Below are positions 1 through 64,000 of a DNA stretch of 64,000 nt, piece after piece; positions within the stretch are counted from its first letter, which is position 1, and every line of letters starts with the position of its first letter. The stretch is from the IMG/VR virus record IMGVR_UViG_3300042934_000519, positions 1-64,000 of that record. One strand, 5' to 3'. The stretch is from a virus. The translations under genes and the position numbers were made by a program. The notes beneath the pieces were generated by a model that did no database searches, was not told the origin of the DNA, and saw only the letters and a list, made by a program, of their open reading frames with translations.

Positions 1-942
1 CTTGCTGCGATGTCGCCGGGTACGCTGCTCACTGACAACGCATCGTTGCTTAACTGTGAATTCAGTGAATTGATGTACCGCGTCTCAGCTGACAGTGGTC
101 TAACCGGTGCCAGTTCTTGGCTCAAGTACGCCTTGACAGCGATTGGGTTCGGTTCGAACTATGAAGTGGGCGCTGCAACGATTTGCATGGAAAAGATGCC
201 GTCGCTGTATAACCTATTCCGTGGTTTCGCCGGGATCAAAGCTTCCCACAAAGGGGACTTCTCCGGTGCACCGACAACCCGTGGCTGGCGACCTGTTCTG
301 GAGCTGGTTGAACCAATGACCTTCCAAGGCGAAGTGGCTCAGAGCGATCTGATCACCTCCGCTGCTCTGGTCAGTGCACTGGGGATGACCGCTGGTGGCG
401 TTATCGCCGCTAATGCAAACGTACCGTGGCTCAAAGTGACCCAGGACGGGATAACTCGTTACATTGCCAAGAAACCGTTCCGTAACAACCTCTCATGGAG
501 TGCCCTGAACGACTTGGGGATTGCCACAGGAACGAAGACGATTCAGATCGGTGGAAGAACGTACAAGGTGCGGTTGCTCAAAGGGTCGCAGATGAACGGT
601 ACGTCGGTGCTCCCGGTGAACATCACGAGTTACGATCCACCCGTGTCTCAGTATTCGGAATGGAACACGAACCTGTACCACCTGTTCAACGGTGTTTCTA
701 CCGACACCAAGAACACCATGGCGTCCGAAGGTCTCTCGGTGGGGGATAAGGCGCAGTACTCAGAAGCCCAGCTCGGCTTTGGTAACAGCGAGCCAGGTCA
801 ATGGACACTGTGTCAGGAACTCAACACCGACGGTACCGCAGTTTGCCGCGGTGGGTTTGGCATCAGCAGTCACTCAGGTGCTAATGCCAGTGCATCGTCA
901 CCGACGTTTGGCTGGCGACCAGTGCTTGAATTGGTCGGCTAA
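1..942 (+). CDS. Fibre/adhesin protein with GWRPVLEL domains (5' end outside window)
   Basis: The frame is open from base 1 (Leu-Ala-Ala before the first ATG at 10), so the gene probably begins upstream. The visible part carries the tail of one domain ending in GWRPVLELVEP (about residue 90) and then a complete second domain ending in FGWRPVLELVG at the C-terminus. The second domain has a PWLKVTQDG segment, a KPFRNNLSW segment and a WTLCQEL segment. The same domain recurs in the proteins at 7777 and 8542, so this is a paralogous family. It is likely a virion-surface or tail-tip adhesin, inferred from the neighbouring LamG-like and fibrinogen-like proteins. No catalytic motif is seen. Confidence 0.7.
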   Translation, partial: LAAMSPGTLLTDNASLLNCEFSELMYRVSADSGLTGASSWLKYALTAIGFGSNYEVGAATICMEKMPSLYNLFRGFAGIKASHKGDFSGAPTTRGWRPVLELVEPMTFQGEVAQSDLITSAALVSALGMTAGGVIAANANVPWLKVTQDGITRYIAKKPFRNNLSWSALNDLGIATGTKTIQIGGRTYKVRLLKGSQMNGTSVLPVNITSYDPPVSQYSEWNTNLYHLFNGVSTDTKNTMASEGLSVGDKAQYSEAQLGFGNSEPGQWTLCQELNTDGTAVCRGGFGISSHSGANASASSPTFGWRPVLELVG

Positions 943-996
943 CATATACACCACCCGTCGTGTTGACGGGTGTCCTTCTACATGTGGAGATACACC

Positions 997-1458
997 ATGC
1001 TGATTAACATCAACACCCTCCAGCGCATCGAACCGTACGAGCTGCGTAGCTTGTACCCGAACACGTCCTGGCCGATCGAGCCTTCTGACGCTGCGCTGGC
1101 TGACATCGAATACCGCAACCTGTTCCCAGGCGAGCAACCGGCTGTGACCGACACCCAAAAGGTGATCGACAATGGTAGCGAGCAGCGTGAAGACGGCAAG
1201 TGGTACATCGTCTGGGCTGTGGTCGACAAGACCCCGGAAGAGATCTTCGCCGAAAGCCCACGCGTGTTCGAAATCCAGATGCGTCTGCCGCAGATCGATC
1301 CTGAATCGGTTCCGTTGATCCGCGCCGTGGTGACCAACAAGGCCACCCAAGAGCAGATCGACAAGCTGGCCGAGCTGGAGCAAGAGTTCCTCGACCTGAC
1401 TGCCGAGCTGAAAGCACTGACCCCAGTGCCGCCGACTCCGGAAGTCCCTGTCGAGTAA
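997..1458 (+). CDS. Hypothetical protein, possible fibre-assembly accessory
   Basis: 153 aa. I chose ATG 997 because GGAG (985-988) lies 8 bases upstream; an upstream in-frame codon at 970 has no ribosome site. The N-terminal half is compact and W/Y-rich (PNTSWPIEPSD). The C-terminus is a predicted coiled coil rich in E, L and Q (about residues 115-142), ending in a Pro/Val tail. Its position directly between two fibre genes, and this small globular-plus-coil layout, resemble tail-fibre assembly or chaperone proteins. I recognise no specific family. Confidence 0.65.
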   Translation: MLININTLQRIEPYELRSLYPNTSWPIEPSDAALADIEYRNLFPGEQPAVTDTQKVIDNGSEQREDGKWYIVWAVVDKTPEEIFAESPRVFEIQMRLPQIDPESVPLIRAVVTNKATQEQIDKLAELEQEFLDLTAELKALTPVPPTPEVPVE

Positions 1459-1466
1459 GACGGCAT

Positions 1467-1496
1467 AGACCTCACCGTCATCAGACGGTGAGGTCT
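1467..1496 (+). terminator. Hairpin terminator with CGGCATAGA box
   Basis: Perfect 13-bp stem (1467-1479 with 1484-1496) and an ATCA loop, preceded by CGGCATAGA and followed by TCTCCTTATCTGTTT. It separates the gene ending at 1458 from the one at 1525. Confidence 0.7.
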
Positions 1497-1524
1497 TCTC
1501 CTTATCTGTTTAGAGGTGTGCCGA

Positions 1525-3300
1525 ATGAAAAGTAATCTACTGGGTGCAGCTCGTTTTGTACCCAAACCCAATCCAAACAACGTGGGTTCGGTCACGCGTT
1601 ACATGTCGTTGTGGGACAATGAACTGATCGATGACGTCACTGAAAGGTTCGCTCTCGAAACCACAAGCGACGCGACCGTCTATCCTTCACAGGTCAGTGG
1701 TCAGAAGCTTCGGGTAGCCAACAAGTCTTACCGCGCCATGACAGCACACGAATCGTACCAGATTAAGTCTGGCCGACCCTTTTCGATTCAGTGTAAGTTC
1801 AACGTCACCAACGCACCCGATGCGTACGCAGGCGGCCTGCTGTCGGTGTGGTCTGAATCCGATGGTGCGCAGAACGGTTGGATCTTGGCAGTCATGGCGG
1901 ATCGTTCGATCTCGCTTCAGATCTCGCCTAACGGTTCTCAAACGACAGGTGTCGTACTCATCGGTTCTCCTGCCGGTGCTGTGACATTTGGCACGGATTA
2001 CCATGTGGCTGTTGAACGAGACATCAACAACAAGATCACCCTGTACCTCAATGGCGTGGCAGTTGCTACTCAGACGTCTTCGGTAGGATCGTTTGCAGCC
2101 ACTACTCGGCTGATGGTCCGTCGAGGTTGGTTGGGTTCGGTGTGGGACATTCAGTTCTCAGATGCCGTGGTCTTCGGAAAGACGTTTGTCCCTCCGTTGA
2201 AGTTCCCACGCTTGATTCCTGACCTGAAATACTCCCAAGCCATTAACGACTCCATCGTCACGCAATTGGCGTTTCGTCGCGATGACCCGCATTGTGAAGT
2301 GACCGGGCAACCTATCCAGTTCTCGACTACTGCGCAAGTCTACAGCGGGACATTGCTGGCAGGCACCACGCTCAGTGAGACCTATAACCTGCCCGTGCCT
2401 TACTGGGGTGCAGGGGACTTCACTTACGAGACGAAGTTCTGCATCAACGGTACTATCGGTGGTGGCGGAGCGATGCTACCATCACACTGGTTCAACGGTG
2501 GTGCAACCAGCACCGATAACCGTTTTCTGTGTTACGTGTTGCAGACCGGTGAAATCCGATTCGCCATTAACAATGGTAATGGGGTGCCTGGTTCAACCTT
2601 CGGTAGTTCCCCTGCGGGTGCGGTTGTAGTCGGCAAGGACTATCACTTTGTTGTTGAGCGAGTCGACGGCGTCGTAAAAGGCTACCTCAACGGTGCGCTG
2701 GTCTTTACCTTTACCTTTGCACCGGCGATGTGGGCAACCACCGGTAACCGTCTGTTCAACTCGTACAATGGCTCGACAGCTTGCCGTGTGACCGTGTGGG
2801 ATTTCCGAATTGCCAAACGTGCACTGTACAACGGCGTGATCGTGAAACCGAGTGTGTTGCCTAAGATGCTCGTGGACTATAAGAAGTCCGTGCCCAATTT
2901 CAAGTTGCGGGTCGGATCGCTCACAGGAACCACGAACGGTGAACTGCGGGGCTTTGCCAAGCATGTGCTCTACGGCGGACAGCCAGTTAGTTTCGGTGAG
3001 TTGTTTCCGCAGGTGTTTTACCACACTGGCTTGCAGCGGATGATTCGCATCAAAGCCATCATTACCCAGAACGGCCAATACGTGGTGTTCTCCTGCGCCT
3101 ACTCTAACGAAGTGCGTCAGACAGACACGCCATTGATGACCAACACCATTAAATTGGGCGCGTCGCAATGGAACATGTTTGCCGGTACGCCGCCTGGCAT
3201 GGGTAACACCGGTGATGTCAACTTCTATTACACGGGAGTCGGCGCTGCGGGTGCGTTGTTTGCGACAGACGAAGCGTTGGTTGACTTCGCTTTCGTTTAA
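1525..3300 (+). CDS. Tandem LamG/concanavalin-A-like lectin domain protein
   Basis: 591 aa. Start ATG 1525 follows AGAGGTG at 1512-1518. The N-terminus MKSNLLGAARFVPKP matches the first residues of the proteins at 7777, 8542 and 10425. Two similar jelly-roll units follow, about residues 70-235 and 270-440. Each has the order of a laminin-G-like lectin: a strand ending in F.I..KF or YETKFCI, then GTDYHVAVERD or GKDYHFVVERV, then ITLYLNG or VKGYLNG, and a final W..R/Q.WD strand. A distinct C-terminal domain follows. It is probably a virion adhesin that binds surface glycan; binding is inferred from the fold. Confidence 0.75.
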   Translation: MKSNLLGAARFVPKPNPNNVGSVTRYMSLWDNELIDDVTERFALETTSDATVYPSQVSGQKLRVANKSYRAMTAHESYQIKSGRPFSIQCKFNVTNAPDAYAGGLLSVWSESDGAQNGWILAVMADRSISLQISPNGSQTTGVVLIGSPAGAVTFGTDYHVAVERDINNKITLYLNGVAVATQTSSVGSFAATTRLMVRRGWLGSVWDIQFSDAVVFGKTFVPPLKFPRLIPDLKYSQAINDSIVTQLAFRRDDPHCEVTGQPIQFSTTAQVYSGTLLAGTTLSETYNLPVPYWGAGDFTYETKFCINGTIGGGGAMLPSHWFNGGATSTDNRFLCYVLQTGEIRFAINNGNGVPGSTFGSSPAGAVVVGKDYHFVVERVDGVVKGYLNGALVFTFTFAPAMWATTGNRLFNSYNGSTACRVTVWDFRIAKRALYNGVIVKPSVLPKMLVDYKKSVPNFKLRVGSLTGTTNGELRGFAKHVLYGGQPVSFGELFPQVFYHTGLQRMIRIKAIITQNGQYVVFSCAYSNEVRQTDTPLMTNTIKLGASQWNMFAGTPPGMGNTGDVNFYYTGVGAAGALFATDEALVDFAFV

Positions 3301-3430
3301 GGGAGAGGATTTACCTATCTTATGTACAGGCAGTTTCGACTGCACGTAAGGGGGTGATCCAGCCTAGTTCCTTCCCGGAACGGTGAGCATTGCCGCGAGG
3401 CATCGTATACGTTCCACGGCGCCTGTGCAT

Positions 3431-3458
3431 GACCTGTCTCCGTTGCTGGGGACAGGTC
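3431..3458 (+). terminator. Hairpin terminator
   Basis: 11-bp stem (3431-3441 with 3448-3458, one G-T pair) with a 6-nt loop, followed by CACTTATGCCCTATCTTTACTTTT, the usual terminator tail in this genome. The stretch 3301-3596 otherwise holds only short ORFs that I do not consider genes. Confidence 0.6.
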
Positions 3459-3596
3459 ACTTATGCCCTATCTTTACTTTTCGGAGTACACCCATCTACA
3501 GGACTCGACCTTATGCCTAATACCGCACCAATGATGACTGGTTGGAGTCGGATGATCATTTCTATCCGGCGCCGTATTACACGGAGTAAAGTGAGG

Positions 3597-3899
3597 ATGT
3601 TCACCGCAGCCGGTGAGATCCTTTCCCAGAAAAAGGAATGGTACGGTTCAGCCAACACCATTGATGGCGTCTTCACCTTTGATTACACCAACGCAGGGTT
3701 TACCAAGGTCCTGCATGTCGAGCCCGTGGCGGTCTATGTAGACACCACGTTCAATAACCAAGTCATTGCCTGCATGAACTCCGTAACGCTTACCAAGGCC
3801 ACTGGACGTACGGTCACAGGAGGCACTTCTGTTGTTGCCGGAAGCGGATTGACTAAGAAAGCAATCGTTTTGGTGATGATAAAAGTTGTAGGTTATTGA
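3597..3899 (+). CDS. Small fibre-like C-terminal domain protein
   Basis: 100 aa from ATG 3597, which has ACGGAG about 10 bases upstream. An in-frame ATG at 3513 would add 28 Arg-rich residues and is possible. The sequence is beta-rich (FTFDYTNAGFTKVLHVEPVAVYVD and a final AIVLVMIKVVGY strand). It resembles the small beta-sandwich domains found at the ends of phage tail fibres. It is the last gene of the adhesin block before the tRNA region. The exact family is not recognised. Confidence 0.6.
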   Translation: MFTAAGEILSQKKEWYGSANTIDGVFTFDYTNAGFTKVLHVEPVAVYVDTTFNNQVIACMNSVTLTKATGRTVTGGTSVVAGSGLTKKAIVLVMIKVVGY

Positions 3900-3905
3900 T
3901 ATCGT

Positions 3906-3937
3906 GTAAAAAATTCCTACACTGGTGTTTAGTATGT
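3906..3937 (+). promoter_or_regulatory. Candidate promoter in front of the tRNA region
   Basis: GTGTAAAAAATT (3904-3915) is followed, 19 bases after the A-run, by TATGTGAAGAA at 3933. The same A-block/17-19/TATGT pattern occurs before the structured RNA regions at 31764-31794 and 46216-46244, and at 9905-9935. Not experimentally known. Confidence 0.4.
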
Positions 3938-4021
3938 GAAGAACCCGCCGCCTACACCCCAACGGTTCCCATCGACCGTCAGCGCTTCGCCTTGAGCGAT
4001 TGCTTACGGCGACGGGTCTTC
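3938..4021 (+). ncRNA. Long-stem structured RNA element before tRNA-Asp
   Basis: The ends pair (3938-3952 with 4008-4021) to give about 13 bp with one bulge and one mismatch, enclosing some 55 nt. It lies between the candidate promoter and the first tRNA. It could be a processing signal or a small RNA; no family is recognised. Confidence 0.4.
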
Positions 4022-4026
4022 ACCCT

Positions 4027-4103
4027 GCTTCGTTAGCTCAGTTGGTCAGAGCACTAGCCTGTCACGCTAGGGGTCACCGGTTCAAGTCCGGTACGAGGCG
4101 CCA
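4027..4103 (+). tRNA. tRNA-Asp (GTC)
   Basis: 77 nt including encoded CCA. The acceptor GCTTCGT/ACGAGGC pairs with one T-G. The D-stem is GCTC/GAGC, the anticodon stem is CTAGC/GCTAG with the 7-nt loop CTGTCAC (U33 present), and the T-loop is TTCAAGT. Confidence 0.96.
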
Positions 4104-4104
4104 T

Positions 4105-4181
4105 TGGCGATTAGCTCAGATTGGTAGAGCAAACGGCTGTTAACCGTTGGGTCCCTGGTTCGAGTCCAGGATCGCCAGCCA
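4105..4181 (+). tRNA. tRNA-Asn (GTT)
   Basis: 77 nt with encoded CCA, one base after tRNA-Asp. The acceptor TGGCGAT/ATCGCCA is perfect. The anticodon stem is ACGG/CCGT with loop CTGTTAA, and the T-arm is CCTGG TTCGAGT CCAGG. Confidence 0.96.
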
Positions 4182-4221
4182 ATTTCACGATCATCCTATA
4201 GCCCTTCAATGGAGACTTAGG

Positions 4222-4479
4222 ATGATTAAGTTCTGGAAGTACCATTCATTGTCTATCAGTTTGTCCATCGTCTTCTTGGCGATGTTGATAGCCAGTTGGC
4301 CGCTAGGTCGTACCCTCTGGGACGGCAAGGGCGAATACTTCTACTTCTGGCTGGGACAGACAATCTTCAGCCTTGAAGCGGATGTGTTTGGGGGAATCAT
4401 TCTGGTGCTGTTTACCAAGTGGTTCAAAGAGCGCCACAGCGCTTCCTCTAATCCTCCTAAAAATCATACAGCCATGTAG
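4222..4479 (+). CDS. Small membrane protein in the tRNA cluster
   Basis: 85 aa from ATG 4222, with GGAG at 4211-4214. There are two hydrophobic stretches, about residues 10-31 (SISLSIVFLAMLIASW) and 47-66 (YFWLGQTIFSLEADVFGGIILVLF), then a basic tail. The last codons and the TAG stop lie inside tRNA-Met (overlap 4470-4479). The function is unknown; a phage-encoded inner-membrane protein is the most I can say. Confidence 0.7.
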   Translation: MIKFWKYHSLSISLSIVFLAMLIASWPLGRTLWDGKGEYFYFWLGQTIFSLEADVFGGIILVLFTKWFKERHSASSNPPKNHTAM

Positions 4480-4545
4480 CTCAGTCGGTAGAGCAGAAGA
4501 CTCATAATCTTTTGGTCGGTGGTTCAAATCCACCCGTGGCTACCA
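4470..4545 (+). tRNA. tRNA-Met (CAT), elongator type or tRNA-Ile2
   Basis: 76 nt with encoded CCA. The acceptor AGCCATG/CGTGGCT is fully paired, so this is not an initiator (no 1-72 mismatch). The anticodon loop is CTCATAA and the T-loop TTCAAAT. CAT could also be read as Ile (lysidine type), which sequence alone does not settle. Confidence 0.94.
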
Positions 4546-4585
4546 GTCTTTTCCAATCTTATGGTCACCACCAGAGAGAATGGAA

Positions 4586-5260
4586 ATGCACGTTGATATC
4601 TCGCAGTACAAAATCGCTACACCGTTGCCTGTCTCCTTGACCAACCCAGTTGCTTTGGAAGTCATGGGCGCGTACGCCTTGGCTAACTGCTCAAGCTGCG
4701 TTGTCCAGTTGGAAGACGGTTCCATTCAGTTCACTGCCCTGACTAAAGGTGCAGCCAGCAAGAGCGTTCATCGCACTCGCACTGAATGGAAGGAAGCGGA
4801 GTACTGGGCCCTTTCGAGCGCTGCCCATCACTGGAGCCGCCAAGAGATAACGCTGGTCAAGGTCAACTCTGCTCAGAAAGTCGTCGTGGCTCAAGTCCAC
4901 GTCAAGAACGCCAACACACCGGCATTGAAGGTGTTCTGGAACAAAGGCAAACTCACCATTGGCTTCCGTGCCAGTTTTGACAACCCTGAGCTTCAGAACC
5001 TGACGATCCTGGACAACGTGCCACTGGGCGTTCCGTTCAAGATTGCAGTGCATGTAACGAAGGCAGGTTCCGTCTCGGTCTCGGCGATGTGTCAAGGGCG
5101 TAAGTCCTCGCACCCACCGCTGCGTCTGGACAGCTCATGGCAAGACCGTGTCCTTCAGTTCCATGGCGGCATCTACAACCAGATCGATTACTCGTCGACC
5201 ACTCACAAGGACGACGGCTCGGTCTGCATCATTACGGAGTTGTCCACAACTCACGAATGA
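4586..5260 (+). CDS. Alginate lyase-like protein (polysaccharide lyase family 7)
   Basis: 224 aa from ATG 4586, with GAGAG at 4574-4578; ATG 4580 is possible but too close to that site. All three PL7 signature motifs are present in order: RTEWK (residues 65-69, family R-T/S-E-L-R), QVH (103-105, family Q-I/V-H) and GGIYNQ (194-199, family YFKAGxYxQ). These supply the catalytic Arg, Gln, His and Tyr of the family. PL7 enzymes cut alginate by beta-elimination. There is no signal peptide and no fibre-type N-terminus, so it is either a free enzyme released at lysis or an attached depolymerase. It sits alone between tRNA-Met and tRNA-Trp, as a late-acquired gene would. Activity is inferred. Confidence 0.78.
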   Translation: MHVDISQYKIATPLPVSLTNPVALEVMGAYALANCSSCVVQLEDGSIQFTALTKGAASKSVHRTRTEWKEAEYWALSSAAHHWSRQEITLVKVNSAQKVVVAQVHVKNANTPALKVFWNKGKLTIGFRASFDNPELQNLTILDNVPLGVPFKIAVHVTKAGSVSVSAMCQGRKSSHPPLRLDSSWQDRVLQFHGGIYNQIDYSSTTHKDDGSVCIITELSTTHE

Positions 5261-5268
5261 CGTTTAAA

Positions 5269-5344
5269 GGGTGAGTAGTTCAATTGGCAGAGCGCTGGTC
5301 TCCAAAACCAGATGTTGCAGGTTCGACTCCTGCCTTGCCCGCCA
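5269..5344 (+). tRNA. tRNA-Trp (CCA)
   Basis: 76 nt with encoded CCA. The acceptor is GGGTGAG/CTTGCCC, the anticodon stem CTGGT/ACCAG with loop CTCCAAA, and the T-arm GCAGG TTCGACT CCTGC. It starts 8 bases after the alginate-lyase-like gene. Confidence 0.96.
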
Positions 5345-5353
5345 GTTCCTTTT

Positions 5354-5399
5354 CCTCAGCGTGTCCTATCTACCCTAGGCACCGAACTGCACGCTGAGG
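5354..5399 (+). ncRNA. 10-bp-stem RNA hairpin between tRNAs
   Basis: CCTCAGCGTG (5354-5363) pairs perfectly with CACGCTGAGG (5390-5399) across a 26-nt loop. The remainder of 5400-5580 holds no ORF or tRNA that I can support. A processing element is possible. Confidence 0.4.
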
Positions 5400-5580
5400 A
5401 TCATAGCTCCACGACCCCACGACACGAGCCTGACGGTTGCACCAGTCTTGTATCAGGGAAGTTCACCGCCATACCCCGACGCACCGTACCGTGATCTGGC
5501 AACGCAGTCACGACTACCGCGCACCCTTGACCTAAGCGATAACAAGGTCACCCGCCACTGGGTAACGTGGCACACTTTCC

Positions 5581-5668
5581 GGAGAGGTTCCCGAGTGGTC
5601 AAAGGGATCAGACTGTAAATCTGACGTGCGACCGCACTTCGAAGGTTCGAATCCTTCTCTCTCCACCA
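5581..5668 (+). tRNA. tRNA-Tyr (GTA)
   Basis: 88-nt class II tRNA with encoded CCA. The acceptor is GGAGAGG/TCTCTCC, the anticodon stem-loop CAGA CTGTAAA TCTG, the variable arm long, and the T-arm AAGG TTCGAAT CCTT. Confidence 0.95.
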
Positions 5669-5700
5669 ATTTCATGGGTACGATCGCGGTAACGTCATAG

Positions 5701-5788
5701 CGTCGAGTAGCTCAAAGCAAAAGAGCAGCCCTAGTAACACGTAAGGGTTGGTTGGAGGTAGAGTCCGAAATCCTCCCTCGACACCCCA
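5701..5788 (+). tRNA. Degenerate tRNA-like gene A (11-nt anticodon loop)
   Basis: The stems of a tRNA are present: acceptor CGTCGAG/CTCGACA (6 of 7 pairs, C1-A72 mismatch), D-stem GCTC/GAGC, anticodon stem GCCCT/AGGGT and T-stem GGAGG/CCTCC. All three loops are abnormal. The D-loop AAAGCAAAA lacks GG, the anticodon loop AGTAACACGTA is 11 nt with no assignable anticodon, and the T-loop is 13 nt without TTC. The 3' end reads CCCCA. It is a decayed tRNA or a tRNA-shaped RNA with another role. Confidence 0.45.
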
Positions 5789-5870
5789 CCGTGAAAGCGG
5801 ATTAACAATAGACGTTATTAAAGGCCGAAAGGCTGGACACTGATCAACCCGCCCTTTAAAGAGACACGCC

Positions 5871-6074
5871 ATGCTTGAGTCCATTGAAGAGAACCAGACT
5901 TATCGGTCTCCTAGTGGCCTTGAGTTCAAGGTGTTGTCACTTGCAAGACACGCTCAAGACTGTTCATGGCCCATGGTCGTGTACACTAATCTGGAGCCTA
6001 CCAAAGACGCTCCTACTGGAACCGTCTGGGTAATCGCAGAGAGCATCTTCCTGCGAACGTTTTCATTGTTGTAA
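5871..6074 (+). CDS. DUF1653-like small protein
   Basis: 67 aa. ATG 5871 has AAAGAGA about 7 bases upstream. The order YRSPSGLEFKVLSLARHAQD, then MVVYTNLEP, then TVWVIAESIFLRTF fits the DUF1653 pattern (Y-HYKG-Y-V-A-HSET, LVVYR, WVRP-F). The function of that family is unknown. It is flanked by two abnormal tRNA-like genes, and its stop lies 3 bases before the second. Confidence 0.65.
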   Translation: MLESIEENQTYRSPSGLEFKVLSLARHAQDCSWPMVVYTNLEPTKDAPTGTVWVIAESIFLRTFSLL

Positions 6075-6076
6075 TC

Positions 6077-6151
6077 CCCTGGATAGCTCAGTCTGGTAGA
6101 GCAGCGACCCCTGGTTGCATGTCGTAGGTTCGAATCCTACTCTCGGGGCCA
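6077..6151 (+). tRNA. Atypical tRNA-like gene B (5-nt anticodon loop)
   Basis: 75 nt ending in GCCA. The D-arm (GCTC AGTCTGGTA GAGC) and T-arm (GTAGG TTCGAAT CCTAC) are canonical. The acceptor CCCTGGA/TCTCGGG has one T-C mismatch. The anticodon stem GCGAC/GTTGC closes on only CCCTG, two nucleotides short of the normal loop and without U33, so no anticodon can be assigned with confidence. Either a 2-nt deletion pseudogene or a tRNA not meant to decode. Confidence 0.6.
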
Positions 6152-6155
6152 TTTC

Positions 6156-6272
6156 TGACAAACTCACACTCGCAGGCCATGGAGGGTGGGACATGCTGTA
6201 CGGCGTTCCTAGATCGCCAGCGGTGACCGCGTAGCCCCGTAACCAATCGGAAACGTGCCACTGAGTTTGTCA
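6156..6272 (+). ncRNA. Long-stem structured RNA element
   Basis: TGACAAACTCA (6156-6166) pairs perfectly with TGAGTTTGTCA (6262-6272). Inside are further hairpins, such as GGCG/CGCC around CCTAG and GCGGT-G-ACCGC. It has no ORF and begins 5 bases after tRNA-like gene B. A structured RNA or processing unit; family unknown. Confidence 0.45.
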
Positions 6273-6283
6273 TTCGTTTTAAT

Positions 6284-6361
6284 TGGGGTGTCGCCTAGTC
6301 TGGCCTAAGGCAACGGGTTTTGATCCCGTGAGCATTGGTTCGAATCCAATCACCCCTTCCA
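6284..6361 (+). tRNA. tRNA-Gln (TTG)
   Basis: 78 nt with encoded CCA. The acceptor TGGGGTG/CACCCCT has an open 1-72 pair, as is usual for tRNA-Gln. The anticodon stem is ACGGG/CCCGT with loop TTTTGAT, and the T-arm is TTGG TTCGAAT CCAA. Confidence 0.93.
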
Positions 6362-6383
6362 TTTCGCATTGGAGATCTGCACG

Positions 6384-6599
6384 ATGTGCAACCGTTTAGG
6401 TAAACGCAAGCGCCTTCTCCAAGGCAAGACAGCTGACCTCCCCTTCTCTTTGAAAGGGTTAGCAGGTTACTGTCCGAACCCTTCTGACTTCGTCTCATCC
6501 GTGCCCAGTTCGGTCAAACGTACAGGCGTGCTTCACATTACGGAGCATCCAGACGGCAGCGTCCAGTCGGTCCTCGTTCCCGATTCAACAGTATCATAG
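6384..6599 (+). CDS. Small hypothetical protein overlapping tRNA-Ile
   Basis: 71 aa from ATG 6384, with GGAG at 6371-6374 (9-base spacer). It begins MCNRLGKRKRLLQGK and has no recognised domain. Its stop lies inside tRNA-Ile (overlap 6590-6599), the same arrangement as the small gene at 4222. Moderate confidence because it is short. Confidence 0.55.
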   Translation: MCNRLGKRKRLLQGKTADLPFSLKGLAGYCPNPSDFVSSVPSSVKRTGVLHITEHPDGSVQSVLVPDSTVS

Positions 6600-6666
6600 C
6601 TCAGCTGGCTAGAGCGCCGCCCTGATAAGGCGGAGGTCCGTGGTTCAAGTCCACGTGGTACTACCA
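6590..6666 (+). tRNA. tRNA-Ile (GAT)
   Basis: 77 nt with encoded CCA. The acceptor is AGTATCA/TGGTACT, the anticodon stem CCGCC/GGCGG with loop CTGATAA, and the T-arm CGTGG TTCAAGT CCACG. Confidence 0.96.
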
Positions 6667-6733
6667 TCTACTGATCAATCCGTGCTTGCTCCGTAAACAG
6701 CGCATGCTGATGAAAGACCTGGCGGATAGATCC

Positions 6734-6811
6734 TGTTCTGTAGCTCAGTTGGCCAGAGCGTCGACCCGCATACGTCGAAGGTCCCTAGTTCGAGTCTAGG
6801 CAGAACGACCA
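6734..6811 (+). tRNA. tRNA-like gene C with 8-nt anticodon loop
   Basis: 78 nt with discriminator A and encoded CCA. The acceptor TGTTCTG/CAGAACG, D-arm (GCTC AGTTGGCCA GAGC), variable AGGTC and T-arm (CCTAG TTCGAGT CTAGG) are all canonical. Only the anticodon loop departs: TCGAC closes with GTCGA on the 8-nt loop CCGCATAC, which lacks U33. The anticodon could be read as CGC, GCA or CAT. Eight-nt loops are known in +1 frameshift-suppressor tRNAs; whether this one works that way is unknown. Confidence 0.65.
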
Positions 6812-6895
6812 TTTTCCTTGTAATGCCCGTCCATCGTGGTCTTAGGCGCCCTGGTGCTGCCGAGTACGAACACGGTGCGCTGGGCACCTTTTCAC

Positions 6896-6998
6896 AGCAC
6901 TGTATCTCAGTTGGCAGAGACTCTTCCCTGACTGGCCCTTCGGGGTTCGGTCAACCATTTGAAGAAGGTCGGTGGTTCGAATCCATCCAGTGCTACCA
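6896..6998 (+). tRNA. tRNA-like gene D with hairpin inserted in the anticodon loop
   Basis: 103 nt with encoded CCA. The acceptor AGCACTG/CAGTGCT is perfect, the D-arm is TCTC/GAGA, the anticodon stem TCTTC/GAAGA, the variable AGGTC and the T-arm GGTGG TTCGAAT CCATC. The anticodon loop spans 6927-6960 (34 nt instead of 7). It contains its own hairpin, GACTG/CGGTC outside and CCC-TTCG-GGG inside. This is far too short for a group I intron. No anticodon can be assigned. Confidence 0.6.
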
Positions 6999-7006
6999 TG
7001 TAATGT

Positions 7007-7084
7007 CCAATCCCCGTACTCGCCGTCGCTCCTCGGACGCCTTTGAGCATTCCGATAGAGGGGCGAACCGACGACGGGGATTGG
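7007..7084 (+). ncRNA. Structured RNA element closing the tRNA cluster
   Basis: CCAATCCCCGT (7007-7017) pairs perfectly with ACGGGGATTGG (7074-7084), enclosing 56 nt. It is 78 nt long, the size of a tRNA, but has no TTC loop. It starts 9 bases after tRNA-like gene D. Confidence 0.4.
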
Positions 7085-7101
7085 GCTCCCAACACTAGAG
7101 T

Positions 7102-7125
7102 GCGGCCTTAGGGTCGCTTTCTTTT
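7102..7125 (+). terminator. Hairpin followed by T-rich tract
   Basis: GCGGCC-TTAG-GGTCGC (7102-7117) is followed by TTTCTTTT. It may end the tRNA transcript or be part of a longer structured RNA. Confidence 0.45.
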
Positions 7126-7484
7126 GTCGCTGTAACGTGATTGTGCTGAAGCGCGCCTTCGTCCAAAACTTAGCTTCTAACTCCTTTGATCGGGAAATTA
7201 GCAGTGAGGACTCATGCCCGTCGGAAGAGTTGATCACTCGAACTCTGAGGCGGTGGTTGTGAATTCCGGTAGAACCCGAAATCCGGATGGCGTATTCTTG
7301 GCCGCCAAGTGCGGTGCAAGGGATGAAACAGGCGCAGTTGTGGGGACGTTACATTTCGAAGTATTGGCTGGCTGACGGGACCTGTGGAAAGGTTACTGCG
7401 CTAAGCCATAATACCGCGGTCTCGGGTCTTCGGAATTAAGTGGTTGAGTTTCCCCTCAGCTGCAAGAGGCACTATTTCATAAAG
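7126..7484 (+). ncRNA. Gene-free structured region, candidate ncRNA
   Basis: About 360 bases with no supportable ORF on either strand. Local hairpins include GAGTT/AACTC near 7224 and CCGG/CCGG near 7266. It ends at a clear intrinsic terminator (7485-7506), as a transcribed RNA gene would. Family not recognised; I see no RNase P or tmRNA signatures. Confidence 0.4.
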
Positions 7485-7506
7485 GCCTGCCTTCGGGCAG
7501 GCTTTT
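7485..7506 (+). terminator. Intrinsic terminator
   Basis: GCCTGCC-TTCG-GGCAGGC followed by TTTTATT. Confidence 0.85.
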
Positions 7507-7529
7507 ATTCCGTCAGTAAGGAAATCGCC

Positions 7530-7730
7530 ATGACCTTGGAAGAGAAACACGCCAATCGTTACTACATCAAGAAAGTCAAGTGGCACCCGTGGGGCTGGGT
7601 AACTCTCTGTGGGGATGGAACGTTCCCAATCCATCGCGGTACCTACCTGCAATGTTTGCGCTACGCCAATCAGCTTCAGACAGCTTTCTACGATGGACTG
7701 TACGTCGGTCAGACCAAAGACAAGCTGTAA
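7530..7730 (+). CDS. Small hypothetical protein
   Basis: 66 aa from ATG 7530, with AAGGA at 7518-7522. Rich in aromatic residues (KKVKWHPWGWVTLCGDG, HRGTYLQCLRYANQLQ). No family recognised. It is the first gene after the tRNA region. Confidence 0.65.
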   Translation: MTLEEKHANRYYIKKVKWHPWGWVTLCGDGTFPIHRGTYLQCLRYANQLQTAFYDGLYVGQTKDKL

Positions 7731-7776
7731 CGTGCACCGTATCCTATGCCCTTTTGTAATTCTCTAGGTATTGGAT

Positions 7777-8394
7777 ATGAAAACGCCTTTATTGGGGGCG
7801 GCTGGTCGTAAGAAACCAGTGACGCCTCCACCAGCATACGGCGACACCACAGCAGGCTTTTACGGGCAGCGCGCTGAGGAAGACGTCATCAGTGCTTCGG
7901 CACTGGCCAGTGCGGTCGGTTTGAATATCGGCGTAGTGGTGACAGATGTTAAACCCAGTTGGCTGAAGTTTGCCTTGGATGGCAAAGAAGTGTTTCTGGC
8001 CACCCGTGCCTTTCGACACTCCATCACATGGGATCAGCTGTACAACAAGGGATTGTGTTTTGATGTGCTGGGGACTCAGGGAAAACCGACAGCGGTTAAC
8101 CTACTCGCCCAGAACGCGCAAGTGACCATCAAGGGAATTCGTTATCGGGTCAGAAACATGACCATTGATGAATGGAATCGCTTGGTTGTCCCATTGCGTG
8201 AATGGTCTCCAGGGACGTTGTCTTTAATGAACATCGGTAACGTTCCTGCTGGAGCACGCTGGATGCTGAACTACGTGAATAACGTAAACGCCCGTGCTTG
8301 GCGGGGATGGACCAGCCTTACCACCGCGGGGAGTAACCCTTCCAACACCGGCGGTAGCTCCATGGGGTGGTCACCGATGCTTGAACCAATCTGA
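7777..8394 (+). CDS. Adhesin paralogue with GWxPxLE domain
   Basis: 205 aa. ATG 7777 was chosen because it gives MKTPLLGAAGRKKPV, the N-terminal tag shared with the genes at 1525, 8542 and 10425. A single domain follows, with PSWLKFALDGKEV, RAFRHSITWDQL, EWNRLV, RAWRGWTSL and a final MGWSPMLEPI. It is homologous to the repeats in the gene at 1-942 and to the protein at 8542. Likely a virion-surface or receptor-binding protein. It has its own terminator downstream. Confidence 0.7.
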   Translation: MKTPLLGAAGRKKPVTPPPAYGDTTAGFYGQRAEEDVISASALASAVGLNIGVVVTDVKPSWLKFALDGKEVFLATRAFRHSITWDQLYNKGLCFDVLGTQGKPTAVNLLAQNAQVTIKGIRYRVRNMTIDEWNRLVVPLREWSPGTLSLMNIGNVPAGARWMLNYVNNVNARAWRGWTSLTTAGSNPSNTGGSSMGWSPMLEPI

Positions 8395-8408
8395 TCCCCT
8401 TCACGAGA

Positions 8409-8430
8409 GTCCGCCTACGGGCGGGCTTTT
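8409..8430 (+). terminator. Intrinsic terminator with TATGCCG box
   Basis: GTCCGCC-TACG-GGCGGGC followed by TTTTATGCCG. Confidence 0.85.
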
Positions 8431-8541
8431 ATGCCGAATCTTATGAATGTTAGACGAGAACGATGGAGAAACGTGTTCCTTCCTTACGTCTGATGTGTAG
8501 CCGTGGAGCGGGCTTCCCTATCCTCAATATTGGTAAACATA

Positions 8542-9198
8542 ATGAAATCGCAAGTAATGGCAGCAGCCCGTGTACTGTCAACCCATAAGCCAAAGGACTA
8601 TGGCCCTGGACCTTCCATCATTCTTTCGGGGGACGAGAAGCTTGGTTATTTTGGCCAAGTGGCTGCGAGCCTTGTAGCAACCTCAGCTGAACTGACCGCG
8701 CTGGCGGGCTACACACAGGGCAGTGCAATTTCAGACACCTCTCCAACGTGGCTGAAGTTCATTGACAACGGAAAGGTTCTTTTCGTTTCCAAACGCCCTT
8801 TACGTCACAGCGTCACGGTTGAAGAGATGCAGCGACTGGGTATCCGTTTGGGTAAAGAGATTACCCTCAAAGGCCGACAGTTCAAGATTCGCCTCATGAC
8901 CGGTGGTAACGCCGACCCAGCCACGGCAGCTGGGGGTGAATGGAATCGGTTGATGTACCCTGTCTGCGTAGCTCGACCAGCGGGTGTTCCTGCATGGGCC
9001 GCTTTCTCTCCAGCCGATTTGGGCATCAACACTGACTCTTCTTCAGGTGGGGCGACGTTCTGTCAGGAGAAATGGGCCAGTAACAACTATTACACCATCC
9101 GAGGCTTTACCGGGCTTACTTACGCCGGGGGTGGTAACAACATTGGGTCTAACGGCGGGGTCTTCGGTTGGCGTCCCGTGCTCGAACTCATCTTGTAA
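8542..9198 (+). CDS. Adhesin paralogue with GWRPVLEL domain
   Basis: 218 aa from ATG 8542; longer in-frame starts exist, but this one restores the shared N-terminal tag (MKSQVMAAARVLS). The ribosome site is weak. The domain order matches the paralogues: PTWLKFIDNGKV, RPLRHSVTVEEM, GEWNRLMYPV, FCQEKW, FTGLTYAGG and a terminal FGWRPVLELIL. Function as a fibre-tip or baseplate adhesin is inferred. Confidence 0.7.
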   Translation: MKSQVMAAARVLSTHKPKDYGPGPSIILSGDEKLGYFGQVAASLVATSAELTALAGYTQGSAISDTSPTWLKFIDNGKVLFVSKRPLRHSVTVEEMQRLGIRLGKEITLKGRQFKIRLMTGGNADPATAAGGEWNRLMYPVCVARPAGVPAWAAFSPADLGINTDSSSGGATFCQEKWASNNYYTIRGFTGLTYAGGGNNIGSNGGVFGWRPVLELIL

Positions 9199-9216
9199 CT
9201 TTTAAGTAGGTGCCTC

Positions 9217-9906
9217 ATGTCCTTGTACACTTTGCTGATCTCAGCTAACAAAACTCACAAGCAATCGACCAGTACGCTGTCGATCAAAAACCCCAAAGTA
9301 GGCCAAGACGGCATCTACCAGATCTACGACGATGCGGGTAATACTTTCCCCGCCTGGGTAGACATGACCACGGACGGCGGGTACTGGATTCAAGTCCTTC
9401 GCTGGAGTACACCCCTTGCGGCGGGTAACATGTCGCCCATGAACAAACAGCTGGTTAAAGGACAAGCCATCTCGGGGTTCTCGGCTGTACCCGGTAGTTA
9501 CCCGTCGATTCCTGCGGGCAAGATTGGCGCTAACCCGGCCAACGAGTTCCTGTTCCAAAACGAACACGCGCAATGGAAGACGCTGTACGGCAACTGGCAG
9601 CGTGGCAACCTCTTCCCAGCAGGCACTACGTCGATTCAACCCGGCGTACCGATCCCGGTGGTCACCTCCATTGGCAACAAGAACTTCTGGGGTGCACGCG
9701 GCGGTTGGAACTTGGTCACCGACATGACCTCGCTTCAGTTCTCGTTCTGGACTCAAGCAGGCGCGGGCGGACCATGTGGTGGTTCTGGTGTAGTTGGTAA
9801 CAACAAGTGCTGCCCGATGGCGGACAACGGGGCGTACTCGTCTCACTGCGACTACACCAACCTCAAACGCGCATACCTGCGCGCATCCAACTACCCAAAG
9901 AAGTAA
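9217..9906 (+). CDS. Fibrinogen-like (FReD-type) lectin domain protein
   Basis: 229 aa with AAGTAGG before ATG 9217. Residues 32-58 (DGIYQIYDDAGNTFPAWVD, then MTTDGGYWIQV) match the start of fibrinogen C-terminal domains (SG-YTI, DMTTDGGGW). The C-terminus has a Cys cluster and a WGARGGWN segment. These domains usually bind acetylated sugars. It sits in the adhesin block but lacks the MK[ST]xLL tag of its neighbours. Confidence 0.7.
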   Translation: MSLYTLLISANKTHKQSTSTLSIKNPKVGQDGIYQIYDDAGNTFPAWVDMTTDGGYWIQVLRWSTPLAAGNMSPMNKQLVKGQAISGFSAVPGSYPSIPAGKIGANPANEFLFQNEHAQWKTLYGNWQRGNLFPAGTTSIQPGVPIPVVTSIGNKNFWGARGGWNLVTDMTSLQFSFWTQAGAGGPCGGSGVVGNNKCCPMADNGAYSSHCDYTNLKRAYLRASNYPKK

Positions 9907-9937
9907 ATAAAAACCAACTTGGGTGTATTATATGTAG
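9905..9937 (+). promoter_or_regulatory. Candidate promoter (A-block, 17 bases, TATGT)
   Basis: AAATAAAAA (9905-9913) is followed by ATTATATGTAG (9927-9937). The same ATTATATGTAG occurs at 46236-46246. Confidence 0.35.
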
Positions 9938-9959
9938 AGTAGACTCAGATCACCTACGG

Positions 9960-9994
9960 CACTCCTCCTGCTCGTTCGCGACGAGTAGGGGGTG
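9960..9994 (+). terminator. Hairpin with TATGCCG box
   Basis: Imperfect stem with core CTCGT/ACGAG (9971-9985), extended to CAC/GTG at the base, followed by TATGCCG and a T-rich tract. It lies between a candidate promoter and the next gene, so a short leader RNA is possible. Confidence 0.5.
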
Positions 9995-10055
9995 TATGCC
10001 GTGTGCATTCTTTTATCCCTATGTAAACGTATACTGTACAGAAACGGAGGTTACC

Positions 10056-10388
10056 ATGTCTGAACTCATTCACCATCAGCCACCAGTCCTGACCTTCGAC
10101 GGTCACGTCCCCGCGGTCAAGGGCTACTACAACCTGTACGATGCGTTTGCTGAATCGGGTGTCCAGTTGAGCGACCAGATGGCAAAGATCGAATTGATCT
10201 CGCTACTGGACGATAATCTTGAAGAGTCGTTCAAGGACAACGGCAGTGCACAGTACGCCTTTCGTGCCACGTACCAGTACGGGCCTATCAGCGGACGGCT
10301 GGATCATGAGACGGGTGTCTTGACCCTGAACACCTATAAACAGGTGCCGCACATCAAACTGAGGTTGCGGCTGCACGTCTGGCGCTAA
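10056..10388 (+). CDS. Hypothetical protein
   Basis: 110 aa from ATG 10056, with a strong ACGGAGG at 10044-10050. Acidic N-terminal half and a beta-rich end (HIKLRLRLHVWR). No family recognised. Placed between two adhesin genes. Confidence 0.7.
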   Translation: MSELIHHQPPVLTFDGHVPAVKGYYNLYDAFAESGVQLSDQMAKIELISLLDDNLEESFKDNGSAQYAFRATYQYGPISGRLDHETGVLTLNTYKQVPHIKLRLRLHVWR

Positions 10389-10424
10389 TCGTATGCGATA
10401 ATGCACACTGCCTAGGCTAGCGCA

Positions 10425-11069
10425 ATGAAAACGCCTCTCTTAGCGGCCAAGGTTCCTAAGCCGCCCGTTGATCCATCCATCCTCGTTAATATCCCCTTTG
10501 ATAAAGATCATCTCGATACCGTGGGTAACACCACACTGGCGATCTTTGGCTATCCGAACAACGTGCCAACCATTGAACAAGTAGGTGGACGCGGCGCGCT
10601 AAGAGTGACGGCTAACCAAGGGATCACCTACACGGTCATTCCCGGCAAGCCTCGGTTGTTCAACACCCCGCACTGGCGCATGGAGTTTGAAGTGATGTTG
10701 GTCAACCCAACACAGTTCAAGCACGAGACAGTGATTGCGTTTCGTAAGGCCAGCAACCTGTCCGATTACATGTTCTTCTTCTGGAAGAGGGCTCAGAACA
10801 GCCATCGGTTCCAAGTGACCGGTTCGTCGTGGAAAGTTGAGACAGCCCCCATGTTTGCCGACACCACGACGATGTCCGTCAATGTCTGGCGTAAGTTTGC
10901 CATTGAGCGGACTGAAGCGGACAACACCATGCGTTTCTATGTGAACGATGTCCTCATGGGCAGTCGGGTCACCAGCATCGACCTCAGCTGTGATGTGATT
11001 GAACTCATTAAGGCTGCGTCTCCAGACTTCTTCAATGGCTGGATTCGTAACCTGAAGATCACTCGATAA
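10425..11069 (+). CDS. LamG-like lectin domain protein
   Basis: 214 aa. The N-terminus MKTPLLAAKVPKPPVDP carries the tag shared with 1525, 7777 and 8542. The rest is one concanavalin-A/LamG-like jelly roll: ALRVTANQG, WRMEFEVML, VNVWRKFAIERTEADN, MRFYVNDVLMGS and the final FNGWIRNLKI. It is a single-domain relative of the protein at 1525. Likely an adhesin that binds surface glycan. Confidence 0.7.
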   Translation: MKTPLLAAKVPKPPVDPSILVNIPFDKDHLDTVGNTTLAIFGYPNNVPTIEQVGGRGALRVTANQGITYTVIPGKPRLFNTPHWRMEFEVMLVNPTQFKHETVIAFRKASNLSDYMFFFWKRAQNSHRFQVTGSSWKVETAPMFADTTTMSVNVWRKFAIERTEADNTMRFYVNDVLMGSRVTSIDLSCDVIELIKAASPDFFNGWIRNLKITR

Positions 11070-11135
11070 AGTCGGGTAATTAATTACAGCTGGAAAGGAT
11101 GGTGTGTAGATAACTCATTTTACAAAGGAAGGCTC

Positions 11136-11927
11136 ATGACTCACGAATACGTTAGCAACAAGATCGTCACCGCGTGGCCACAAGAGAAAGATGGCGCTGC
11201 TGGTTACGGTGTCAAGTACGAATCCGGCCACATCAGCTGGAGCCCTAAAGAGATCTTCGAGAAGTCGAGCGTCTCCATCGGCAACATCGCACACCTGCCG
11301 CCGCATCAACAACGTGTACTGGCTGAGAAAGTTCAGCTGGACGCGCGCATCAAAGCGCTCAAGTCGTTCTTGGCTATGCCTGTGGTCGTGCTGCCACCGT
11401 ACGAGCTTCAGCTCATGAACCTTCAACTGGGGCACATGGAAGAGTACTCCAAAATCCTCGACCTGCGCATCGGCGAGTTCGGTATCACCAAGCTGGGCAT
11501 GAACGACAGCTGGCTGCGTGAGAAGGTCGAAGAGCAACAGGCCGGTGACAGCCGCACCCAGTTCCAGAATGACTGGACTGCTGGTCCCGATCCGATCCCG
11601 TTCAAGCTGGACCTCAAGGCTCAGCAGGTCAATGCTTACGCACTGACCGACCCGAACGCGGAAATGGACAGCACCGATTCGCTGAACTACGTGGACGTGC
11701 GCAAAGTCTTCGACAGCGTCGGCAACGTACTGCCTTTCACCACCAACAAGGTGGAAGGCACACCGGTGTTCATGAACCGTTTCGCCGTGACCGGCCCTGA
11801 GTTCGACTTCTACGTCGAAGCCAACCTGCAACGCGGCACGGTGGAAATCGTCATCAATCAGGCAGCGCCTGGTCTGAGCGTCGAGTTCATTGCTCAGCGC
11901 ATCAACCACAACCGCCGTCAGGGTTAA
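11136..11927 (+). CDS. crAss001_48-like domain phage protein
   Basis: 263 aa. The N-terminal part reads GVKYESGHISWSPKEIFEK, a short module often seen in phage proteins of unknown role. It is followed (residues 50-115) by PHQQRVLAEKVQLDARIKAL and a helix pair ending in RIGEFG, the pattern of crAss001_48-related proteins. The C-terminal 130 residues are unassigned. Function unknown; probably an early, non-structural protein from its context. Confidence 0.65.
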   Translation: MTHEYVSNKIVTAWPQEKDGAAGYGVKYESGHISWSPKEIFEKSSVSIGNIAHLPPHQQRVLAEKVQLDARIKALKSFLAMPVVVLPPYELQLMNLQLGHMEEYSKILDLRIGEFGITKLGMNDSWLREKVEEQQAGDSRTQFQNDWTAGPDPIPFKLDLKAQQVNAYALTDPNAEMDSTDSLNYVDVRKVFDSVGNVLPFTTNKVEGTPVFMNRFAVTGPEFDFYVEANLQRGTVEIVINQAAPGLSVEFIAQRINHNRRQG

Positions 11928-11943
11928 TCCCCTCGTGTAAGGT

Positions 11944-11961
11944 GCTCTCCTTCGGGAGAGC
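11944..11961 (+). terminator. Intrinsic terminator
   Basis: GCTCTCC-TTCG-GGAGAGC followed by GCTTTATGC. Confidence 0.8.
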
Positions 11962-11994
11962 GCTTTATGCTATGAGTGCACAATCTTTCAGTGC

Positions 11995-12013
11995 TACATT
12001 ACAAACGGGAACA
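11995..12013 (+). promoter_or_regulatory. Candidate phage promoter (TACATTA class)
   Basis: TACATTACAAACGGGAACA, 45 bases before the gene at 12058 and directly after a terminator. It matches the ATACATTA-nnnn-CGtGAAtA motif found at seven other gene starts here. Confidence 0.55.
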
Positions 12014-12057
12014 TACCCGTACTGCCAACACTTACACAACTCCAGAGGGTACTAACC

Positions 12058-12471
12058 ATGATGAGTCAAGGAATCAGTCTGATCCTCGTCGATGACGAGA
12101 ATGAAATCCCGAGTTTGTTGCCGTTGCTGCACATTGACAACGTCGTGGCGTTGGACGACATGATCAACCACCTCGACACGCTGTACGACGAAGTGTTCTA
12201 CGTGCTCTTCACAGGCCCTGAGAGCGCTGCTGAGAAGTACCTGCACATGTACAACGTCCGTCGGGCAATCGTTGTCCACAGCGGCAAAGCGAAAGCCCAC
12301 GGGCGTGACCTGACGTGGATCAAAGCGGTATTAGGCAATAGCAAGCGTGAAGTGGTGCGGGGTGTGCTCCCTGAACCCAAGTTGAACTTAGGTTTCTTGG
12401 ACCGCTCAGGTGGCTTCTCGCAACCTGAAGAGAAAGATGACCCGTATGCAGAGTTGGGCTACCGGCGATAA
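12058..12471 (+). CDS. Hypothetical acidic protein
   Basis: 137 aa. AGAGGG precedes two consecutive ATGs (12058 and 12061). The start (SLILVDDENEIPSLLPLL) resembles a Rossmann-type or receiver-type first strand, but no phospho-acceptor pattern can be secured. The C-terminus is charged. Its own promoter and terminator flank it, so it is a monocistronic unit. No function recognised. Confidence 0.7.
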   Translation: MMSQGISLILVDDENEIPSLLPLLHIDNVVALDDMINHLDTLYDEVFYVLFTGPESAAEKYLHMYNVRRAIVVHSGKAKAHGRDLTWIKAVLGNSKREVVRGVLPEPKLNLGFLDRSGGFSQPEEKDDPYAELGYRR

Positions 12472-12475
12472 CACT

Positions 12476-12503
12476 AGAGGCAGGGGCATTTGCCCCTGCC
12501 TCT
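12476..12503 (+). terminator. Intrinsic terminator with TATGCCG box
   Basis: Perfect 13-bp stem (12476-12488 with 12491-12503) followed by ATGCCGTCTCTTTTCTTTT. Confidence 0.9.
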
Positions 12504-12543
12504 ATGCCGTCTCTTTTCTTTTGGACTGTAAAAACAAATGGCC

Positions 12544-12564
12544 ATACATTATTCTCTGGAGTAA
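12544..12564 (+). promoter_or_regulatory. Candidate phage promoter (ATACATTA class)
   Basis: ATACATTATTCTCTGGAGTA, 48 bases before ATG 12613, right after a terminator. Confidence 0.6.
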
Positions 12565-12612
12565 AGCAGTGTGCATGCTCATCCCTTAAGCAACTAAGAA
12601 GGATACTCTGTC

Positions 12613-12972
12613 ATGTCCGTACGTGTAAAAGCCGTTACACTGGAAATCCAACCAACTTCGGAACGCGTTAACCTGCGCCAAGTCCTCACTGGCCTGAACC
12701 TGTGTGGTCATCTGACCCCTATCCAGGTCAACCACGAACTGCTGCTCAAGAACAACCCGCACACGCAGATCGACCTCAGCGGTTCGGTGCTGACGTTCAA
12801 GAACAAGTTCGACCGTGCGATCGAGGTGGAGATCAGCATCTCGGAGCCACCGGCCAATACCAGCCCTCACCAACCGGGTCGTCCTGCTGACGCTGAGCGT
12901 CCGTGCAGCGAGATCCCATTGCCAGGTGGCGGTGAGTGCGTGCTCAAGGAAACCGAAGAAGACAAGCAGTAA
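12613..12972 (+). CDS. Hypothetical protein
   Basis: 119 aa from ATG 12613, with GAAGGAT upstream. Residues 1-80 look like a compact alpha/beta domain, followed by a Pro/Ser/Glu-rich tail. First gene of a plus-strand run led by the promoter at 12544. No family recognised. Confidence 0.65.
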   Translation: MSVRVKAVTLEIQPTSERVNLRQVLTGLNLCGHLTPIQVNHELLLKNNPHTQIDLSGSVLTFKNKFDRAIEVEISISEPPANTSPHQPGRPADAERPCSEIPLPGGGECVLKETEEDKQ

Positions 12973-13040
12973 CATGCTACACGTCTACAGCCGATGCGGG
13001 TCGGCTGTAGATCCCTAACCACATTTAAAGGAAAGCTCTC

Positions 13041-13673
13041 GTGAAACACGCAACCATCTATGCATTTGGTTCAGACAACGCTGGACAGATCCAGAAGTAC
13101 CTGGACAGCGACGTCTACAAACAACTGGCGGCTGACACTGGCGCTACCTTGGACATGTTTTTCGGTCCTCTGAGCAAAGCGCCATTTGACGTGGTCATTG
13201 CGCCGGGCAACAGCTACGGCATCATGACCGGTGGCTTCGATCAGGGTCTGGTGGACCTGTTCGGGGAGAAGCTTCAGAACCGTGTGCAACATGTCATCCG
13301 CACCAAACACGCCGGTGAACTGAACGTGGGTGCAGCCATCTTTGTCAAGTGCATGGACGAAGAGAACCGCCACTGCGCGTATGCTCCCACGATGAGGACG
13401 CCTAAAGAACTGCCTCGTAACAGCGACATTCCGTACATGGCCACGCGCGCTGCGCTGCTCATGATCGATAAAGCCGACATTGGCCCGGAACCCCAGATCC
13501 TCATCCCGTTGATGGGTGTAGGCACTGGTGGTCTCGACGTCAAATACGTGCTCATCCAGATTCACATGGCGCTTGGCAGTATTGCCAATCCGCGCAACGT
13601 GACCAACCTCAACGACGGCCAAGACATTGATCAAGCGATCACGGTCTACGGCGCAGCCTCTCGTTTCCGTTAA
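13041..13673 (+). CDS. Macrodomain (ADP-ribose-binding) protein
   Basis: 210 aa with GTG start at 13041 after AAAGGAAAG. Residues 49-66 (FDVVIAPGNSYGIMTGGFD) give the macrodomain loop with N57 and the G..M.GG pattern. AGELNVGAAIFV (91-102), CAYAPTMRTP (112-121) and ILIPLMGVGTGGL (153-165) follow in the expected order. Macrodomains bind ADP-ribose and many remove it from proteins or nucleic acids. In a phage this could undo host ADP-ribosylation or bind NAD-derived signals; that role is inference. The next gene starts 10 bases on. Confidence 0.82.
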   Translation: MKHATIYAFGSDNAGQIQKYLDSDVYKQLAADTGATLDMFFGPLSKAPFDVVIAPGNSYGIMTGGFDQGLVDLFGEKLQNRVQHVIRTKHAGELNVGAAIFVKCMDEENRHCAYAPTMRTPKELPRNSDIPYMATRAALLMIDKADIGPEPQILIPLMGVGTGGLDVKYVLIQIHMALGSIANPRNVTNLNDGQDIDQAITVYGAASRFR

Positions 13674-13682
13674 GGAGCCATC

Positions 13683-14243
13683 ATGGCAACTGTACGTCAA
13701 TCCGCTGGTCATGCGATCAGCCATTTCTTCACCGTGTTCGTCCCACTGGCATTTCTGATGAATGTCTTCTTCCCTGTGCAGAATGTGTTTCGCAAACTGT
13801 GGTGGAAAGCGTGGGGCCATAACCCTGATGAGAACATTGGGTTTCATCTCGACAAATTGAGCTTTGACCACAACTGGCACAACCGCGCCGTGATCACCCA
13901 GATCGTGGCGGGCATGGCCAAGTTGTTCTACAGCGATCCGATGACCAGCATCGCTGTGAAGATGTACAACGATTACCGTTTCCATCAATACCAGCCGTAC
14001 GACGTCTGGGCACCCATTGACGTCTGGGCTCAACTGGAACAACCCGGCAAAGCCATTATCGACTGGTTCATTGATGTCGAAGGCATGCCGCGCTCGCGTC
14101 TGGACTACATGCTCAAGTCCAACCCGAACTTCGTCGAATGGTACACCGAAGCGATCGAAACCAAGATGCTCGACGAAGAAGGCTACGAAGCCCTCAAGGC
14201 GTCGAACAAAGCCAAGCGTGAAGCTGAATGTACTGTGCCGTGA
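13683..14243 (+). CDS. Hypothetical membrane-associated protein
   Basis: 186 aa. AAGGAG precedes ATG 13683. The hydrophobic segment at residues 12-32 (AISHFFTVFVPLAFLMNVFF) is followed by a long soluble part rich in W, Y and H. Part of the run led by the macrodomain gene. Family unknown. Confidence 0.65.
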   Translation: MATVRQSAGHAISHFFTVFVPLAFLMNVFFPVQNVFRKLWWKAWGHNPDENIGFHLDKLSFDHNWHNRAVITQIVAGMAKLFYSDPMTSIAVKMYNDYRFHQYQPYDVWAPIDVWAQLEQPGKAIIDWFIDVEGMPRSRLDYMLKSNPNFVEWYTEAIETKMLDEEGYEALKASNKAKREAECTVP

Positions 14244-14275
14244 CGTGGCCGCAGTATCCGCACCGGGAACCTGAA

Positions 14276-14929
14276 ATGTGTCCGGTGCGAGAGATACCTG
14301 TATACGCATTTGATGTAAACCCTGAGCAAGTGGGTATCTACCAGACTATCGACTTGATCACTGACCCAATCAACCCTCCGACATCCCCGACTGAACAGGA
14401 AGCATCCGGCATGACTATCATCGACAGCAGTGCAGGTTTCGGTCCCGACACCGACGACGCAGGTAGCAAGGCCCGTGAGAAACTGGCCTTGACAGGCGCC
14501 GCTATCAAGCGCAAAGCGTTGTTGATGTGGATGTGGATCAAGATCATCACCTTCCTTGCGGTGTGCGGCATCGTAGCGTTTGGTTACTACTCCTACCAAC
14601 ACCGCGTCAAGACTTACGTTACCGACCACCGACCTTGCATGGTGGAAGCCGAAGACAAGTCCTGGAAGGTCACAGGCTCTCGCGCTTACTCCTACCAAAA
14701 CAACGAACTGTTTGGTTTCCGTTGGTCTGAAGCGGCAGCTGTCGAGGAGAAGACCGAACTGGACGTCACAGGTAACCTGATGGTCGGCGGTGCCTATGAA
14801 GGCGGTTACTGGTGGGTCGCTGTTACGGACAAGACCACCCGCCCTGTGTACCTCAAGCCAGCCTCGCTGTTGATCTTCATGGCCAACAACAAGATGCTGA
14901 TCACCAACAATGAGACCTTCTGCAAATGA
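14276..14929 (+). CDS. Hypothetical single-pass membrane protein
   Basis: 217 aa from ATG 14276. A better ribosome site (AGGAAG at 14397-14402) precedes an in-frame ATG at 14411, which would give 172 aa, so the start is uncertain. One transmembrane helix (WMWIKIITFLAVCGIVAFGYY) divides an acidic N-terminal side from a larger soluble C-terminal domain with two Cys. Probably inner membrane. No family recognised. Confidence 0.6.
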   Translation: MCPVREIPVYAFDVNPEQVGIYQTIDLITDPINPPTSPTEQEASGMTIIDSSAGFGPDTDDAGSKAREKLALTGAAIKRKALLMWMWIKIITFLAVCGIVAFGYYSYQHRVKTYVTDHRPCMVEAEDKSWKVTGSRAYSYQNNELFGFRWSEAAAVEEKTELDVTGNLMVGGAYEGGYWWVAVTDKTTRPVYLKPASLLIFMANNKMLITNNETFCK

Positions 14930-14937
14930 GGTAGAAC

Positions 14938-15942
14938 ATGCACTATCTAGGCTACGTGTATGGGCCGAAAGATAAGGAGACCTTGACGCGGATCTTGGCT
15001 CCTTACAACGAGCAAGAAGAATACGGGGTCACCTTGGGTCCTGAGTTGGTGGTGTTGAGCAACATCCCGACCATGACGCTGGAAACGTCGCTGTTCGACA
15101 TGATCGTGGCCTTCCGTGAGATCGACCGTCCGTTCTTCAGCCGTGCCAGCCCGATCCTGATCGTGGAAAGTCTGGCTGATTATGAACTCAGTCAGGTCCG
15201 TGAACTAGGTGCGTTCGTGATCGCTTACGATCTGGACAGCAAAGAAGCCACCGCCAAGATGGCCGTGACTCGGGCTTTCTGGGATTGGTGGGTCGTCGGC
15301 GGGCGCTGGCCGATCCAGTTCGAAGGCAAGAACACTGCCGGTGGCTGGAACATGTACAAGAACATCATCAGTGAAGCTGAAGTGAGCTGGGCTGTTGACA
15401 AGGAAGCGTTGGAGGAAAAGAAAGCCAACCGCTTCACGTCCTTGCGCATGGGCGAGATCGACTGGAAGAAAGCCAAACAAGAGCGGGTCACGAATGCGCT
15501 TGAAGCCTGGGAGTTTGCCAACAAGCACCTGCCCGGTCTTCCGCGGATCTCGGACCTTGTCACCAAGATGAACCTGCCCAAAGGCACCCGCTACGTCGAC
15601 TTCAAACACGATGAAGTGTCGGCCTGGCAGAAACGAGTGGCAGAGGTGACACATGCCTTGCGACCTGACGACTGGGAGAAGATGTTCTCCATTCGTGATG
15701 TCGTCGGCATGACGCGCCGTGAAGTCATTCGTTATGCCCTGTTGCGTACGCACCTGCCGTTGTTCGGCATCTTCTGGGAACAAAAGTACGACAGCGACAA
15801 ACGTGGCATGGTGGAAGAAACCACGGTGTACGATTTCAGCTGGGCAACCTTCCCTACGGACAAGGACGCCAAAGACATCCTCCGTCGGGTGCGTAACCTG
15901 GACCCTTCTACTGTCGTCACTGCGATCGACATCCACAACTAA
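14938..15942 (+). CDS. Hypothetical protein with WWVVGGRW motif
   Basis: 334 aa. GAGGTAG precedes ATG 14938. The segment FWDWWVVGGRWPIQF (residues about 114-128) resembles the D-W-(I/V)GGRW motif of several uncharacterised phage proteins. The rest is helical and charged. Cytoplasmic; function unknown. Confidence 0.7.
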   Translation: MHYLGYVYGPKDKETLTRILAPYNEQEEYGVTLGPELVVLSNIPTMTLETSLFDMIVAFREIDRPFFSRASPILIVESLADYELSQVRELGAFVIAYDLDSKEATAKMAVTRAFWDWWVVGGRWPIQFEGKNTAGGWNMYKNIISEAEVSWAVDKEALEEKKANRFTSLRMGEIDWKKAKQERVTNALEAWEFANKHLPGLPRISDLVTKMNLPKGTRYVDFKHDEVSAWQKRVAEVTHALRPDDWEKMFSIRDVVGMTRREVIRYALLRTHLPLFGIFWEQKYDSDKRGMVEETTVYDFSWATFPTDKDAKDILRRVRNLDPSTVVTAIDIHN

Positions 15943-15951
15943 GGAGACGTC

Positions 15952-16260
15952 ATGTCTACCGTTTCGTACATCATCAGTCTGCTCGTTCCCGGCGAAGAGC
16001 TGAAGTTTGTCCGGGTTGAACCGGAAGGTCTGACCGAAGAGTTCAACGAGTGTGCTTCGTGGCAGGACATCAACGATGCTATTGGCTACCGGGATGCACT
16101 CATGGAAGGCTTCAAGGCGCAAGGCTATCGCACAGCCACGCCTGAAGACAACCTCGGTACCGTTGAAGACCCGTTGGCCAACACCGTGATGTTTACGGTG
16201 CTGCGTCACACGCTCGAACCGATCCGTACCTCGCACCTGATCAAAGACGGCGTGCATTGA
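15952..16260 (+). CDS. Hypothetical protein
   Basis: 102 aa from ATG 15952 with AAGGAG upstream. It begins TVSYIISLLVPGEELKFVRVE. Last gene of its run, followed by a terminator. No family recognised. Confidence 0.65.
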   Translation: MSTVSYIISLLVPGEELKFVRVEPEGLTEEFNECASWQDINDAIGYRDALMEGFKAQGYRTATPEDNLGTVEDPLANTVMFTVLRHTLEPIRTSHLIKDGVH

Positions 16261-16266
16261 TCTGAA

Positions 16267-16290
16267 CCGGAGAGGGGGAACCCTCTCTGG
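16267..16290 (+). terminator. Intrinsic terminator
   Basis: CCGGAGAGGG-GGAA-CCCTCTCTGG followed by CTTTATTCCCTTTTCTTTT. Confidence 0.85.
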
Positions 16291-16319
16291 CTTTATTCCC
16301 TTTTCTTTTGGAGTGCTCC

Positions 16320-16832
16320 ATGCAGCAACATTACCTTGACCGCTCTGTTCACCTGAAACAACTGTGGACAGCCTTGGCTGCGGTACGGGCCAAGTTCACC
16401 AGCCGTGAGGAGATCTACACCCACACGTTCCAATCTTTGAATGCGTTTGTACTCAGCCTGCGCACTCGTTACGTGAACCCTGAGGACAGTCGCTTCCGTG
16501 TCTATCAGATTCGCATTGACGGGGAATGCGATGGCCGCTTCATGCAGGTGTACTACACCCGTCTGGACGGTGTTGACATGTTCTTTTACGTCGTCGAGAG
16601 CGAAAGCCGTTTCTACATTGGCAACGATGACATGGGCATGTACGTCGACATGGCGAAGGTGGATGATGAGTATGACATGATCGGCATTGGTCCAGCGTGT
16701 GAAAGCATGCTGTGCGCGCAGTTGCAAGACATCGTGCTCGATTTCCGTGAATTCCTGACCGACCCTGAGCTGAGTTGCTTCGATCAGCAGTATTTAGGAA
16801 ATCGTGTGCCCCTTCATGTGGTAGTTCTTTAA
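16320..16832 (+). CDS. Hypothetical protein
   Basis: 170 aa. ATG 16320 has GGAG 6 bases upstream, inside the T-rich tail of the terminator. Strongly aromatic and acidic centre (MFFYVVESESRFYIGNDDMG). Family unknown. Confidence 0.68.
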   Translation: MQQHYLDRSVHLKQLWTALAAVRAKFTSREEIYTHTFQSLNAFVLSLRTRYVNPEDSRFRVYQIRIDGECDGRFMQVYYTRLDGVDMFFYVVESESRFYIGNDDMGMYVDMAKVDDEYDMIGIGPACESMLCAQLQDIVLDFREFLTDPELSCFDQQYLGNRVPLHVVVL

Positions 16833-16850
16833 TCACACAAGGTAAATGGC

Positions 16851-17231
16851 GTGGATCAGGAAGTGATCAAATGGCTGCACAGCGCTTCTGGTCGTAGCAA
16901 ACGTTCCAAGGTCACCAAAGAAGGCTGCTTCATGCTCGAACATGAGGCAACAGGTCGTTTCTACGTGTCTGAGAGCGCTTCTGTCAGCGAAGAAGTCGAT
17001 AACCAGCTCAAGCTACTGGCATTGAGCAAACACCCTAACAAGCTCCTCAACGGCCTCTACAGCAAGGATGGAGAAATCCGTGTCTACGAATACCCCGCCA
17101 AAGGAAAGTCTGCTCGGGCCAAGCTCGTTGGAGCCCTTACCGGAGGCGAAGAAGAAAAGGCCTACCTCTGCCTCAACCACAAACCTCGGCCCGTACGGCG
17201 AAAACGATTGGGACCTCGAAGCAGCGATTAA
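16851..17231 (+). CDS. GIY-YIG-like fold protein (degenerate)
   Basis: 126 aa from GTG 16851. Residues 26-80 follow the layout of GIY-YIG domains: GCFMLEHEATGRFYVSESASV, a helix, SKHPNKLLNGLYSKDGEIRVYEY. The usual catalytic GIY/YIG tyrosines and Arg are not clearly kept. Nuclease activity is therefore doubtful. The last 55 codons overlap the next frame by 164 bases. Confidence 0.5.
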   Translation: MDQEVIKWLHSASGRSKRSKVTKEGCFMLEHEATGRFYVSESASVSEEVDNQLKLLALSKHPNKLLNGLYSKDGEIRVYEYPAKGKSARAKLVGALTGGEEEKAYLCLNHKPRPVRRKRLGPRSSD

Positions 17232-17433
17232 ACGGGCGTGCATGTACCCCAATCAGTTGGATGCCTTGAACTGGATCGTGCAGTGGGAACATGAGCGTGC
17301 CAGTGCTCAGTTCTTTCGCACCGGTAAACGGGAGGCCAACTTCCGGCAGTTGATGGGGCGTGTTATTCAAGAGCACACCCGGATGTCCATGATGACCGAG
17401 CTGTCGCCGTGGCCGGGTAAACCCGCTGAATAA
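17068..17433 (+). CDS. Hypothetical protein overlapping the previous gene
   Basis: 121 aa if ATG 17068 is used, overlapping the upstream gene by 164 bases in another frame. Only the part after 17231 (DWDLEAAIKRACMYPNQLDALNW onwards) is non-overlapping and protein-like. A later start (TTG 17128) or a frameshift joining both frames is possible. Confidence 0.5.
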   Translation: MEKSVSTNTPPKESLLGPSSLEPLPEAKKKRPTSASTTNLGPYGENDWDLEAAIKRACMYPNQLDALNWIVQWEHERASAQFFRTGKREANFRQLMGRVIQEHTRMSMMTELSPWPGKPAE

Positions 17434-17434
17434 G

Positions 17435-17457
17435 AGCAGGGGCGCTAAGCCCCTGCT
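17435..17457 (+). terminator. Intrinsic terminator with TATGCCG box
   Basis: AGCAGGGGC-GCTAA-GCCCCTGCT followed by TATGCCG. Confidence 0.82.
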
Positions 17458-17482
17458 TATGCCGCGTAAATACTTTACAGCG

Positions 17483-17503
17483 ATACATTATTCACGGGAA
17501 TAA
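17483..17503 (+). promoter_or_regulatory. Candidate phage promoter (ATACATTA class)
   Basis: ATACATTATTCACGGGAATA, 78 bases before the ligase start. This fits the consensus well. Confidence 0.6.
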
Positions 17504-17580
17504 CAGTCAATTTATAAAATCCCCAGAGATCATCTGATGTGACATGCCGTTAATAACCCCTTATTTCCGAGGCCTCTCTC

Positions 17581-19602
17581 ATGGAAATCGAAGAGACCAT
17601 CCAAACCGCTCATGACCGCGTCAAGCTGCTCAGAGAGAAGATCGATCACCTGAACTATCAGTACCACACCTTGAGCGTTCAAGAAGTGCCTGACCCAGTG
17701 TTCGATTCGCTTAAGCGGGAACTGGCTGAACTGGAAGTGGCGCTCTGTATCGATGATAAAGAGTCGCCTACCAAGACTGTCGGAGCGACTGCTGCGGGCA
17801 GTCACTTTGAGATCGTCAAGCACTACAGCCCCATGCTCAGTCTGGCCAACGTCTTCTCCCCCAAGGAGTTGATGGAATGGGTCCATGACACCATGGCCAT
17901 CAATGACGTGCTTCAGGAAGACCCCAAGCTTGATGGCTTGAGTCTGGACCTGGTGTACAAAGACCGCATGCTCAAACAGGCCATTACCCGTGGCGATGGC
18001 TTTGAAGGTGAGGACGTCACCGAGAACGCTGTCAACGTCTGGGGCGTGATCACCGACTTGGGTCTCTCGGCTCCAATGGGGTTGATCCAAGTGCGCGGTG
18101 AAGTGGTCGTCACCAAAGACCATTTCAACAAGATCAACGAAGAGCTGCGGTTGATTGGCAAGAAGCTGTACGCCAACCCTCGAAACTACGCTGCCGGTTC
18201 CCTGCGTCTAAAGAACTCTGACGAAGTGCTGAACCGTCGTCTGAACTTCGTGGCGTATGAAGTGGTGTTCGACAACAGCGCTGTGGACACATGGACCCTG
18301 GAACACTTGCAGGACTGGGGCTTCAATGCGGTCCCGTTCAAGACGTACAAACTCAGCGCCGAGCTGTACGCCAATGAAAGCTTCTACAACGAGTTGGTGA
18401 ACTCCGGACTTGAAGTGCGTCCTGAATGGCCATGGGAAATCGACGGTCTGGTGTACAAGGTCGCTGACCGTAAGTTGCGCGATGCCATTGGTCAGCGCAG
18501 CAGTTCACCGAAGTGGGCCACGGCGTACAAGTTCCCTGCTGAAGAAGCGGTGAGTTTCCTCTGGGAGATCCGTTGGCAAGTTGGGAAGTCCGGTGCCGTA
18601 ACACCTGTGGCGGGTATCAAGCCCGTGCGAGTGTGTGGTGTGACCGTCTCCAGTGTGAACCTGCACAACTGCGCTGAGATCGAGCGGTTGGATCTGCGTA
18701 TCGGGGACCATCTGGTCGTCACCCGTCGGGGCGATGTGATTCCGAAGATCGAATCGGTCATGAAGGATCTGCGTACGCCGGACATCGAGAATGCACTGAT
18801 TGTCTACCCCAAACATTGCCCAAGTTGTGGGTGTGAGTTGGAGCGCCATGATCACTCGATGTACTGTCCGAATAACACCGGTTGCTCTGCCCAGTCGGTA
18901 GCCCGTCTGGATCACTTTGTCAGCCGAGATGCCCTGAACATCAAGCACTTGGGTGAAGCCACACTCAAGGAGCTGGTGCGCCATGGGCTAGTGGGTTCGT
19001 TCTCATCCTTGTTCTACTTGGGGGACGAAGACCTGAAGGTGGTGCTCAAGTCGGATACGGTGCGCCGCAAGGTCCTGACCAATATCCATGCAGCCAAGAC
19101 TCAACCCTTCCGCCGTGTGTTGCTGGGCGTGGGCATTCCTGAAGTTGGGGAAGGTACCTCTGAGCGACTGGCGGTGTGGTACAAGAACTTCGGGGAGCTG
19201 TGTGAGGCTACTCAGGAGGAATTGGAACGCATCCCGGACATCGGTGAGGAAACCGCCAAATCGATCGTGGACAGCTGCATCCAGAACCGTCGTGAGTTTC
19301 TTTCTTACGACAAGCTCTTCACTTATGTAGAGGAGGATGATAGCGACCCTACGGTGGAGCGTGATCTGGAAGGCAAGCGTGTGATTGTGTCGGGCACTTC
19401 GTTCGATGGATTGTCGCGCAGCCAGATGGAAGCCAACGTCAAAGCCCGCGGTGCTAAGCTGACGTCCTCCGTCAGTCCTAACCTTGACATCCTGTTCGCA
19501 GGACCGGGTGCTGGGCCTGAAAAGATCAAGAAAGCCTTGAAGCTTGGCTTTGTCCAAGACGGCATCCAATTTATCAATCCGAAGGGGATCAGTAATGAAT
19601 AA
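17581..19602 (+). CDS. ligA: NAD+-dependent DNA ligase
   Basis: 673 aa, the usual LigA length. It seals nicks in DNA using NAD+. Domain order is complete: N-terminal Ia helices with YQYHT; adenylation domain with KLDG (K116, which takes AMP); OB-fold; zinc finger of four Cys (CPSCGCELE and YCPNNTGC, about 412-435); helix-hairpin-helix repeats; and a C-terminal BRCT domain (RVIVSGTSFDGLSR onwards). The start follows GAGG 9-10 bases upstream and the promoter at 17483. The next gene overlaps by 8 bases, so they are probably co-translated. Confidence 0.96.
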   Translation: MEIEETIQTAHDRVKLLREKIDHLNYQYHTLSVQEVPDPVFDSLKRELAELEVALCIDDKESPTKTVGATAAGSHFEIVKHYSPMLSLANVFSPKELMEWVHDTMAINDVLQEDPKLDGLSLDLVYKDRMLKQAITRGDGFEGEDVTENAVNVWGVITDLGLSAPMGLIQVRGEVVVTKDHFNKINEELRLIGKKLYANPRNYAAGSLRLKNSDEVLNRRLNFVAYEVVFDNSAVDTWTLEHLQDWGFNAVPFKTYKLSAELYANESFYNELVNSGLEVRPEWPWEIDGLVYKVADRKLRDAIGQRSSSPKWATAYKFPAEEAVSFLWEIRWQVGKSGAVTPVAGIKPVRVCGVTVSSVNLHNCAEIERLDLRIGDHLVVTRRGDVIPKIESVMKDLRTPDIENALIVYPKHCPSCGCELERHDHSMYCPNNTGCSAQSVARLDHFVSRDALNIKHLGEATLKELVRHGLVGSFSSLFYLGDEDLKVVLKSDTVRRKVLTNIHAAKTQPFRRVLLGVGIPEVGEGTSERLAVWYKNFGELCEATQEELERIPDIGEETAKSIVDSCIQNRREFLSYDKLFTYVEEDDSDPTVERDLEGKRVIVSGTSFDGLSRSQMEANVKARGAKLTSSVSPNLDILFAGPGAGPEKIKKALKLGFVQDGIQFINPKGISNE

Positions 19603-20044
19603 GACGGTAGAAGACATCATCGGTTCTGTACCGGCCGAGTCGACTATCATCGGTTGGGGTGAGGTTCGGCTGATGCCGACCCTCTTCCGTGACATGGTGA
19701 TCTGGTGCACCAAGCACACTGAAGCGGTCAAGTTCCAGTTTGCTGTGGACATCGAGACAGCCAACTACATCAACACGGACGAGCTGTGCCCGATCGTAGT
19801 GAGCGAGAACTACCGCGCTGCTCCGCAAGACGGCAGCCGCATCGGTGCCTACGACGGCCAGGACATGCACGTCCTGGGCTTCGACAACGGCAAGCACTAC
19901 CTGGTCATGATGTGCTTGGATGACAACGACAAAGTGGTGTACGTCGCCACCTCGTTGCTCAAGGACATCGAAGCGCAGAAGAACATTCTGCCAAAGGTCA
20001 CTCCGTACAACGTCAAAGCCCTGTCGGGTAACTTCGAGGATTAA
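19595..20044 (+). CDS. Hypothetical protein downstream of ligase
   Basis: 149 aa. ATG 19595 overlaps the ligase stop by 8 bases, with GAAGGGG upstream. Alpha/beta composition (STIIGWGEVRLM, HYLVMMCLDDNDKVVYVATSLL). No known domain. Likely in the ligase operon. Confidence 0.68.
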   Translation: MNKTVEDIIGSVPAESTIIGWGEVRLMPTLFRDMVIWCTKHTEAVKFQFAVDIETANYINTDELCPIVVSENYRAAPQDGSRIGAYDGQDMHVLGFDNGKHYLVMMCLDDNDKVVYVATSLLKDIEAQKNILPKVTPYNVKALSGNFED

Positions 20045-20046
20045 CC

Positions 20047-20736
20047 ATGCAAAACATCTATGATCTGATTTTCAGTGCTCTCAAGAACATCGAGAATCAG
20101 AACGATCCCAAGCGTCGCGGTGGCTTCAGCTTCTCTGCCCATGGCAAGTCAGCCGCACACAACCTTAAGTTCCGCTTTCAACGCGGTGACAACCCACACG
20201 GTCAACTGACTTGGACGCCAGTCTCCGGTAGCCTCGGCGCAGGCGGTAACACCGTACAAAACACCATCACTGACGAAGACATCCAGAATGTTCAAGTCCA
20301 GTGCGAGAAGGTCGAGATCAACCCGTACTGGGCAGAACGTGTGGTTCTGTTGTTCAAGGCCATGCAAAGTCTCGGTCTGTTGATGCCGACCTTTCAGGTA
20401 CAAGGCTACCATCCGTCGTGGCGCTCTGGCGGTGGTTACGCCCTGAAGGTCAAGGGCTGGCTGCACAGCGAAGAAGGCGCGCCTCTGGGTGAGCTGGAAC
20501 TCGAAGTGCACGCTTTCCCGATGGGTCAGTACGAGAAGAGCGCCCACCTCTTGGAAAAGGCACAAGCGGCCCGGCAAACCCGCCCACTGGACCGTCAACA
20601 GATTGACGAAGCGGCTCGCGCTGCTGTGCCTCTGGGCATCGCTGAAAAGCAAGACGTCGTGGTGCTGGGGAGCAGCCATAACTCGCTGACCTCTCTGGCA
20701 CGCAGCGGCGGTATCGGACACATTCCCAACGCCTAA
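20047..20736 (+). CDS. Hypothetical protein
   Basis: 229 aa, starting 2 bases after the previous stop. The N-terminal third is Gly/Ser/His-rich, the middle holds a beta domain (GGGYALKVKGWLHSEEG), and the C-terminus is helical then Ser/Gly-rich. Family unknown. Confidence 0.68.
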   Translation: MQNIYDLIFSALKNIENQNDPKRRGGFSFSAHGKSAAHNLKFRFQRGDNPHGQLTWTPVSGSLGAGGNTVQNTITDEDIQNVQVQCEKVEINPYWAERVVLLFKAMQSLGLLMPTFQVQGYHPSWRSGGGYALKVKGWLHSEEGAPLGELELEVHAFPMGQYEKSAHLLEKAQAARQTRPLDRQQIDEAARAAVPLGIAEKQDVVVLGSSHNSLTSLARSGGIGHIPNA

Positions 20737-20769
20737 CACACACTAACCATTTTACTGAGGAGTAAAGTA

Positions 20770-21312
20770 ATGCCAACGCGTCATGCGATCTTCGCGCAGT
20801 CATTGTTCGGGTACATCGGCAAACGGGGTAACCATCCGCTTCTCTGGAAGCTTAAAGGTGACCTGCCTCGTTTCAAAGCCCTGACTGACGGCGCTGCCAT
20901 TATCATGGGGCGTCACACGATGGACAGTCTGCCCGGACTGCTGCCCAACCGCTTCCACATTGTCGTGTCTCGTACACTGGCACCAGGGTTGGATGGTGAT
21001 CAAAATGTCGCAGTGGTCAGTTCGTTGGATCAAGCGTTTGCTCTGGCAAGCGAATACGGTTACGAAGATCAATTCGTGATCGGCGGTGGGGACCTGCTCA
21101 ATGAAGCGATCCCTTACTGCCACAAGATCCATCGTACAGTTGTGTTGGAGCGTGAACCCATCGACGGCGACATGTCGATGGTCGCTTTACCGATGAAACC
21201 CCCGCACTGGGGGCGCTTCACCATGGATTCAATCGAAGAACACCATGACGACGAAACCGGCGGTTATGACTTCGAAGTGTACACCCAACCTGAGCCTCTT
21301 CAACCCAAGTAA
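20770..21312 (+). CDS. folA: Dihydrofolate reductase
   Basis: 180 aa. It reduces dihydrofolate to tetrahydrofolate with NADPH, supporting dTMP synthesis. Visible elements: an Ile-Gly active-site loop (YIGKRGNHPLLW, 15-26), LKGDLPRFKALT with the acidic residue at D31, IIMGRHTM (44-51), a VVSRT strand and VIGGGDLL (103-110) of the NADPH site. GAGGAG lies upstream. No thymidylate synthase is visible in this window. Confidence 0.93.
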   Translation: MPTRHAIFAQSLFGYIGKRGNHPLLWKLKGDLPRFKALTDGAAIIMGRHTMDSLPGLLPNRFHIVVSRTLAPGLDGDQNVAVVSSLDQAFALASEYGYEDQFVIGGGDLLNEAIPYCHKIHRTVVLEREPIDGDMSMVALPMKPPHWGRFTMDSIEEHHDDETGGYDFEVYTQPEPLQPK

Positions 21313-21324
21313 GGAACATCAATC

Positions 21325-21681
21325 GTGAAACGCATTGCTCTCTTCTGTGCCTTATTGAGCCTCGCTGCAACTTCCCATGCAACAACCGCAGCAAAGCCCA
21401 CCAAGGTCTTTATCATGACGGCGCAACACTGTGACCTGTTTCAAGAAGGCACGGCCCGCATGGTGAAACAGAACCGTGAGGGTATGAGTCTGGAAGCGTC
21501 AAAGTTCAGCATCGAGAACGAATACCTGACCGGCCCTAACAAGCTGGTCTATTCGCAGATCAAACCCTATCTCTACGCTGTCACGGATGAATACTACGAC
21601 AACCAGTCTCTGGCGGAAATCGATTACGCTTCGGTGATCGGTCGTAACTGTCGGGACATGATCGGCCGTACGGCTCAGTGA
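21325..21681 (+). CDS. Small secreted (periplasmic) protein
   Basis: 118 aa with GTG start at 21325 after AAGGAAC. Signal peptide MKRIALFCALLSLAATSHA with a probable cut after the final Ala. The mature part has two Cys (one near residue 38, one near 110) that could form a disulfide. No family recognised. Last gene of the ligase/DHFR run. Confidence 0.72.
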   Translation: MKRIALFCALLSLAATSHATTAAKPTKVFIMTAQHCDLFQEGTARMVKQNREGMSLEASKFSIENEYLTGPNKLVYSQIKPYLYAVTDEYYDNQSLAEIDYASVIGRNCRDMIGRTAQ

Positions 21682-21684
21682 GTA

Positions 21685-21720
21685 CATACACAGCCAGGGC
21701 ACGTGCCCTGGCTGTGTATG
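21685..21720 (+). terminator. Intrinsic terminator with TATGCC box
   Basis: 17-bp perfect stem (21685-21701 with 21704-21720) followed by CCTTCTTTTTTCTTTC. Confidence 0.92.
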
Positions 21721-21778
21721 CCTTCTTTTTTCTTTCGAATACTATGTTGAGGACTTCGCACACACAGGAACTATTAAC

Positions 21779-22225
21779 ATGTCGGCACTGACAGATTACA
21801 ATGCTAAGCTGCGCCAGCTCTCAGAGTCGATCCGGCTCAAGATCGCTGGCAAGCTGGGCAAAACCGAACAAGCAGCAGACTCGGCCAAGTTGGGCGGGAA
21901 ATCCCTGACTGATCTCTACGCCATTTTCAACATCAAAGATTATCAAGTAGCCAGTGAATACATCACGGTTGCAGCAGATGGTGTCAAACAGTACGACCTT
22001 CAGACTCTGATGACGGCGGCTGTCTTTGCCACCTTCGACATCAAGACCGTCGAGATTCTGGTTCGCGCCAAGGACACCACCGCCTCCTCTCCGTTGTTCA
22101 ACGCTTACGCTAACGCTGAAGCCTTGGTCACTTACGGGATCAAAGATGAGCGCTATGTGATCATCGCCAACCAGTCCGGTGCGTCTATCGACTTGTACGT
22201 GAAGATTCGCGTGCAGCCCAAATAA
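21779..22225 (+). CDS. Virion-type protein with KLGKTEQAADS repeat
   Basis: 148 aa. After a short helix, residues 25-45 read KLGKTEQAADSAKLGGKSL, the same repeat found five times in the fibre protein at 47701-49608. The C-terminal 90 residues form a beta-rich domain (VEILVRAKDTT, YVIIANQSGASIDLYVKIRVQPK). Likely a small fibre or cap protein working with the large protein encoded next. Confidence 0.7.
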   Translation: MSALTDYNAKLRQLSESIRLKIAGKLGKTEQAADSAKLGGKSLTDLYAIFNIKDYQVASEYITVAADGVKQYDLQTLMTAAVFATFDIKTVEILVRAKDTTASSPLFNAYANAEALVTYGIKDERYVIIANQSGASIDLYVKIRVQPK

Positions 22226-22235
22226 GGACTGAGTC

Positions 22236-24797
22236 ATGGCCGATATCTCCTTTGACGTCGCAGAGGGTTATTACCTTTCGCCGTTCACAGCCAAGATGAT
22301 TCTGAGCGGGAACGTTCAGAGCCTGCAATTTAGCGTTAACGGTGCTCCTCCATCGATCTCCAAGTACGTCGCGTATGACCAACTCACTCCGCCTAACCCG
22401 TTCATTGCGGTTACGCAAGATGGGACAGGGAACGTGGTGTATGACGGCGGGTTCCCCAAGTTCTACAACAACGTTGCACCTACTGCGGGGATCAACGCAT
22501 CGATCTCCATGGAGTTCAGTGCCAAGTGCGTCGGTGTAGCAGCCGGGACCAATGCGTACTACTACAACGCCTTCAACGACCTGAACGTGACCTTGGCCAT
22601 TGGCGACAAACTCGTCTATGACATGTGGCAGAACAGTGTCGATTGCCAGACCGGTATTGACGGTGTGACAGCGGACTCGGCGGACCTTGCTACTTATTCA
22701 TTGCGCGACTGGGGCCGCACCACACCCGGTGTAGGCGGTGGGCAGATCAAGGATCAGAACGGACTGAGCAGTCACCCTGGAACCAACTTGGGGACACGCG
22801 CGGTCAACCAATGGTACCACCGTGAATTTGACCTGACCCCAGCGGCAGGGCACAAGTTCATTCGATGGTCCATGGCAATGGAAGGTGAGACACCGGGCGA
22901 CTTCTACGCTCGTTACCGTGACGTCTACATTCTGGACAAGAACGGAGCGATCAAAGCGACGCTGTTTAAAGACACGCTCAAATTACCGGGTAACTCGTCG
23001 ACTGAAGCCGGTGCCTCAGGCTACACCAACTTGGCCAAGTCGATCTACGACCCGCGAGGTCAGTTGTCGGCATCGTTTAAGTACTTGTACAACGCGATCA
23101 TCTGGACGGCTAACCAGAAGAAACTGGCTGCCGGTAATCGCAAAGTGCTGGTGCTGGGCGACGGTACTGTGAACTACCGGATCAAGGGCACGGGACCCAA
23201 TGACTTCAACACCAGTTTGGTGCGGTTGTTTGCAGCGGTTGGGTTCACCCCGACATTCAAGGATGTAACTGATTACACTGGTGGTAAACTGGATGAATCA
23301 GCAGCCAGTCTGGATCAGTACGTCTGTGTGCTTTTCATGTCCACTGCGAACGGCACCACTGGGTACTTCACCGATGCCTGTGTTCAAGCGTTGGTCAATT
23401 ACCGAGAAGCAGGGAACGGTCTGATTATTGTGACTGACCACGGTCCGGTGATCACGGACATTGCTAACGCGTATCCCTTTACCGAAGGCAACGCATTCTT
23501 CGCCTCGGCTAACCAGTTGATCAAGAACTTCGGTGCTTACTTCTCTGGCAACTACGACCGTACACCGGTCAACGTAGGTTTCCTGCGTTCAACGTACGGG
23601 GATCACCCCCTGTATGCAGGGATGACCAACGATGAGAGTATCGCCGCAGGTCCTTCTGAAAGCCGGGTGCAAGTGGCGGTGTATCCTACGGTATTGCCGG
23701 GGGATGTCCAACCGTTCAACATCGGCAATGGCAAGACGGTCATTCAAGTCACCGCAGTGCTCAAGTCAGGGGAAATCATCCCTTTCAAGATCACGTACAA
23801 CGTTGTGAACTTCAAGCTGTCGATCAGCGATGGAACACAGTCGGCTGACAACGGACAGAAGCTCAACGTCGGTGTCAAGAACCAGTCGCTCATCAATGTC
23901 GTGCTCACCGGTAACCCCGGTGTAAACGCATCGGGCACCGTACTGAAAAACGGCGTCAAGGTCGGGTCCATTGCCATTACGGCAGCAGGGGTGCTGAGTC
24001 AGCTCTGGGACAGTGGAGGCCAAGGGGCAGTGGCTGTGCAAGGAGGTGATACCTTCAGCGCCGTGATCACCACACCAGTCTCTTTGACCACGGTCATCAC
24101 GATCACCCGTTTCCAGCCTTCGATTAAAGGTAAGCGCAGTCTGGCAGAGGTCATGAAGACCCTGCGAGCGTACAAGCCAACACAGACCCCGATCAAGAAC
24201 GTCATCGCCATCATTGGTGAGATTGCCTCGGTCGTGCCTTGGTTGGGGCTCAAACCTTCGCTGAACATGCCCACCAACCTGAAACTGATCGGTGACTACT
24301 TCCTTAACCAAGGATTGGCTGCACTGGTCTTGCCGAATGCGGGTAGTAAACCGTATGACGCCAACGCTCGGCCATGGGCGGCAAGTGGGGCGTACGCGTT
24401 GTGGAAACCGGCCAACCCTGTTAACGGGACGCCAGTGGACTTTGGCTACTTGATGTTCTCCCCGGTCTACGGAACGGAATTGGTACCGGGTAACTTCAAG
24501 CTGGACTACTACGCCAACCTGTACATCCCGGCAGGGACATACCGGCTGTTTGCACAGGCTGATGATATCTTTGACTTCTATCTGGACGGGTTGCAGTACA
24601 CCCAGATCGGTGCTCAAGGCGAAGCCACGATCGTCATCCCTGAAAGCCGTTACTACGCTGCAAAGGTGTCCAACACCAATATCCCAGCCGATACCCCGTC
24701 GTATTGGACGTTTGCCATGGTCAACATGACAACGGGCGAAGTCGTCATTCGCCCTGCTCCTGGGGTCTGGAAGACCCAAGAGTACAGCGCTTCGTAA
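22236..24797 (+). CDS. Large virion/adhesin protein with ThuA-like and PA14-like regions
   Basis: 853 aa, beginning 10 bases after the previous stop. Residues 1-270 are beta-rich. Residues about 305-410 (VLVLGDGTVNYRI, LVRLFAAVGF, YVCVLFMSTANG, NYREAGNGLIIVTDHG) look like a flavodoxin/ThuA-type domain. A Ig-like stretch follows. Near the end, YIPAGTYRLFAQADDIFDFY resembles a PA14-type carbohydrate-binding module. The pattern suits a tail-associated receptor or polysaccharide-binding protein. No catalytic site is certain. Confidence 0.68.
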   Translation: MADISFDVAEGYYLSPFTAKMILSGNVQSLQFSVNGAPPSISKYVAYDQLTPPNPFIAVTQDGTGNVVYDGGFPKFYNNVAPTAGINASISMEFSAKCVGVAAGTNAYYYNAFNDLNVTLAIGDKLVYDMWQNSVDCQTGIDGVTADSADLATYSLRDWGRTTPGVGGGQIKDQNGLSSHPGTNLGTRAVNQWYHREFDLTPAAGHKFIRWSMAMEGETPGDFYARYRDVYILDKNGAIKATLFKDTLKLPGNSSTEAGASGYTNLAKSIYDPRGQLSASFKYLYNAIIWTANQKKLAAGNRKVLVLGDGTVNYRIKGTGPNDFNTSLVRLFAAVGFTPTFKDVTDYTGGKLDESAASLDQYVCVLFMSTANGTTGYFTDACVQALVNYREAGNGLIIVTDHGPVITDIANAYPFTEGNAFFASANQLIKNFGAYFSGNYDRTPVNVGFLRSTYGDHPLYAGMTNDESIAAGPSESRVQVAVYPTVLPGDVQPFNIGNGKTVIQVTAVLKSGEIIPFKITYNVVNFKLSISDGTQSADNGQKLNVGVKNQSLINVVLTGNPGVNASGTVLKNGVKVGSIAITAAGVLSQLWDSGGQGAVAVQGGDTFSAVITTPVSLTTVITITRFQPSIKGKRSLAEVMKTLRAYKPTQTPIKNVIAIIGEIASVVPWLGLKPSLNMPTNLKLIGDYFLNQGLAALVLPNAGSKPYDANARPWAASGAYALWKPANPVNGTPVDFGYLMFSPVYGTELVPGNFKLDYYANLYIPAGTYRLFAQADDIFDFYLDGLQYTQIGAQGEATIVIPESRYYAAKVSNTNIPADTPSYWTFAMVNMTTGEVVIRPAPGVWKTQEYSAS

Positions 24798-24806
24798 TAA
24801 GCAAGG

Positions 24807-24828
24807 CAGAGGACCTTCGGGTCCTCTG
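24807..24828 (+). terminator. Intrinsic terminator with TATGCCG box
   Basis: CAGAGGACC-TTCG-GGTCCTCTG followed by TTTATGCCGTCT. Confidence 0.9.
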
Positions 24829-24860
24829 TTTATGCCGTCTATTGAAAAACAATGAGGTCC

Positions 24861-24879
24861 TACATTACTAACGTGAAGG
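24861..24879 (+). promoter_or_regulatory. Candidate phage promoter (TACATTA class)
   Basis: TACATTACTAACGTGAAGG, 80 bases before ATG 24959, just after a terminator. Confidence 0.6.
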
Positions 24880-24958
24880 TGGTCACTTCAAGTCGTCTTT
24901 TAAAGAAATACCTGATCGTATTCTTATACGCCCCTTAACCTTTGTAGGAACTCAACCC

Positions 24959-26398
24959 ATGAAATTCCGTGAACACCGCGGCAGTCTCGATGACTCGATG
25001 AGAACGTCGGTCGAACTGGGCAATCATTTTGCCGACCTCTGCAATCACCTTCGTATTCTGCAAGGCGGAGAAGGCAACGCGTTGCCAGTGATTTACCGCA
25101 ATGACCAGATCATGTTCAAAGTGGCTGGTGGGCCCGACGCCCGTATCGGTTGGGAAGGTTCAGTCTACGTCATCCTCGACGGACATGGCGTACTTGGCAT
25201 GGTAGACCGCATTCCGGAAGGCACTCCAGCTGTTCAAGTACTGCCTTCCGTTGACGCAGGTGTTGCCATGTTGGCAGCGCAGAACGAGTACAAAGCAGAT
25301 GAGCATGTAGGTGACACGCAAAAGCATTACTTCACAACGGCGGGCGGTGAAGCATCGCTGAACGATTTGATTGCACTTGCAGGAGCAACGACTACCCGTG
25401 CCGACGTCCCACTCATCCACGCTACTGGATCTCGGGAGCCTGAACATTACGACTCCGTTGTATCGGCTCTTCCTCAGTTGGAATCCACGCCGCTCGCCAA
25501 TGGGCAGCATGAGACCTTCAATGGTGCAGAGTGGCTCAAGAAGCTACGTGATATGGTTGCCAACGAAGACAACGACCAGGCACTCGTCTTCATCGACAGC
25601 TTGAGTTCAGCCACGGCGCAGACAATAACCCCTCCTGCAAAAGTCGAACCCGGTCAAGGGGCAGCTGCCTTTGCCAAGCTCGAAGATTGGGCTGAAGACT
25701 TCGGTCATCCTGACTTCCAGTCGTGGGTTCAGTCTCTGCCGCCTCACATCGTGTCTCAGTGGAAACAGGCCGACGCCGGTATGGTTATCGTCCCAGACGC
25801 TGAGCACATGACAGAAGCGATGGTGGATGCTTCTCGTGGGCTTCATCTGTATTACATGGAAGCCGGTAGTGGCGTACGTTGCGATCACATGCGCAAGCAC
25901 TTGGATCGTTACGCGCCATGGGCTTCAAAGCACTACCCGCAATGGTTCCGTGAAGACATGGGTCACCTGACCAAAGCCGGGCGGGCCCAGATCGCTCACG
26001 CGTTGACCATTGGCGCGTATTTCGACCCGGATGCACGCGCTGAGTACTTTGCCGAAGCGCGTGAACAGAAAGGTCGTATCTGGGACAACCCTCTGCATCA
26101 GCGAGTGCGGATCACCTTCAAGCCCATCGTCATGGGCGAACTGTTTGAAGGCGGTGGCTTCGTGGTATACAAACGCTTCATGGACGGTGCACAGGTAGGC
26201 GAGAACAAGTTCCTGATCACCCTTAACCGCAGCGACCTGCCAAAAGAACATCGCAAGAAGTTCAAGCAGACGGCGGTGGGTGTCTTCATGTCTTTGGAAA
26301 ACGAAGGCCGTGAAGTGGTGTTCGGCGAAGTGCTGGTCTACCCGAAACTGGAAAGCAGCACCTTCCAAGTGACCCCCAACATGGCGAGTCGTTTCTGA
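24959..26398 (+). CDS. Phage protein with MKFREHRGSLDDSM N-terminal motif
   Basis: 479 aa. The first 30 residues (MKFREHRGSLDDSMRTSV, then ELxxHFADLCNHL) match a short module of unknown function seen at the start of many phage proteins (RGSLAESMATVVE type). The rest is unassigned: an acidic middle and a beta-rich end (GRDVVFGEVLVYPKLE-like). First gene of a five-gene plus-strand run, with its own promoter. Ends in a one-base overlap with the next gene. Confidence 0.7.
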   Translation: MKFREHRGSLDDSMRTSVELGNHFADLCNHLRILQGGEGNALPVIYRNDQIMFKVAGGPDARIGWEGSVYVILDGHGVLGMVDRIPEGTPAVQVLPSVDAGVAMLAAQNEYKADEHVGDTQKHYFTTAGGEASLNDLIALAGATTTRADVPLIHATGSREPEHYDSVVSALPQLESTPLANGQHETFNGAEWLKKLRDMVANEDNDQALVFIDSLSSATAQTITPPAKVEPGQGAAAFAKLEDWAEDFGHPDFQSWVQSLPPHIVSQWKQADAGMVIVPDAEHMTEAMVDASRGLHLYYMEAGSGVRCDHMRKHLDRYAPWASKHYPQWFREDMGHLTKAGRAQIAHALTIGAYFDPDARAEYFAEAREQKGRIWDNPLHQRVRITFKPIVMGELFEGGGFVVYKRFMDGAQVGENKFLITLNRSDLPKEHRKKFKQTAVGVFMSLENEGREVVFGEVLVYPKLESSTFQVTPNMASRF

Positions 26399-26697
26399 TG
26401 CGCTTTCTCTGGGAGTTCATTGGGACAGGTGCCTGGGTGTTCTTCACGTTGGCGGTGATCTACCTGGTCGCGTTCTGGTTTGATCGTCACTTGCTAAGGC
26501 TGGGTTGGCAAGCCGTCATGCTGATGATGCTCACCCTGTTGGTGATCGTCGGTACGGTCGATTGGTTGCTCATCTTGGACAACCTCAGTGAGAACCTGCG
26601 CTTCACAGCCACCTGCTTTCATCTGACCCTAATGATGATCGTCTCCATCAAACACCAAACCCTGCAAGAATACATCGGCTACCCATTTAAGCGGTAA
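26398..26697 (+). CDS. Small multi-pass membrane protein
   Basis: 99 aa. Three hydrophobic helices, about residues 8-28, 38-59 and 68-85, with a basic C-terminus. It overlaps the previous stop (TGATG), which implies coupled translation. Holin-like size and topology, but there is no lysis gene next to it, so function stays open. Confidence 0.72.
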   Translation: MRFLWEFIGTGAWVFFTLAVIYLVAFWFDRHLLRLGWQAVMLMMLTLLVIVGTVDWLLILDNLSENLRFTATCFHLTLMMIVSIKHQTLQEYIGYPFKR

Positions 26698-26703
26698 AAA
26701 GAA

Positions 26704-26820
26704 ATGCCACCTGTTAATGGTGTGAAATTCACCCACATTCAAACCAAATACCGTCTGAAGAAACCTACACTCTTCAGGCGGTTACTGAATTCAATCAAGA
26801 AGAAGGCGGAGCGTAAGTAA
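26704..26820 (+). CDS. 38-aa basic peptide gene
   Basis: A short ORF starting at ATG 26704 just after the membrane-protein gene and ending TAATG, so its stop overlaps the next start (26820) by one base. The product is strongly basic (KYRLKKPTLFRRLLNS, then KKKAERK). Tight coupling on both sides supports expression. Function unknown. Confidence 0.6.
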   Translation: MPPVNGVKFTHIQTKYRLKKPTLFRRLLNSIKKKAERK

Positions 26821-28742
26821 TGGAATATATCGTGAACTACGATAAAACCCTGGACGAACTCAAGGCAGCGGCAGAAGAACTGCTGACCGGTCCTCTGGGT
26901 CTGGGTCATCTGTACCAGATTCAAGACCGCAAGAAGCTGTTCCCCAAGTACCTGCACGCCATCGCGAACATCGCAGCCACCGTGCTGGGTGACGAGAAGG
27001 GTGAACTGCGCCAGTCTCTGAACTGCTCGCAGTGCCATCGCTTCATGTCCCGCGTGGGTGGTGTCGTTTACATGAACGGCAACAAGACTGTATCGGTCTA
27101 CTGGAACCCTGACGTCGTGACTGACCCGGTCATGAAGCAGGTCGTGGCTGAGTTGAAGAAGTGGGTCGAATCGTCCCGCGTTCACAACCTGTTCGACCCT
27201 GAAGGGGCGTACGCTCACTACACTGAGCACACCCACAACACTCAGGACCGTCGCCACTTCTTCATCGCGCCCGAGCAACTGGTTCCACGCAGCTCGGTGA
27301 ACGGCATCAAACTGTCCATGCCGCACAAAGGCACGTTCTTCGGCCGCATGCACGCCCTGATCGACTTCGCGCAGACCATCACCCTGCCGACACTGATGAC
27401 TGTGGACCAATGGTTCCAGACCAAGCTGCTGACCCCGGCCGGTGATTCTGTCACCACCATGAAGGCGCTGAAGAACCTGTTGACCTCGCTGGCCACCATC
27501 AAGAACCAGCCGGATTATCTGGGCCTGAAAACCTTCGACAAAGAAACCACGCTGGTCAACCTGCTGTGGCGTTACGCGTTGACGGACAGCAACCTGCTGA
27601 CGGCCAAGAACTCCTCGTTGGGTGAGCTGCTGACCCGCCTTCAGGCCTTCAACGATGGCAAGCGTGCAGACGACTCCATCGCCAAGATCCAGGCCGCCTA
27701 CAAGGATCAAACCAGCGCCATCAAGTACCAGCGCACAGTGGCTCCTGCTTCGGTCAACCAGATCGAGAAGACCATGATAGCGCTGGAAGAAGGCGATTGG
27801 CTGCGTTCGATGGAACAGCAAGAAGCGCTGGAAGCTGAACTGCCTGCGGTCTGGGTGTCGAAGGCTCCGTACAGCGAAGAAGCTCCGGTGCAAGAAGCCG
27901 AAGAAGAAACGTCGTTCGCGGCATTCGCTGCCAAAGCCAAAACCGGTGAAGGCAAGAAGTCCGGTGGCGTCTTGACGGCCACTGGCCTGACTGACGTGGG
28001 TTACTTCTTCAACGAGATCATGCCGAACGCTGAGTCGATCGCCATTGTCTTGGGCCAGAACAACCAGATGAAGCCGACCTTCATCAACCGCATGAAGCAC
28101 CTGGATGCCAAGCCTATCTTCCGCTGGGACAGCGCCGAAAAGCCAGGCAAGTTCATCCTGTTCGGCTACGAGCATCCGTTCCAAGTGCCGGAGCTGGTGA
28201 CCAAAGACGTACCGACCCAGAACAACCAGTTCTTCGTCAACGTCCTATCCATCACCACCCCGATCGTCATCGGCGTCGAGTTCTCTGAAAAGAGCAAAGA
28301 GCCGATCATGTTCAACCTCGGCGGTTTCCGTGCACCGATCCCTTCTCGCCCGGCGCTGTTTGCTGATGCGATCAAAGGCGAACTGTACGACCACCGTCGT
28401 GCGATCGAGGACTACTCCAAGAACACCCAGCTCAAAGTGCCGACCGAACAACCAGCGGTGGCTTTCATGTTGGGCGCTCGTTCCCCTCACCAATCGGCCC
28501 AGAGCATCCCTGGCCTGGAAGTGCGCGTCAAGTTCACCCCGGAATACGCGGCCATCATCGGTGCGGAATTCGGCGTGTACAAGATCGACCTGAAAGGCTA
28601 TATCGTTGAGCCAGAAATCAGCAAGTTCGAAGTGCTGCGTCCGCTCGGCGTGCCAACTCCTGCTCCAGCGCCTGTTCCTGAGGCAGCAGCAGAACTGGCT
28701 TCGCCTGCTATCCAACACTCCGAAGGCGCTGACCTTCAGTAA
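26820..28742 (+). CDS. Large hypothetical protein, probably abundant
   Basis: 640 aa. Codon choice is strongly C/G-ending, like the capsid and reductase genes, suggesting high expression. An N-terminal region with CSQC near residue 69-72 is followed by a helical part, then an acidic low-complexity linker (EEAPVQEAEEETSFAAFAAK), and a C-terminal beta-rich domain. The Pro/Ala tail is disordered. No domain recognised. Could be a virion, nucleoid or DNA-associated protein. Confidence 0.7.
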   Translation: MEYIVNYDKTLDELKAAAEELLTGPLGLGHLYQIQDRKKLFPKYLHAIANIAATVLGDEKGELRQSLNCSQCHRFMSRVGGVVYMNGNKTVSVYWNPDVVTDPVMKQVVAELKKWVESSRVHNLFDPEGAYAHYTEHTHNTQDRRHFFIAPEQLVPRSSVNGIKLSMPHKGTFFGRMHALIDFAQTITLPTLMTVDQWFQTKLLTPAGDSVTTMKALKNLLTSLATIKNQPDYLGLKTFDKETTLVNLLWRYALTDSNLLTAKNSSLGELLTRLQAFNDGKRADDSIAKIQAAYKDQTSAIKYQRTVAPASVNQIEKTMIALEEGDWLRSMEQQEALEAELPAVWVSKAPYSEEAPVQEAEEETSFAAFAAKAKTGEGKKSGGVLTATGLTDVGYFFNEIMPNAESIAIVLGQNNQMKPTFINRMKHLDAKPIFRWDSAEKPGKFILFGYEHPFQVPELVTKDVPTQNNQFFVNVLSITTPIVIGVEFSEKSKEPIMFNLGGFRAPIPSRPALFADAIKGELYDHRRAIEDYSKNTQLKVPTEQPAVAFMLGARSPHQSAQSIPGLEVRVKFTPEYAAIIGAEFGVYKIDLKGYIVEPEISKFEVLRPLGVPTPAPAPVPEAAAELASPAIQHSEGADLQ

Positions 28743-28751
28743 CCGCTACAC

Positions 28752-28775
28752 GGCAGGGTGGTTCGCCACCCTGCC
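28752..28775 (+). terminator. Hairpin terminator
   Basis: GGCAGGGTGG-TTCG-CCACCCTGCC followed by TTATA. Confidence 0.75.
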
Positions 28776-28792
28776 TTATACCGAGAGTTTAC

Positions 28793-29110
28793 ATGAACTT
28801 CAAAGGCGTGAGCATCAGAACGCGATGGTCCCTGCTTGAACTACTGCTTGTGTTGGTGGTTCTGGCAATGGCGTTGTATGTAGGTTATAGCTACTGGGCA
28901 AACACTGACCCCAAGGTCAAAGAGTTGGCTCGACGTTCATTGATCGTGGCGGGTTACTCCGACGTGGTCATTGGTGACTATCGCATGTGGGGTTGTTCTC
29001 GCAGCGACAGCATTCACCTCAGCTTCACAGGTAAAGGTCCTACAGGTATTCCCACCAAGGGCGTGGCCTGTGCAGATCTGTTCTCCAAAGAATTCACTGT
29101 CCGTCATTAA
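28793..29110 (+). CDS. Small membrane-anchored protein
   Basis: 105 aa from ATG 28793. N-in transmembrane helix (LLELLLVLVVLAMALYVGYSYW), then a small domain with WGCSRSDSIHLSFTGKGPTG and a second Cys (VACADLF). This resembles small phage-encoded periplasmic proteins with a C-S-x-D start; a disulfide is likely. Function unknown. Confidence 0.7.
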   Translation: MNFKGVSIRTRWSLLELLLVLVVLAMALYVGYSYWANTDPKVKELARRSLIVAGYSDVVIGDYRMWGCSRSDSIHLSFTGKGPTGIPTKGVACADLFSKEFTVRH

Positions 29111-29119
29111 GGAGTCTCC

Positions 29120-29356
29120 ATGAGCATCGGTGCTATCTTGCTGTTAACTGCTACTGCTGGTGCCCATGGGTATTCCGTGAGCGTGACACCTGTGGCCGAC
29201 ATGGATGAGTGCTTTCGTGTCCGCGAAGCAGTTGCCCTGACGTTTGTTCGTAAAGACCAGTACGAGATGTCCAGCATCCCCAACGTGTGGAAGACCCGCG
29301 AAGGTCAGTACAACTACGGGCGTAACTCGGTCAAACTTGAATGCAAGCCCGTATAA
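29120..29356 (+). CDS. Small secreted protein
   Basis: 78 aa after AAGGAG. Hydrophobic N-terminus (SIGAILLLTATAGAHG) looks like a signal peptide. Two Cys remain in the mature part. Starts 9 bases after the previous gene; same operon. Family unknown. Confidence 0.66.
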   Translation: MSIGAILLLTATAGAHGYSVSVTPVADMDECFRVREAVALTFVRKDQYEMSSIPNVWKTREGQYNYGRNSVKLECKPV

Positions 29357-29365
29357 GGAGCGACC

Positions 29366-29638
29366 ATGTGTCGTCGTCTTGGTAAGAAGCACTTTCAGTA
29401 CGTCGGTACCGAAGGGCTGGAGCAACAAAAGAAAGAACGCATGATCCGTGCGCCGCATCGGTTCCTCTGCGACAGTTACATGGTGTGCATCCTTAACGAT
29501 CACACTAACCTTCGTGAGAAGCTCTGGAGCCCCCAGAACAACAACCCACAGGGCATTGCCAAACCGTTGCGCAACAGTAAGGCAAAACTGTACGCCAAGC
29601 TTAAACGCTATTACGACCGTGCCGGTAACGGCAAATGA
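29366..29638 (+). CDS. Small basic protein
   Basis: 90 aa after AAGGAG. Rich in Lys, Arg and His (RRLGKKHFQY, KAKLYAKLKRYYDR). May bind nucleic acid, but no motif is recognised. Overlaps the next start (ATGA). Confidence 0.64.
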   Translation: MCRRLGKKHFQYVGTEGLEQQKKERMIRAPHRFLCDSYMVCILNDHTNLREKLWSPQNNNPQGIAKPLRNSKAKLYAKLKRYYDRAGNGK

Positions 29639-30096
29639 CCAATGCGCCCAGCTACGTGCTGGATGAATCCATGAAAGACGTCTACCCAGGCGTCGATTAC
29701 TACCGTCAACTCCTCACCAAAGAGAGCATTCCCATGAAACTGAACCTCGCGCAATTCGTCACCCCTCTGATCGAATCCGGTGCCCTGAAGGCCACGGTCA
29801 TTGATGGCGTCAACTTCTTCGGTGCGACCGTCATCTCGATCGACGAGAAGAAGAACAAGATCCAGCTGGAAATCGGCGACGATCCTGACACCAACATCAG
29901 CGCTCGCCTGACCTACGAAGGCGACAACGAAGTGAAGCTGGGTGCCAAGCTCAAGTTCACCGTCGAAGGCGAAGTCAAGTTTGTCGAACTGCCGTCGGCT
30001 CCTGCTCGTCAGGCTGCTCCTGCTCAGTCGGCTCGCCGTAGCCCTGATCGCAGCATGGTCGATCCAATGAAAGCGGCTCGCCAAGGTCGCGAGTAA
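29635..30096 (+). CDS. Hypothetical protein with disordered basic tail
   Basis: 153 aa from ATG 29635 (ATGA overlap with the previous stop); an internal ATG at 29734 with AGAGAG upstream is also possible and gives 120 aa. Residues 35-118 are a beta-rich domain (VNFFGATVISIDEKKNKIQLE). The end is an Ala/Pro/Arg-rich tail. Strong codon bias suggests good expression. Confidence 0.66.
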   Translation: MTNAPSYVLDESMKDVYPGVDYYRQLLTKESIPMKLNLAQFVTPLIESGALKATVIDGVNFFGATVISIDEKKNKIQLEIGDDPDTNISARLTYEGDNEVKLGAKLKFTVEGEVKFVELPSAPARQAAPAQSARRSPDRSMVDPMKAARQGRE

Positions 30097-30105
30097 TCCC
30101 CGGTG

Positions 30106-30127
30106 CCGGGAGGGTTCGCCCTCCCGG
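30106..30127 (+). terminator. Intrinsic terminator with TATGCCG box
   Basis: CCGGGAGGG-TTCG-CCCTCCCGG followed by TCTATGCCG. Confidence 0.88.
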
Positions 30128-30155
30128 TCTATGCCGTCAACCCTCGAGATAACCC

Positions 30156-30689
30156 ATGACCACGATAGTTTTCAAAGATGGCCATTTGGCCGCGGACACC
30201 CTCGCAGTAACAGGTAACTCAGTGACTTACCTGATTCCCCACAAGAAGATCAGTCTCAGTACCGATAAGCGCATTGCTTACGGGATCTCTGGGATGGTGA
30301 TTGAACCCGAATGGGTCCCTGATTTGGAACGAGCGCTTTTGGCGTTCGTCATGGAACACCGCAATGCCAAGAGCTTCAAAGCTCCGATGCCCAAGGAACT
30401 CGTTGACCTGATCGAACACCGTGACTTCATCCTCATGACCAAAGATCAGGTCTACACCAAATACGACGGCGTCTCCCCGGACGGGTCTCGTTTCATGTCT
30501 CGCCTGCTGCCCGGTGAACATGCCTCGGTGGGCACTGGTAAACTCTACGCCACCATGGCTTGCTTGTACGGGCATACTGCCCGTGGAGCCGTCCAGTTCG
30601 CCATGGAGAACGATTGCTTCACGTACCCTGGTGACATTGACACCATCAAGCAAACGTCGCTCAAACCGCTGCCTAAGGAGGTCAAATGA
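30156..30689 (+). CDS. HslV/proteasome-like Ntn hydrolase
   Basis: 177 aa. The start MTTIVFKDGHLAADT fits the N-terminus of proteasome beta and HslV subunits, where removal of Met leaves a catalytic Thr. D14 and K30 or K31 (HKKISLS) sit where the D17 and K33 partners belong. IAYGISG (41-47) replaces the usual A..G.G loop. Phages do carry such proteins with unknown partners. It could cut virion or host proteins. No ATPase partner lies next to it, and the nearest AAA+ gene is at 40467. Confidence 0.65.
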   Translation: MTTIVFKDGHLAADTLAVTGNSVTYLIPHKKISLSTDKRIAYGISGMVIEPEWVPDLERALLAFVMEHRNAKSFKAPMPKELVDLIEHRDFILMTKDQVYTKYDGVSPDGSRFMSRLLPGEHASVGTGKLYATMACLYGHTARGAVQFAMENDCFTYPGDIDTIKQTSLKPLPKEVK

Positions 30690-31231
30690 GCCAGGTCGTC
30701 GTCTACCGGGATGAGAGTCTGCTCTTCTCCACCAACATGTACACCATGAGCCTGACCACCGTACGCGTGCCGCTCGATTACTGGGTGTGCAAAGCCGGAC
30801 TGCTCATTCCGATCAACCAGACTGCTCCGGCGCTGATCAACTTCTTCAACGGCAAGAACACGGCGCCAATGAGTACCGAGTCCACGCCTCACGGGATTCT
30901 GGTGACCATCACAGGTGACATTTACCACGTCGAGATCAAACTCGAGCAAGGTAAGAGCCCGGAAGAAGGTGAACGCTTTGGCAAGTTGTACCCAACGGGT
31001 CCCGGCATCAGTTGGGTCCACTCCATCGGTGATGTCTCAGCAGGTAAAGCCGAAGCCGCCATGCGGCTGGCCAAGGACATGAACGAGGTCAAGAAGCTGA
31101 TGATCACGGCGGACGTATTCAACGCCAAGCAGCTGGAGATCTACACGATGAAGGACCTCATCGAAAAGATCTCAGTGATCCATGTCAAGAAATTCCCAGA
31201 AGACTGGAAGGAGAAAAAGAATGCAGTATGA
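30686..31231 (+). CDS. Hypothetical protein coupled to the Ntn hydrolase
   Basis: 181 aa, overlapping the previous gene by ATGA with AAGGAG upstream. Contains GISWVHSIGDVSAGKAEAAM (111-130), reminiscent of the helix entry of proteasome-like folds, but it has no N-terminal Thr. Might be an inactive partner; this is speculative. Confidence 0.66.
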   Translation: MSQVVVYRDESLLFSTNMYTMSLTTVRVPLDYWVCKAGLLIPINQTAPALINFFNGKNTAPMSTESTPHGILVTITGDIYHVEIKLEQGKSPEEGERFGKLYPTGPGISWVHSIGDVSAGKAEAAMRLAKDMNEVKKLMITADVFNAKQLEIYTMKDLIEKISVIHVKKFPEDWKEKKNAV

Positions 31232-31766
31232 CATGCACAGTGAATACCCTGTCATCCTTCGCCAGACCGACGAAGGTGTAATTGGGACGTGGTACGAGAA
31301 CCGCTTCAAAGACCCGGCCATCATCTTAAAGGATCTTGAAGCCTATCCTGACCTTAAAGAGAAGGTGGCTAAGATCCACGAGTACGCAGCGACTCACGGC
31401 GGCAAGATGCCGGAGTTCAAACACAAAGTGGAGATCTTCAGTCGCGTTCGTCATCTGGCCAGCATCACCAAAGGGTACAGCCCCTTTGATCTGGTGGAAT
31501 TGACAGGACCTGCCTACTTTGAACCGCTGTCACATCCTGAATGGGCGGTCTCCGGTGAATCGACGATCGAGTGGGACATCCCGGACGACCGCGACGATAC
31601 TGAGTCGAAGTTTTCCATGCAGTTAGATGGAACGGTCCTTAAGAGCCTCAGTGCTTGGAACGTTTCAGAAGAGCAATGGCTGCCTGTGGACAAGATCTTC
31701 ATTCCGTTCAACACCCTGATGACCGACAAGATCGTCGGCTTTGACCTGGTGCCGATCATCGTGTAA
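31221..31766 (+). CDS. Hypothetical protein
   Basis: 181 aa from ATG 31221, with AGGAG at 31208-31212; it overlaps the preceding gene by 11 bases. Charged alpha/beta protein (EWDIPDDRDDTESKFSMQLDG). Third member of the Ntn-hydrolase operon. Family unknown. Confidence 0.66.
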   Translation: MQYDMHSEYPVILRQTDEGVIGTWYENRFKDPAIILKDLEAYPDLKEKVAKIHEYAATHGGKMPEFKHKVEIFSRVRHLASITKGYSPFDLVELTGPAYFEPLSHPEWAVSGESTIEWDIPDDRDDTESKFSMQLDGTVLKSLSAWNVSEEQWLPVDKIFIPFNTLMTDKIVGFDLVPIIV

Positions 31767-31797
31767 TAAAATACACGGTGGCAAAGTGCTATGTGAA
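31764..31797 (+). promoter_or_regulatory. Candidate promoter for the large RNA region
   Basis: GTGTAATAAAAT (31761-31772) is followed after 18 bases by TATGTGAAAAG at 31790. The same layout occurs at 3904-3940 and 46216-46250. Confidence 0.4.
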
Positions 31798-32640
31798 AAG
31801 CGAGCAGTAACCCCTTAACTAAGGACAGTCAATGTTCTCAACCAACGGGGTGTTCTCTCTCCTTCGTAAGATCGTGTCGCAGATTCGCTGTCAGGTTAGA
31901 CTGACCCGAGTCTTGGCACGGTTAAACCGGGAGAGGGCCCCTTCGGCGCCAAAGACGCTAATGCTGCGTGGGACGCAGTCACGCCACGACCATAAGGCGG
32001 TCGGTTAGGCGTCGGCTGCGACGAGATTAGAAAATCTTACAGCTTAATGAGGGGGTCGCGCTCCTCTAAGGATGGAAATTGGGGTTTACCGCAATCATCT
32101 GCGGGTTAATGCTGTACTGCAACACGGCCGTGAGCGATCTGTCTTTCAGACCGGCTGCACGCCCGGAGATTCCGTTAGTGATAGCTGCTCGCGATTTGTC
32201 GCTGGTAGCTGTAAACGCCTTCGTGCCCGCGCTTCACCCGTACAGTCCGCCCTACCAGGCTGACTCTGGGACGATGGCCCCACTGACGAACATGCACAGT
32301 CCAGCGTTGCTAATGCAGATGAGTACTACGGTCGTACCACGCCCAGGGTTCCAGACCCTGTAAGCCACTGGAACGATCGGAGTGCACACACATAGCTGCA
32401 CCCGTGAGCGGATTGAGTTCCGTACTTGATGTAAGAGGCAGTTGTCTCTCATTGGCAAGCACGTGTGTCAGGCTCGAAGACTGCGGTTGGGTCTAATCGC
32501 TGCGATTACCCTAGGATCAGATCTTCCCCTGCACCCTTGTCAAGATGCTAAACAATGATCCGCCACCCCTTCACGATTCCACTTCCTAGTCGCACTGGGC
32601 AGCCGAGAATCATAAGGGGCGGCGTTCATTCCTTTATGCC
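31798..32640 (+). ncRNA. Candidate large structured non-coding RNA
   Basis: About 840 bases without a convincing gene, in a genome where gaps rarely pass 150 bases. Many hairpins: CTGCGT/ACGCAG, GTTCCAG/CTGGAAC, GGGT-AATCG-CTG-CGATT-ACCC (32489-32511), and a long terminal stem CGCCACCCCTT (32561-32571) with AAGGGGCGGCG (32614-32624). It is followed by TTTATGCCG and TTTCTTTTTTCTTT. Its size recalls ornate large phage RNAs such as GOLLD or ROOL; I cannot confirm a match. A TTG-start 94-codon ORF (32079-32363) with AAGGA upstream is the only protein alternative. Confidence 0.55.
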
Positions 32641-32682
32641 GTGATCTTATGTACGCTTTCTTTTTTCTTTGGGTATGCTGAC

Positions 32683-33126
32683 ATGAGTACGGTAGAAGCA
32701 GTGGATGCTCCAGTTCCTTTGGTGGAACTGATCAACGGTAAATTCAGCTATTTCGACACGCGTCGTGTTGATAAGCACAACCACTCAATGCTTAACCCTT
32801 TCCGTCGACTCGACGAAGTGGTCGGTGACATTCAGGTTCCCCAGTGGAACGTGACTGACTTCGCCTCCATTAACACCCTCCGAGATTTAGGTCTGTTCAT
32901 TATCTTTGCCTTGCTGGCAGGGTACGGTGATCAGTCCGCCACCATCCACGACTACCTCTACGGCGGTGGTCTTCCTGTCAGCGGTCAAGTGATCTATCGC
33001 AAAGACGCTGATGACATCTATTACCGTGCCCTACGAGCTGAAGGTGTGGCTCGCTGGCGTGCCGGTATCTTCTACGCGGGTGTTCGCCTCTTTGGGGCTT
33101 CCCGTTGGAAAGGAGCCGTTCAATGA
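32683..33126 (+). CDS. DUF1353 family protein
   Basis: 147 aa from ATG 32683; the longer frame upstream lies in the T-rich terminator tail. The core matches DUF1353: NVTDFASIN then LGLFIIFALLAGYGDQSATIHDYLYGGG (HD-Y motif), DADDIYYRALRAEGV and FYAGVRLFG. The family is common in phages; its biochemical role is unknown. It overlaps the next gene by ATGA. Confidence 0.85.
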   Translation: MSTVEAVDAPVPLVELINGKFSYFDTRRVDKHNHSMLNPFRRLDEVVGDIQVPQWNVTDFASINTLRDLGLFIIFALLAGYGDQSATIHDYLYGGGLPVSGQVIYRKDADDIYYRALRAEGVARWRAGIFYAGVRLFGASRWKGAVQ

Positions 33127-33419
33127 GTGCACCCCTGTTTACCGTCCACAGTTCGTTGGCGGCCATCCCCGGTGACAAAGGCAAGTGGCTGGAGTCGTAC
33201 CGTCTGGCGGACCACATGCTGATCCTGATGGAGTGCTGGCGTAAAGTGCCTGCCACCCAATTGGTCGGTGATGAGTTCCAAGCGGTCAAAGGCATGCTCA
33301 GCTTCATCATGGCTTCCTCCGGTACGCACCTTGATGCTGTCCTGACGGCTCAGTCCATGGAAGAGCTGTTTGCCATCCAGAAAGAGTTCCAAGCCATTTG
33401 CAAGTCCCGCTGCACATAG
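33123..33419 (+). CDS. Hypothetical helical protein
   Basis: 98 aa, ATG 33123 overlapping the DUF1353 stop, with AAAGGAG upstream. Mostly helical (ADHMLILMECWRKVPATQL). Translationally coupled to the DUF1353 gene, so perhaps a partner. Family unknown. Confidence 0.66.
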   Translation: MSAPLFTVHSSLAAIPGDKGKWLESYRLADHMLILMECWRKVPATQLVGDEFQAVKGMLSFIMASSGTHLDAVLTAQSMEELFAIQKEFQAICKSRCT

Positions 33420-33421
33420 CC

Positions 33422-33447
33422 ACCAGGAGTCCTCCGGGACTCCTGGT
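33422..33447 (+). terminator. Intrinsic terminator with TATGCCG box
   Basis: ACCAGGAGTCC-TCCG-GGACTCCTGGT followed by CTATGCCG. Confidence 0.9.
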
Positions 33448-33458
33448 CTATGCCGGGT

Positions 33459-33503
33459 GTTCGATTCGAAAAGATTACGGCAATACATTAATAGCGTGAA
33501 TAA
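33459..33503 (+). promoter_or_regulatory. Extended phage promoter with upstream TTCGATTCGAAA box
   Basis: TTCGATTCGAAAAG then ATTACGGCAATACATTAATA then GCGTGAATAAGGAG. Nearly the same 45 bases occur at 59008-59050 and, slightly diverged, at 38248-38290. The 50-base leaders that follow are also alike. Confidence 0.7.
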
Positions 33504-33548
33504 GGAGAATGATCTTCTTATCTTAACCTTAGTCTTTGGAGATTTACC

Positions 33549-34250
33549 ATGTCTGTTACTACCTGCGTATTGAACACCGCTTTGACCGCTGTTGGCTTGG
33601 GTCGTTTCCGTCAAGTGAAACTGATACCGGTCACCGAACCTGTGGTTGAAGCTGCCCAGCCAGACGAAGTCATCAAGGACATCTTGAAGGCGCCGATCCC
33701 TGCTGCTGTGGCTGAAGTGCTGGAGAAAGGTGCCAGCAAAAGCGATGTGGTTAAAACCATTCCTGCCGTACTGCGCGCTGTTGTGCAGCAGAAGGATGCG
33801 ATTGACCATGCTTTGACTGACGACACCGCTGCTCGTAAAGGCGTGACCGTCACCGTGATTGACGACAGCCAAATCCCTGCTGACGTTGGTTCAACGAACG
33901 CTGAAGTGATCATTGCAGGCCCTCGGTCGACTGAGTTGTACGCAGCCGCTCAAGAAGCCATGTTCTGGGATAACTTCATCGAGAAACTGGCTCAACGTAA
34001 AGTGCTGGATTTCCACTCGGCTTTGTCGCTGATTGAACATCAGGCAACCTTGGGTAAAGGGTACTCGGCTGTAAACTGTAAAGAAGTCAGCGAGCATATG
34101 GGGATTGTGCATGTGACCAAAGCCGGTCTTAATGCGCTGTTCCCATTGGACGACGGCACTTACCGCGTCGTCAGCAACAACAAACGTTTCAACGGAGAAG
34201 CGTTTGTCTCAGTAGCGGCTGCCAAGGGTTTCCTGAACGGCCGCTACTAA
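33549..34250 (+). CDS. Hypothetical protein, probable early gene
   Basis: 233 aa. TTGGAG precedes ATG 33549, in a leader shared with the genes at 38336 and 59097. Ala/Val-rich helical N-terminal part, then a C-terminal domain (VLDFHSALSLIEHQATLGKG, EHMGIVHVTKAGL) that could be a small winged-helix fold. Early expression is inferred from the promoter type. No family recognised. Confidence 0.7.
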   Translation: MSVTTCVLNTALTAVGLGRFRQVKLIPVTEPVVEAAQPDEVIKDILKAPIPAAVAEVLEKGASKSDVVKTIPAVLRAVVQQKDAIDHALTDDTAARKGVTVTVIDDSQIPADVGSTNAEVIIAGPRSTELYAAAQEAMFWDNFIEKLAQRKVLDFHSALSLIEHQATLGKGYSAVNCKEVSEHMGIVHVTKAGLNALFPLDDGTYRVVSNNKRFNGEAFVSVAAAKGFLNGRY

Positions 34251-34314
34251 GCAATACCGTTGTGCAATACTAACCCACGCGGCTTATAGGGCCGCACACT
34301 AGAAAGGACTTACC

Positions 34315-34683
34315 ATGCAACCGTTCAAACAAGCTGTCTACTCCTCCCGCACTGCTGACAAGTTCGTTGTGCGCCTGCCTGATGGCATGCGTGAGCGGAT
34401 TCAGGAAGTGGCGAAGGGGAACCACCGTTCGATGAACAGCGAGATCATCGCTCGTTTGGAGAAGAGTCTGGATGCCCCAGAACAAGAGAACGGCACGGTG
34501 GAAATCGACGGCGAAGGCGTCCTGTGGAATCCTTGCACGGGTATGTTGGTGAAGACCCCAGCCGGTATCGGGGCGATCCAAGGTGTCCATTACTCGGACA
34601 CCAGCATCGACACTATCATGGTCATGGTAGATGGTGCGTCTTACCCGCTCAATGACATCAAGCCTATCTGGTTGAAGTCCTAA
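34315..34683 (+). CDS. Arc-family ribbon-helix-helix DNA-binding protein
   Basis: 122 aa. Residues 14-50 match the Arc/Mnt fold: a [15 protein letters not shown] strand and helix, then [20 protein letters not shown] proteins bind operator DNA as dimers through the strand. A separate C-terminal domain (about 60 residues) may bind a ligand or partner. Likely a transcription regulator of the phage. AAAGGAC precedes the start. Confidence 0.85.
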
Positions 34684-34690
34684 CGGCATA

Positions 34691-34716
34691 GACAGGGGAC
34701 CTTCGGGTCCCCTGTC
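34691..34716. terminator. Bidirectional terminator between convergent genes
   Basis: GACAGGGGACC-TTCG-GGTCCCCTGTC with CGGCATA before it (TATGCCG for the minus strand) and TTTCTTTTTTCTTT after it. Confidence 0.9.
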
Positions 34717-34736
34717 CTTGTTTCTTTTTTCTTTGG

Positions 34737-35285
34737 TCAGAACTTGAAATCCAGCGCTTGTCCCACAGGGAACTGGAAGGCAGTCTCCATGAGGTAGGTC
34801 AGATACGTGTGGTCGTTAGCGGAGATGTACCCGCCACCTGTGCCCACGTAAATGCACCGTTTACCATTGAGCATGCCATCACGGGCCAGCTTCGCCGGGT
34901 CAACGTTACCAAAGAACTGGAACGACACCCAACGCCATTCAGTGCCAGTACCTGCTACGGGGTCACTGCCCGATTCGATCCCACGGAGTTCGTAGCTGAC
35001 GCCACCGATCACCACTGACGGCATGGTCACGCTGCCTTGACTGACAGGTCCCGGTGTACCCACCGCCGGTCCTTGGCCAGCACGTGTAAACGATCGGCGT
35101 TCAACACTGCCATTGACAGAACTGGCCAGTGTGACCTGACCGCCCTTAGCCACGTAAGGGGGTTTCCAGACCTTCCAGACACCTTGGACGTTCACCCACG
35201 CTTGTTCGATGTCTTTCCAGACACCCGCTACCCTGACCAGCGGGACAGATTCACGAATCGCCCCTGCTACTTTGACCTTCTGCAT
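34737..35285 (-). CDS. Virion-type protein with repeated VWK modules
   Basis: 182 aa. The first 42 residues contain three similar units, VRVAGVWKDIEQAWVNV and VQGVWKVWKPPY among them, a pattern common at the N-terminus of phage fibre or baseplate proteins. The remainder is beta-rich and Gly-rich. The minus strand places it with the gene at 35298. Role inferred. Confidence 0.66.
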   Translation of the reverse strand: MQKVKVAGAIRESVPLVRVAGVWKDIEQAWVNVQGVWKVWKPPYVAKGGQVTLASSVNGSVERRSFTRAGQGPAVGTPGPVSQGSVTMPSVVIGGVSYELRGIESGSDPVAGTGTEWRWVSFQFFGNVDPAKLARDGMLNGKRCIYVGTGGGYISANDHTYLTYLMETAFQFPVGQALDFKF

Positions 35286-35297
35286 CGTGACCTCTCA

Positions 35298-35765
35298 TTA
35301 CCAATCATGGGCGCGGTGTGTACGGTTGACGACTTTGACCTTCTTGCGACCGAGCCACTGGGCAATGTCGATCTTCTCTTTGTGAAGGATCGAATCCCGG
35401 ATGGTTTCCTTGGTCTTGTACTCGTCCTTCATGCCATTGTGCTTGTTGTTCACAGGTCGCCAACGACCATCGTGCTGGATGGTGTACAGCCAGACGTCCA
35501 GCTTGAACAGGTCTGCCGTCACCGGGATGCGTCCTGTGGCGATCTCGATGATGATCAGGTCCCCATCGGACTTGTAGCGGTCCAGGTTGTAATGCTTCTC
35601 CAGTACCGAGGCAAACCCTTGGGCAATGGCTTCTTCCTTGGAGGCAGTGCTGTAGAGCCACTCATTGGATTCGGTCTCATCCCATTGGACAAGCTTTCCA
35701 GAGTGCTTGAAACCCGGCATCAGCTCGGTCTGATCGTAACCAGAGCCGTGGTAAAGGTTCATCAT
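35298..35765 (-). CDS. Possible ADP-ribosyltransferase-fold protein
   Basis: 155 aa. It opens MMNLYHGSGYDQTELMPGF, then WLYSTASKEEAIAQGF (37-51). A YHG(S/T) motif followed by Y-S-T is how H-Y-E type ADP-ribosyltransferases (KptA and PARP relatives) begin: His6 and Tyr38 would hold NAD. The third catalytic residue is not certain. A bare fold similarity is also possible. If active, it could modify host proteins or RNA early in infection; inference only. Confidence 0.5.
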   Translation of the reverse strand: MMNLYHGSGYDQTELMPGFKHSGKLVQWDETESNEWLYSTASKEEAIAQGFASVLEKHYNLDRYKSDGDLIIIEIATGRIPVTADLFKLDVWLYTIQHDGRWRPVNNKHNGMKDEYKTKETIRDSILHKEKIDIAQWLGRKKVKVVNRTHRAHDW

Positions 35766-35829
35766 GGGTTCACCTGCGTTAAAATTGAAAGGATGTCATT
35801 ATGTTGTAGTAAACGAATGAGTCATCCCG

Positions 35830-36339
35830 ATGAAAAAGCTGTTGATCTTTCATACACAGTCTTTGTTCAGTGCCAATGACTTAGAGAACTACCTATACGA
35901 TACCGGGGCCACCAGGGACAGCTACTTGGACATGGAGCCTGTGACACAGGTGTCAGGGAAGCTAAAAGCAACACATTGGCATTACAGCGAATGGGACATT
36001 GCCGGTAAGGATGGAGAGGAAGGCGTTGATCTCTGGTATATGGGCTGGGCAGGTGGAGAAAAGTTTGTCTTCGACGACCCCTACCTGATGAAGCTCTTTG
36101 CTTTCGAAAAGGCATTTCGCGGCCCTAAAGCTCAATGTATGTCCGCGATCTGGAAGGACTATTTTACCTACGCAACATACCGAATTGATAAAGAGCTGTC
36201 AGCCATACTGAGCATCGTACTGGCAGATCTGTTGGAGCATGTAGATAATGAAACATATACTGTCGATGTTGCAGCTGCTATGGGTCTATCAGTGGACTAC
36301 TTGGCGGAAGAAGACACCCCAGCCAAAGAAAAAGGTTGA
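35830..36339 (+). CDS. Hypothetical protein
   Basis: 169 aa, divergent from the gene at 35298 across a 64-base gap. Base use is more A/T-rich at third positions than its neighbours, which may point to recent acquisition. Aromatic and acidic. No family recognised. Confidence 0.62.
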   Translation: MKKLLIFHTQSLFSANDLENYLYDTGATRDSYLDMEPVTQVSGKLKATHWHYSEWDIAGKDGEEGVDLWYMGWAGGEKFVFDDPYLMKLFAFEKAFRGPKAQCMSAIWKDYFTYATYRIDKELSAILSIVLADLLEHVDNETYTVDVAAAMGLSVDYLAEEDTPAKEKG

Positions 36340-36943
36340 GCCTTACTTCGAGGACGGGGTGGAGGAGAAGATCAAGCAGCAACTGGCTGACCGTATCAAG
36401 TTGCTCGACGGGCTTATGGCTGAAACCGTCTCCTACCTGACCAACACCATGTTCTGGCTGATTGAAGCCAACGGCAGTGTGGACAAAGGCAAACCGGCTG
36501 ATGTCTTGCTGCGCGAAGTGAACCTGATGTTCGTGGACAACATGGTGCAGTCATACGGTCTAGTCCCGGCGGATGAACACATCTTGCGGTCCAAGGTCAT
36601 CGACCTGCTCCGGCAGAACGCCATTCGCATGGAGCTGAAGAAGTTCCAAGGCAAAGAGAAGTCGCTGTTCAACATCCACACCTTTGTGGTGCGCAACGAA
36701 GGGATTGACGACGATCCCAACTACGTGCATCAAGTGGATAAGTTCTCGTTCACCGCAGGCATGGGCGTTAAGGAATGGGCTCGCTACTCGGTGCTTGAAC
36801 AGCAGGAGATCCGGGACTTTATCTTTGATGTCTATTACGGCGCTGGTGATCAAACCACCACCATGGACATCAAACTCAGTAACGAACGCTTCACCTGTGC
36901 CTTTCCCCTTAAACGCAGTGTTGTCCAGGAAGAACTCCCATGA
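36248..36943 (+). CDS. Hypothetical protein (start uncertain)
   Basis: 231 aa from ATG 36248 (GGAG 11 bases upstream), which overlaps the previous gene by 92 bases. GTG 36359 with a CGAGGA site would give 194 aa and almost no overlap, and may be the true start. The body is helical (LLDGLMAETVSYLTNTMFWL). Coupled to the next gene by ATGA. Family unknown. Confidence 0.6.
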   Translation: MKHILSMLQLLWVYQWTTWRKKTPQPKKKVEPYFEDGVEEKIKQQLADRIKLLDGLMAETVSYLTNTMFWLIEANGSVDKGKPADVLLREVNLMFVDNMVQSYGLVPADEHILRSKVIDLLRQNAIRMELKKFQGKEKSLFNIHTFVVRNEGIDDDPNYVHQVDKFSFTAGMGVKEWARYSVLEQQEIRDFIFDVYYGAGDQTTTMDIKLSNERFTCAFPLKRSVVQEELP

Positions 36944-37338
36944 GTGTTGACCACGCCGAACGCATTGCCATGTTGCCGCCTCAGCAACGGGCCACTATCA
37001 CCAACAACTACGGCCAGATGGACGTGGTGCTGCAAACCGCCCGTACCTTGCACAGCGAGTACGTGGTGTCGATCATCACGGGGCGTCCTGAGCATGACAA
37101 GTCCTATTGGTTGGAAATCCTCAACCAGAGCGACGTCATGTACCACGAGTTCGACACGCGTCTGCACACACTGGCTGAGGTGGTCGCTAAGACCCTCTGC
37201 AAGCGCACTGACGACAAGTTTGGCCGTGGGATGCCCTACGTGACGCTGTTGGTGCAATCGCTGGCCATGGGTGCTGCTACGGGCAGTGAGAAGTTTGCTT
37301 ACCTCGTGGGCGGACAGGTCATTCCGTACGAAGCGTAA
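36940..37338 (+). CDS. Hypothetical protein
   Basis: 132 aa. ATGA overlap with the previous stop and GGAAG upstream. Helical, Leu-rich C-terminal half (YVTLLVQSLAMGAATGSEKF). Closed by a terminator. Family unknown. Confidence 0.68.
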   Translation: MSVDHAERIAMLPPQQRATITNNYGQMDVVLQTARTLHSEYVVSIITGRPEHDKSYWLEILNQSDVMYHEFDTRLHTLAEVVAKTLCKRTDDKFGRGMPYVTLLVQSLAMGAATGSEKFAYLVGGQVIPYEA

Positions 37339-37341
37339 GGA

Positions 37342-37359
37342 GGAGGGCTTCGGCCCTCC
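37342..37359 (+). terminator. Intrinsic terminator with TATGCCG box
   Basis: GGAGGGC-TTCG-GCCCTCC followed by TTTATGCCGTCT. Confidence 0.88.
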
Positions 37360-37400
37360 TTTATGCCGTCTACTATGAAATACACTATCGAGTATTAACC

Positions 37401-37940
37401 ATGGGCTATATAACCGCGATCCGTGCTTTCTTTAGCGGTGCACTGGGCAAACTGGCATTGGTTGGTTTGGCTGTTGCACTGTTAGCTGGCACCGTTTACT
37501 ACATCATTGACTTGAACACTCAGCTGACCACTGCTCAAGACGAAGCCAAGGACTGGAAGAAGAAGTTCGAAGGCGTGGACCTGACCGTCAAGACCACGGA
37601 CGACGAGCAGAAAAAGGTCACGGAAACCTTCACCGGCATCGATGCCAAAAGCGTAGACCTGTTGTGCATGGCCCGCTACGGCAACCTACTGCCCAACTTC
37701 AACCAGAGTCCTGTCGTTCCAGCAGAGCCTCAGATCAAGGAAGTCATCAAGTACGTGGCGAGCAAACCACTGGTGTCGCCTGTCATCCCTGCCACTACGC
37801 CTTTGACCCCTTCCGACCTCACTGCCAAGAACAGCCAAGCGCTGTCCGATGAGATCCGGGTATCCGTGTTGAACAACTCGTGGAAAGCCTATTGCGCTGT
37901 GACAGGCAATAAGGACGACACCTGCGCCCCCTTTCGTTAA
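37401..37940 (+). CDS. Probable inner-membrane spanin-like protein
   Basis: 179 aa. N-terminal transmembrane helix (LALVGLAVALLAGTVYYII, about 18-36), then a coiled coil (about 38-72, QLTTAQDEAKDWKKKFE), then a Pro-rich periplasmic part. This is the plan of i-spanins (Rz type), which span the periplasm at lysis. The next gene encodes a lipoprotein, the expected partner. Function inferred from layout; no endolysin is visible in this window. Confidence 0.55.
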   Translation: MGYITAIRAFFSGALGKLALVGLAVALLAGTVYYIIDLNTQLTTAQDEAKDWKKKFEGVDLTVKTTDDEQKKVTETFTGIDAKSVDLLCMARYGNLLPNFNQSPVVPAEPQIKEVIKYVASKPLVSPVIPATTPLTPSDLTAKNSQALSDEIRVSVLNNSWKAYCAVTGNKDDTCAPFR

Positions 37941-37949
37941 GGAACCCTC

Positions 37950-38198
37950 ATGAAAATCATCCTTGCAGTCTTGCTGCTCTGTGTGGCCACCACGTTGGCT
38001 GGGTGTAACCGTGGCGTGATCATGGTCCCTGAATGTGAGTACGGTCAGCCCCCTGATCCGGTTGCTTACCTCAAAGGCAACCCGGATGAGAACTTGGTCC
38101 TGATGAGTGCCGCGTATAACGATGGTCTGCGCAAGGCCAGTACGTGCAACGCCAACATCACCAAGATCAATGCCAAGAACAAAGCGCTCTTCGAATAA
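37950..38198 (+). CDS. Small outer-membrane lipoprotein, possible o-spanin
   Basis: 82 aa. Signal peptide with the lipobox LAGC (Cys19 would be lipidated). Starts 9 bases after the spanin-like gene, with AAGGAACC upstream. The mature part has two more Cys and a helical end. An Rz1-type partner is plausible, though it is not Pro-rich like classical Rz1. Confidence 0.62.
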   Translation: MKIILAVLLLCVATTLAGCNRGVIMVPECEYGQPPDPVAYLKGNPDENLVLMSAAYNDGLRKASTCNANITKINAKNKALFE

Positions 38199-38201
38199 GT
38201 C

Positions 38202-38237
38202 CAGTGCCACCAGCCTTTTACGGGGCTGGTGGCACTG
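38202..38237 (+). terminator. Intrinsic terminator
   Basis: 14-bp perfect stem (38202-38215 with 38224-38237), 8-nt loop, then TGCTATTTATT. Confidence 0.85.
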
Positions 38238-38247
38238 TGCTATTTAT

Positions 38248-38290
38248 TCAATTCGAAAATATCATGGCAATACATTGTAGTGATGAGTAA
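38248..38290 (+). promoter_or_regulatory. Extended phage promoter (second copy)
   Basis: TCAATTCGAAAATATC, then ATGGCAATACATTGTAG and TGATGAGTAAGGAG; related to the copies at 33459 and 59008. Confidence 0.65.
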
Positions 38291-38335
38291 GGAGAACAAT
38301 CTACTTACCTTAACCTTATCGTCGGAGATTACCCC

Positions 38336-38974
38336 ATGAACATGCCTACCATCCCTACCGTTCACAACACCATCGACACTCAAGCCATCGTTGACGCTGT
38401 GCGCGCTAACGGCTTCAAAGCGCTGGACGATCACCACAACGGTCGTAAAGAAATGCAACTGGACGGCGTTGCAGTACTGTGGCGTGACGAGAAACAAACC
38501 GTTGTGGCCTTGTTCACCAAGACCTTCAGCGATTATTACACCATCAACGAAATCCGTGTCGACGAAGACGGCATCCCGCACGTGACTCGCAATGCCTGCG
38601 GCGGCACCATCTTCAACGCCACTGACGACGTCCATGCTGACGTCAAAGCCAATCGTGCTGATTACGATTGGAAGCTGATCGAGAAAATGCCTGCTCTGCA
38701 TCCAGGTTGGTTGGTGAACATCGTCACTCCCAAAGACGAGTACAACGATTTCATCGGCACTGAGATGTACGTCGAACATGCTCTGTCTGGCCTGCAACTG
38801 CGCATCAACACCAGCAAGCACCTCGACGCTGGCATCGCGACTCTGGACTCGGAAGAGTTCCGTAGCCGTCTGGACGTCGTCAAAGGCTTGAAAGAAGCGT
38901 GGCAAGTAGAGCCTACCAAGGCTAAAGCTGTACTGCTCAAGAAAGCCTGCGAAGAAGCTCGCTGCCTGCTGTAA
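38336..38974 (+). CDS. Hypothetical protein, probable early gene
   Basis: 212 aa. CGGAG precedes ATG 38336 in the conserved leader. Mixed alpha/beta with TIDTQAIVDAVRANGFKAL at the start. Heads a five-gene run ending in the AAA+ ATPase. Codon choice suggests good expression. Family unknown. Confidence 0.7.
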   Translation: MNMPTIPTVHNTIDTQAIVDAVRANGFKALDDHHNGRKEMQLDGVAVLWRDEKQTVVALFTKTFSDYYTINEIRVDEDGIPHVTRNACGGTIFNATDDVHADVKANRADYDWKLIEKMPALHPGWLVNIVTPKDEYNDFIGTEMYVEHALSGLQLRINTSKHLDAGIATLDSEEFRSRLDVVKGLKEAWQVEPTKAKAVLLKKACEEARCLL

Positions 38975-39013
38975 CCTGCAACACCCTAACCATTGATCTA
39001 TTAGGAGATCACA

Positions 39014-39670
39014 ATGCATTACGAAGTCGCTGTATCGCAACAAGACCTCACCGAGTTCACTTACAACACCAAAGAGGTTCATGCCAACCTGTACATCAGC
39101 CAGTTGCCCACTTACGAGGAAACAATTGGCTACGAGATCCGCGGGCATGTGGCGGTGATCAAGTTCGAAGAAACAGAGGGCGACCGTATCACCTACGGTA
39201 ACCCTTCCTACACGCTGCAAGCGGTTTCCCAAGTGATTGCGCTGGCCTGTGTTCTGCACAAGGTCAAGCACTTTCAACTGGGCGCTTCAGTACACACCAT
39301 CCACGTGGCAGTCAACGACCCGCAAGGCGCGTTCATTGCTAAACAGGGTCAGCCGGGTGTGGGCATCATCAAGCACCAAGTCAATGGCTTGGTGTTCAAA
39401 GAAGAAGGCAACTTCTTCATGGCGTTGGAAGGCGGCATGGTGTGCTCGTTGTACGTTGACAGAATGGGCACCTCACTCGGCCTCCAGCTGATTGACAGAA
39501 CTTTCCTCATTCGTTTTGAAGTTGAGGGTAAGTTCCATTATTACCCAATGGCCCTTGTGTTTACTGACCCGGTGGTACGTTCCTCGTACCTTAAACCATC
39601 AGACCCTTTCTTTGACTGGGACAGTAAGCGTGAAGAAATTGAACAGTTTGTTGAGGAATGGACAAAATGA
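39014..39670 (+). CDS. Hypothetical protein
   Basis: 218 aa. The leader CCCTAACCATTGATCTATTA then GGAGATCAC before ATG 39014 is a variant of one used repeatedly here. Beta-rich protein (YEIRGHVAVIKFEETEG). The C-terminus is acidic. Overlaps the next start by ATGA. Confidence 0.7.
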   Translation: MHYEVAVSQQDLTEFTYNTKEVHANLYISQLPTYEETIGYEIRGHVAVIKFEETEGDRITYGNPSYTLQAVSQVIALACVLHKVKHFQLGASVHTIHVAVNDPQGAFIAKQGQPGVGIIKHQVNGLVFKEEGNFFMALEGGMVCSLYVDRMGTSLGLQLIDRTFLIRFEVEGKFHYYPMALVFTDPVVRSSYLKPSDPFFDWDSKREEIEQFVEEWTK

Positions 39671-39969
39671 CTACTACCGTTGACGTGCACCATCACGAAG
39701 GTGTGCTGTTCCAAAAGGTTGCCGCTGAGACTGGCATTACTTACGTCGCTGTCGACCCGGCTGAAATCAAGCACATGGACCGGCGCCTGCTGGTCCGCCA
39801 CGGCGACCCTGAGAAGGGCAGCTGCGGCTACTACCCAGCGTGGCTGCTGGTGGCGGGTGATGAGACCCGCAAGCGTATCGCTCAAGAGAAAGGCAAACGT
39901 CCACCGCATCACTCGTGGATCATTGGCAAAATCATGTCCCTGACTGCGTCGGGGGCACAGTTCCTCTAA
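39667..39969 (+). CDS. Small hypothetical protein
   Basis: 100 aa from ATG 39667 (ATGA overlap; ATG 39658 also possible). His- and Arg-rich, with HHHEG near the start and SCGYYPAWLLVAG in the middle. Family unknown. Confidence 0.64.
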   Translation: MTTTVDVHHHEGVLFQKVAAETGITYVAVDPAEIKHMDRRLLVRHGDPEKGSCGYYPAWLLVAGDETRKRIAQEKGKRPPHHSWIIGKIMSLTASGAQFL

Positions 39970-40006
39970 GCTTCATCCCTAACCTTGATCATTGGAGATC
40001 ACCGCT

Positions 40007-40417
40007 ATGTCGTTCCTTAAAGCTGCTGTATCCGTTGCTGCTGTTGCTGGCGTAGGCTTTCTCGGCTACAAAATCTGCAAGTCCAAGAAAGTCCGCAAGG
40101 CTGCTGCCATCGCTGTTCAAGTGATGGCAGCTCCTTCGCCTGCTCCGCGTCCTACCTACCACGAACCCGTGCGCCCTGTGGCCACTGTCGTGGTGACTGA
40201 AACCGAAACCTCCGTCAAGGCTGACAAGTCCAAGATGGAAGGTGTCATGGGCGTTGCTGCTCATGTCAAAGCCCAACCTGTCAAAGTACACGTACGTGCT
40301 TCGGCCCGTACTACCGAAATCGAAGTAGAACGTACCACTGCTGCCAACCTGAAACCCCTCTCCGATAAAGAGATGGAAAACAAGTTCGGCTTCAGCGGCG
40401 CTACTCTGCCTCAGTGA
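40007..40417 (+). CDS. Small membrane-anchored protein
   Basis: 136 aa after the leader CCCTAACCTTGATCATTGGA. N-terminal Ala/Val/Gly helix (residues 4-22), then a run of basic residues (KSKKVRKAAA) and a flexible tail. The plan repeats that of the tiny proteins at 59436-60637. Inner membrane, C-terminus probably in the cytoplasm. Function unknown. Confidence 0.68.
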   Translation: MSFLKAAVSVAAVAGVGFLGYKICKSKKVRKAAAIAVQVMAAPSPAPRPTYHEPVRPVATVVVTETETSVKADKSKMEGVMGVAAHVKAQPVKVHVRASARTTEIEVERTTAANLKPLSDKEMENKFGFSGATLPQ

Positions 40418-40466
40418 TCCATCAACCCTTGCAACACAACCCTTACCTAACCTCAGGAAGTTACTC

Positions 40467-41765
40467 ATGTCTACTAAACTCTTCAACGAAGATGGCACCA
40501 TTGTAATCCGTCACGTCAGCGACGCTAATGTGACCGATCATGTCCCGGCTCACGTGTATCGTTTGCGCGAACACCCGATGAGCAGCGATCTGTACCTGGT
40601 GCCTGATCGCCTGAAGTTCGACGTCCCGGCCAAGTTCTACGGTCGGCACAATACCCACAAGCAAGAGATCCTCACTGCTTACAACAAGCACGAAGGTTCG
40701 GTGGGTGTTCTGCTGCGCGGTATTAAAGGCGCGGGCAAGTCGGCGTTGGCAGAAGACCTGTGCAACACGGTCCTGGAAAAGTACCTGCCGGTACTGTTTG
40801 TTGACCGTCCGTTCTCCCCCGCAGTGCTGCAACGTGTGACCACCCAAATGGGCCCATGCGTGGTGTACTTCGATGAGTTCGGCAAAGTGTACGGCGCTAA
40901 GGAACGCCGCGACCTGCTGACCTACTTCTCGGACTCCTCGTTCAAGAAGGTGATGTTCATCGTCACCAGCAACAGTAAGAAAGAACTCGACAAGTACATG
41001 ATCGACCGTCCGGGTCGTTTCCTGTTCCGCATCGACTTCAAAGCACTGGACCCACTGGCCATCATCGAGATGATTGACGACCACGGGTTGAAAGGCGAAA
41101 TGGCTCAGATGATGAACGCCTACGTGAATAACAACACGGTGACGTTCGACATGCTGCGCTTCTTGATGCCGATCGCGGTGGAAGCAGGGAACTACATGGA
41201 ATTCAATCGCCGGATCGAAATCCTGAACTGCCCGCCGCCGGTCTACCCTCACCTGACCCCGACCAAGGTCATCTTCCAAGGCGAACCGTTCTACGGCTAC
41301 GTCAAGCTGGGTGTGTCTCCGGGCATGAAGTTCACCATTGAACTGAAAACCGAAACCGACCCTGAGCCGCTCTACAAGGGCGAGTTCGACATGAACACCC
41401 GTAACCAGGTCCTTACCGAGAACTTCCTCGGTGTCGAACGTCAGTTCGTTCTGGAAGGCGACGTGATCGTGTTGGCCCGTGAAGAATGGCGCAACACTGT
41501 GCAAGAAAGCCGTAGCGATCGCTTCCGTGATCCTGCACTGGATGTCAAGCGTGAGGAGGCTCCTCGCGAAATCGGCATGTCGATGTCTGACATCATGCAC
41601 ATGGGCGGTATGGGTAGCATGTTCAGAACGCGCTCGGAACTGCTCGGTGGCGGTATGTCGGAAGATCAGAAGAAGCTGTTGGAACTGGCAGACTTTATCG
41701 TCAAGAACAACAAGCCTGCTGAAACGGCGGCTGTAGAAGAGACTGAAAGCGAAACTGCCAAGTAA
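40467..41765 (+). CDS. AAA+ ATPase
   Basis: 432 aa. Walker A GIKGAGKS (85-92), Walker B CVVYFDEFG (131-139), sensor 1 IVTSNS (165-170) and an Arg-finger-like DRPGRF (180-185) define an AAA+ domain. The C-terminal 200 residues are unrelated to known partners and end in an acidic tail, with a Met-rich segment (MSMSDIMHMGGMGSMF). It may remodel protein or DNA complexes; the substrate is unknown. AGGAAG precedes the start. Confidence 0.85.
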   Translation: MSTKLFNEDGTIVIRHVSDANVTDHVPAHVYRLREHPMSSDLYLVPDRLKFDVPAKFYGRHNTHKQEILTAYNKHEGSVGVLLRGIKGAGKSALAEDLCNTVLEKYLPVLFVDRPFSPAVLQRVTTQMGPCVVYFDEFGKVYGAKERRDLLTYFSDSSFKKVMFIVTSNSKKELDKYMIDRPGRFLFRIDFKALDPLAIIEMIDDHGLKGEMAQMMNAYVNNNTVTFDMLRFLMPIAVEAGNYMEFNRRIEILNCPPPVYPHLTPTKVIFQGEPFYGYVKLGVSPGMKFTIELKTETDPEPLYKGEFDMNTRNQVLTENFLGVERQFVLEGDVIVLAREEWRNTVQESRSDRFRDPALDVKREEAPREIGMSMSDIMHMGGMGSMFRTRSELLGGGMSEDQKKLLELADFIVKNNKPAETAAVEETESETAK

Positions 41766-41772
41766 CGGCATA

Positions 41773-41798
41773 GACAGGGAGCCTCACGGCTCCCTGTC
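41773..41798. terminator. Bidirectional terminator
   Basis: GACAGGGAGCC-TCAC-GGCTCCCTGTC between convergent genes. CGGCATA precedes and TTTCTTTTTTCTTT follows. Confidence 0.9.
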
Positions 41799-41818
41799 TA
41801 GCTTTCTTTTTTCTTTGG

Positions 41819-42943
41819 TTACTTGATGGAGCGGTCGAAGTATTTCACCACGGCCACGGCCACTTGGTACTGGTTCAACGAATTCATGATGCCCCACGTC
41901 CAACTTTCAGGGTCAGACTGGAAGTAGAAGCGTCCGTAGAACTCGTCGTACAGGTTGTTGTCTGCGTCGTAAATCCATTTGGTGAACCGGCCACCGTCCT
42001 TGAAATCCAACCACGGGAACCACAGCAGTTTCATGCTAGGGTCCCAGTCCGGATCAGTCAACATGTCCTTGAGCAGTTTGGCTGCATACATCGCATCTTT
42101 CTTGGCCAGTGCCTGCATTTCTTTAACCGGGGTCGGTTCAGGCGTTGGAACCATGTCGATGCGGTCGTATTTACCCAAGGTAGGGACTTTGTTGCCCAGA
42201 CTGGTGGTTTGAATCTTTGGCAGTTTGGACACAGGGCTTGGGATGGCGTTGAGTTCCTCAACTGCTTGGCGCACCACTTCAAGAGCAGCTTCATCGTCAA
42301 GCGGTTTGTTGGCACACGCCATTTCCACACGCTTCTCGATCCCCGCTACTTTGGTGGCAATTGGCTTGAGCACTTGCGCCCAGGCCTTGCAGAACCCTTC
42401 AAGACTCCCCTTCGCCACGTTGATATTCCAGATCGGCGACGTGGTGATGTTGTCGTTGACCAAGAAGTGCTGGTAGATGTCACTGGCAGGCACCATGCCC
42501 TCCACGAACGTCTGTTTGTCCAGCCACTTCTGGTTCAGGTAGGTCTTTTCCAGTTCAGCCACGAACTTGGCCACCGCTTCACGGTGCTTTGCGTTGTACT
42601 CTTTCTTTTCAGGCAGAGTGCGCGGTTTCTTTCGACCGAAGATGGACAACGACGAGGTCAACATGCCTACCAGCCCTTCAGTGGACACCTCTTCAATTCC
42701 TTGAGTGCCCCCGACTTGCGTCAGCAGGGTAGCGACACTCTGTTGGAGTTCGACGTTGTCTGGGTTGTTCTTGACCACGGTGTCCGTCATGGCCAATACA
42801 GCGTCGAGGGTGGCCTCTTCACGTTTCTCTTCTTCGATCGCACCGGCGATGTCTTCCAGAGAGGACATCAATGTCCGGTACGCGTTTCGAGATTCGCTGG
42901 GCATCGCATCTTCTAATGCGGCGCTTAAGGCAGATAGTCGCAT
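41819..42943 (-). CDS. Hypothetical protein, possibly internal virion
   Basis: 374 aa. Helical N-terminal third (SALEDAMPSESRNAYRTLMSS, KREEATLDAVLAM), a basic loop, and a C-terminal domain rich in W (MKLLWFPWLDFKDG, WTWGIMNSLNQY). It lies 2 bases after the helicase gene and shares its operon. Internal head proteins of giant phages often look like this; no specific match. Confidence 0.68.
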   Translation of the reverse strand: MRLSALSAALEDAMPSESRNAYRTLMSSLEDIAGAIEEEKREEATLDAVLAMTDTVVKNNPDNVELQQSVATLLTQVGGTQGIEEVSTEGLVGMLTSSLSIFGRKKPRTLPEKKEYNAKHREAVAKFVAELEKTYLNQKWLDKQTFVEGMVPASDIYQHFLVNDNITTSPIWNINVAKGSLEGFCKAWAQVLKPIATKVAGIEKRVEMACANKPLDDEAALEVVRQAVEELNAIPSPVSKLPKIQTTSLGNKVPTLGKYDRIDMVPTPEPTPVKEMQALAKKDAMYAAKLLKDMLTDPDWDPSMKLLWFPWLDFKDGGRFTKWIYDADNNLYDEFYGRFYFQSDPESWTWGIMNSLNQYQVAVAVVKYFDRSIK

Positions 42944-42945
42944 GA

Positions 42946-45051
42946 TTACGGCTCGTCTTCTGGTGGGGTAGGTTCTGCCACGTCAATCGGCAACTGCTCA
43001 CGCAGCTGTTCGATAAACGCTTCAGCATTGGTGATCGTGGCGATCGAGTTGTCGACCAAGTCTTCCAGCGAGGCTTCCACATCGTCCGGAGTCTTCACCC
43101 CCAGGATGGTTTCCACCGTTTCCTTGGACCATTGCAGGATGTCCTTGGAGCGCGTGGAGATGTTTGGTGCTTCGCCAGTATCAAGGAAGATGTCGTGCAC
43201 ATGGCAGCGCTGCTTCTGACCGATACGGTCCACACGAGCCACCGTCTGCGTCCGCTCGTAATCACGGAACGGGGAGTTGGTGAACGCCAGTGTATTGGCC
43301 ACCGTCAGAGGCACAGCCGTTGACAACGACTTGAAGGTCGCCACCAGAGGGTTGGCATCTGGGTCATCGTGGAACTTCTTGATGATCGCAGGCAAGTCCT
43401 TGTTGGTTTCCCCGTAGACGAAGAGCGGCTTGTACCCCGCTTGCACCAACAACACTTCCAAGGCTTTGACCACTTCCACGTAACTGGTAAAGATCACCGT
43501 CTTGCTCAAGGCATTGTCGATGATGTCTTCCAGCGGCATGTTGGCGAGCATGTCCAAGTGACACTGAATGCGCATCCGACCCAAGACCTGCGACAGCGCT
43601 TCGCCCAGCACCTTCAGTTCCACGTACTTGATGATCGCTCGCACGTTCAAGAACGGCTTGCGGTACTGCTCGGGGAGAGAAGGCACAATGTTCTTCAGCT
43701 CGTACCGGTTGCAGTACATCACCATGTCTTTCATGGTCACAGGATCGTAACCACGGCGGATCTGCTTGATGTAGCCTTTATACATCTCGAAGTCTTTGTT
43801 CTGCTGGGGTGAGCCACGGGCAATGGACTTCTGGTGCAGTTCCATGCAGGTGTCGTACAGCTTCATGTACTCCGGCATGCCCTTCTGGTAGAACTTGAGC
43901 TGCTCGGCGATGAAGTTGGTCATCTTGGTGCGGATCGAGTCCAAGGTGTAGTCAGCACCGTTAGGGATCTTCACCGTGACCGTGTGGTAATCCACGCCGG
44001 GTGTTTCAATGTCTTGTTTGAGCACCTTAAAGGACAGGATACCGATTCGGTTGGCCAGAATCTCCAGCGAACGCTTGGCCTCCTTACCGAACATCTTGCG
44101 GAACGCTTCACGGGCTTCAGGGGTGAAGTCATCGCAGAGCGTGGTCAGCAAGGTGATCGCTTCAGAGCCCATGGCCTTAAGCGGTGTACCCGAAGCATGC
44201 ACCACGTCTTTGCACTGAAGTGTCCGGCACAGGTCGATCAGGTGGGCTGAGCGTTGGCTGGACTCTTCGTTGAAGTTGTGCGATTCGTCGATGTCGATGA
44301 ACGACTTACCAAACGAGCGAGGATTGGCCTTGACGAACTTGAGGAACTTCTCCAAGTAGTCGTAGTGCACGATGTAGATCTTCTTGCCCAGCACTGGTTC
44401 AGTACCGTGCATGGACGACCAGTAATCCGGGATACCCGACTTGAAGAAGAACTTGCCACCGAAGACCGGGGACTCCTTTGCAATGGTTTTCTCCCAGACA
44501 TCCACAGCCGCGTTCTTGGGACAGATGAAGATCTGAGTGTCCGCATTCAGACACAAGCCCAGTGCGTACCCGGTGATCGTCTTACCGCCACCTGCGGCCA
44601 CGTCCATGAGCATCCCATTGAGGGAATACTCCTGCGTCACGCGGTCGTAGTTATGTAAAAAATTGTCTTGGTGGGCAAATAGTGTGACGTTAAGTTCCTT
44701 AAGCCGGGAGAAATCCAGCTTTGACTTAAAATCACTGGAGCCTATTTTCTTGAGCCATGTATGAAGGCGTATCTCTTCAATGGTCTTAAGGAGGATGCGA
44801 CGGGGTACTGACGTTCGGCGACTTTCGAGCAACCGTTCCAGCATGTACAACACTTCGATTGCAAAGAACCGAGGACACTTGATCTGGGACTTGGTAATAG
44901 AAGAGAACATGTTGGTGTTGATCTTACTGGTTTTCCAGTAATTATACACGTCTCGACTGAATCGCAGCCCAGGGATACCATTCACTATAATGTGAGAATC
45001 CGTTTCTTTAACAGACACGAACCCAACGAGTCGTGCAACACTACCGTACAT
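42946..45051 (-). CDS. SNF2-type (SF2) helicase
   Basis: 701 aa. Q-motif-like FAHQDNFL (125-132), Walker A DVAAGGGKTI (150-159), DESH motif II (255-258), and in the C-terminal half VIFTSYVEVV, SLSTAVPLTVANT and VARVDRIGQKQR (about 603-615). R..R.GQ.. is the SNF2-family motif VI. Such ATPases move along double-stranded DNA. A phage role in replication, recombination or packaging-related DNA handling is inferred. The first 120 residues are more A/T-rich in sequence. Confidence 0.88.
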   Translation of the reverse strand: MYGSVARLVGFVSVKETDSHIIVNGIPGLRFSRDVYNYWKTSKINTNMFSSITKSQIKCPRFFAIEVLYMLERLLESRRTSVPRRILLKTIEEIRLHTWLKKIGSSDFKSKLDFSRLKELNVTLFAHQDNFLHNYDRVTQEYSLNGMLMDVAAGGGKTITGYALGLCLNADTQIFICPKNAAVDVWEKTIAKESPVFGGKFFFKSGIPDYWSSMHGTEPVLGKKIYIVHYDYLEKFLKFVKANPRSFGKSFIDIDESHNFNEESSQRSAHLIDLCRTLQCKDVVHASGTPLKAMGSEAITLLTTLCDDFTPEAREAFRKMFGKEAKRSLEILANRIGILSFKVLKQDIETPGVDYHTVTVKIPNGADYTLDSIRTKMTNFIAEQLKFYQKGMPEYMKLYDTCMELHQKSIARGSPQQNKDFEMYKGYIKQIRRGYDPVTMKDMVMYCNRYELKNIVPSLPEQYRKPFLNVRAIIKYVELKVLGEALSQVLGRMRIQCHLDMLANMPLEDIIDNALSKTVIFTSYVEVVKALEVLLVQAGYKPLFVYGETNKDLPAIIKKFHDDPDANPLVATFKSLSTAVPLTVANTLAFTNSPFRDYERTQTVARVDRIGQKQRCHVHDIFLDTGEAPNISTRSKDILQWSKETVETILGVKTPDDVEASLEDLVDNSIATITNAEAFIEQLREQLPIDVAEPTPPEDEP

Positions 45052-45100
45052 TGTTCTATTCCTTAATAACTAGGGAATCAGGATAAAAGAGGATCATAAG

Positions 45101-46207
45101 ATGACTCAAGTTAACAAGGCAGCCGGTGGCAGCGTCCACCAGCAGCACGCCGAGGTGGTCAAGTTTCGTTCCAGCTTGGAAGCGTTGATGGTTGCCGGAC
45201 GCGAGTTCCTGGGCAATCCGTCACTGGAAGATTCCCAGGCTGTGGCATTCACCACGCTGACAGAAGACGTTCTGGAGCCAGCCGGTCTGGACGAAGAACT
45301 CAAAAAGATCGACGGTGTGGCGGACCCTGCTTCCAAGATCGAACTGATCATGCAGGACATCATCCAGCCTCAGCTGACCACCGTGGCCAAACTCGAAGAG
45401 CACCTTGCTCAGAAAGCCGAAGGCCAAGTCGATGAGCCGTTCACCACCCGTGACCAGATGACTGCTGCGCCGTCGTTTGAATCGATCGTGGTCGAGCGTG
45501 ATGAGCTACGCCTGTTCTCTCACGGCCTGCACTCGCTCAAGGTCATGGCATCGATGGAAGGCGTCACTGCGGACCACATGCGTCCTATGCTGAGCCACTT
45601 CCTGCGCCAAGTGCCGGACATCACCGCCCAACTGAACATCTCCATTGAAAACATGGAAGAGACTCAGGTGCTGGGCGAGATGACTGAAGCCGTTGACCGC
45701 ATGACCGCGGTGGTTGAGAACGCTCGTACCTTGGCTGAAACCCAAGTCAACGACGCTCGTGGCCAGAACGCTCAGATCGAAACCGACAACGCCACTGACT
45801 GGACCGAGAACCTGTTGGCCAAAGTCGAGAGCACCAAGCAATCGGGCGCTGTGTTGGACGACGACGTCAAAGTCTCCAGCACTCCATCTGACGGCACTGT
45901 GGCTTCGACCGACACCACTGGTTCCACTGACATGGAAGTGGACGAGACCGGTATTGACGGCGGTGAGGCAGGTGAAGCAGAAGCACTGGCAGCCGATGCT
46001 GCTGTGGCTGATGCAGACGCTGCGGCGGCTGAAGTCGATGCCAACACCGACACCGGTGCAGGCACTGGCGATGACGCTGGCAAGTCGTTGGGTGAAAACG
46101 CTGACGAGTTGAAAGACAACGTCGAAGAGCCTGAACTCGATGACGACGGTAACCCGATCGTCAAAGAAGAAGAGCAGGAAGAAGAAGAGGAAGAAGAGGT
46201 CAAGTGA
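45101..46207 (+). CDS. Hypothetical protein with strongly acidic C-terminus
   Basis: 368 aa, divergent from the helicase across 49 bases; AGAGGATC precedes the start. N-terminal 240 residues are helical. From about 250 on, the sequence is disordered and made of D, E, A, T, ending in a run of Glu (EEQEEEEEEEVK). Acidic tails of this kind occur in scaffolding, DNA-mimic and histone-like partner proteins. Family unknown. Confidence 0.7.
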   Translation: MTQVNKAAGGSVHQQHAEVVKFRSSLEALMVAGREFLGNPSLEDSQAVAFTTLTEDVLEPAGLDEELKKIDGVADPASKIELIMQDIIQPQLTTVAKLEEHLAQKAEGQVDEPFTTRDQMTAAPSFESIVVERDELRLFSHGLHSLKVMASMEGVTADHMRPMLSHFLRQVPDITAQLNISIENMEETQVLGEMTEAVDRMTAVVENARTLAETQVNDARGQNAQIETDNATDWTENLLAKVESTKQSGAVLDDDVKVSSTPSDGTVASTDTTGSTDMEVDETGIDGGEAGEAEALAADAAVADADAAAAEVDANTDTGAGTGDDAGKSLGENADELKDNVEEPELDDDGNPIVKEEEQEEEEEEEVK

Positions 46208-46215
46208 CCTAGTCT

Positions 46216-46250
46216 TTTAAAACTGTGTCTCTACCATTATATGTAGGAAA
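46216..46250 (+). promoter_or_regulatory. Candidate promoter for the second structured region
   Basis: TTTAAAA (46216-46222), 17 bases, then TATGTAGGAAA. ATTATATGTAG is identical to 9927-9937. Confidence 0.4.
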
Positions 46251-46650
46251 CACGCTCTTTAAGAAACTGTTCTCCAACCAAACGCCACTGGCGTAACTAG
46301 GACGCTTCCATCGAGTCGCGTTCGGCTGCTCTTAATGGCAGCCCCAGAAGGACTAGGGGGCCTTAGGGTCCCCTCTTCCACTATTTTGTTGCAGCCCCAT
46401 GAACTCGTCGTGATAGTGGGGTTTTGAGGGATAGTTCCATACGACCCAGGTGAGTCCGCCTTAGACTCTACCGCACCCTGGTGCTCGTGTGGTAAACGAT
46501 GAAGCGTTGATGGTTTTGCCTCCGCATCGCTGTGACTAGGTAAGTGCCCGCTCCTCACTTGCTCGGTCAGTGTACAGCCTCTAGTGTCCACCGGTCCGGC
46601 TATAACCGTCTGGTCACTAGGGGATGAACATTGCTCTACAGCACTGAATA
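46251..46650 (+). ncRNA. Second candidate structured non-coding RNA
   Basis: About 400 bases with no ORF longer than noise. Hairpins along its length: GCTGC/GCAGC, GGGGGCC-TTAG-GGTCCCC, CCCCA/TGGGG, GAGTC/GACTC, GCACC/GGTGC and CTAGTG/CACTAG near the 3' end. It begins at a candidate promoter and ends at a strong terminator, as expected of an RNA gene. GGCCTTAGGGTC is shared with the hairpin at 7102. Family unknown. Confidence 0.55.
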
Positions 46651-46672
46651 GACAGGAGGGCAACCTCCTGTC
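46651..46672 (+). terminator. Intrinsic terminator with TATGCCG box
   Basis: GACAGGAGG-GCAA-CCTCCTGTC then TTTCTTTTATGCCG. Confidence 0.9.
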
Positions 46673-46698
46673 TTTCTTTTATGCCGTAAGGACCCTTT

Positions 46699-47067
46699 AT
46701 GAAATGGTACACCCTCGCCATTCCTCAATGGCGTAAAGCGAAAGCATTGGGGATTGAGACGTTGGACATCACGGTCAAGTCAGGTGATAAACGCTTTGCC
46801 CCGTACGATGAAGTGCTGTGGGCCTACAAGCGCGGTGAGGTGTCTGATGAGGAGTACACCGAGATCTATCGCAGTAAGCTTACTAAGTTGCTCCACAGCG
46901 ATCCTAAGGCCATTGAGGACCTATTGACCGCAGAGGGTGAAGCAAAGGCTGTCATGTGTTACTGCACCGTAGGCAAGTTCTGTCACCGGCACATCTGGAT
47001 GGAGTTCATGCAGGATGTCGCAGACGATAACGGTATCCACTTCGAGCACTGTGGGGAAATAGTATGA
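46699..47067 (+). CDS. DUF488-like protein
   Basis: 122 aa. The order FAPYDEVLWAYKRGEVSDEE, then a Y..KL helix, then VMCYCTVGKFCHRHIW fits DUF488 proteins (CYE/C..FCHRH). The Cys-His cluster may bind metal. Role in phages is unknown. AAGGAC precedes ATG 46699. Confidence 0.72.
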   Translation: MKWYTLAIPQWRKAKALGIETLDITVKSGDKRFAPYDEVLWAYKRGEVSDEEYTEIYRSKLTKLLHSDPKAIEDLLTAEGEAKAVMCYCTVGKFCHRHIWMEFMQDVADDNGIHFEHCGEIV

Positions 47068-47097
47068 CGCTCCATTCCTACACCCTTCAGGTGACGT

Positions 47098-47640
47098 ATG
47101 TCCAACGATTGCGATCAGTTTCTATTTGACCCCGAGAAGTCCGCCCTTGAGAACTTCTTTGCCCTTGTGTACCGTCGCAACAAAGTACGCCTGACGGATA
47201 AAGATGTAGCGGTGGGGGTACCTGTCTTCATCAACGATGACCCTGACGGTGATAACACCAAAGTCCGCTTGGACGGTAAACCCGGTGGACGATTCAAGAA
47301 CGGCGGTGACTGGTTCTACGCCCGTGCTGACATCGAGACCTATTACCCGGTCTACGACATTGACTTAGCTGCACTGGAAGGCATTACTACCAAAGCCCAG
47401 TTGATTGAATACATCGATGACCAGTTTGATCTGGTGGACGGTGAGTTTGACTTGGACCTTGAAGACCCGATTGGTTCTTTGATGGCCTACACCTCGATCA
47501 ACCTCAAAGCCAAACCGGCTTCTCTGATCTACATCGGTCAGAAGACCATCAACCTCTTCTGGTCTGGCGGTATCCGTCGGGTCACTGAAGAAGGCGTGAT
47601 GCGTGTAACAGACGATGGCCGTGTACGCGTACTCGACTAA
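47098..47640 (+). CDS. Probable virion protein
   Basis: 180 aa, 30 bases after DUF488. The end reads FWSGGIRRVTEEGVMRVTDD, a repeat style (R-V-T-E/D-G) found in structural proteins of large phages. It converges with the fibre genes. Role inferred. Confidence 0.62.
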   Translation: MSNDCDQFLFDPEKSALENFFALVYRRNKVRLTDKDVAVGVPVFINDDPDGDNTKVRLDGKPGGRFKNGGDWFYARADIETYYPVYDIDLAALEGITTKAQLIEYIDDQFDLVDGEFDLDLEDPIGSLMAYTSINLKAKPASLIYIGQKTINLFWSGGIRRVTEEGVMRVTDDGRVRVLD

Positions 47641-47642
47641 CA

Positions 47643-47683
47643 GCATAGAGCCCCAGAGCCGTAGTGGCTCTGGGGCTCTATGC
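47643..47683. terminator. Bidirectional terminator, 18-bp stem
   Basis: 47643-47660 pairs perfectly with 47666-47683. GCATAGA/TCTATGC boxes form the base of the stem. Lies between convergent genes. Confidence 0.92.
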
Positions 47684-47700
47684 GTCACGCTACTGCGTCG

Positions 47701-49608
47701 TTAGACAGCAGGTGGGGTCTCGCCTTCGATCTCGGTCGCAGCGTCGTTGAACGCAGCGGTCAGAGAGTCAACCAGGCCTTGCAGCGCGGTGTCGCCCGAT
47801 TCCATGCTCAGTGCCAAGGCATCGAGTTCTGGTTTCAGGGTAGCCGGGGTCACGAACTTGGCAGCTTCGGTACCGGCAGTCACTTCGGCTTGCGAAGCGG
47901 TGACGTCAGCGAAGGACTTGCCACCCAGCAATGCCGAGTCTGCTGCTTGTTCGGTTTTGCCCAGCTTGTCGTCAACGGCAGTGATCAGGGCAGCCAGTGC
48001 ATCGCCTTCCTGAGTCAGCTTGTCAGCCAGTTCCTTCAGGGTGTCGAGTGCAGTCGGAGCACCGTCAACCAACGCGCTGATTGCATCGTCTACCTTGGCT
48101 TTGAGGGCCAGAGCAGTGATGTACTTCGCATCGTCGGTACCAGCGATGGCTTCAGCCGAAGTGGCCTTTTCCAGACCGCCAGCTTCTGCCTGAGCGATGT
48201 AGGCATCCAGCGCATCCTGAACAGCCTGGATGGTTTGAACGTCGCCACCACGGATGGTCGCCAGGATTTGCTCGAGGGTCTGGCCTTCCAGCTTGCTGGA
48301 ATCGACAGCAGTACCAGTCGCAGGCAGCGCAGCGTCAGCGGTAGCCTTGGCAGCATCAGCAGTGGCTTGAGCAGCAACGGCTTTACCGTCAGCAACCTCA
48401 GCAGCGTCACCAGCCAATTGAACAGCAGCGTCCACAGCTTCGATGGAAGTGTTGTGGCCAGACAGGATGTCTTTCAGCGCTTGTGGTTCAGCACCTTCGG
48501 TCACCACGACAGGGTTGTTACCCAGATCGCTGGTTTCAGTCAGGAAGCCAGAACCGCCACCGGTGGCTTCTTCCAGCGCGGTGATACGAGCAGCCAGCGG
48601 ATCGGTGATCGCTTTGGTGGCAACGTCGGCATCAGCGATGAACTGAGCGAGGGTCTTACCGCCGAACTTCGCAGAGTCAGCAGCAGTTTCCAGTTTGCCC
48701 AGCTTGTCAGCCAGAGACGAGACGATGGCCGCAACGGCGTCGTCTTGGTCAGCCAGCTTGTCAGCCAGCTCTTTGAGGGTGTCCAAGGCTTCTGGAGCGC
48801 CATCAACGAGGGCGTTGACCGCTTGAGCCACACCGGCTTTCACACCAGCAGCGGTGACGAACTTGGCGTCGTCAGTACCGGCTTCCACTTCTTCAGCAGT
48901 GGCCTTGGCAGGGATCAGGGCTTCAACAGCGTCCAGGTCATCCTGGATACCGGCGAAGATCTGAGCGAAGGTCTGTGCGCCAACGCTGTAGCCAGCGAAG
49001 TCGTCAGTCTTCTTGACCACTTCGGAGAGGTCCACACCGCCAGTAGCGGCGTCGAGGATCTCAGCGAGGGTCTTGCCTTCCAGCTTGCTGGAGTCAGCGG
49101 CAACGCCGGTCTTGTCCAGTTTGTTACCGACCGAGGTCAGCAGCTGGTTGATGACGTCCGGGTTGTTCTGAAGCGCAGCAGCGATTTCAGCGATGGTGTC
49201 CAGGGTCTCTGGAGCAGCGCCGACCTTGCTGGCCCAGAAGGCCGCCAGGTTTGCTGGAACGAGGTAGCGGTCAACGCCAGTGGCGGTAACAGCTTCAGCG
49301 TCGGTAGCCGGAGCGTAGTTCTCGACCTTGTCCAGACCCACTTGGGCCTTGGTCACCTGATGCGGGTTATCGCGACGGGCGATGAACGCGTTCAGGATGG
49401 TTTCGAGTGCGTCGATCTCAGCGTCAGTGGCGCTGGTGATCTCTGCCTTGACCTGAGCCAAGGTTTTGCCTTCGAAGAGGCTGGAGTCAGCAGCACGCTC
49501 GGTCTTACCGAGTTTGAGGCCGAGTTGAATTTTCAGCGCAGCGTTGAAGGCCGCGATGGATTGAAGCAGTTGAGCAAGTCTTTCAGGACTCAGAGGCATG
49601 ATCTGCAC
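47701..49608 (-). CDS. Repeat-rich tail fibre protein
   Basis: 635 aa, Ala-rich, strong codon bias. The unit KLGKTEQAADSALLGGKS recurs five times in variant form at about residues 32, 162, 301, 428 and 547. A second unit, ALVDGAPxALDTLKELADKL, occurs near 266 and 512, with a weaker copy at 129. RDNPHQVTKAQVGLDKVENY (79-98) is the repeat typical of tail-fibre shafts. It probably forms a trimeric fibre. ATG 49608 or 49599 may start; the end of the next gene overlaps by 26 bases. Confidence 0.85.
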   Translation of the reverse strand: MQIMPLSPERLAQLLQSIAAFNAALKIQLGLKLGKTERAADSSLFEGKTLAQVKAEITSATDAEIDALETILNAFIARRDNPHQVTKAQVGLDKVENYAPATDAEAVTATGVDRYLVPANLAAFWASKVGAAPETLDTIAEIAAALQNNPDVINQLLTSVGNKLDKTGVAADSSKLEGKTLAEILDAATGGVDLSEVVKKTDDFAGYSVGAQTFAQIFAGIQDDLDAVEALIPAKATAEEVEAGTDDAKFVTAAGVKAGVAQAVNALVDGAPEALDTLKELADKLADQDDAVAAIVSSLADKLGKLETAADSAKFGGKTLAQFIADADVATKAITDPLAARITALEEATGGGSGFLTETSDLGNNPVVVTEGAEPQALKDILSGHNTSIEAVDAAVQLAGDAAEVADGKAVAAQATADAAKATADAALPATGTAVDSSKLEGQTLEQILATIRGGDVQTIQAVQDALDAYIAQAEAGGLEKATSAEAIAGTDDAKYITALALKAKVDDAISALVDGAPTALDTLKELADKLTQEGDALAALITAVDDKLGKTEQAADSALLGGKSFADVTASQAEVTAGTEAAKFVTPATLKPELDALALSMESGDTALQGLVDSLTAAFNDAATEIEGETPPAV

Positions 49609-50101
49609 CTTGTGGATCAGGGAGGTTGGTGTTGGAGATGTTCTCGGTCATAGCATCGAATTCCAAGGCCATCTTGGTAAACGCTGTATCTAGTTCATCA
49701 CTGAGGGTGTAGTCACCTGCTGGGCGACCGCCGAGATTGTTAGAGTCGTTAACAGTACCTGCTCTCGCCTCCGCAATGATTTCTTCTTTGGTGCTGCCGC
49801 CTAACTTCAGGGAGTTGACAGCAACATCATCGACGCCCAGCTTGTCCTTGAGAAGCTCTACCATCTGCTCAATAGTGTAGGAACCCACCTGTTCCGCGGT
49901 AACCTTGTTAGGGTTATCACGGCGTTTGGCGTACATCCCCAATACAGAGTTAAGCGTGGTACGGAACGATTTACGCCCCGTACCACCGCCGTCAAGACGA
50001 GTAGCGATCGAGATCTCGATGCTATCGTCCCCAGACAGCAGGTCCAGTTCAAGCGGATCTAGCTGAGCAATCGAGACGGTGAGGTTTTGATTGCCCATCA
50101 C
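49583..50101 (-). CDS. Fibre-associated protein
   Basis: 172 aa, upstream of and overlapping the large fibre gene by 26 bases. Contains RDNPNKVTAEQVGSYTIEQM and two degenerate copies of the fibre unit (VAVNSLKLGGSTKEEI and VNDSNNLGGRPAGDYTL). Perhaps the fibre base that joins to the tail. Role inferred. Confidence 0.72.
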   Translation of the reverse strand: MMGNQNLTVSIAQLDPLELDLLSGDDSIEISIATRLDGGGTGRKSFRTTLNSVLGMYAKRRDNPNKVTAEQVGSYTIEQMVELLKDKLGVDDVAVNSLKLGGSTKEEIIAEARAGTVNDSNNLGGRPAGDYTLSDELDTAFTKMALEFDAMTENISNTNLPDPQGADHASES

Positions 50102-50124
50102 GTTCCCCTATATTGCTGGATGGA

Positions 50125-50661
50125 TCAGTTCACCTGCGGAGCGGCTTCGCTGTCGACTGGCGCAGGCGATTCAAGGTTTCCCAGTTCCGGGTTCACCTGT
50201 TCGGCCAGCGCTGGCTTGGCAACGGTCAGTTCGACAGCCAGTTCGCCTTTGTAACCGAAAGAGCCAGTGGCTGCCTTCAGGATCACAGAAGCTTCGCCAG
50301 CAGCGAATTCTTCAACGACGATGTCGGTCTCGTCGAATTCCAGGCCGTAGCGGGTGTTCAGCGCAGCAACCACGTCAGCGGTCGAAGTGCCGGTCACAGC
50401 TTCAGCGTGGACTTTCACTTCAGTGATGCCAGCATCAGTGAAGATCTGTTCCAGGTCGAGGCGAGTGTACAGCGCGTCGTTGTCACCTTCGTAACGCTCA
50501 GGAGCGGTGTACGAAACGGTGGTGTCGTACGGCATGCCGTCAACACTTACAGGTGCTTCGAAAACGAGGTCTTCGTCAACGAAGGTAACGCCGTTTTTGG
50601 CAGCAGCGTTGATCGCAGCCAACAGCAGGCCACGACCGGATTTTGCAGCAAAAGTGCTCAT
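50125..50661 (-). CDS. Probable virion structural protein
   Basis: 178 aa, strong codon bias. Starts MSTFAAKSGRGLLLAAIN; contains an alpha/beta domain with TYGLEF-like and VEEFAAGEASVIL segments. Led by GAGGAATTC. First gene of the minus-strand fibre group. Family unknown. Confidence 0.66.
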   Translation of the reverse strand: MSTFAAKSGRGLLLAAINAAAKNGVTFVDEDLVFEAPVSVDGMPYDTTVSYTAPERYEGDNDALYTRLDLEQIFTDAGITEVKVHAEAVTGTSTADVVAALNTRYGLEFDETDIVVEEFAAGEASVILKAATGSFGYKGELAVELTVAKPALAEQVNPELGNLESPAPVDSEAAPQVN

Positions 50662-50731
50662 GTTCGAATTCCTCGTATGAACGCAGTGACATGCAGTAAA
50701 AAATTAACTGCACATAGGATAACGGCATAAA

Positions 50732-50753
50732 GCAGTGGGCCGAAGCCCACTGC
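50732..50753 (-). terminator. Intrinsic terminator with TATGCCG box (minus strand)
   Basis: On the minus strand GCAGTGGGC-TTCG-GCCCACTGC is followed by TTTATGCCG. It ends the DUF1289 gene. Confidence 0.88.
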
Positions 50754-50777
50754 AATCAGTTCAGGGTAAACCGGTCC

Positions 50778-51104
50778 CTATGCTTCCTTATATTCCGGTG
50801 CTTCCATCAAACATTTGCGGCACAGGCAGACATCTGTCGACGGAACTTCCCGGCGAGTCACGTCCATGCACCAGCACAGATTGGCGGATTTACCGTCTGC
50901 CATCGCGCAGTACGCAGGACCTGTGCACTCAGGGCAATTGTGGGTGCTCGTCTGGCCACGCAGTTGCTTCATGAGCGCCATACGGTCGTCCACAGGCTTG
51001 CTCCTCCAGTCTTTGAGTTCGGTTCGGGTACGCAGGCACCCTTTGCAGATGTTGTTGGACAGCCCACATTCACTGATGCAAGGACTGACAATAGCTTCTT
51101 TCAT
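50778..51104 (-). CDS. DUF1289 plus Cys-rich CWC domain protein
   Basis: 108 aa. Residues 7-32 (SPCISECGLSN then ICKGCLRTRTELKDW) fit DUF1289. The remainder (NCPECTGPAYCAMADGK, LCWCMD, VCLCRKCL) fits the Cys-rich CWC domain. With 13 Cys it probably binds zinc or an iron-sulfur cluster. It lies directly after the reductase gene, so a redox role with NrdJ is possible but unproven. Confidence 0.78.
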   Translation of the reverse strand: MKEAIVSPCISECGLSNNICKGCLRTRTELKDWRSKPVDDRMALMKQLRGQTSTHNCPECTGPAYCAMADGKSANLCWCMDVTRREVPSTDVCLCRKCLMEAPEYKEA

Positions 51105-51125
51105 TTACAGGCTCCGGAATAAGAA

Positions 51126-51143
51126 GGAGGCCCGAAGGCCTCC
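51126..51143 (-). terminator. Hairpin after the reductase gene
   Basis: GGAGGCC-TTCG-GGCCTCC then TTCTTATT on the minus strand. Confidence 0.75.
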
Positions 51144-51157
51144 GACTTATGGCTTAC

Positions 51158-53389
51158 TTAGAACACGATTTCGCACACACCGCCAGCGCAACCAGCCGCG
51201 CCCATGGTGTCAACTTCGGTGTAGACCTGTTGGTTCAGTTCCACGGCGAAGTCAATCGCTTTGAGGTCACGAGTGATCGCTTCCCATTTGTGCAGGTTGT
51301 GCACGTCTTTGAGGCAGTAGGTCATCTTCAACTTATCGCCACCGAAATGGTTCTCGGCGAACTTGTTGGCACGACGTACCCAGTCACGCTTCAGGAGGTC
51401 CGCAGAGTTGTCTTCGCTCAGCGGGGCAGCGTTACCCAAGGCCGTAGAGCAAGCGCGCCACAGGTCGTCGTTGAAGGCGTGGCAGCCATCGACGATCAGG
51501 CCCGAGGCGAACATGGTCGCCGAGCCGTACATTTCCAGCAGCTGCTCTGGCGTGAAGACTTCGGTGAACGGAGCCTGCACGTAGTCGCGATCGCCCGAGG
51601 TGCCCAGCAAGCTGATGCCTGCGAAGAACTGACGGTTGTCGAAGATGTACTGTTCCACTTCAGCCCAATCGTCCACCGAGATGGTGTTGGAGATGTTGTG
51701 GCTCAGCCAGTCAGTGACGCAGTGCTCTGGGTTACGACCTTCGTTGATCCAGACTTCCTGAGCCTTCTTGACGAACTCCAGCTGCTTCTTGCCGTACAGG
51801 TCGGACTTGAAGATACTGCCTTCGTTGGCCACGATCGGGAACGAGATGACGACGTCGGTACCACTTGGGTTCCAGCGCGACAGCTCGGACATTTTCGGGT
51901 TGGCTTTCTCGATCAACTGAGTGACCGCATCCTGGTTGGTCATCTGCACGTTACGGAAGTAACGCTTGGCGTGGTCGCCATGGATACCCGAAGCGCAGCC
52001 CAACAACACCGAGGCATTGCCCGATGGCTTGCAGGTGGTGGTACGCGCTGCTGGCTTGATGCCGATCAGTGCAGCCACTTGCTTGTTGATCTTGCGGACC
52101 AGGTGCGCAGCATCACGCATGTTGTCTTCGTTGAACAGCACGTCCGGGTTGGTCATCCAACCGGTGATCGAGACGCCCAGCAGGGCTTCACGTTCGGTGA
52201 TGTCCGCCGAAGCTTGGTCCAGGTAGCTGAAGTTGGTGTAGCCCGCTTGCAGGGTACCGAGAATGGCACCGGCCTTGGAGGCGTACATCAGCTTCTCACG
52301 GGTGTCACAGAACGCACCGTTGGTTTCGGTCAGGTTGCACTTCTGGAAGCCCGAACGGCCGTCTTCGGTGTAACCACGCAGGCCGATCTCAACGCACGGG
52401 TTGAACAGCGCGTCAGCGTCGTCAGCGAAGATGAAGCCCGGCTCACCGAACTCTTTGGTGCGCTTCATGATGCTGGCCCATTCATCACGGGTCAGTTCAT
52501 CGCGGATCACCAGCACGGAGTTGTTGGAACGGCCACGCTGGGCGTTCTCTTCGTACCAGGCGCCCGTCTTGGCATTCATCATCTCTTCGTCGTCTTTGCC
52601 GAAGAGGGCGATGCAAGCAGCGCGACGGATACCGCCGGACAGAACAGCGTCAGCCATGTGCATAACGAAGTCGTAAGCGACGATCGAACGCATGTCGACA
52701 GTGCCGTCTACGTCTTTGGTTTCACGCTCGAGCAGCTTGCGGCACTGTTCCAGCGAACGCACGAGGCCATCAGGACCTGGGGCTTTGAAGCCGCCGGAGA
52801 TCATGGCACCACGAGGACGGATCTGGCTCACGTCGAAGTGAACAGTCTTGCCTTCGTATTCAGGGAACTCACCGCCACCGACGAAGTAGGACGCCAGCAG
52901 CACACCGAACGCGTCAGACCAACCTTCGATCGAATCCGGGACGGTATAGCTCATCACGTCAGTACGGCTCACAGGCGCGATTGCAGGCAGCTTGGCGACG
53001 TGTTGCTTTTGTACGGAGAAGCCAACGCCGCAACCACACAGCAGCAGGTACATGGCTTCCTGGAAGAAACGTGGACGGTCGACGTAGGACGCCGAGCAGT
53101 TGTACAGACGCGATTCGTGCTTGAAGATTTGCTCGCCACCGAATTGCAGGGCGCGTTGGCTGCCCAGTACTGCTTTCTCTTTGTACGCTTTCTCTGCGAA
53201 GGCAATGGCCTCCTCCAGCTCAGGACTCATGACATGCGCGTACTTTTGACGGTGCATGTTCATCACGCGCTCTACCGAGCCGTTCCAGTCCTCGTAACGC
53301 CCGATTGCATCATCCCAACGCGAGTAGCCCATGAAGAACTTTGAGTCGGCAAGCATGTTCTTCGCGGTGGTGACGGTTTCGTTGTTCAT
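51158..53389 (-). CDS. nrdJ: Adenosylcobalamin-dependent ribonucleotide reductase (class II)
   Basis: 743 aa, the length of monomeric class II reductases. It turns ribonucleotides into deoxyribonucleotides using vitamin B12 and no oxygen. Key residues: C98 (LYNCSAS) and C351 (FQKCNLTETN) as the redox pair, C332 and E334 in NPCVEIGL (thiyl radical site), and C734/C739 in the C-terminal GCAGGVCEIVF that regenerates the active site. The B12 itself must come from the host or medium. Strong codon bias suggests high expression. Confidence 0.93.
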   Translation of the reverse strand: MNNETVTTAKNMLADSKFFMGYSRWDDAIGRYEDWNGSVERVMNMHRQKYAHVMSPELEEAIAFAEKAYKEKAVLGSQRALQFGGEQIFKHESRLYNCSASYVDRPRFFQEAMYLLLCGCGVGFSVQKQHVAKLPAIAPVSRTDVMSYTVPDSIEGWSDAFGVLLASYFVGGGEFPEYEGKTVHFDVSQIRPRGAMISGGFKAPGPDGLVRSLEQCRKLLERETKDVDGTVDMRSIVAYDFVMHMADAVLSGGIRRAACIALFGKDDEEMMNAKTGAWYEENAQRGRSNNSVLVIRDELTRDEWASIMKRTKEFGEPGFIFADDADALFNPCVEIGLRGYTEDGRSGFQKCNLTETNGAFCDTREKLMYASKAGAILGTLQAGYTNFSYLDQASADITEREALLGVSITGWMTNPDVLFNEDNMRDAAHLVRKINKQVAALIGIKPAARTTTCKPSGNASVLLGCASGIHGDHAKRYFRNVQMTNQDAVTQLIEKANPKMSELSRWNPSGTDVVISFPIVANEGSIFKSDLYGKKQLEFVKKAQEVWINEGRNPEHCVTDWLSHNISNTISVDDWAEVEQYIFDNRQFFAGISLLGTSGDRDYVQAPFTEVFTPEQLLEMYGSATMFASGLIVDGCHAFNDDLWRACSTALGNAAPLSEDNSADLLKRDWVRRANKFAENHFGGDKLKMTYCLKDVHNLHKWEAITRDLKAIDFAVELNQQVYTEVDTMGAAGCAGGVCEIVF

Positions 53390-53535
53390 TCAATGACTCC
53401 AGTGTCGTGACCCCTAAGGTTGGCTTGAAAGGGGTTGATTATTTACTTCAGCACATAATTAGACCCCATCCAGTTCCTAAAAAACCGATGGCTCAAAATC
53501 CTGCATTTATGAGTCATTCCACTATTTTTGGGTCC

Positions 53536-53556
53536 TACATTACTGCCCTGTATGAA
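53536..53556 (+). promoter_or_regulatory. Candidate phage promoter (TACATTA class)
   Basis: TACATTACTGCCCTGTATGA, 73 bases before the gene at 53609, in the divergent gap after nrdJ. A 62-codon frame across this gap is not considered a gene. Confidence 0.5.
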
Positions 53557-53608
53557 GCAGTAAAATATAAAGCTGCTAGACTATTTTCTGATTAACCAAG
53601 GGGCTGTC

Positions 53609-54019
53609 ATGATGACTCTAATACCGAAGTGGATTCGTGTCATACAAGAAAACAACCGTAAACGCCGTGAGGTGTTCTACCGTTGCCAAGAGAACTACGC
53701 ATTACTTGAGCCTGTAGCGCTCAAGCTAGCCGAGTGGCCTAAGCTGACACTTGACGACCTGCAAGCGTCCATCGTAGCCATGCGCGCCAGTTACCTGCTG
53801 TTGCTGGCTGACAAGATGTGCTACCTCGCCACCCTTCACTTCATGGGCGTATGGGAGAACCTCTTCTATACTCCTGAGGTCAGTCGTCAACAACGCACGT
53901 TGGACGGGCTGGAAAAAGCTTTGGACGACATGATCAAGTCGACCATCAATACCACTGCATTTCTCAAGAAGTACCGAGGGACCGGGATACTGCCCAGTGC
54001 CTTCGAAGGACAGGCGTGA
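53609..54019 (+). CDS. Hypothetical helical protein
   Basis: 136 aa. AAGGGG precedes two ATGs (53609, 53612). All-helical by composition (VALKLAEWPKLTLDDLQAS, ASYLLLLADKMCYLATLHF). Starts the run leading to dcd. Family unknown. Confidence 0.68.
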   Translation: MMTLIPKWIRVIQENNRKRREVFYRCQENYALLEPVALKLAEWPKLTLDDLQASIVAMRASYLLLLADKMCYLATLHFMGVWENLFYTPEVSRQQRTLDGLEKALDDMIKSTINTTAFLKKYRGTGILPSAFEGQA

Positions 54020-54020
54020 T

Positions 54021-54329
54021 ATGGAAACCTTTGCCGTTCACAAAGTGGACGATAACCTTGTGGTCAGTATCACCAAGCTACCCGGCTTTGGGAAGTTAGG
54101 GACCGCAACCGTGTGCTTGGGTGACAAAACCAAGCAGTACATCGAATTGTATTATGCAGGGGGGTTCTTCAAAAGAAACCCTGACGACGCAGTTATGAAG
54201 AAGGTGACCGATCAGGTGGTCACTATCGCTCAGAACTACGTCAACCGACGCAAGATCCCTGGGCGGGTCATCAGCGTTTCCTTTACATCTGTCTTAAGGC
54301 CAGTCAAAGAACATGAGCATCAAATCTGA
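54021..54329 (+). CDS. Small hypothetical protein
   Basis: 102 aa from ATG 54021, with GAAGGACAGG upstream. Beta-rich ([20 protein letters not shown]). Its last 17 bases overlap dcd. Family unknown. Confidence 0.66.
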
Positions 54330-55047
54330 TCGTTACATCATTCGCAAGTCCATGGTGCCGTCTCACCGTGTGTCGGTTGAGAACCAATTCACTGGCTGGG
54401 CGTGGAGCTGCTTGGGCGAATGCCCGGAAGGTGATACCAACACCTGCTCTGAGGGCGTGGTGAAGAACTTCACCCGTGTCAACGAAAGCGACCTCGCTGT
54501 GTTCCATCTCGAGAACCCGTGGTTCCCGATGATCGACCACTTCGAAGCCAAGCAGGTGCGCAGCAAAGTAGACGAGAAAGTCGTCTCCTACGGGACTTCC
54601 AGCTATGGCTACGACGTGCGTTGCGCTGACGAGTTCAAGGTCTTCACCAATATCCACTCGGCAATGGTTGACCCGAAGAACTTCGATCCCAACTGCTTCG
54701 TCGACGTCAAAGGTCCCAAGTGCATCATCCCGCCGAACTCCTTCGCGCTGGCCCGTACCGTCGAGTGGTTCAAGATCCCTCGCAACGTACTGACCATCTG
54801 CCTAGGCAAGAGCACCTACGCTCGCTGCGGTATCATCGTGAACGTCACTCCACTCGAGCCTGAGTGGGAAGGTCACGTGACGCTGGAGTTCAGCAACACG
54901 ACCCCACTACCAGCCGTGATCTACGCCAACGAAGGCGTGGCTCAGATGCTGTTCCTTGAGTCCGATGAAGACTGCCTCACCTCCTACAAGGACCGTGACG
55001 GCAAGTACCAGGGCCAAAGCGGTGTCGTCGTTCCCCGCATGAAGTAA
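54313..55047 (+). CDS. dcd: dCTP deaminase
   Basis: 244 aa. It converts dCTP to dUTP, feeding dTTP synthesis. Matching motifs: SSYGYDVR (96-103), [11 protein letters not shown] (164-174) and HVTLEFSN (188-195) with catalytic Glu192, then NEGVAQMLF (207-215). Bacterial Dcd is about 190 aa; the extra 50-60 residues at the N-terminus hold three Cys and may be a separate small domain. With NrdJ and DHFR it completes a nucleotide set. Confidence 0.9.
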
Positions 55048-55115
55048 CACCCACCCCTATTCCGGGACACTTACGTCCCTGAAGTAACGCCACACTACGT
55101 GGCCGGAGATACACC

Positions 55116-55625
55116 ATGAAAGACAATCAACACGACAACCCAATCAACGCCATCAAGGAACAAGAGATCATTACCGGAGGTAATGGCGGTCGTGATGGTC
55201 GGGGACCGTTACTTGTGCCCAGCAACCTCGACGCGATGCGTCGGCAGATGCAAGAAAGTCAGTCCCGTGAGCTGTTCCGTCCGTTTCTGGTGCGCTCTAT
55301 CTACAGTCACTTGGTAGGTAAGGCGTTCCTGGGTCACACGACCACGTACGAGGCGATTGCCAACGAGTTTGGTCTCCCTAACAAGGGTAACCAGCTCGGA
55401 AGCACCCTGTCGCCTCTGCTGGCGGACATCTACCACTTTTGTCGGAAGAACCAGCAACCTCACTTGACTGCAATTGTTGTACGCAAGTCGGGCGAGGACA
55501 AGGACCTTCCCGGTAAAGGGTTCTGGGACCTGTACAACGCGGTTGATGATCGTCATGAGCGCCGCATCATGACCAAGGACTTGCAGAAGCAGGTCTTTGC
55601 TTATTGGGGCCAGCTGGGTCAGTAA
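55116..55625 (+). CDS. Hypothetical protein with winged-helix-like core
   Basis: 169 aa. Disordered first 45 residues, then GHTTTYEAIANEFGLPNKGN and a conserved-looking end TAIVVRK..G..LPGKGFW. The T-Y-x-x-I-A helix resembles the DNA-binding part of alkyltransferase-like proteins, but the PCHR site is missing. Family unsure. Confidence 0.66.
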   Translation: MKDNQHDNPINAIKEQEIITGGNGGRDGRGPLLVPSNLDAMRRQMQESQSRELFRPFLVRSIYSHLVGKAFLGHTTTYEAIANEFGLPNKGNQLGSTLSPLLADIYHFCRKNQQPHLTAIVVRKSGEDKDLPGKGFWDLYNAVDDRHERRIMTKDLQKQVFAYWGQLGQ

Positions 55626-55633
55626 GTTCCAAA

Positions 55634-55657
55634 GGTGCATGGGGTTTCCCATGCACC
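55634..55657 (+). terminator. Intrinsic terminator
   Basis: GGTGCATGGG-GTTT-CCCATGCACC then TCTTTATT. Confidence 0.85.
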
Positions 55658-55679
55658 TCTTTATTCGTTAGGAGTACCC

Positions 55680-56675
55680 ATGACCATTTCACAAGACACC
55701 GTAGTGCTGTACCACCGTGGTTGTAACGATGGTATCGCCGCAGCGTGGGCTGCACACGAGGTGCTGGGTGACAGTGCTATTTACCTGCCGTACCAATACA
55801 ACGATCCTCTGCCGGATGCCTGCAAGGGCCGTCACGTGATCCTGGTGGACTTGTCCTTTACCATGGCTCAGATTCATGACCATGCGTACAGTGGCGAAGT
55901 CCTGTCCTTGATGATCATCGACCACCACAAGTCGGCGATCAAGCAACTCCAGAACATCCCGAACGTCAGCAACTACTCGGACTACCTGAACTTCCGCGAT
56001 CACAGCGTGGAGTACAAGGTGTGGATCTTTGCTGACACGCAGCATTCCGGTGCGGTGTTATCGTGGGCGTTCTTCAACAACAAGCCTGCCAACGAAGGCT
56101 TTGCGTGGAACAAAGACATTCCGCTGATCCTTCAGTACATCGAAGACTACGACCTGTGGAAGAAGAAGATGGACAACACCATGGCCATCAATGCATGGCT
56201 GGTTAACGGCGAGCTGTCCATTGAACGCTTTGCGAGCATGCTGCGCACGGACGGCACACCTCGCCTGAACATCGTGGAGACCGGCAATGCGCTGTTGACC
56301 TACGATGCCAAGATCGAGCGTCATGTGCTGCGCGAGTACGTGCAGTTTGTGGAGTACAACGGTCAGAAGGTCCCGTTGGTCAACGCCCCTCACCACCTGC
56401 GCAACAGCCTCGGCGAGAAGCTGGGTCGTAAGTACCCGTTCGTGATCCTCTACACGGAACGCGATGGTAAGACGATCTACAGCCTGCGCTCTGTGAAGGG
56501 TCAAGGCGAGGACGTCTCGGTGATCGCTGAGCAGTTCGGCGGCGGAGGTCATGCGGAAGCCGCAGCCTTCTCCATTCCTCACACTCCACTCGATCTGTAC
56601 AAGCACCAAGCACTGCTCAAGAAGCCTTCCTTCCTGGAACGCCTCAAAGCCGCGTGGGCTGTGCTCAAGGGGTAA
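55680..56675 (+). CDS. DHH/DHHA1 phosphoesterase
   Basis: 331 aa from ATG 55680 (AGGAG upstream). N-terminal DHH domain with YHRGCNDGIAAAW (D17), VILVDLSF (D57) and IIDHHKS (D81-H82-H83); C-terminal DHHA1 motif GGGGHAEAAAF (287-297). These use Mn2+ to cleave phosphodiesters in single-stranded DNA, short RNA or cyclic dinucleotides. Lengths and motifs are nearer to oligoribonuclease (Nrn) types than to full RecJ. An action on cyclic-nucleotide defence signals is possible but unproven. Confidence 0.85.
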   Translation: MTISQDTVVLYHRGCNDGIAAAWAAHEVLGDSAIYLPYQYNDPLPDACKGRHVILVDLSFTMAQIHDHAYSGEVLSLMIIDHHKSAIKQLQNIPNVSNYSDYLNFRDHSVEYKVWIFADTQHSGAVLSWAFFNNKPANEGFAWNKDIPLILQYIEDYDLWKKKMDNTMAINAWLVNGELSIERFASMLRTDGTPRLNIVETGNALLTYDAKIERHVLREYVQFVEYNGQKVPLVNAPHHLRNSLGEKLGRKYPFVILYTERDGKTIYSLRSVKGQGEDVSVIAEQFGGGGHAEAAAFSIPHTPLDLYKHQALLKKPSFLERLKAAWAVLKG

Positions 56676-56678
56676 ACC

Positions 56679-57314
56679 ATGTCTGACATCAACAAGAACC
56701 TGATTGTAACGCTGAACCGTCTTCAGTACCGTCAGGAACTGCACGATTCGGTGTTCCACTCGGACATCTACACGCTGACCAAGCATCACCGCTTACAGCA
56801 CTTGGTATTGCACCACTGCAAGTACGTGGCAGAGCTGCACTTGATGCTCACCAACGAGCATTATGCAGATCTCCAGCAACACGGTCCACAGCGCAATCGC
56901 ATTGGACGGCTGGCAGTTGATGGTCTGATCATCTGCCTTTCGATGTTCAACGTGTGCGGTAAGTTGTTGTCTGCGCACATCGAACCCAACCACAACGACA
57001 CGCTGGCGTGCAGCGAGATCCTCCTGCACGGCGTAGGGCGCATGGCGAAGACGATTGAAGACGTCGACCACATGATGCAAACACGCCCGCTGGAAGAGAT
57101 CATGGAGCGCGCTGCCTTGATGGCCGTGTCGTACATGAACATCGCTGTGCGTAACTTCCCGGAGTACAACGTCTTCAACCTCAATGCCGTGATGCATCAG
57201 GTCGAGGACCGTCTGCTGGAAGTCGAGCGCAAGAACATCTACTTCGACAAGCACATCGTTGAGATCAACCGTCGTATGCAGATTTACGACACGCTGCACC
57301 GCGAAGCCCAGTAA
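56679..57314 (+). CDS. Hypothetical helical His-rich protein
   Basis: 211 aa, starting 3 bases after the phosphoesterase. All-helical, many His (KHHRLQHLVLHHCKYVAEL), which recalls metal-binding helical NTP pyrophosphohydrolases, but the E-x2-E-x-D pattern is not secure. Family unknown. Confidence 0.66.
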   Translation: MSDINKNLIVTLNRLQYRQELHDSVFHSDIYTLTKHHRLQHLVLHHCKYVAELHLMLTNEHYADLQQHGPQRNRIGRLAVDGLIICLSMFNVCGKLLSAHIEPNHNDTLACSEILLHGVGRMAKTIEDVDHMMQTRPLEEIMERAALMAVSYMNIAVRNFPEYNVFNLNAVMHQVEDRLLEVERKNIYFDKHIVEINRRMQIYDTLHREAQ

Positions 57315-57328
57315 ACAGCACACAACCC

Positions 57329-57356
57329 ACAGGGAGAGCCACATGGCTCTCCCTGT
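57329..57356 (+). terminator. Intrinsic terminator
   Basis: ACAGGGAGAGCC-ACAT-GGCTCTCCCTGT then CTTATTC. Confidence 0.82.
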
Positions 57357-57384
57357 CTTATTCGCAACCCTCGAGGATCACACC

Positions 57385-58215
57385 ATGTTGAACAAAGCCC
57401 TGTTTCAAGAATTCGCTCGTATGCTGAGTCACGGTTTCCCGAAAGACCATCACTACTCTCCAATGGAGCTGCTGATCCGCGACAACATTGCAGCCACGCT
57501 GGAAGAGAAGATCAAAGCCAGCATTGGTGGTCTGGATCACCCTATCGCCAAAACCAAGCTGTACAACTTCGTGGTTGGTCATCCTGAGCACGGCTTCAAC
57601 ATGCAGTGCAGCATGTACCACGAACCGTCTGCTGGGGGCTCCAGTGAGTTCCGCCTGAGCGAAGGGTTTTCGATGTTGATCGTCAACCAAGCACCTCCGG
57701 CTGAAGAACCAGCGCGTGATCGCGATGAAGGCGGCCGGTTCACCTCGGCACAACGTCGTTCGGAGAACTACAACCGTCGTCTGGATGCCCGCGACTTCGA
57801 CCCGGACACTCTGGCGTACTTCAAAGAACTGCTGTCGATCAGCATCAATGAAGTCATGCTCAAAGCCATCCCGGACGTGCAAGCCAAGGTGCCCAAGGAG
57901 TTTGCTCAAGGCACGATCGTGTACCGACTGCATTGCTCTGACAAAGTGCAAGCGGCGCACATGGTGGAAACGTGTGGGGTTACCACCATGACGGCGCAAG
58001 GTGACATGGCCGACATGTCGGTCTATGACATCGCTCGGCAGAAGTCGGTCTGGGTCCACAGTTCGGAATTCGGCAATGAGCTGGAATGGAACAAAGCACG
58101 TCAGAACGACGGTAACCGTGCACGCCGTGTCGAAGAGTTCGAAGGCGCAACGGACGCTGAGATCAGTTACATCCAAGGTGCGCGTCATCGCATCGAGGCA
58201 ATCTTGCGTGGCTGA
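57385..58215 (+). CDS. Hypothetical protein
   Basis: 276 aa from ATG 57385 (CGAGGATCAC upstream); frames starting upstream cross the terminator. A middle Arg/Glu-rich linker separates two alpha/beta parts. Family unknown. Confidence 0.68.
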   Translation: MLNKALFQEFARMLSHGFPKDHHYSPMELLIRDNIAATLEEKIKASIGGLDHPIAKTKLYNFVVGHPEHGFNMQCSMYHEPSAGGSSEFRLSEGFSMLIVNQAPPAEEPARDRDEGGRFTSAQRRSENYNRRLDARDFDPDTLAYFKELLSISINEVMLKAIPDVQAKVPKEFAQGTIVYRLHCSDKVQAAHMVETCGVTTMTAQGDMADMSVYDIARQKSVWVHSSEFGNELEWNKARQNDGNRARRVEEFEGATDAEISYIQGARHRIEAILRG

Positions 58216-58227
58216 TTAAGCTGCGAT

Positions 58228-58251
58228 GGTATGGGGGTAATTCCCCATACC
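58228..58251 (+). terminator. Intrinsic terminator
   Basis: GGTATGGGG, 6-nt loop, CCCCATACC, then TTTTTCTTTTC. Confidence 0.9.
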
Positions 58252-58277
58252 TTTTTCTTTTCTTTTTGGTGGATACA

Positions 58278-58952
58278 ATGGCACGATTGACTCCCGGTCT
58301 TGGCGCAAAGGGCTCGTTCCTGCTCGAGACCCCTTTCACGACCGAGGCTGACGTAGAATATACCGTTGCCTCGTTGCGTAGCTTTGCTGAAATCCGTGCC
58401 CGCGGCAATGATCCGTTGGCACTCATCTACACCCCGGTCAACCTCGATGCTGTAGCAATGCAGAAGGACATCGATGAAGGCGCTGTGATCGTTGTACTGG
58501 CTACCAAGGCCGGTGTGCTCAAGTACGTCCCGGACACCTACATCTTGAGCTATCCTTCAATGGGCAGCATTCCGTACAGCCACCTGATCATCAGTGCCTC
58601 CTTGGGCATGATCCCCGACAGCATGGACACCACCTCACTGGAACAGGTGACCAAAAGCGCCATCTCCGACTTCATCGGTGTGGAACCGACCGTGTTCATC
58701 ACCCGTGGCGAAGTCAGTGACACGATTGATGAAGCCCGTCATGTGCAGCTGACCATCTCCCGAGAAGCGGCGATCAAGAACCGTGAGACTGACCGTGCTG
58801 AGAACATCCGTCTCACAGCCGCTCTGGTGGCCGGTAACGCCCGGTTAGTGGAATACGAGGCCATCATCCAGCAGTTGAGCCAACAAGCTGAAGCAACGGC
58901 TGCTGCGGCCGCTACGCCGTCGACTGATCCGACCCCTGATCAAACCGCATAA
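58278..58952 (+). CDS. Probable virion protein
   Basis: 224 aa from ATG 58278. N-terminal part GLGAKGSFLLETPFTTEADV and repeated alpha/beta segments, then a long helix (REAAIKNRETDRAENIRL) with a coiled-coil look and an Ala/Thr/Pro tail. Single gene between two terminators. Role inferred from style only. Confidence 0.64.
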   Translation: MARLTPGLGAKGSFLLETPFTTEADVEYTVASLRSFAEIRARGNDPLALIYTPVNLDAVAMQKDIDEGAVIVVLATKAGVLKYVPDTYILSYPSMGSIPYSHLIISASLGMIPDSMDTTSLEQVTKSAISDFIGVEPTVFITRGEVSDTIDEARHVQLTISREAAIKNRETDRAENIRLTAALVAGNARLVEYEAIIQQLSQQAEATAAAAATPSTDPTPDQTA

Positions 58953-58956
58953 GGCC

Positions 58957-58989
58957 CACCCTCACCGGCTACTTAGGCTGGTGAGGGTG
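58957..58989 (+). terminator. Hairpin terminator with TATGCCG box
   Basis: CACCCTCACC (58957-58966) with GGTGAGGGTG (58980-58989), then TATGCCGTCTCTTT. Confidence 0.85.
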
Positions 58990-59007
58990 TATGCCGTCTC
59001 TTTAAAA

Positions 59008-59050
59008 TTCGATTCGAAATAATTACGGCAATACATTGTCAGGGTGAATA
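59008..59050 (+). promoter_or_regulatory. Extended phage promoter (third copy)
   Basis: TTCGATTCGAAATAATTACG then GCAATACATTGTCAGGGTGA then ATAGGAAG. Almost identical to 33459-33503, including the following leader CTTCTTATCCTTACCC. Confidence 0.72.
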
Positions 59051-59096
59051 GGAAGAAAGATCTTCTTATCCTTACCCTTGATCATTGGAGATCACC

Positions 59097-59417
59097 ATGT
59101 TCGCACTTCTCAAACAACTTGCTGCTGCTACCCCTGAAGTAGAAGCCGTAGAACTGACCTTCATCCAGAAGGTGAAAGCGGTTTACCGCAGCTTCAAAGG
59201 CAAGCGTAAATTCCAAGCCATGGCGAAAGCCAAGCGCGAAGAAAAAGCAGCCATCGTCAAAACCAACACTCAGCTGGCTGACGAACTCGAAGCACGCGCT
59301 GACGCGCTGATTGAACAGAGCGCCTTGTGCAGACGCACGGATGCAGTGGAATCGGACCGTTTGTTCGAAGAAGCTGTTGAACTGACCACACAAGCCAACG
59401 CCCTGCGCTTCAACTAA
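59097..59417 (+). CDS. Small basic helical protein
   Basis: 106 aa after TTGGAGATCACC. A basic helix (KVKAVYRSFKGKRKFQAMAK, then AKREEKAAI) followed by a long coiled coil. First of seven small genes read from the strong-looking promoter at 59008. Early host-takeover role is plausible; function unknown. Confidence 0.68.
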   Translation: MFALLKQLAAATPEVEAVELTFIQKVKAVYRSFKGKRKFQAMAKAKREEKAAIVKTNTQLADELEARADALIEQSALCRRTDAVESDRLFEEAVELTTQANALRFN

Positions 59418-59435
59418 CCCCTCGGAGTTCAACCC

Positions 59436-59594
59436 ATGAATAAGCTTTTCGGATACGCCGCTGTTGCTGTTGTCGCCGGTGCTGCCGGTTACATCGTCGG
59501 TAAGGGAAAGGGACTGCCTGATCAGTTCTCGATCAACATCCCTTACGGTCCTAAGTTCAGCTACAAGAAAGCCGCCACGGCTAAAGCCAGCTAA
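59436..59594 (+). CDS. Tiny membrane protein (52 aa)
   Basis: CGGAG precedes ATG 59436. Hydrophobic Ala/Val/Gly helix (FGYAAVAVVAGAAGYIVG), then a short polar tail. Second gene of the small-protein cassette. Confidence 0.6.
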   Translation: MNKLFGYAAVAVVAGAAGYIVGKGKGLPDQFSINIPYGPKFSYKKAATAKAS

Positions 59595-59643
59595 GACGAC
59601 CTGTCCATCCTGGATAGGCGTCACCCTATCCAGGAGAATCACC

Positions 59644-59862
59644 ATGTTCGCACGTAATCTGATGGCCGCCCTGATCGTAGTCCTGTTCGGCTCGATGGCC
59701 CTGTCCTGCTTCACCGCTACTGCTACTGATGTTGTTGTTGCACAAACCGCTCTGCCGCTGGAAGCGTCTGCCCGCACTGTTGCGGTACAGAACGTTGTCA
59801 CTGACCTGGCTGCTAAAGTCAACATGGTCACTGTTGTTCCTAGCTACATCGCTGCAAACTAA
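59644..59862 (+). CDS. Small exported protein, possible lipoprotein
   Basis: 72 aa from ATG 59644 after AGGAGAATCACC. N-terminal signal MFARNLMAALIVVLFGSMAL followed by SC, a weak lipobox. The mature part is Ala/Val/Thr-rich and 50 residues long. Same cassette. Confidence 0.62.
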   Translation: MFARNLMAALIVVLFGSMALSCFTATATDVVVAQTALPLEASARTVAVQNVVTDLAAKVNMVTVVPSYIAAN

Positions 59863-59895
59863 TCCCCCCCCTACCCCGTTCTTAAGGAGAACACC

Positions 59896-60051
59896 ATGAA
59901 TACTCTCGCTCAACGTGCTGCAATCGTAGGCGCTGCTGTTGTTGGCGGCGTTGCTTTCGCTTGGATCGGTGCCAAGACCAAGAACAAGATTGACAAGATG
60001 CGTCGTGACAAAGACGCCATCGCCAAAGCGCAATCCTGCGCTGCCAAGTAA
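59896..60051 (+). CDS. Tiny membrane protein (51 aa)
   Basis: AAGGAG precedes ATG 59896. A Gly/Ala/Val helix (AAIVGAAVVGGVAFAWIGA), then a basic tail (KTKNKIDKMRRDKDAI). Same plan as its neighbours. Confidence 0.62.
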   Translation: MNTLAQRAAIVGAAVVGGVAFAWIGAKTKNKIDKMRRDKDAIAKAQSCAAK

Positions 60052-60075
60052 ACCCTGTCCGATGGAGGACTGCAC

Positions 60076-60240
60076 ATGCTGACTAAATTCCGCAACACCA
60101 TGCTGCTGGTCCTCACCGTCGGCGGCTTGACCCTGTTCACCGCAGCCATCTACAGCTGCGAACCTCCCCGCAGTCACGCTGAGTCGGGTACGGCTCAAGA
60201 AATCATCGCCAGTAAAGTGGCAAAGAAAGAACTTCACTAA
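60076..60240 (+). CDS. Tiny membrane or secreted protein (54 aa)
   Basis: GGAGGAC precedes ATG 60076. One helix (TMLLVLTVGGLTLFTAAIY), then SCEPP and a polar tail. Confidence 0.6.
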   Translation: MLTKFRNTMLLVLTVGGLTLFTAAIYSCEPPRSHAESGTAQEIIASKVAKKELH

Positions 60241-60254
60241 TTAGGAGATCCACC

Positions 60255-60374
60255 ATGAAATACTTCCTCGGCTTCGTCGTAGGTTCCGTTGTTGTGTCCA
60301 CTATCACCCTGCCGTTCCGCACCAAAGCGTTCAAAGAAGGTTACGAGGCTCAGAAGGCCAAGCTTAACCAGTGA
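60255..60374 (+). CDS. Tiny membrane protein (39 aa)
   Basis: AGGAGATCCACC precedes ATG 60255. One helix (YFLGFVVGSVVVSTITL), then a basic tail (RTKAFKEGYEAQKAKL). Confidence 0.58.
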   Translation: MKYFLGFVVGSVVVSTITLPFRTKAFKEGYEAQKAKLNQ

Positions 60375-60439
60375 TCCTGACCTACCTCTGCAACACCCTG
60401 CGGTTCATACCCCCTACCCTGATCTATTGGAGATACAAC

Positions 60440-60637
60440 ATGAAGAAGTTCCTTATCGGTGCAGCTATCGGCGGCGTTGTGGCTTACTGTGGTCACCGCA
60501 AAGCCAAGAAGTGGATTCGTGCAGCTGGTGAAGCGACTGCCAATCTGGAGAAGAACTTCTCCACCCTCGACTTGGGTGAAGTAGCTGACAACTGGCACAA
60601 GACTGCGGGTCGTCCTGATCTGCGCGTCGTCAAGTAA
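60440..60637 (+). CDS. Tiny membrane protein (65 aa)
   Basis: TTGGAGATACAAC precedes ATG 60440. Gly-zipper helix (FLIGAAIGGVVAYCG), then a basic amphipathic part (HRKAKKWIRAAGEAT). Last of the cassette, closed by a terminator. Confidence 0.64.
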   Translation: MKKFLIGAAIGGVVAYCGHRKAKKWIRAAGEATANLEKNFSTLDLGEVADNWHKTAGRPDLRVVK

Positions 60638-60645
60638 GCGGCATA

Positions 60646-60671
60646 GACCCGGAGCCTGATGGCTCCGGGTC
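60646..60671. terminator. Bidirectional terminator
   Basis: GACCCGGAGCC-TGAT-GGCTCCGGGTC, with CGGCATA before and TTTCTTTTTTCTTT after. Confidence 0.9.
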
Positions 60672-60692
60672 ATAGCTTTCTTTTTTCTTTGG

Positions 60693-62285
60693 TTACGCTG
60701 CCTGCATGAAGTCCAGTTCAGATTCCATGCCCCGGTTATCAATGTCGTCCCACGTGCTGCCCCCACCACTGTGGATAGGCTTGCCGCCGACGGCGCGATA
60801 ACCTAACGAGTGGTCCAAGTGTACGTCGTAAGGGATGCCGTACATTGGGTACTCGTGATACTTCATGACAAAGTACTTTGCCCGCTCTGGTGTTGGCTCC
60901 ACTACGCCACGGTGCTTGCCCCACACGTATTCCAAGTAGGAACCGTCGTTGACCACCTGCTTGTTGACGTAGATCTCCCAGTCGACCTCGGTGTCCAGCT
61001 TCTTGCATCCTTGGTAGTAGCCCCCACCTGGCATGTCCCGAATGAACTTCGTCGGGTTGATGCGCTTCTCCTCCTTGGCTTGGGTGGAGAGCTGGTGAGC
61101 TGTCACGTGCAGGATCTTGTTCGGGTTGGTGTACTCACGTACCCGCTTGTACAGGTCTTGCAGGTCATCACCTGTGGACCCCTGAGCACACCCGTCCTTG
61201 CTGTACATGGTCAGGTAGTCACAGAAGACTGCGCAGACCTCAAAGCCTTTGGCCTTGTACTTCTCCAAATGCTGGATGTACTTGGCATAGGACATTGCCG
61301 AACCGAGAATCCGGTGGATCTCAACGTTCCAGCCCCGTGCCTGGAGTTTCTCCATCACGTACTGGGTGGCCATTGCCGCATTCAGTCCACGTGCCGACAC
61401 CGGCCCGCCCGTTTCGAGCTGTTTGAGGATGATGTAGATCTTTTGAATGATGACCGGCACGTCATCTTCTGTCGAGTAAAGCAAAACCAGCGGTTTCTTC
61501 AACGGGTCAAACAGGAACGGGTCGTTATAAAGACACGTGCCCATGAACATGTCGAGGAGGGTACCTGACTTGTTGTTACCCGGCAGGGCATTGACCAGAC
61601 CGAACTCACCGCGACGGCCGCCCTTCTGCTTACCCATGAGGTTGTTCAGCTCATGGAACGGGAATTGGATGATCCCGTCTGTCGACATGGTTTGTTCCAT
61701 GTCTTCAAAAGCTGACTGAACGCTCGCTGGGTTGTTGAAGTCGACCGTGGTAAGGAACGCAGGGTCATTGTGCTCATCGTTGTCCATGTCGATCGACAGG
61801 AGGTCCTGAGCCGTCTGTAGGATGAACCCGTCCCAGTCTTCTACCTCGGTTTCCTTAAAGGCGACCGTGTAGGAGGCTTTACGCAACACCTCGTTGAGTT
61901 TTTCTTTTGCCTGGAACCGTTTCATCTCCTTGATGATGTTCCCAGCCAGCTTTCGGATGATGCTTTCATCACCGTACAGCTTGATCGTCTTCTCCAAAGC
62001 CTTGTACGTGAACTCGTCCCCTTGGACGTTCAACCGCAAGCGCTGGAGCAAACTGTCAAGATCATATGTTTGAGTATCCCCGTTGCCCAGCATCCACATG
62101 ACTGTTGTGCGCAGGTTATTCAGGGTGTTGCGGTCGGAGCCGTGATCAGCCGCCGATTCCTGGATCTTAATGTCACCCAGCAATTGCCGAATGATCATCT
62201 TACCGCCAGATGTAGCTGGATTCTCAAGTTGACTCTCTAAAAAGAGCAACGAGATGGATTTAACTAGAAAAAGCTTGATGTCCAT
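60693..62285 (-). CDS. DnaB-like replicative helicase
   Basis: 530 aa. The C-terminal half has a RecA-like core: PGNNKSGT (235-242) at the P-loop, STEDD (271-275) at the catalytic-Glu strand, FCDYLTMYS (354-362) as Walker B, and TAHQLS (395-400) as sensor. The P-loop lacks the usual second Gly (N-K-S instead of G-K-S). The N-terminal 200 residues are helical. It likely unwinds the replication fork as a ring. Confidence 0.8.
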   Translation of the reverse strand: MDIKLFLVKSISLLFLESQLENPATSGGKMIIRQLLGDIKIQESAADHGSDRNTLNNLRTTVMWMLGNGDTQTYDLDSLLQRLRLNVQGDEFTYKALEKTIKLYGDESIIRKLAGNIIKEMKRFQAKEKLNEVLRKASYTVAFKETEVEDWDGFILQTAQDLLSIDMDNDEHNDPAFLTTVDFNNPASVQSAFEDMEQTMSTDGIIQFPFHELNNLMGKQKGGRRGEFGLVNALPGNNKSGTLLDMFMGTCLYNDPFLFDPLKKPLVLLYSTEDDVPVIIQKIYIILKQLETGGPVSARGLNAAMATQYVMEKLQARGWNVEIHRILGSAMSYAKYIQHLEKYKAKGFEVCAVFCDYLTMYSKDGCAQGSTGDDLQDLYKRVREYTNPNKILHVTAHQLSTQAKEEKRINPTKFIRDMPGGGYYQGCKKLDTEVDWEIYVNKQVVNDGSYLEYVWGKHRGVVEPTPERAKYFVMKYHEYPMYGIPYDVHLDHSLGYRAVGGKPIHSGGGSTWDDIDNRGMESELDFMQAA

Positions 62286-62325
62286 TTACCAGTCCTAGAA
62301 CTGCGGATGCAGAGGTAAAGAAGAG

Positions 62326-62853
62326 ATGAGTTCACTGAAGATTGTATTTGTCCCTCGGTGGCTAGACCGAGTGGCCAAGGAGACCGGCATCAGCAACGCT
62401 GATCTGATCTGCTTGCAAAAGTTGTCTGGCATACTATCCCAAAGGGATGTTGAACTTTACCAGATGGCCAATTTCAACGTCGCCGATTGCATCGCTGCGG
62501 TGGGCAAGTACAACGAGAAAGAGGCGGCTGCACTGTGCGGTGGGTTCGGTTCGAACATCCCGGTGCTGCCTTTGGAGAAACGTGCGGCGTACGCCAACGT
62601 AGACACCAATACCTTTATCTATGGGGCTACTGCGACTGTTGACGGCGAAGATGCCAAGTACGGCCTCTCGGTAGAAGTGGGCGATGAAGACACCCTTATT
62701 GTGCGGGTGACTACCCTGGATGACAATTCCGGCGACAGCTTCACCAAGCGCTTGACCAAAGTTTTGCACGGTTTGATGACCTTCCGCGACTTCGCTCGCA
62801 CGTTCGTTTTCAAACAGTATGTACGAGAATTACAAATTAACTCGGTCGTCTGA
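62326..62853 (+). CDS. Hypothetical protein
   Basis: 175 aa, divergent from the helicase across 40 bases; AAGAGATG at the start. Alpha/beta (LSVEVGDEDTLIVRVTTLDD). It precedes the probable capsid gene. Family unknown. Confidence 0.68.
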   Translation: MSSLKIVFVPRWLDRVAKETGISNADLICLQKLSGILSQRDVELYQMANFNVADCIAAVGKYNEKEAAALCGGFGSNIPVLPLEKRAAYANVDTNTFIYGATATVDGEDAKYGLSVEVGDEDTLIVRVTTLDDNSGDSFTKRLTKVLHGLMTFRDFARTFVFKQYVRELQINSVV

Positions 62854-62973
62854 TCGACTTACTGTACCGTTAGTAAATAATGGTATGTAAAAAATTGCCG
62901 TTTCATTGAGCGCCGAAAGCTCGGTGATAAGCAAAACCCGCTGCTCGAGCAGCAAACTCCGGAGAGTAAAACG

Positions 62974-64000
62974 ATGAGCGTAGTCGGTAAGAATACCGAG
63001 AGCGTTGGCAAGTTGATGACGGCTAAGGCCACTGAACTGCAAAACGGTCTCAAACAAGGCACCTTTGGTACCTTCGCCAAGGAAGTGAGCGGGCAGATCG
63101 CCTCGTTCGAATCCCTGGACGACCTTCAACAAGGCAACATCCAGACCAGTCTGGAAAGCATCGCCACTGAACTGAAAGGCCAAGTCGGCAATCTGTTCGG
63201 TTCCAAGGGTCCTGCTGAATCCCAGCTGAACGCCGCCGCTGTAATTGCAATGGCCGCTCAAGACCCTGCCGCTTACCACGCCATGGCCCTCAAAGCGCCG
63301 AACATGTCCGTGTCCAGCGAAAACATGCACATCGTCGGTATCGACGCGCCGGGCGAATTCGACTACGTCGAGAAAGCCAACCCATCCATGGAAGCGTTCG
63401 ACAACTCGAACCTGACCGACTTCATCGGTCTGTCCATGATGTACAACCTGAAGACCGCCCGTCAGGACGCCTTCGGTGAAGGTTACTACCGTACCGTGGT
63501 TCTGACCCCGGACAACGGTGGTGCAGACCTGTCGATCCGCAGCCAGCTGGTTCTGAACCACTTCCTGCACAACACCAAGGGCGACTACCAGGACTTCAAA
63601 CAGCGCCGTCTGCTCGAAGCCGCGATCAACTACAAGATCCTGGCCGACGACAGCACCACGCTGGTTCCTGAAATCCACGACGGCAACCGCGAGTTCTTCC
63701 TCCCGGAAAACGTTGTTGAGAGCCGCACTGTCGATCTGGGCAACCGCATCGTCACCACCGCTCCTCTGGTCTTCGGCAAGCGCCTGAACCTGGTTGGTCT
63801 GGCCCAGAACACTCTGGTCAAGATCGCTGGTCAAGCTGACAACACCGACTCCCTGGACCGCACTACCGCGCTGAAAGCGCTGTATCTGCAAAAGGGCGAC
63901 GCCGATGTTATCCGCATCGACACCGAATACATGCCGCGCGCTTCGTTCGTCAAGCCTCCACAGGGCCTGGCTCGTGAACAAGAGCTGAGCTTCCGCAACA
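62974..64000 (+). CDS. Probable major capsid protein (3' end outside window)
   Basis: 342 aa visible, frame still open at 64000. ATG 62974 has CCGGAGAG 6-8 bases upstream. The gene shows the strongest C/G-ending codon bias in the window, a mark of very high expression. Begins MSVVGKNTESVGKLMTAKAT; later parts include FDYVEKANPSMEAFDNSN and RQDAFGEGYYRTVVLTPDNG, compatible with a HK97-type N-arm followed by the P-domain. Identity is inferred from expression signs and from size, not from a database match. Confidence 0.6.
   Translation, partial: MSVVGKNTESVGKLMTAKATELQNGLKQGTFGTFAKEVSGQIASFESLDDLQQGNIQTSLESIATELKGQVGNLFGSKGPAESQLNAAAVIAMAAQDPAAYHAMALKAPNMSVSSENMHIVGIDAPGEFDYVEKANPSMEAFDNSNLTDFIGLSMMYNLKTARQDAFGEGYYRTVVLTPDNGGADLSIRSQLVLNHFLHNTKGDYQDFKQRRLLEAAINYKILADDSTTLVPEIHDGNREFFLPENVVESRTVDLGNRIVTTAPLVFGKRLNLVGLAQNTLVKIAGQADNTDSLDRTTALKALYLQKGDADVIRIDTEYMPRASFVKPPQGLAREQELSFRN

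What the first reader, a model, noticed from the sequence alone, without database searches (positions are those of the whole stretch)
31767..32660. About 850-base gene-free structured region: possible giant phage ncRNA
In a genome with very tight packing, this stretch has no convincing ORF, many local hairpins, a long terminal stem, a candidate promoter at its start and a T-rich end. Giant ornate RNAs (GOLLD, ROOL) occur in phages, often in genomes with tRNAs. This could be one of them or a new class.
Basis: partly seen in the sequence, partly recalled or inferred. Interest (0 to 1): 0.85.

Follow-up and report, generated by a model that had tools for sequence, protein, structure and literature searches.

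The report
Two overlooked genes on structured phage mRNA
The stretch taken for a giant non-coding RNA in this jumbo phage most likely holds two very short, fast-changing protein genes on one folded messenger RNA; relatives occur in at least six other phage lineages, and in most of them the second gene, which encodes a probable secreted protein, seems to start at an unusual start codon (AUC).

Summary
Positions 31767-32640 are the largest gap outside the tRNA cluster, no ORF there looks like the phage's other genes, and the + strand folds better than neighbouring coding DNA. It is not GOLLD, ROOL, OLE or HEARO (no Rfam match even at E<=10) and it is not gene-free. Homologues (9 sequences, about 7 lineages, including Pseudomonas phage pPa_SNUABM_DT01) sit in the same gene order. 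All keep two short frames. A (31832-32008) starts at a Shine-Dalgarno plus ATG/TTG. B carries a signal-peptide-like N-terminus in every lineage and shows dN/dS of 0.16, 0.38 and 0.54 in three close pairs. Its inferred start is TTG here, CTG in two relatives and ATC in six, each 6-9 nt after a Shine-Dalgarno. Three hairpins, in A, at the end of B and just after B, covary (30 both-sided changes, 99% paired). The 5' and 3' thirds fold unusually well. Best reading: a late bicistronic mRNA for two small orphan proteins, with embedded RNA elements. A dual-function or primarily non-coding RNA is not excluded. Protein functions are unknown and no expression data exist.

The parts
31790..31793 (+). TATG, probable phage late promoter; the G (31793) would be the transcription start
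   Evidence: GTGCTATG is kept in window, L018 and L019; CTATGTAGTAGCACTGTGACAT in DT01, G006, G008 and G014, TATGTAGTAGCACTGTGACAT in G007. The phiKZ nvRNAP late promoter is TATG with G as +1 (PMC4666361). DT01 encodes a putative nvRNAP subunit. Inferred, no RNA data.
31821..31825 (+). Shine-Dalgarno AAGGA of ORF A
   Evidence: AAGGA (AAGGA or close variant) a few nt before the start of ORF A in all 9 sequences
31832..32008 (+). ORF A, 58 aa, small gene with a predicted long helix; fast-evolving
   Evidence: Open in 9 sequences (58-90 aa). ATG-to-H1 distance 155/170/173/179 nt, all in the same phase without stops in 4 lineages. DT01 copy is annotated as CDS PA10_00292. dN/dS 0.68, 0.39, 0.52. 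AlphaFold2 helix 4-35, pLDDT 66.
31987..32003 (+). Hairpin H1: 5-bp stem, 7-nt loop AUAAGGC, inside the end of ORF A
   Evidence: Stems CGACC/GGUCG, CGAUC/GGUCG, CACGG/CCGUG, CACGC/GCGUG, CAUGC/GCAUG; 4 of 5 pairs change on both sides, 100% paired
32068..32072 (+). Shine-Dalgarno AAGGA of ORF B, within CTCTAAGGA
   Evidence: CTCTAAGGA in window, L018, L019, DT01, G006 and G007; AAGGAG in G014, GGAG in G020 and G008
32079..32363 (+). ORF B, 94 aa, inferred TTG start; probable secreted protein (signal-peptide-like N-terminus)
   Evidence: Frame open in all 9 sequences; inferred starts TTG, CTG (2), ATC (6). L018/L019 substitutions 2/5/13 by codon position. dN/dS 0.16, 0.38, 0.54. Hydrophobic N-terminus in each lineage.
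32344..32360 (+). Hairpin H2 (CAGGG-UUCCAGA-CCCUG) just before the ORF B stop codon
   Evidence: Stem covaries: CGUGC/GCACG in DT01, G006 and G007, CGUGU/ACUCG in G020; not found in G008 or G014
32409..32422 (+). Hairpin H3 (CGGA-UUGAGU-UCCG), invariant loop UURAGU, after ORF B
   Evidence: In 9 sequences; stems CGGA/UCCG, UCGA/UCGA, CCGA/UCGG
32434..32449 (+). Hairpin H4 (AGAGG-CAGUUG-UCUCU)
   Evidence: A hairpin of different sequence lies at the same place after H3 in the relatives (sequences); judged by eye, not scored
32560..32642 (+). 3' end: long stem CCGCCACCCCTT/AAGGGGCGG and terminator-like motif CCTTTATGCCGT
   Evidence: Hairpin + YTATGCCGT recurs mostly after genes in window and DT01; 13 matches in window against 3.3 expected; a comparable stem in L018/L019

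Best explanation
31790-32642 is a late bicistronic transcription unit. Transcription starts at TATG (inferred). ORF A, a small helical protein of 58-90 aa, is translated from a Shine-Dalgarno and ATG/TTG. ORF B, a small probably exported protein of 94-117 aa, is translated from its own Shine-Dalgarno but from a weak non-AUG start (AUC in most lineages, CUG or UUG in this one and its nearest relatives), presumably to keep its amount low or tied to initiation-factor state or to translation of A. Conserved hairpins at the ends of A and B and after B shape the mRNA, probably coupling translation or protecting the message (inferred). The unit ends at the phage's terminator-like hairpin + TATGCCGT motif. 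B most plausibly acts in the periplasm, for example in lysis timing or superinfection exclusion; this is inference from its signal peptide and size only. Shown by sequence: shared gene order, kept frames, coding-type substitutions in B, covarying hairpins. Inferred: promoter, start codons, terminator, export, function.
For: Homologues in the same gene order: L018/L019 (nhmmer E 2.6e-22 and 4.7e-22), DT01 and G020 through covariance models, G006, G007, G008 and G014 by synteny. ORF B: L018/L019 substitutions 2/5/13 at codon positions, dN/dS 0.16, then 0.38 and 0.54 in two independent pairs; start region has a Shine-Dalgarno and a positively charged, hydrophobic leader ending AxA in DT01, G006 and G007. 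ORF A: same phase to hairpin H1 and no stops in 4 lineages, Shine-Dalgarno plus start in all. Hairpin covariation. Folding: unit mean z -2.17 against -0.58 for controls, p 2.6e-4.
Against: Hexamer scores of both ORFs are negative. Window-to-L018 similarity in frame B (77) is hardly above another frame (69), so that pair alone does not show protein conservation. ORF A is poorly conserved (17/77 identical between G008 and G014) and shows no codon-position bias in L018/L019. The inferred start of B is never AUG. No family match for B in Pfam, PHROGs or PDB. Folding is also raised on the - strand.
Confidence: 0.62

Rival explanations
1. A dual-function or primarily non-coding ornate RNA: 5' and 3' structured domains joined by a middle stretch that happens to carry, or has acquired, a reading frame. 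The RNA is the main product and may work as a complex, as GOLLD and ROOL do.
For: Covarying hairpins with invariant loops lie inside and between the frames. The 5' and 3' thirds are well folded while the middle is not in the newer lineages. ORF A hardly conserves its protein. Atypical codon content.
Against: Two frames open in 9 of 9 sequences with Shine-Dalgarno sequences; coding-type substitutions in B; signal-peptide-like N-terminus of B in every lineage. The global consensus fold is not better than for coding controls, except in the 3' part.
Confidence: 0.25
2. Only ORF B is a real gene; the 5' third is a structured regulatory leader (ORF A a leader peptide or spurious) and the 3' third a structured untranslated region.
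For: ORF A dN/dS 0.68 with no third-position excess in L018/L019; 22% identity in G008/G014; the 5' third folds strongly in most lineages.
Against: ORF A keeps Shine-Dalgarno, start and open frame in all 9 sequences and phase to H1 in 4 tested lineages.
Confidence: 0.1
3. A decaying or non-functional spacer with chance hairpins.
For: No recognisable gene by composition.
Against: Conserved blocks, covariation and synteny in about 7 lineages.
Confidence: 0.03

Closest known systems
GOLLD and ROOL RNAs (phage ornate large RNAs)
   Same: Comparable length (GOLLD often above 800 nt), phage-borne, hairpin-rich; both have a disordered middle linker (PMC12286853)
   Different: No Rfam match at E<=10; not in the tRNA cluster (tRNAs lie at 4-7 kb, the unit at 31.8 kb); carries two kept reading frames
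phiKZ-type late transcription units (TATG promoters of the non-virion RNA polymerase)
   Same: Conserved TATG at the 5' end; DT01 relative encodes a putative phiKZ-like nvRNAP subunit
   Different: No transcription start mapped here; TATG alone is not sufficient in phiKZ
Genes with regulated non-AUG starts (infC AUU in E. coli, from general knowledge)
   Same: Shine-Dalgarno plus rare start codon kept across lineages
   Different: Gene, protein and context unrelated; regulation by IF3 untested
T4 RI-type periplasmic antiholin (from general knowledge, analogy only)
   Same: About 95-100 aa with N-terminal export signal, lytic phage
   Different: No sequence similarity found; holin partner unknown

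Membership tests
GOLLD / ROOL / OLE / HEARO (Rfam) | Match to the family covariance model | tested here: not met
   cmscan, permissive filters, E<=10: no match in 31700-32720; whole window at gathering: tRNAs only; five relatives at E<=1: none of these families
GOLLD / ROOL | Location in or next to a tRNA array | tested here: not met
   tRNAs at 4027-6811 only; no tRNA in the L018 and L019 loci
Non-coding RNA (any class) | No conserved reading frame | tested here: not met
   Two frames kept in 9 sequences; B with dN/dS 0.16-0.54
Conserved structured RNA element | Covariation of paired positions across lineages | tested here: met
   Three hairpins, 99.1% paired, 30 both-sided changes, 0/500 shuffles reach the covariation score; slid controls 21-42% paired. 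Hairpins were picked partly by pairing, so the figure is upward-biased.
phiKZ-type late promoter | TATG with G at +1 | tested here: inconclusive
   TATG kept at the 5' end in most lineages; start site not testable with these tools
Secreted small phage protein (ORF B) | N-terminal signal peptide | tested here: inconclusive
   Hydrophobic leader in each lineage, AxA-like end in DT01, G006, G007; no signal-peptide predictor available

The most novel reading that the evidence does not exclude
A new class of large (about 850 nt) structured jumbo-phage RNA that is both message and ornate RNA: it codes for a fast-evolving small protein and an exported protein started at a conserved AUC codon, while covarying hairpins with conserved loops (AUAAGGC, UURAGU) give the RNA itself a second job.
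Probability: 0.3. Interest if true: 0.7.

Novelty: new variant of a known kind. Interest (0 to 1): 0.45.

Why it matters
It shows how a gene-free call in a jumbo phage can hide short genes with odd starts and odd codon content, which automatic annotation misses: only ORF A is annotated, in DT01. If the AUC start of ORF B is real, it would be a rare conserved non-canonical start in a phage gene, and a handle on how phages set the dose of an exported protein. Covarying hairpins inside coding sequence are a testable case of RNA-level selection on a phage message.

Tried and rejected
Rfam at permissive thresholds: no match. Direct DNA search of the phage collection: no match. The DT01 hit at 172654 was only the recurring terminator-like motif. 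PaBG's 1.5-kb gap upstream of its DUF1353 gene looked like an analogue, but models R1 and R2 found nothing there. The first protein comparison of window and L018 looked convincing, but the frame control showed it mostly reflects DNA similarity; the coding claim therefore rests on the later lineages. RNAalifold column shuffles on three sequences do not separate the unit from coding controls except in the 3' part. A pattern scan with the H1 sequence gave 12 unrelated stretches, about the chance number. AlphaFold2: only the N-terminal helix of B (pLDDT 47 overall) and one helix in A. ORF B profile searches of Pfam, PHROGs, PDB and genome contigs: nothing. Two scripts timed out (without output, partly).

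Full report
What the window is. The window is part of a 72,983-base virus record. Its proteins match phiKZ-related jumbo phages of Pseudomonas; the nearest named relative is pPa_SNUABM_DT01 (65.8% identity over 81% of one structural protein), which encodes a putative phiKZ-like nvRNAP subunit.

The observation. A hexamer gene finder trained on this phage leaves 31767-32640 as the largest gap outside the tRNA region; all ORFs in it score negative. The + strand folds with z -6.4 and the - strand with -2.8. Controls temper this: 861-base coding chunks average z about -2.4, but in 285-base tiles the region averages about -3.0 on the + strand against -0.8 for coding tiles.

Not a known RNA family. 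cmscan of 31700-32720 against all of Rfam at E<=10 returned nothing; the whole window at gathering gave only tRNAs. Relatives gave one sub-threshold match.

Ends. A TATG (31790-31793) is kept at the 5' end. In phiKZ, TATG with the G as +1 is the late promoter of the non-virion RNA polymerase (PMC4666361). At the 3' end CCTTTATGCCGT (32631-32642) belongs to a recurrent hairpin + YTATGCCGT element found mostly after genes in the window and in DT01.

First homologues. A profile of the DUF1353 gene just downstream (A1) led to two IMG/VR contigs, L018 and L019, that carry a related stretch in the same place (nhmmer E 2.6e-22 and 4.7e-22). The L018/L019 pair shows coding-type substitutions in frame B (2/5/13 by codon position) but not in frame A. 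A frame control showed that window-L018 protein similarity is largely explained by DNA similarity, so more lineages were needed.

More lineages. Covariance models from two conserved blocks (R1, R2) found a stretch in DT01 and one in contig G020. Synteny (homologues of 30156-30686 and 33123-33416) then led to G006, G007, G008 and G014. In DT01 the unit lies between homologues of 30686-31231 and 33105-33419.

The frames. ORF A has a Shine-Dalgarno and ATG/TTG start in all nine sequences and is 58-90 aa long. In four lineages its start is 155, 170, 173 or 179 bases before hairpin H1, always in the same phase and without stops. In G014 the phase to H1 differs. ORF B is 94-117 aa with a hydrophobic N-terminus in every lineage. 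The inferred start is TTG (window), CTG (L018, L019) or ATC (DT01, G020, G006, G007, G008, G014), 6-9 bases after a Shine-Dalgarno. dN/dS for B is 0.16, 0.38 and 0.54 and for A 0.68, 0.39 and 0.52 in three close pairs. These starts are inferred from spacing and from the charged start of the leader, not shown.

The RNA structure. Three hairpins recur: H1 in the end of ORF A with loop AUAAGGC (UAAAGGG in G014), H2 at the end of ORF B, H3 after ORF B with loop UURAGU. On nine sequences 99.1% of cells pair, 9 of 14 pairs change on both sides, 30 cells carry both-sided changes; no shuffle reaches the covariation score and slid versions pair at 21-42%. H2 was not found in G008 and G014. Because some hairpins were located by requiring pairing, these figures lean upward. 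In six newer lineages the 5' and 3' thirds mostly fold better than coding controls, and the ORF B third does not.

Verdict. The stretch is most likely a late bicistronic mRNA for two small orphan proteins with RNA elements embedded in and after the frames. It is neither gene-free nor GOLLD/ROOL. That the RNA itself also has a function remains open. Function of A and B is unknown; export of B, and a role in lysis timing or superinfection exclusion, are inference.

Noticed in passing
window 4027-6811: Nine tRNA genes (Asp, Asn, Met, Trp, Tyr, Arg, Gln, Ile and one with a four-base anticodon gcat), with long low-coding gaps between them (3301-4580, 5261-7440).
   Followed up: no
window-wide, e.g. 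12501, 24829, 30128, 34692, 37360, 41774, 60647; also L004, L006, L017: Perfect hairpin followed by YTATGCCGT recurs, mostly after genes, in this phage and in DT01; probably the terminator of the phage RNA polymerase.
   Followed up: partly
L005 3360-4850 (PaBG KF147891 120800-122295): 1.5-kb unannotated gap between a CDS and a tRNA cluster, upstream of the DUF1353 gene; holds an unannotated ORF starting MFLSLCLGLALVCVEPTAPP (Rz1-like look).
   Followed up: partly
L094 (G009 46800-49800): Contig G009 keeps the 3' part of the unit and its downstream genes, but the 5' part is replaced by a 391-codon open frame.
   Followed up: no
L050-L056, L058, L059: The 17-mer CGACCATAAGGCGGTCG occurs in a different conserved context (GGGATCG...TATGAACC) in many contigs, most of them from sample 3300044878; unrelated to this unit.
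   Followed up: partly
L018 3570-4107: The gene directly upstream of the unit in L018 is absent from L019 and the window at this place, so this may be an insertion hot spot.
   Followed up: no
L071 ~1720-1745, L091, L092, L093, L095: The 3' region of the other lineages shares an AARGGTTACGGG-like motif and a CCCAAGACTTC-T-run-GTTTTGCCG-like end that are not obvious in the window.
   Followed up: no
window 51158-53389 and 60693-62285: Ribonucleotide reductase with a B12-dependent (class II) insertion domain and a divergent DnaB-like helicase.
   Followed up: no
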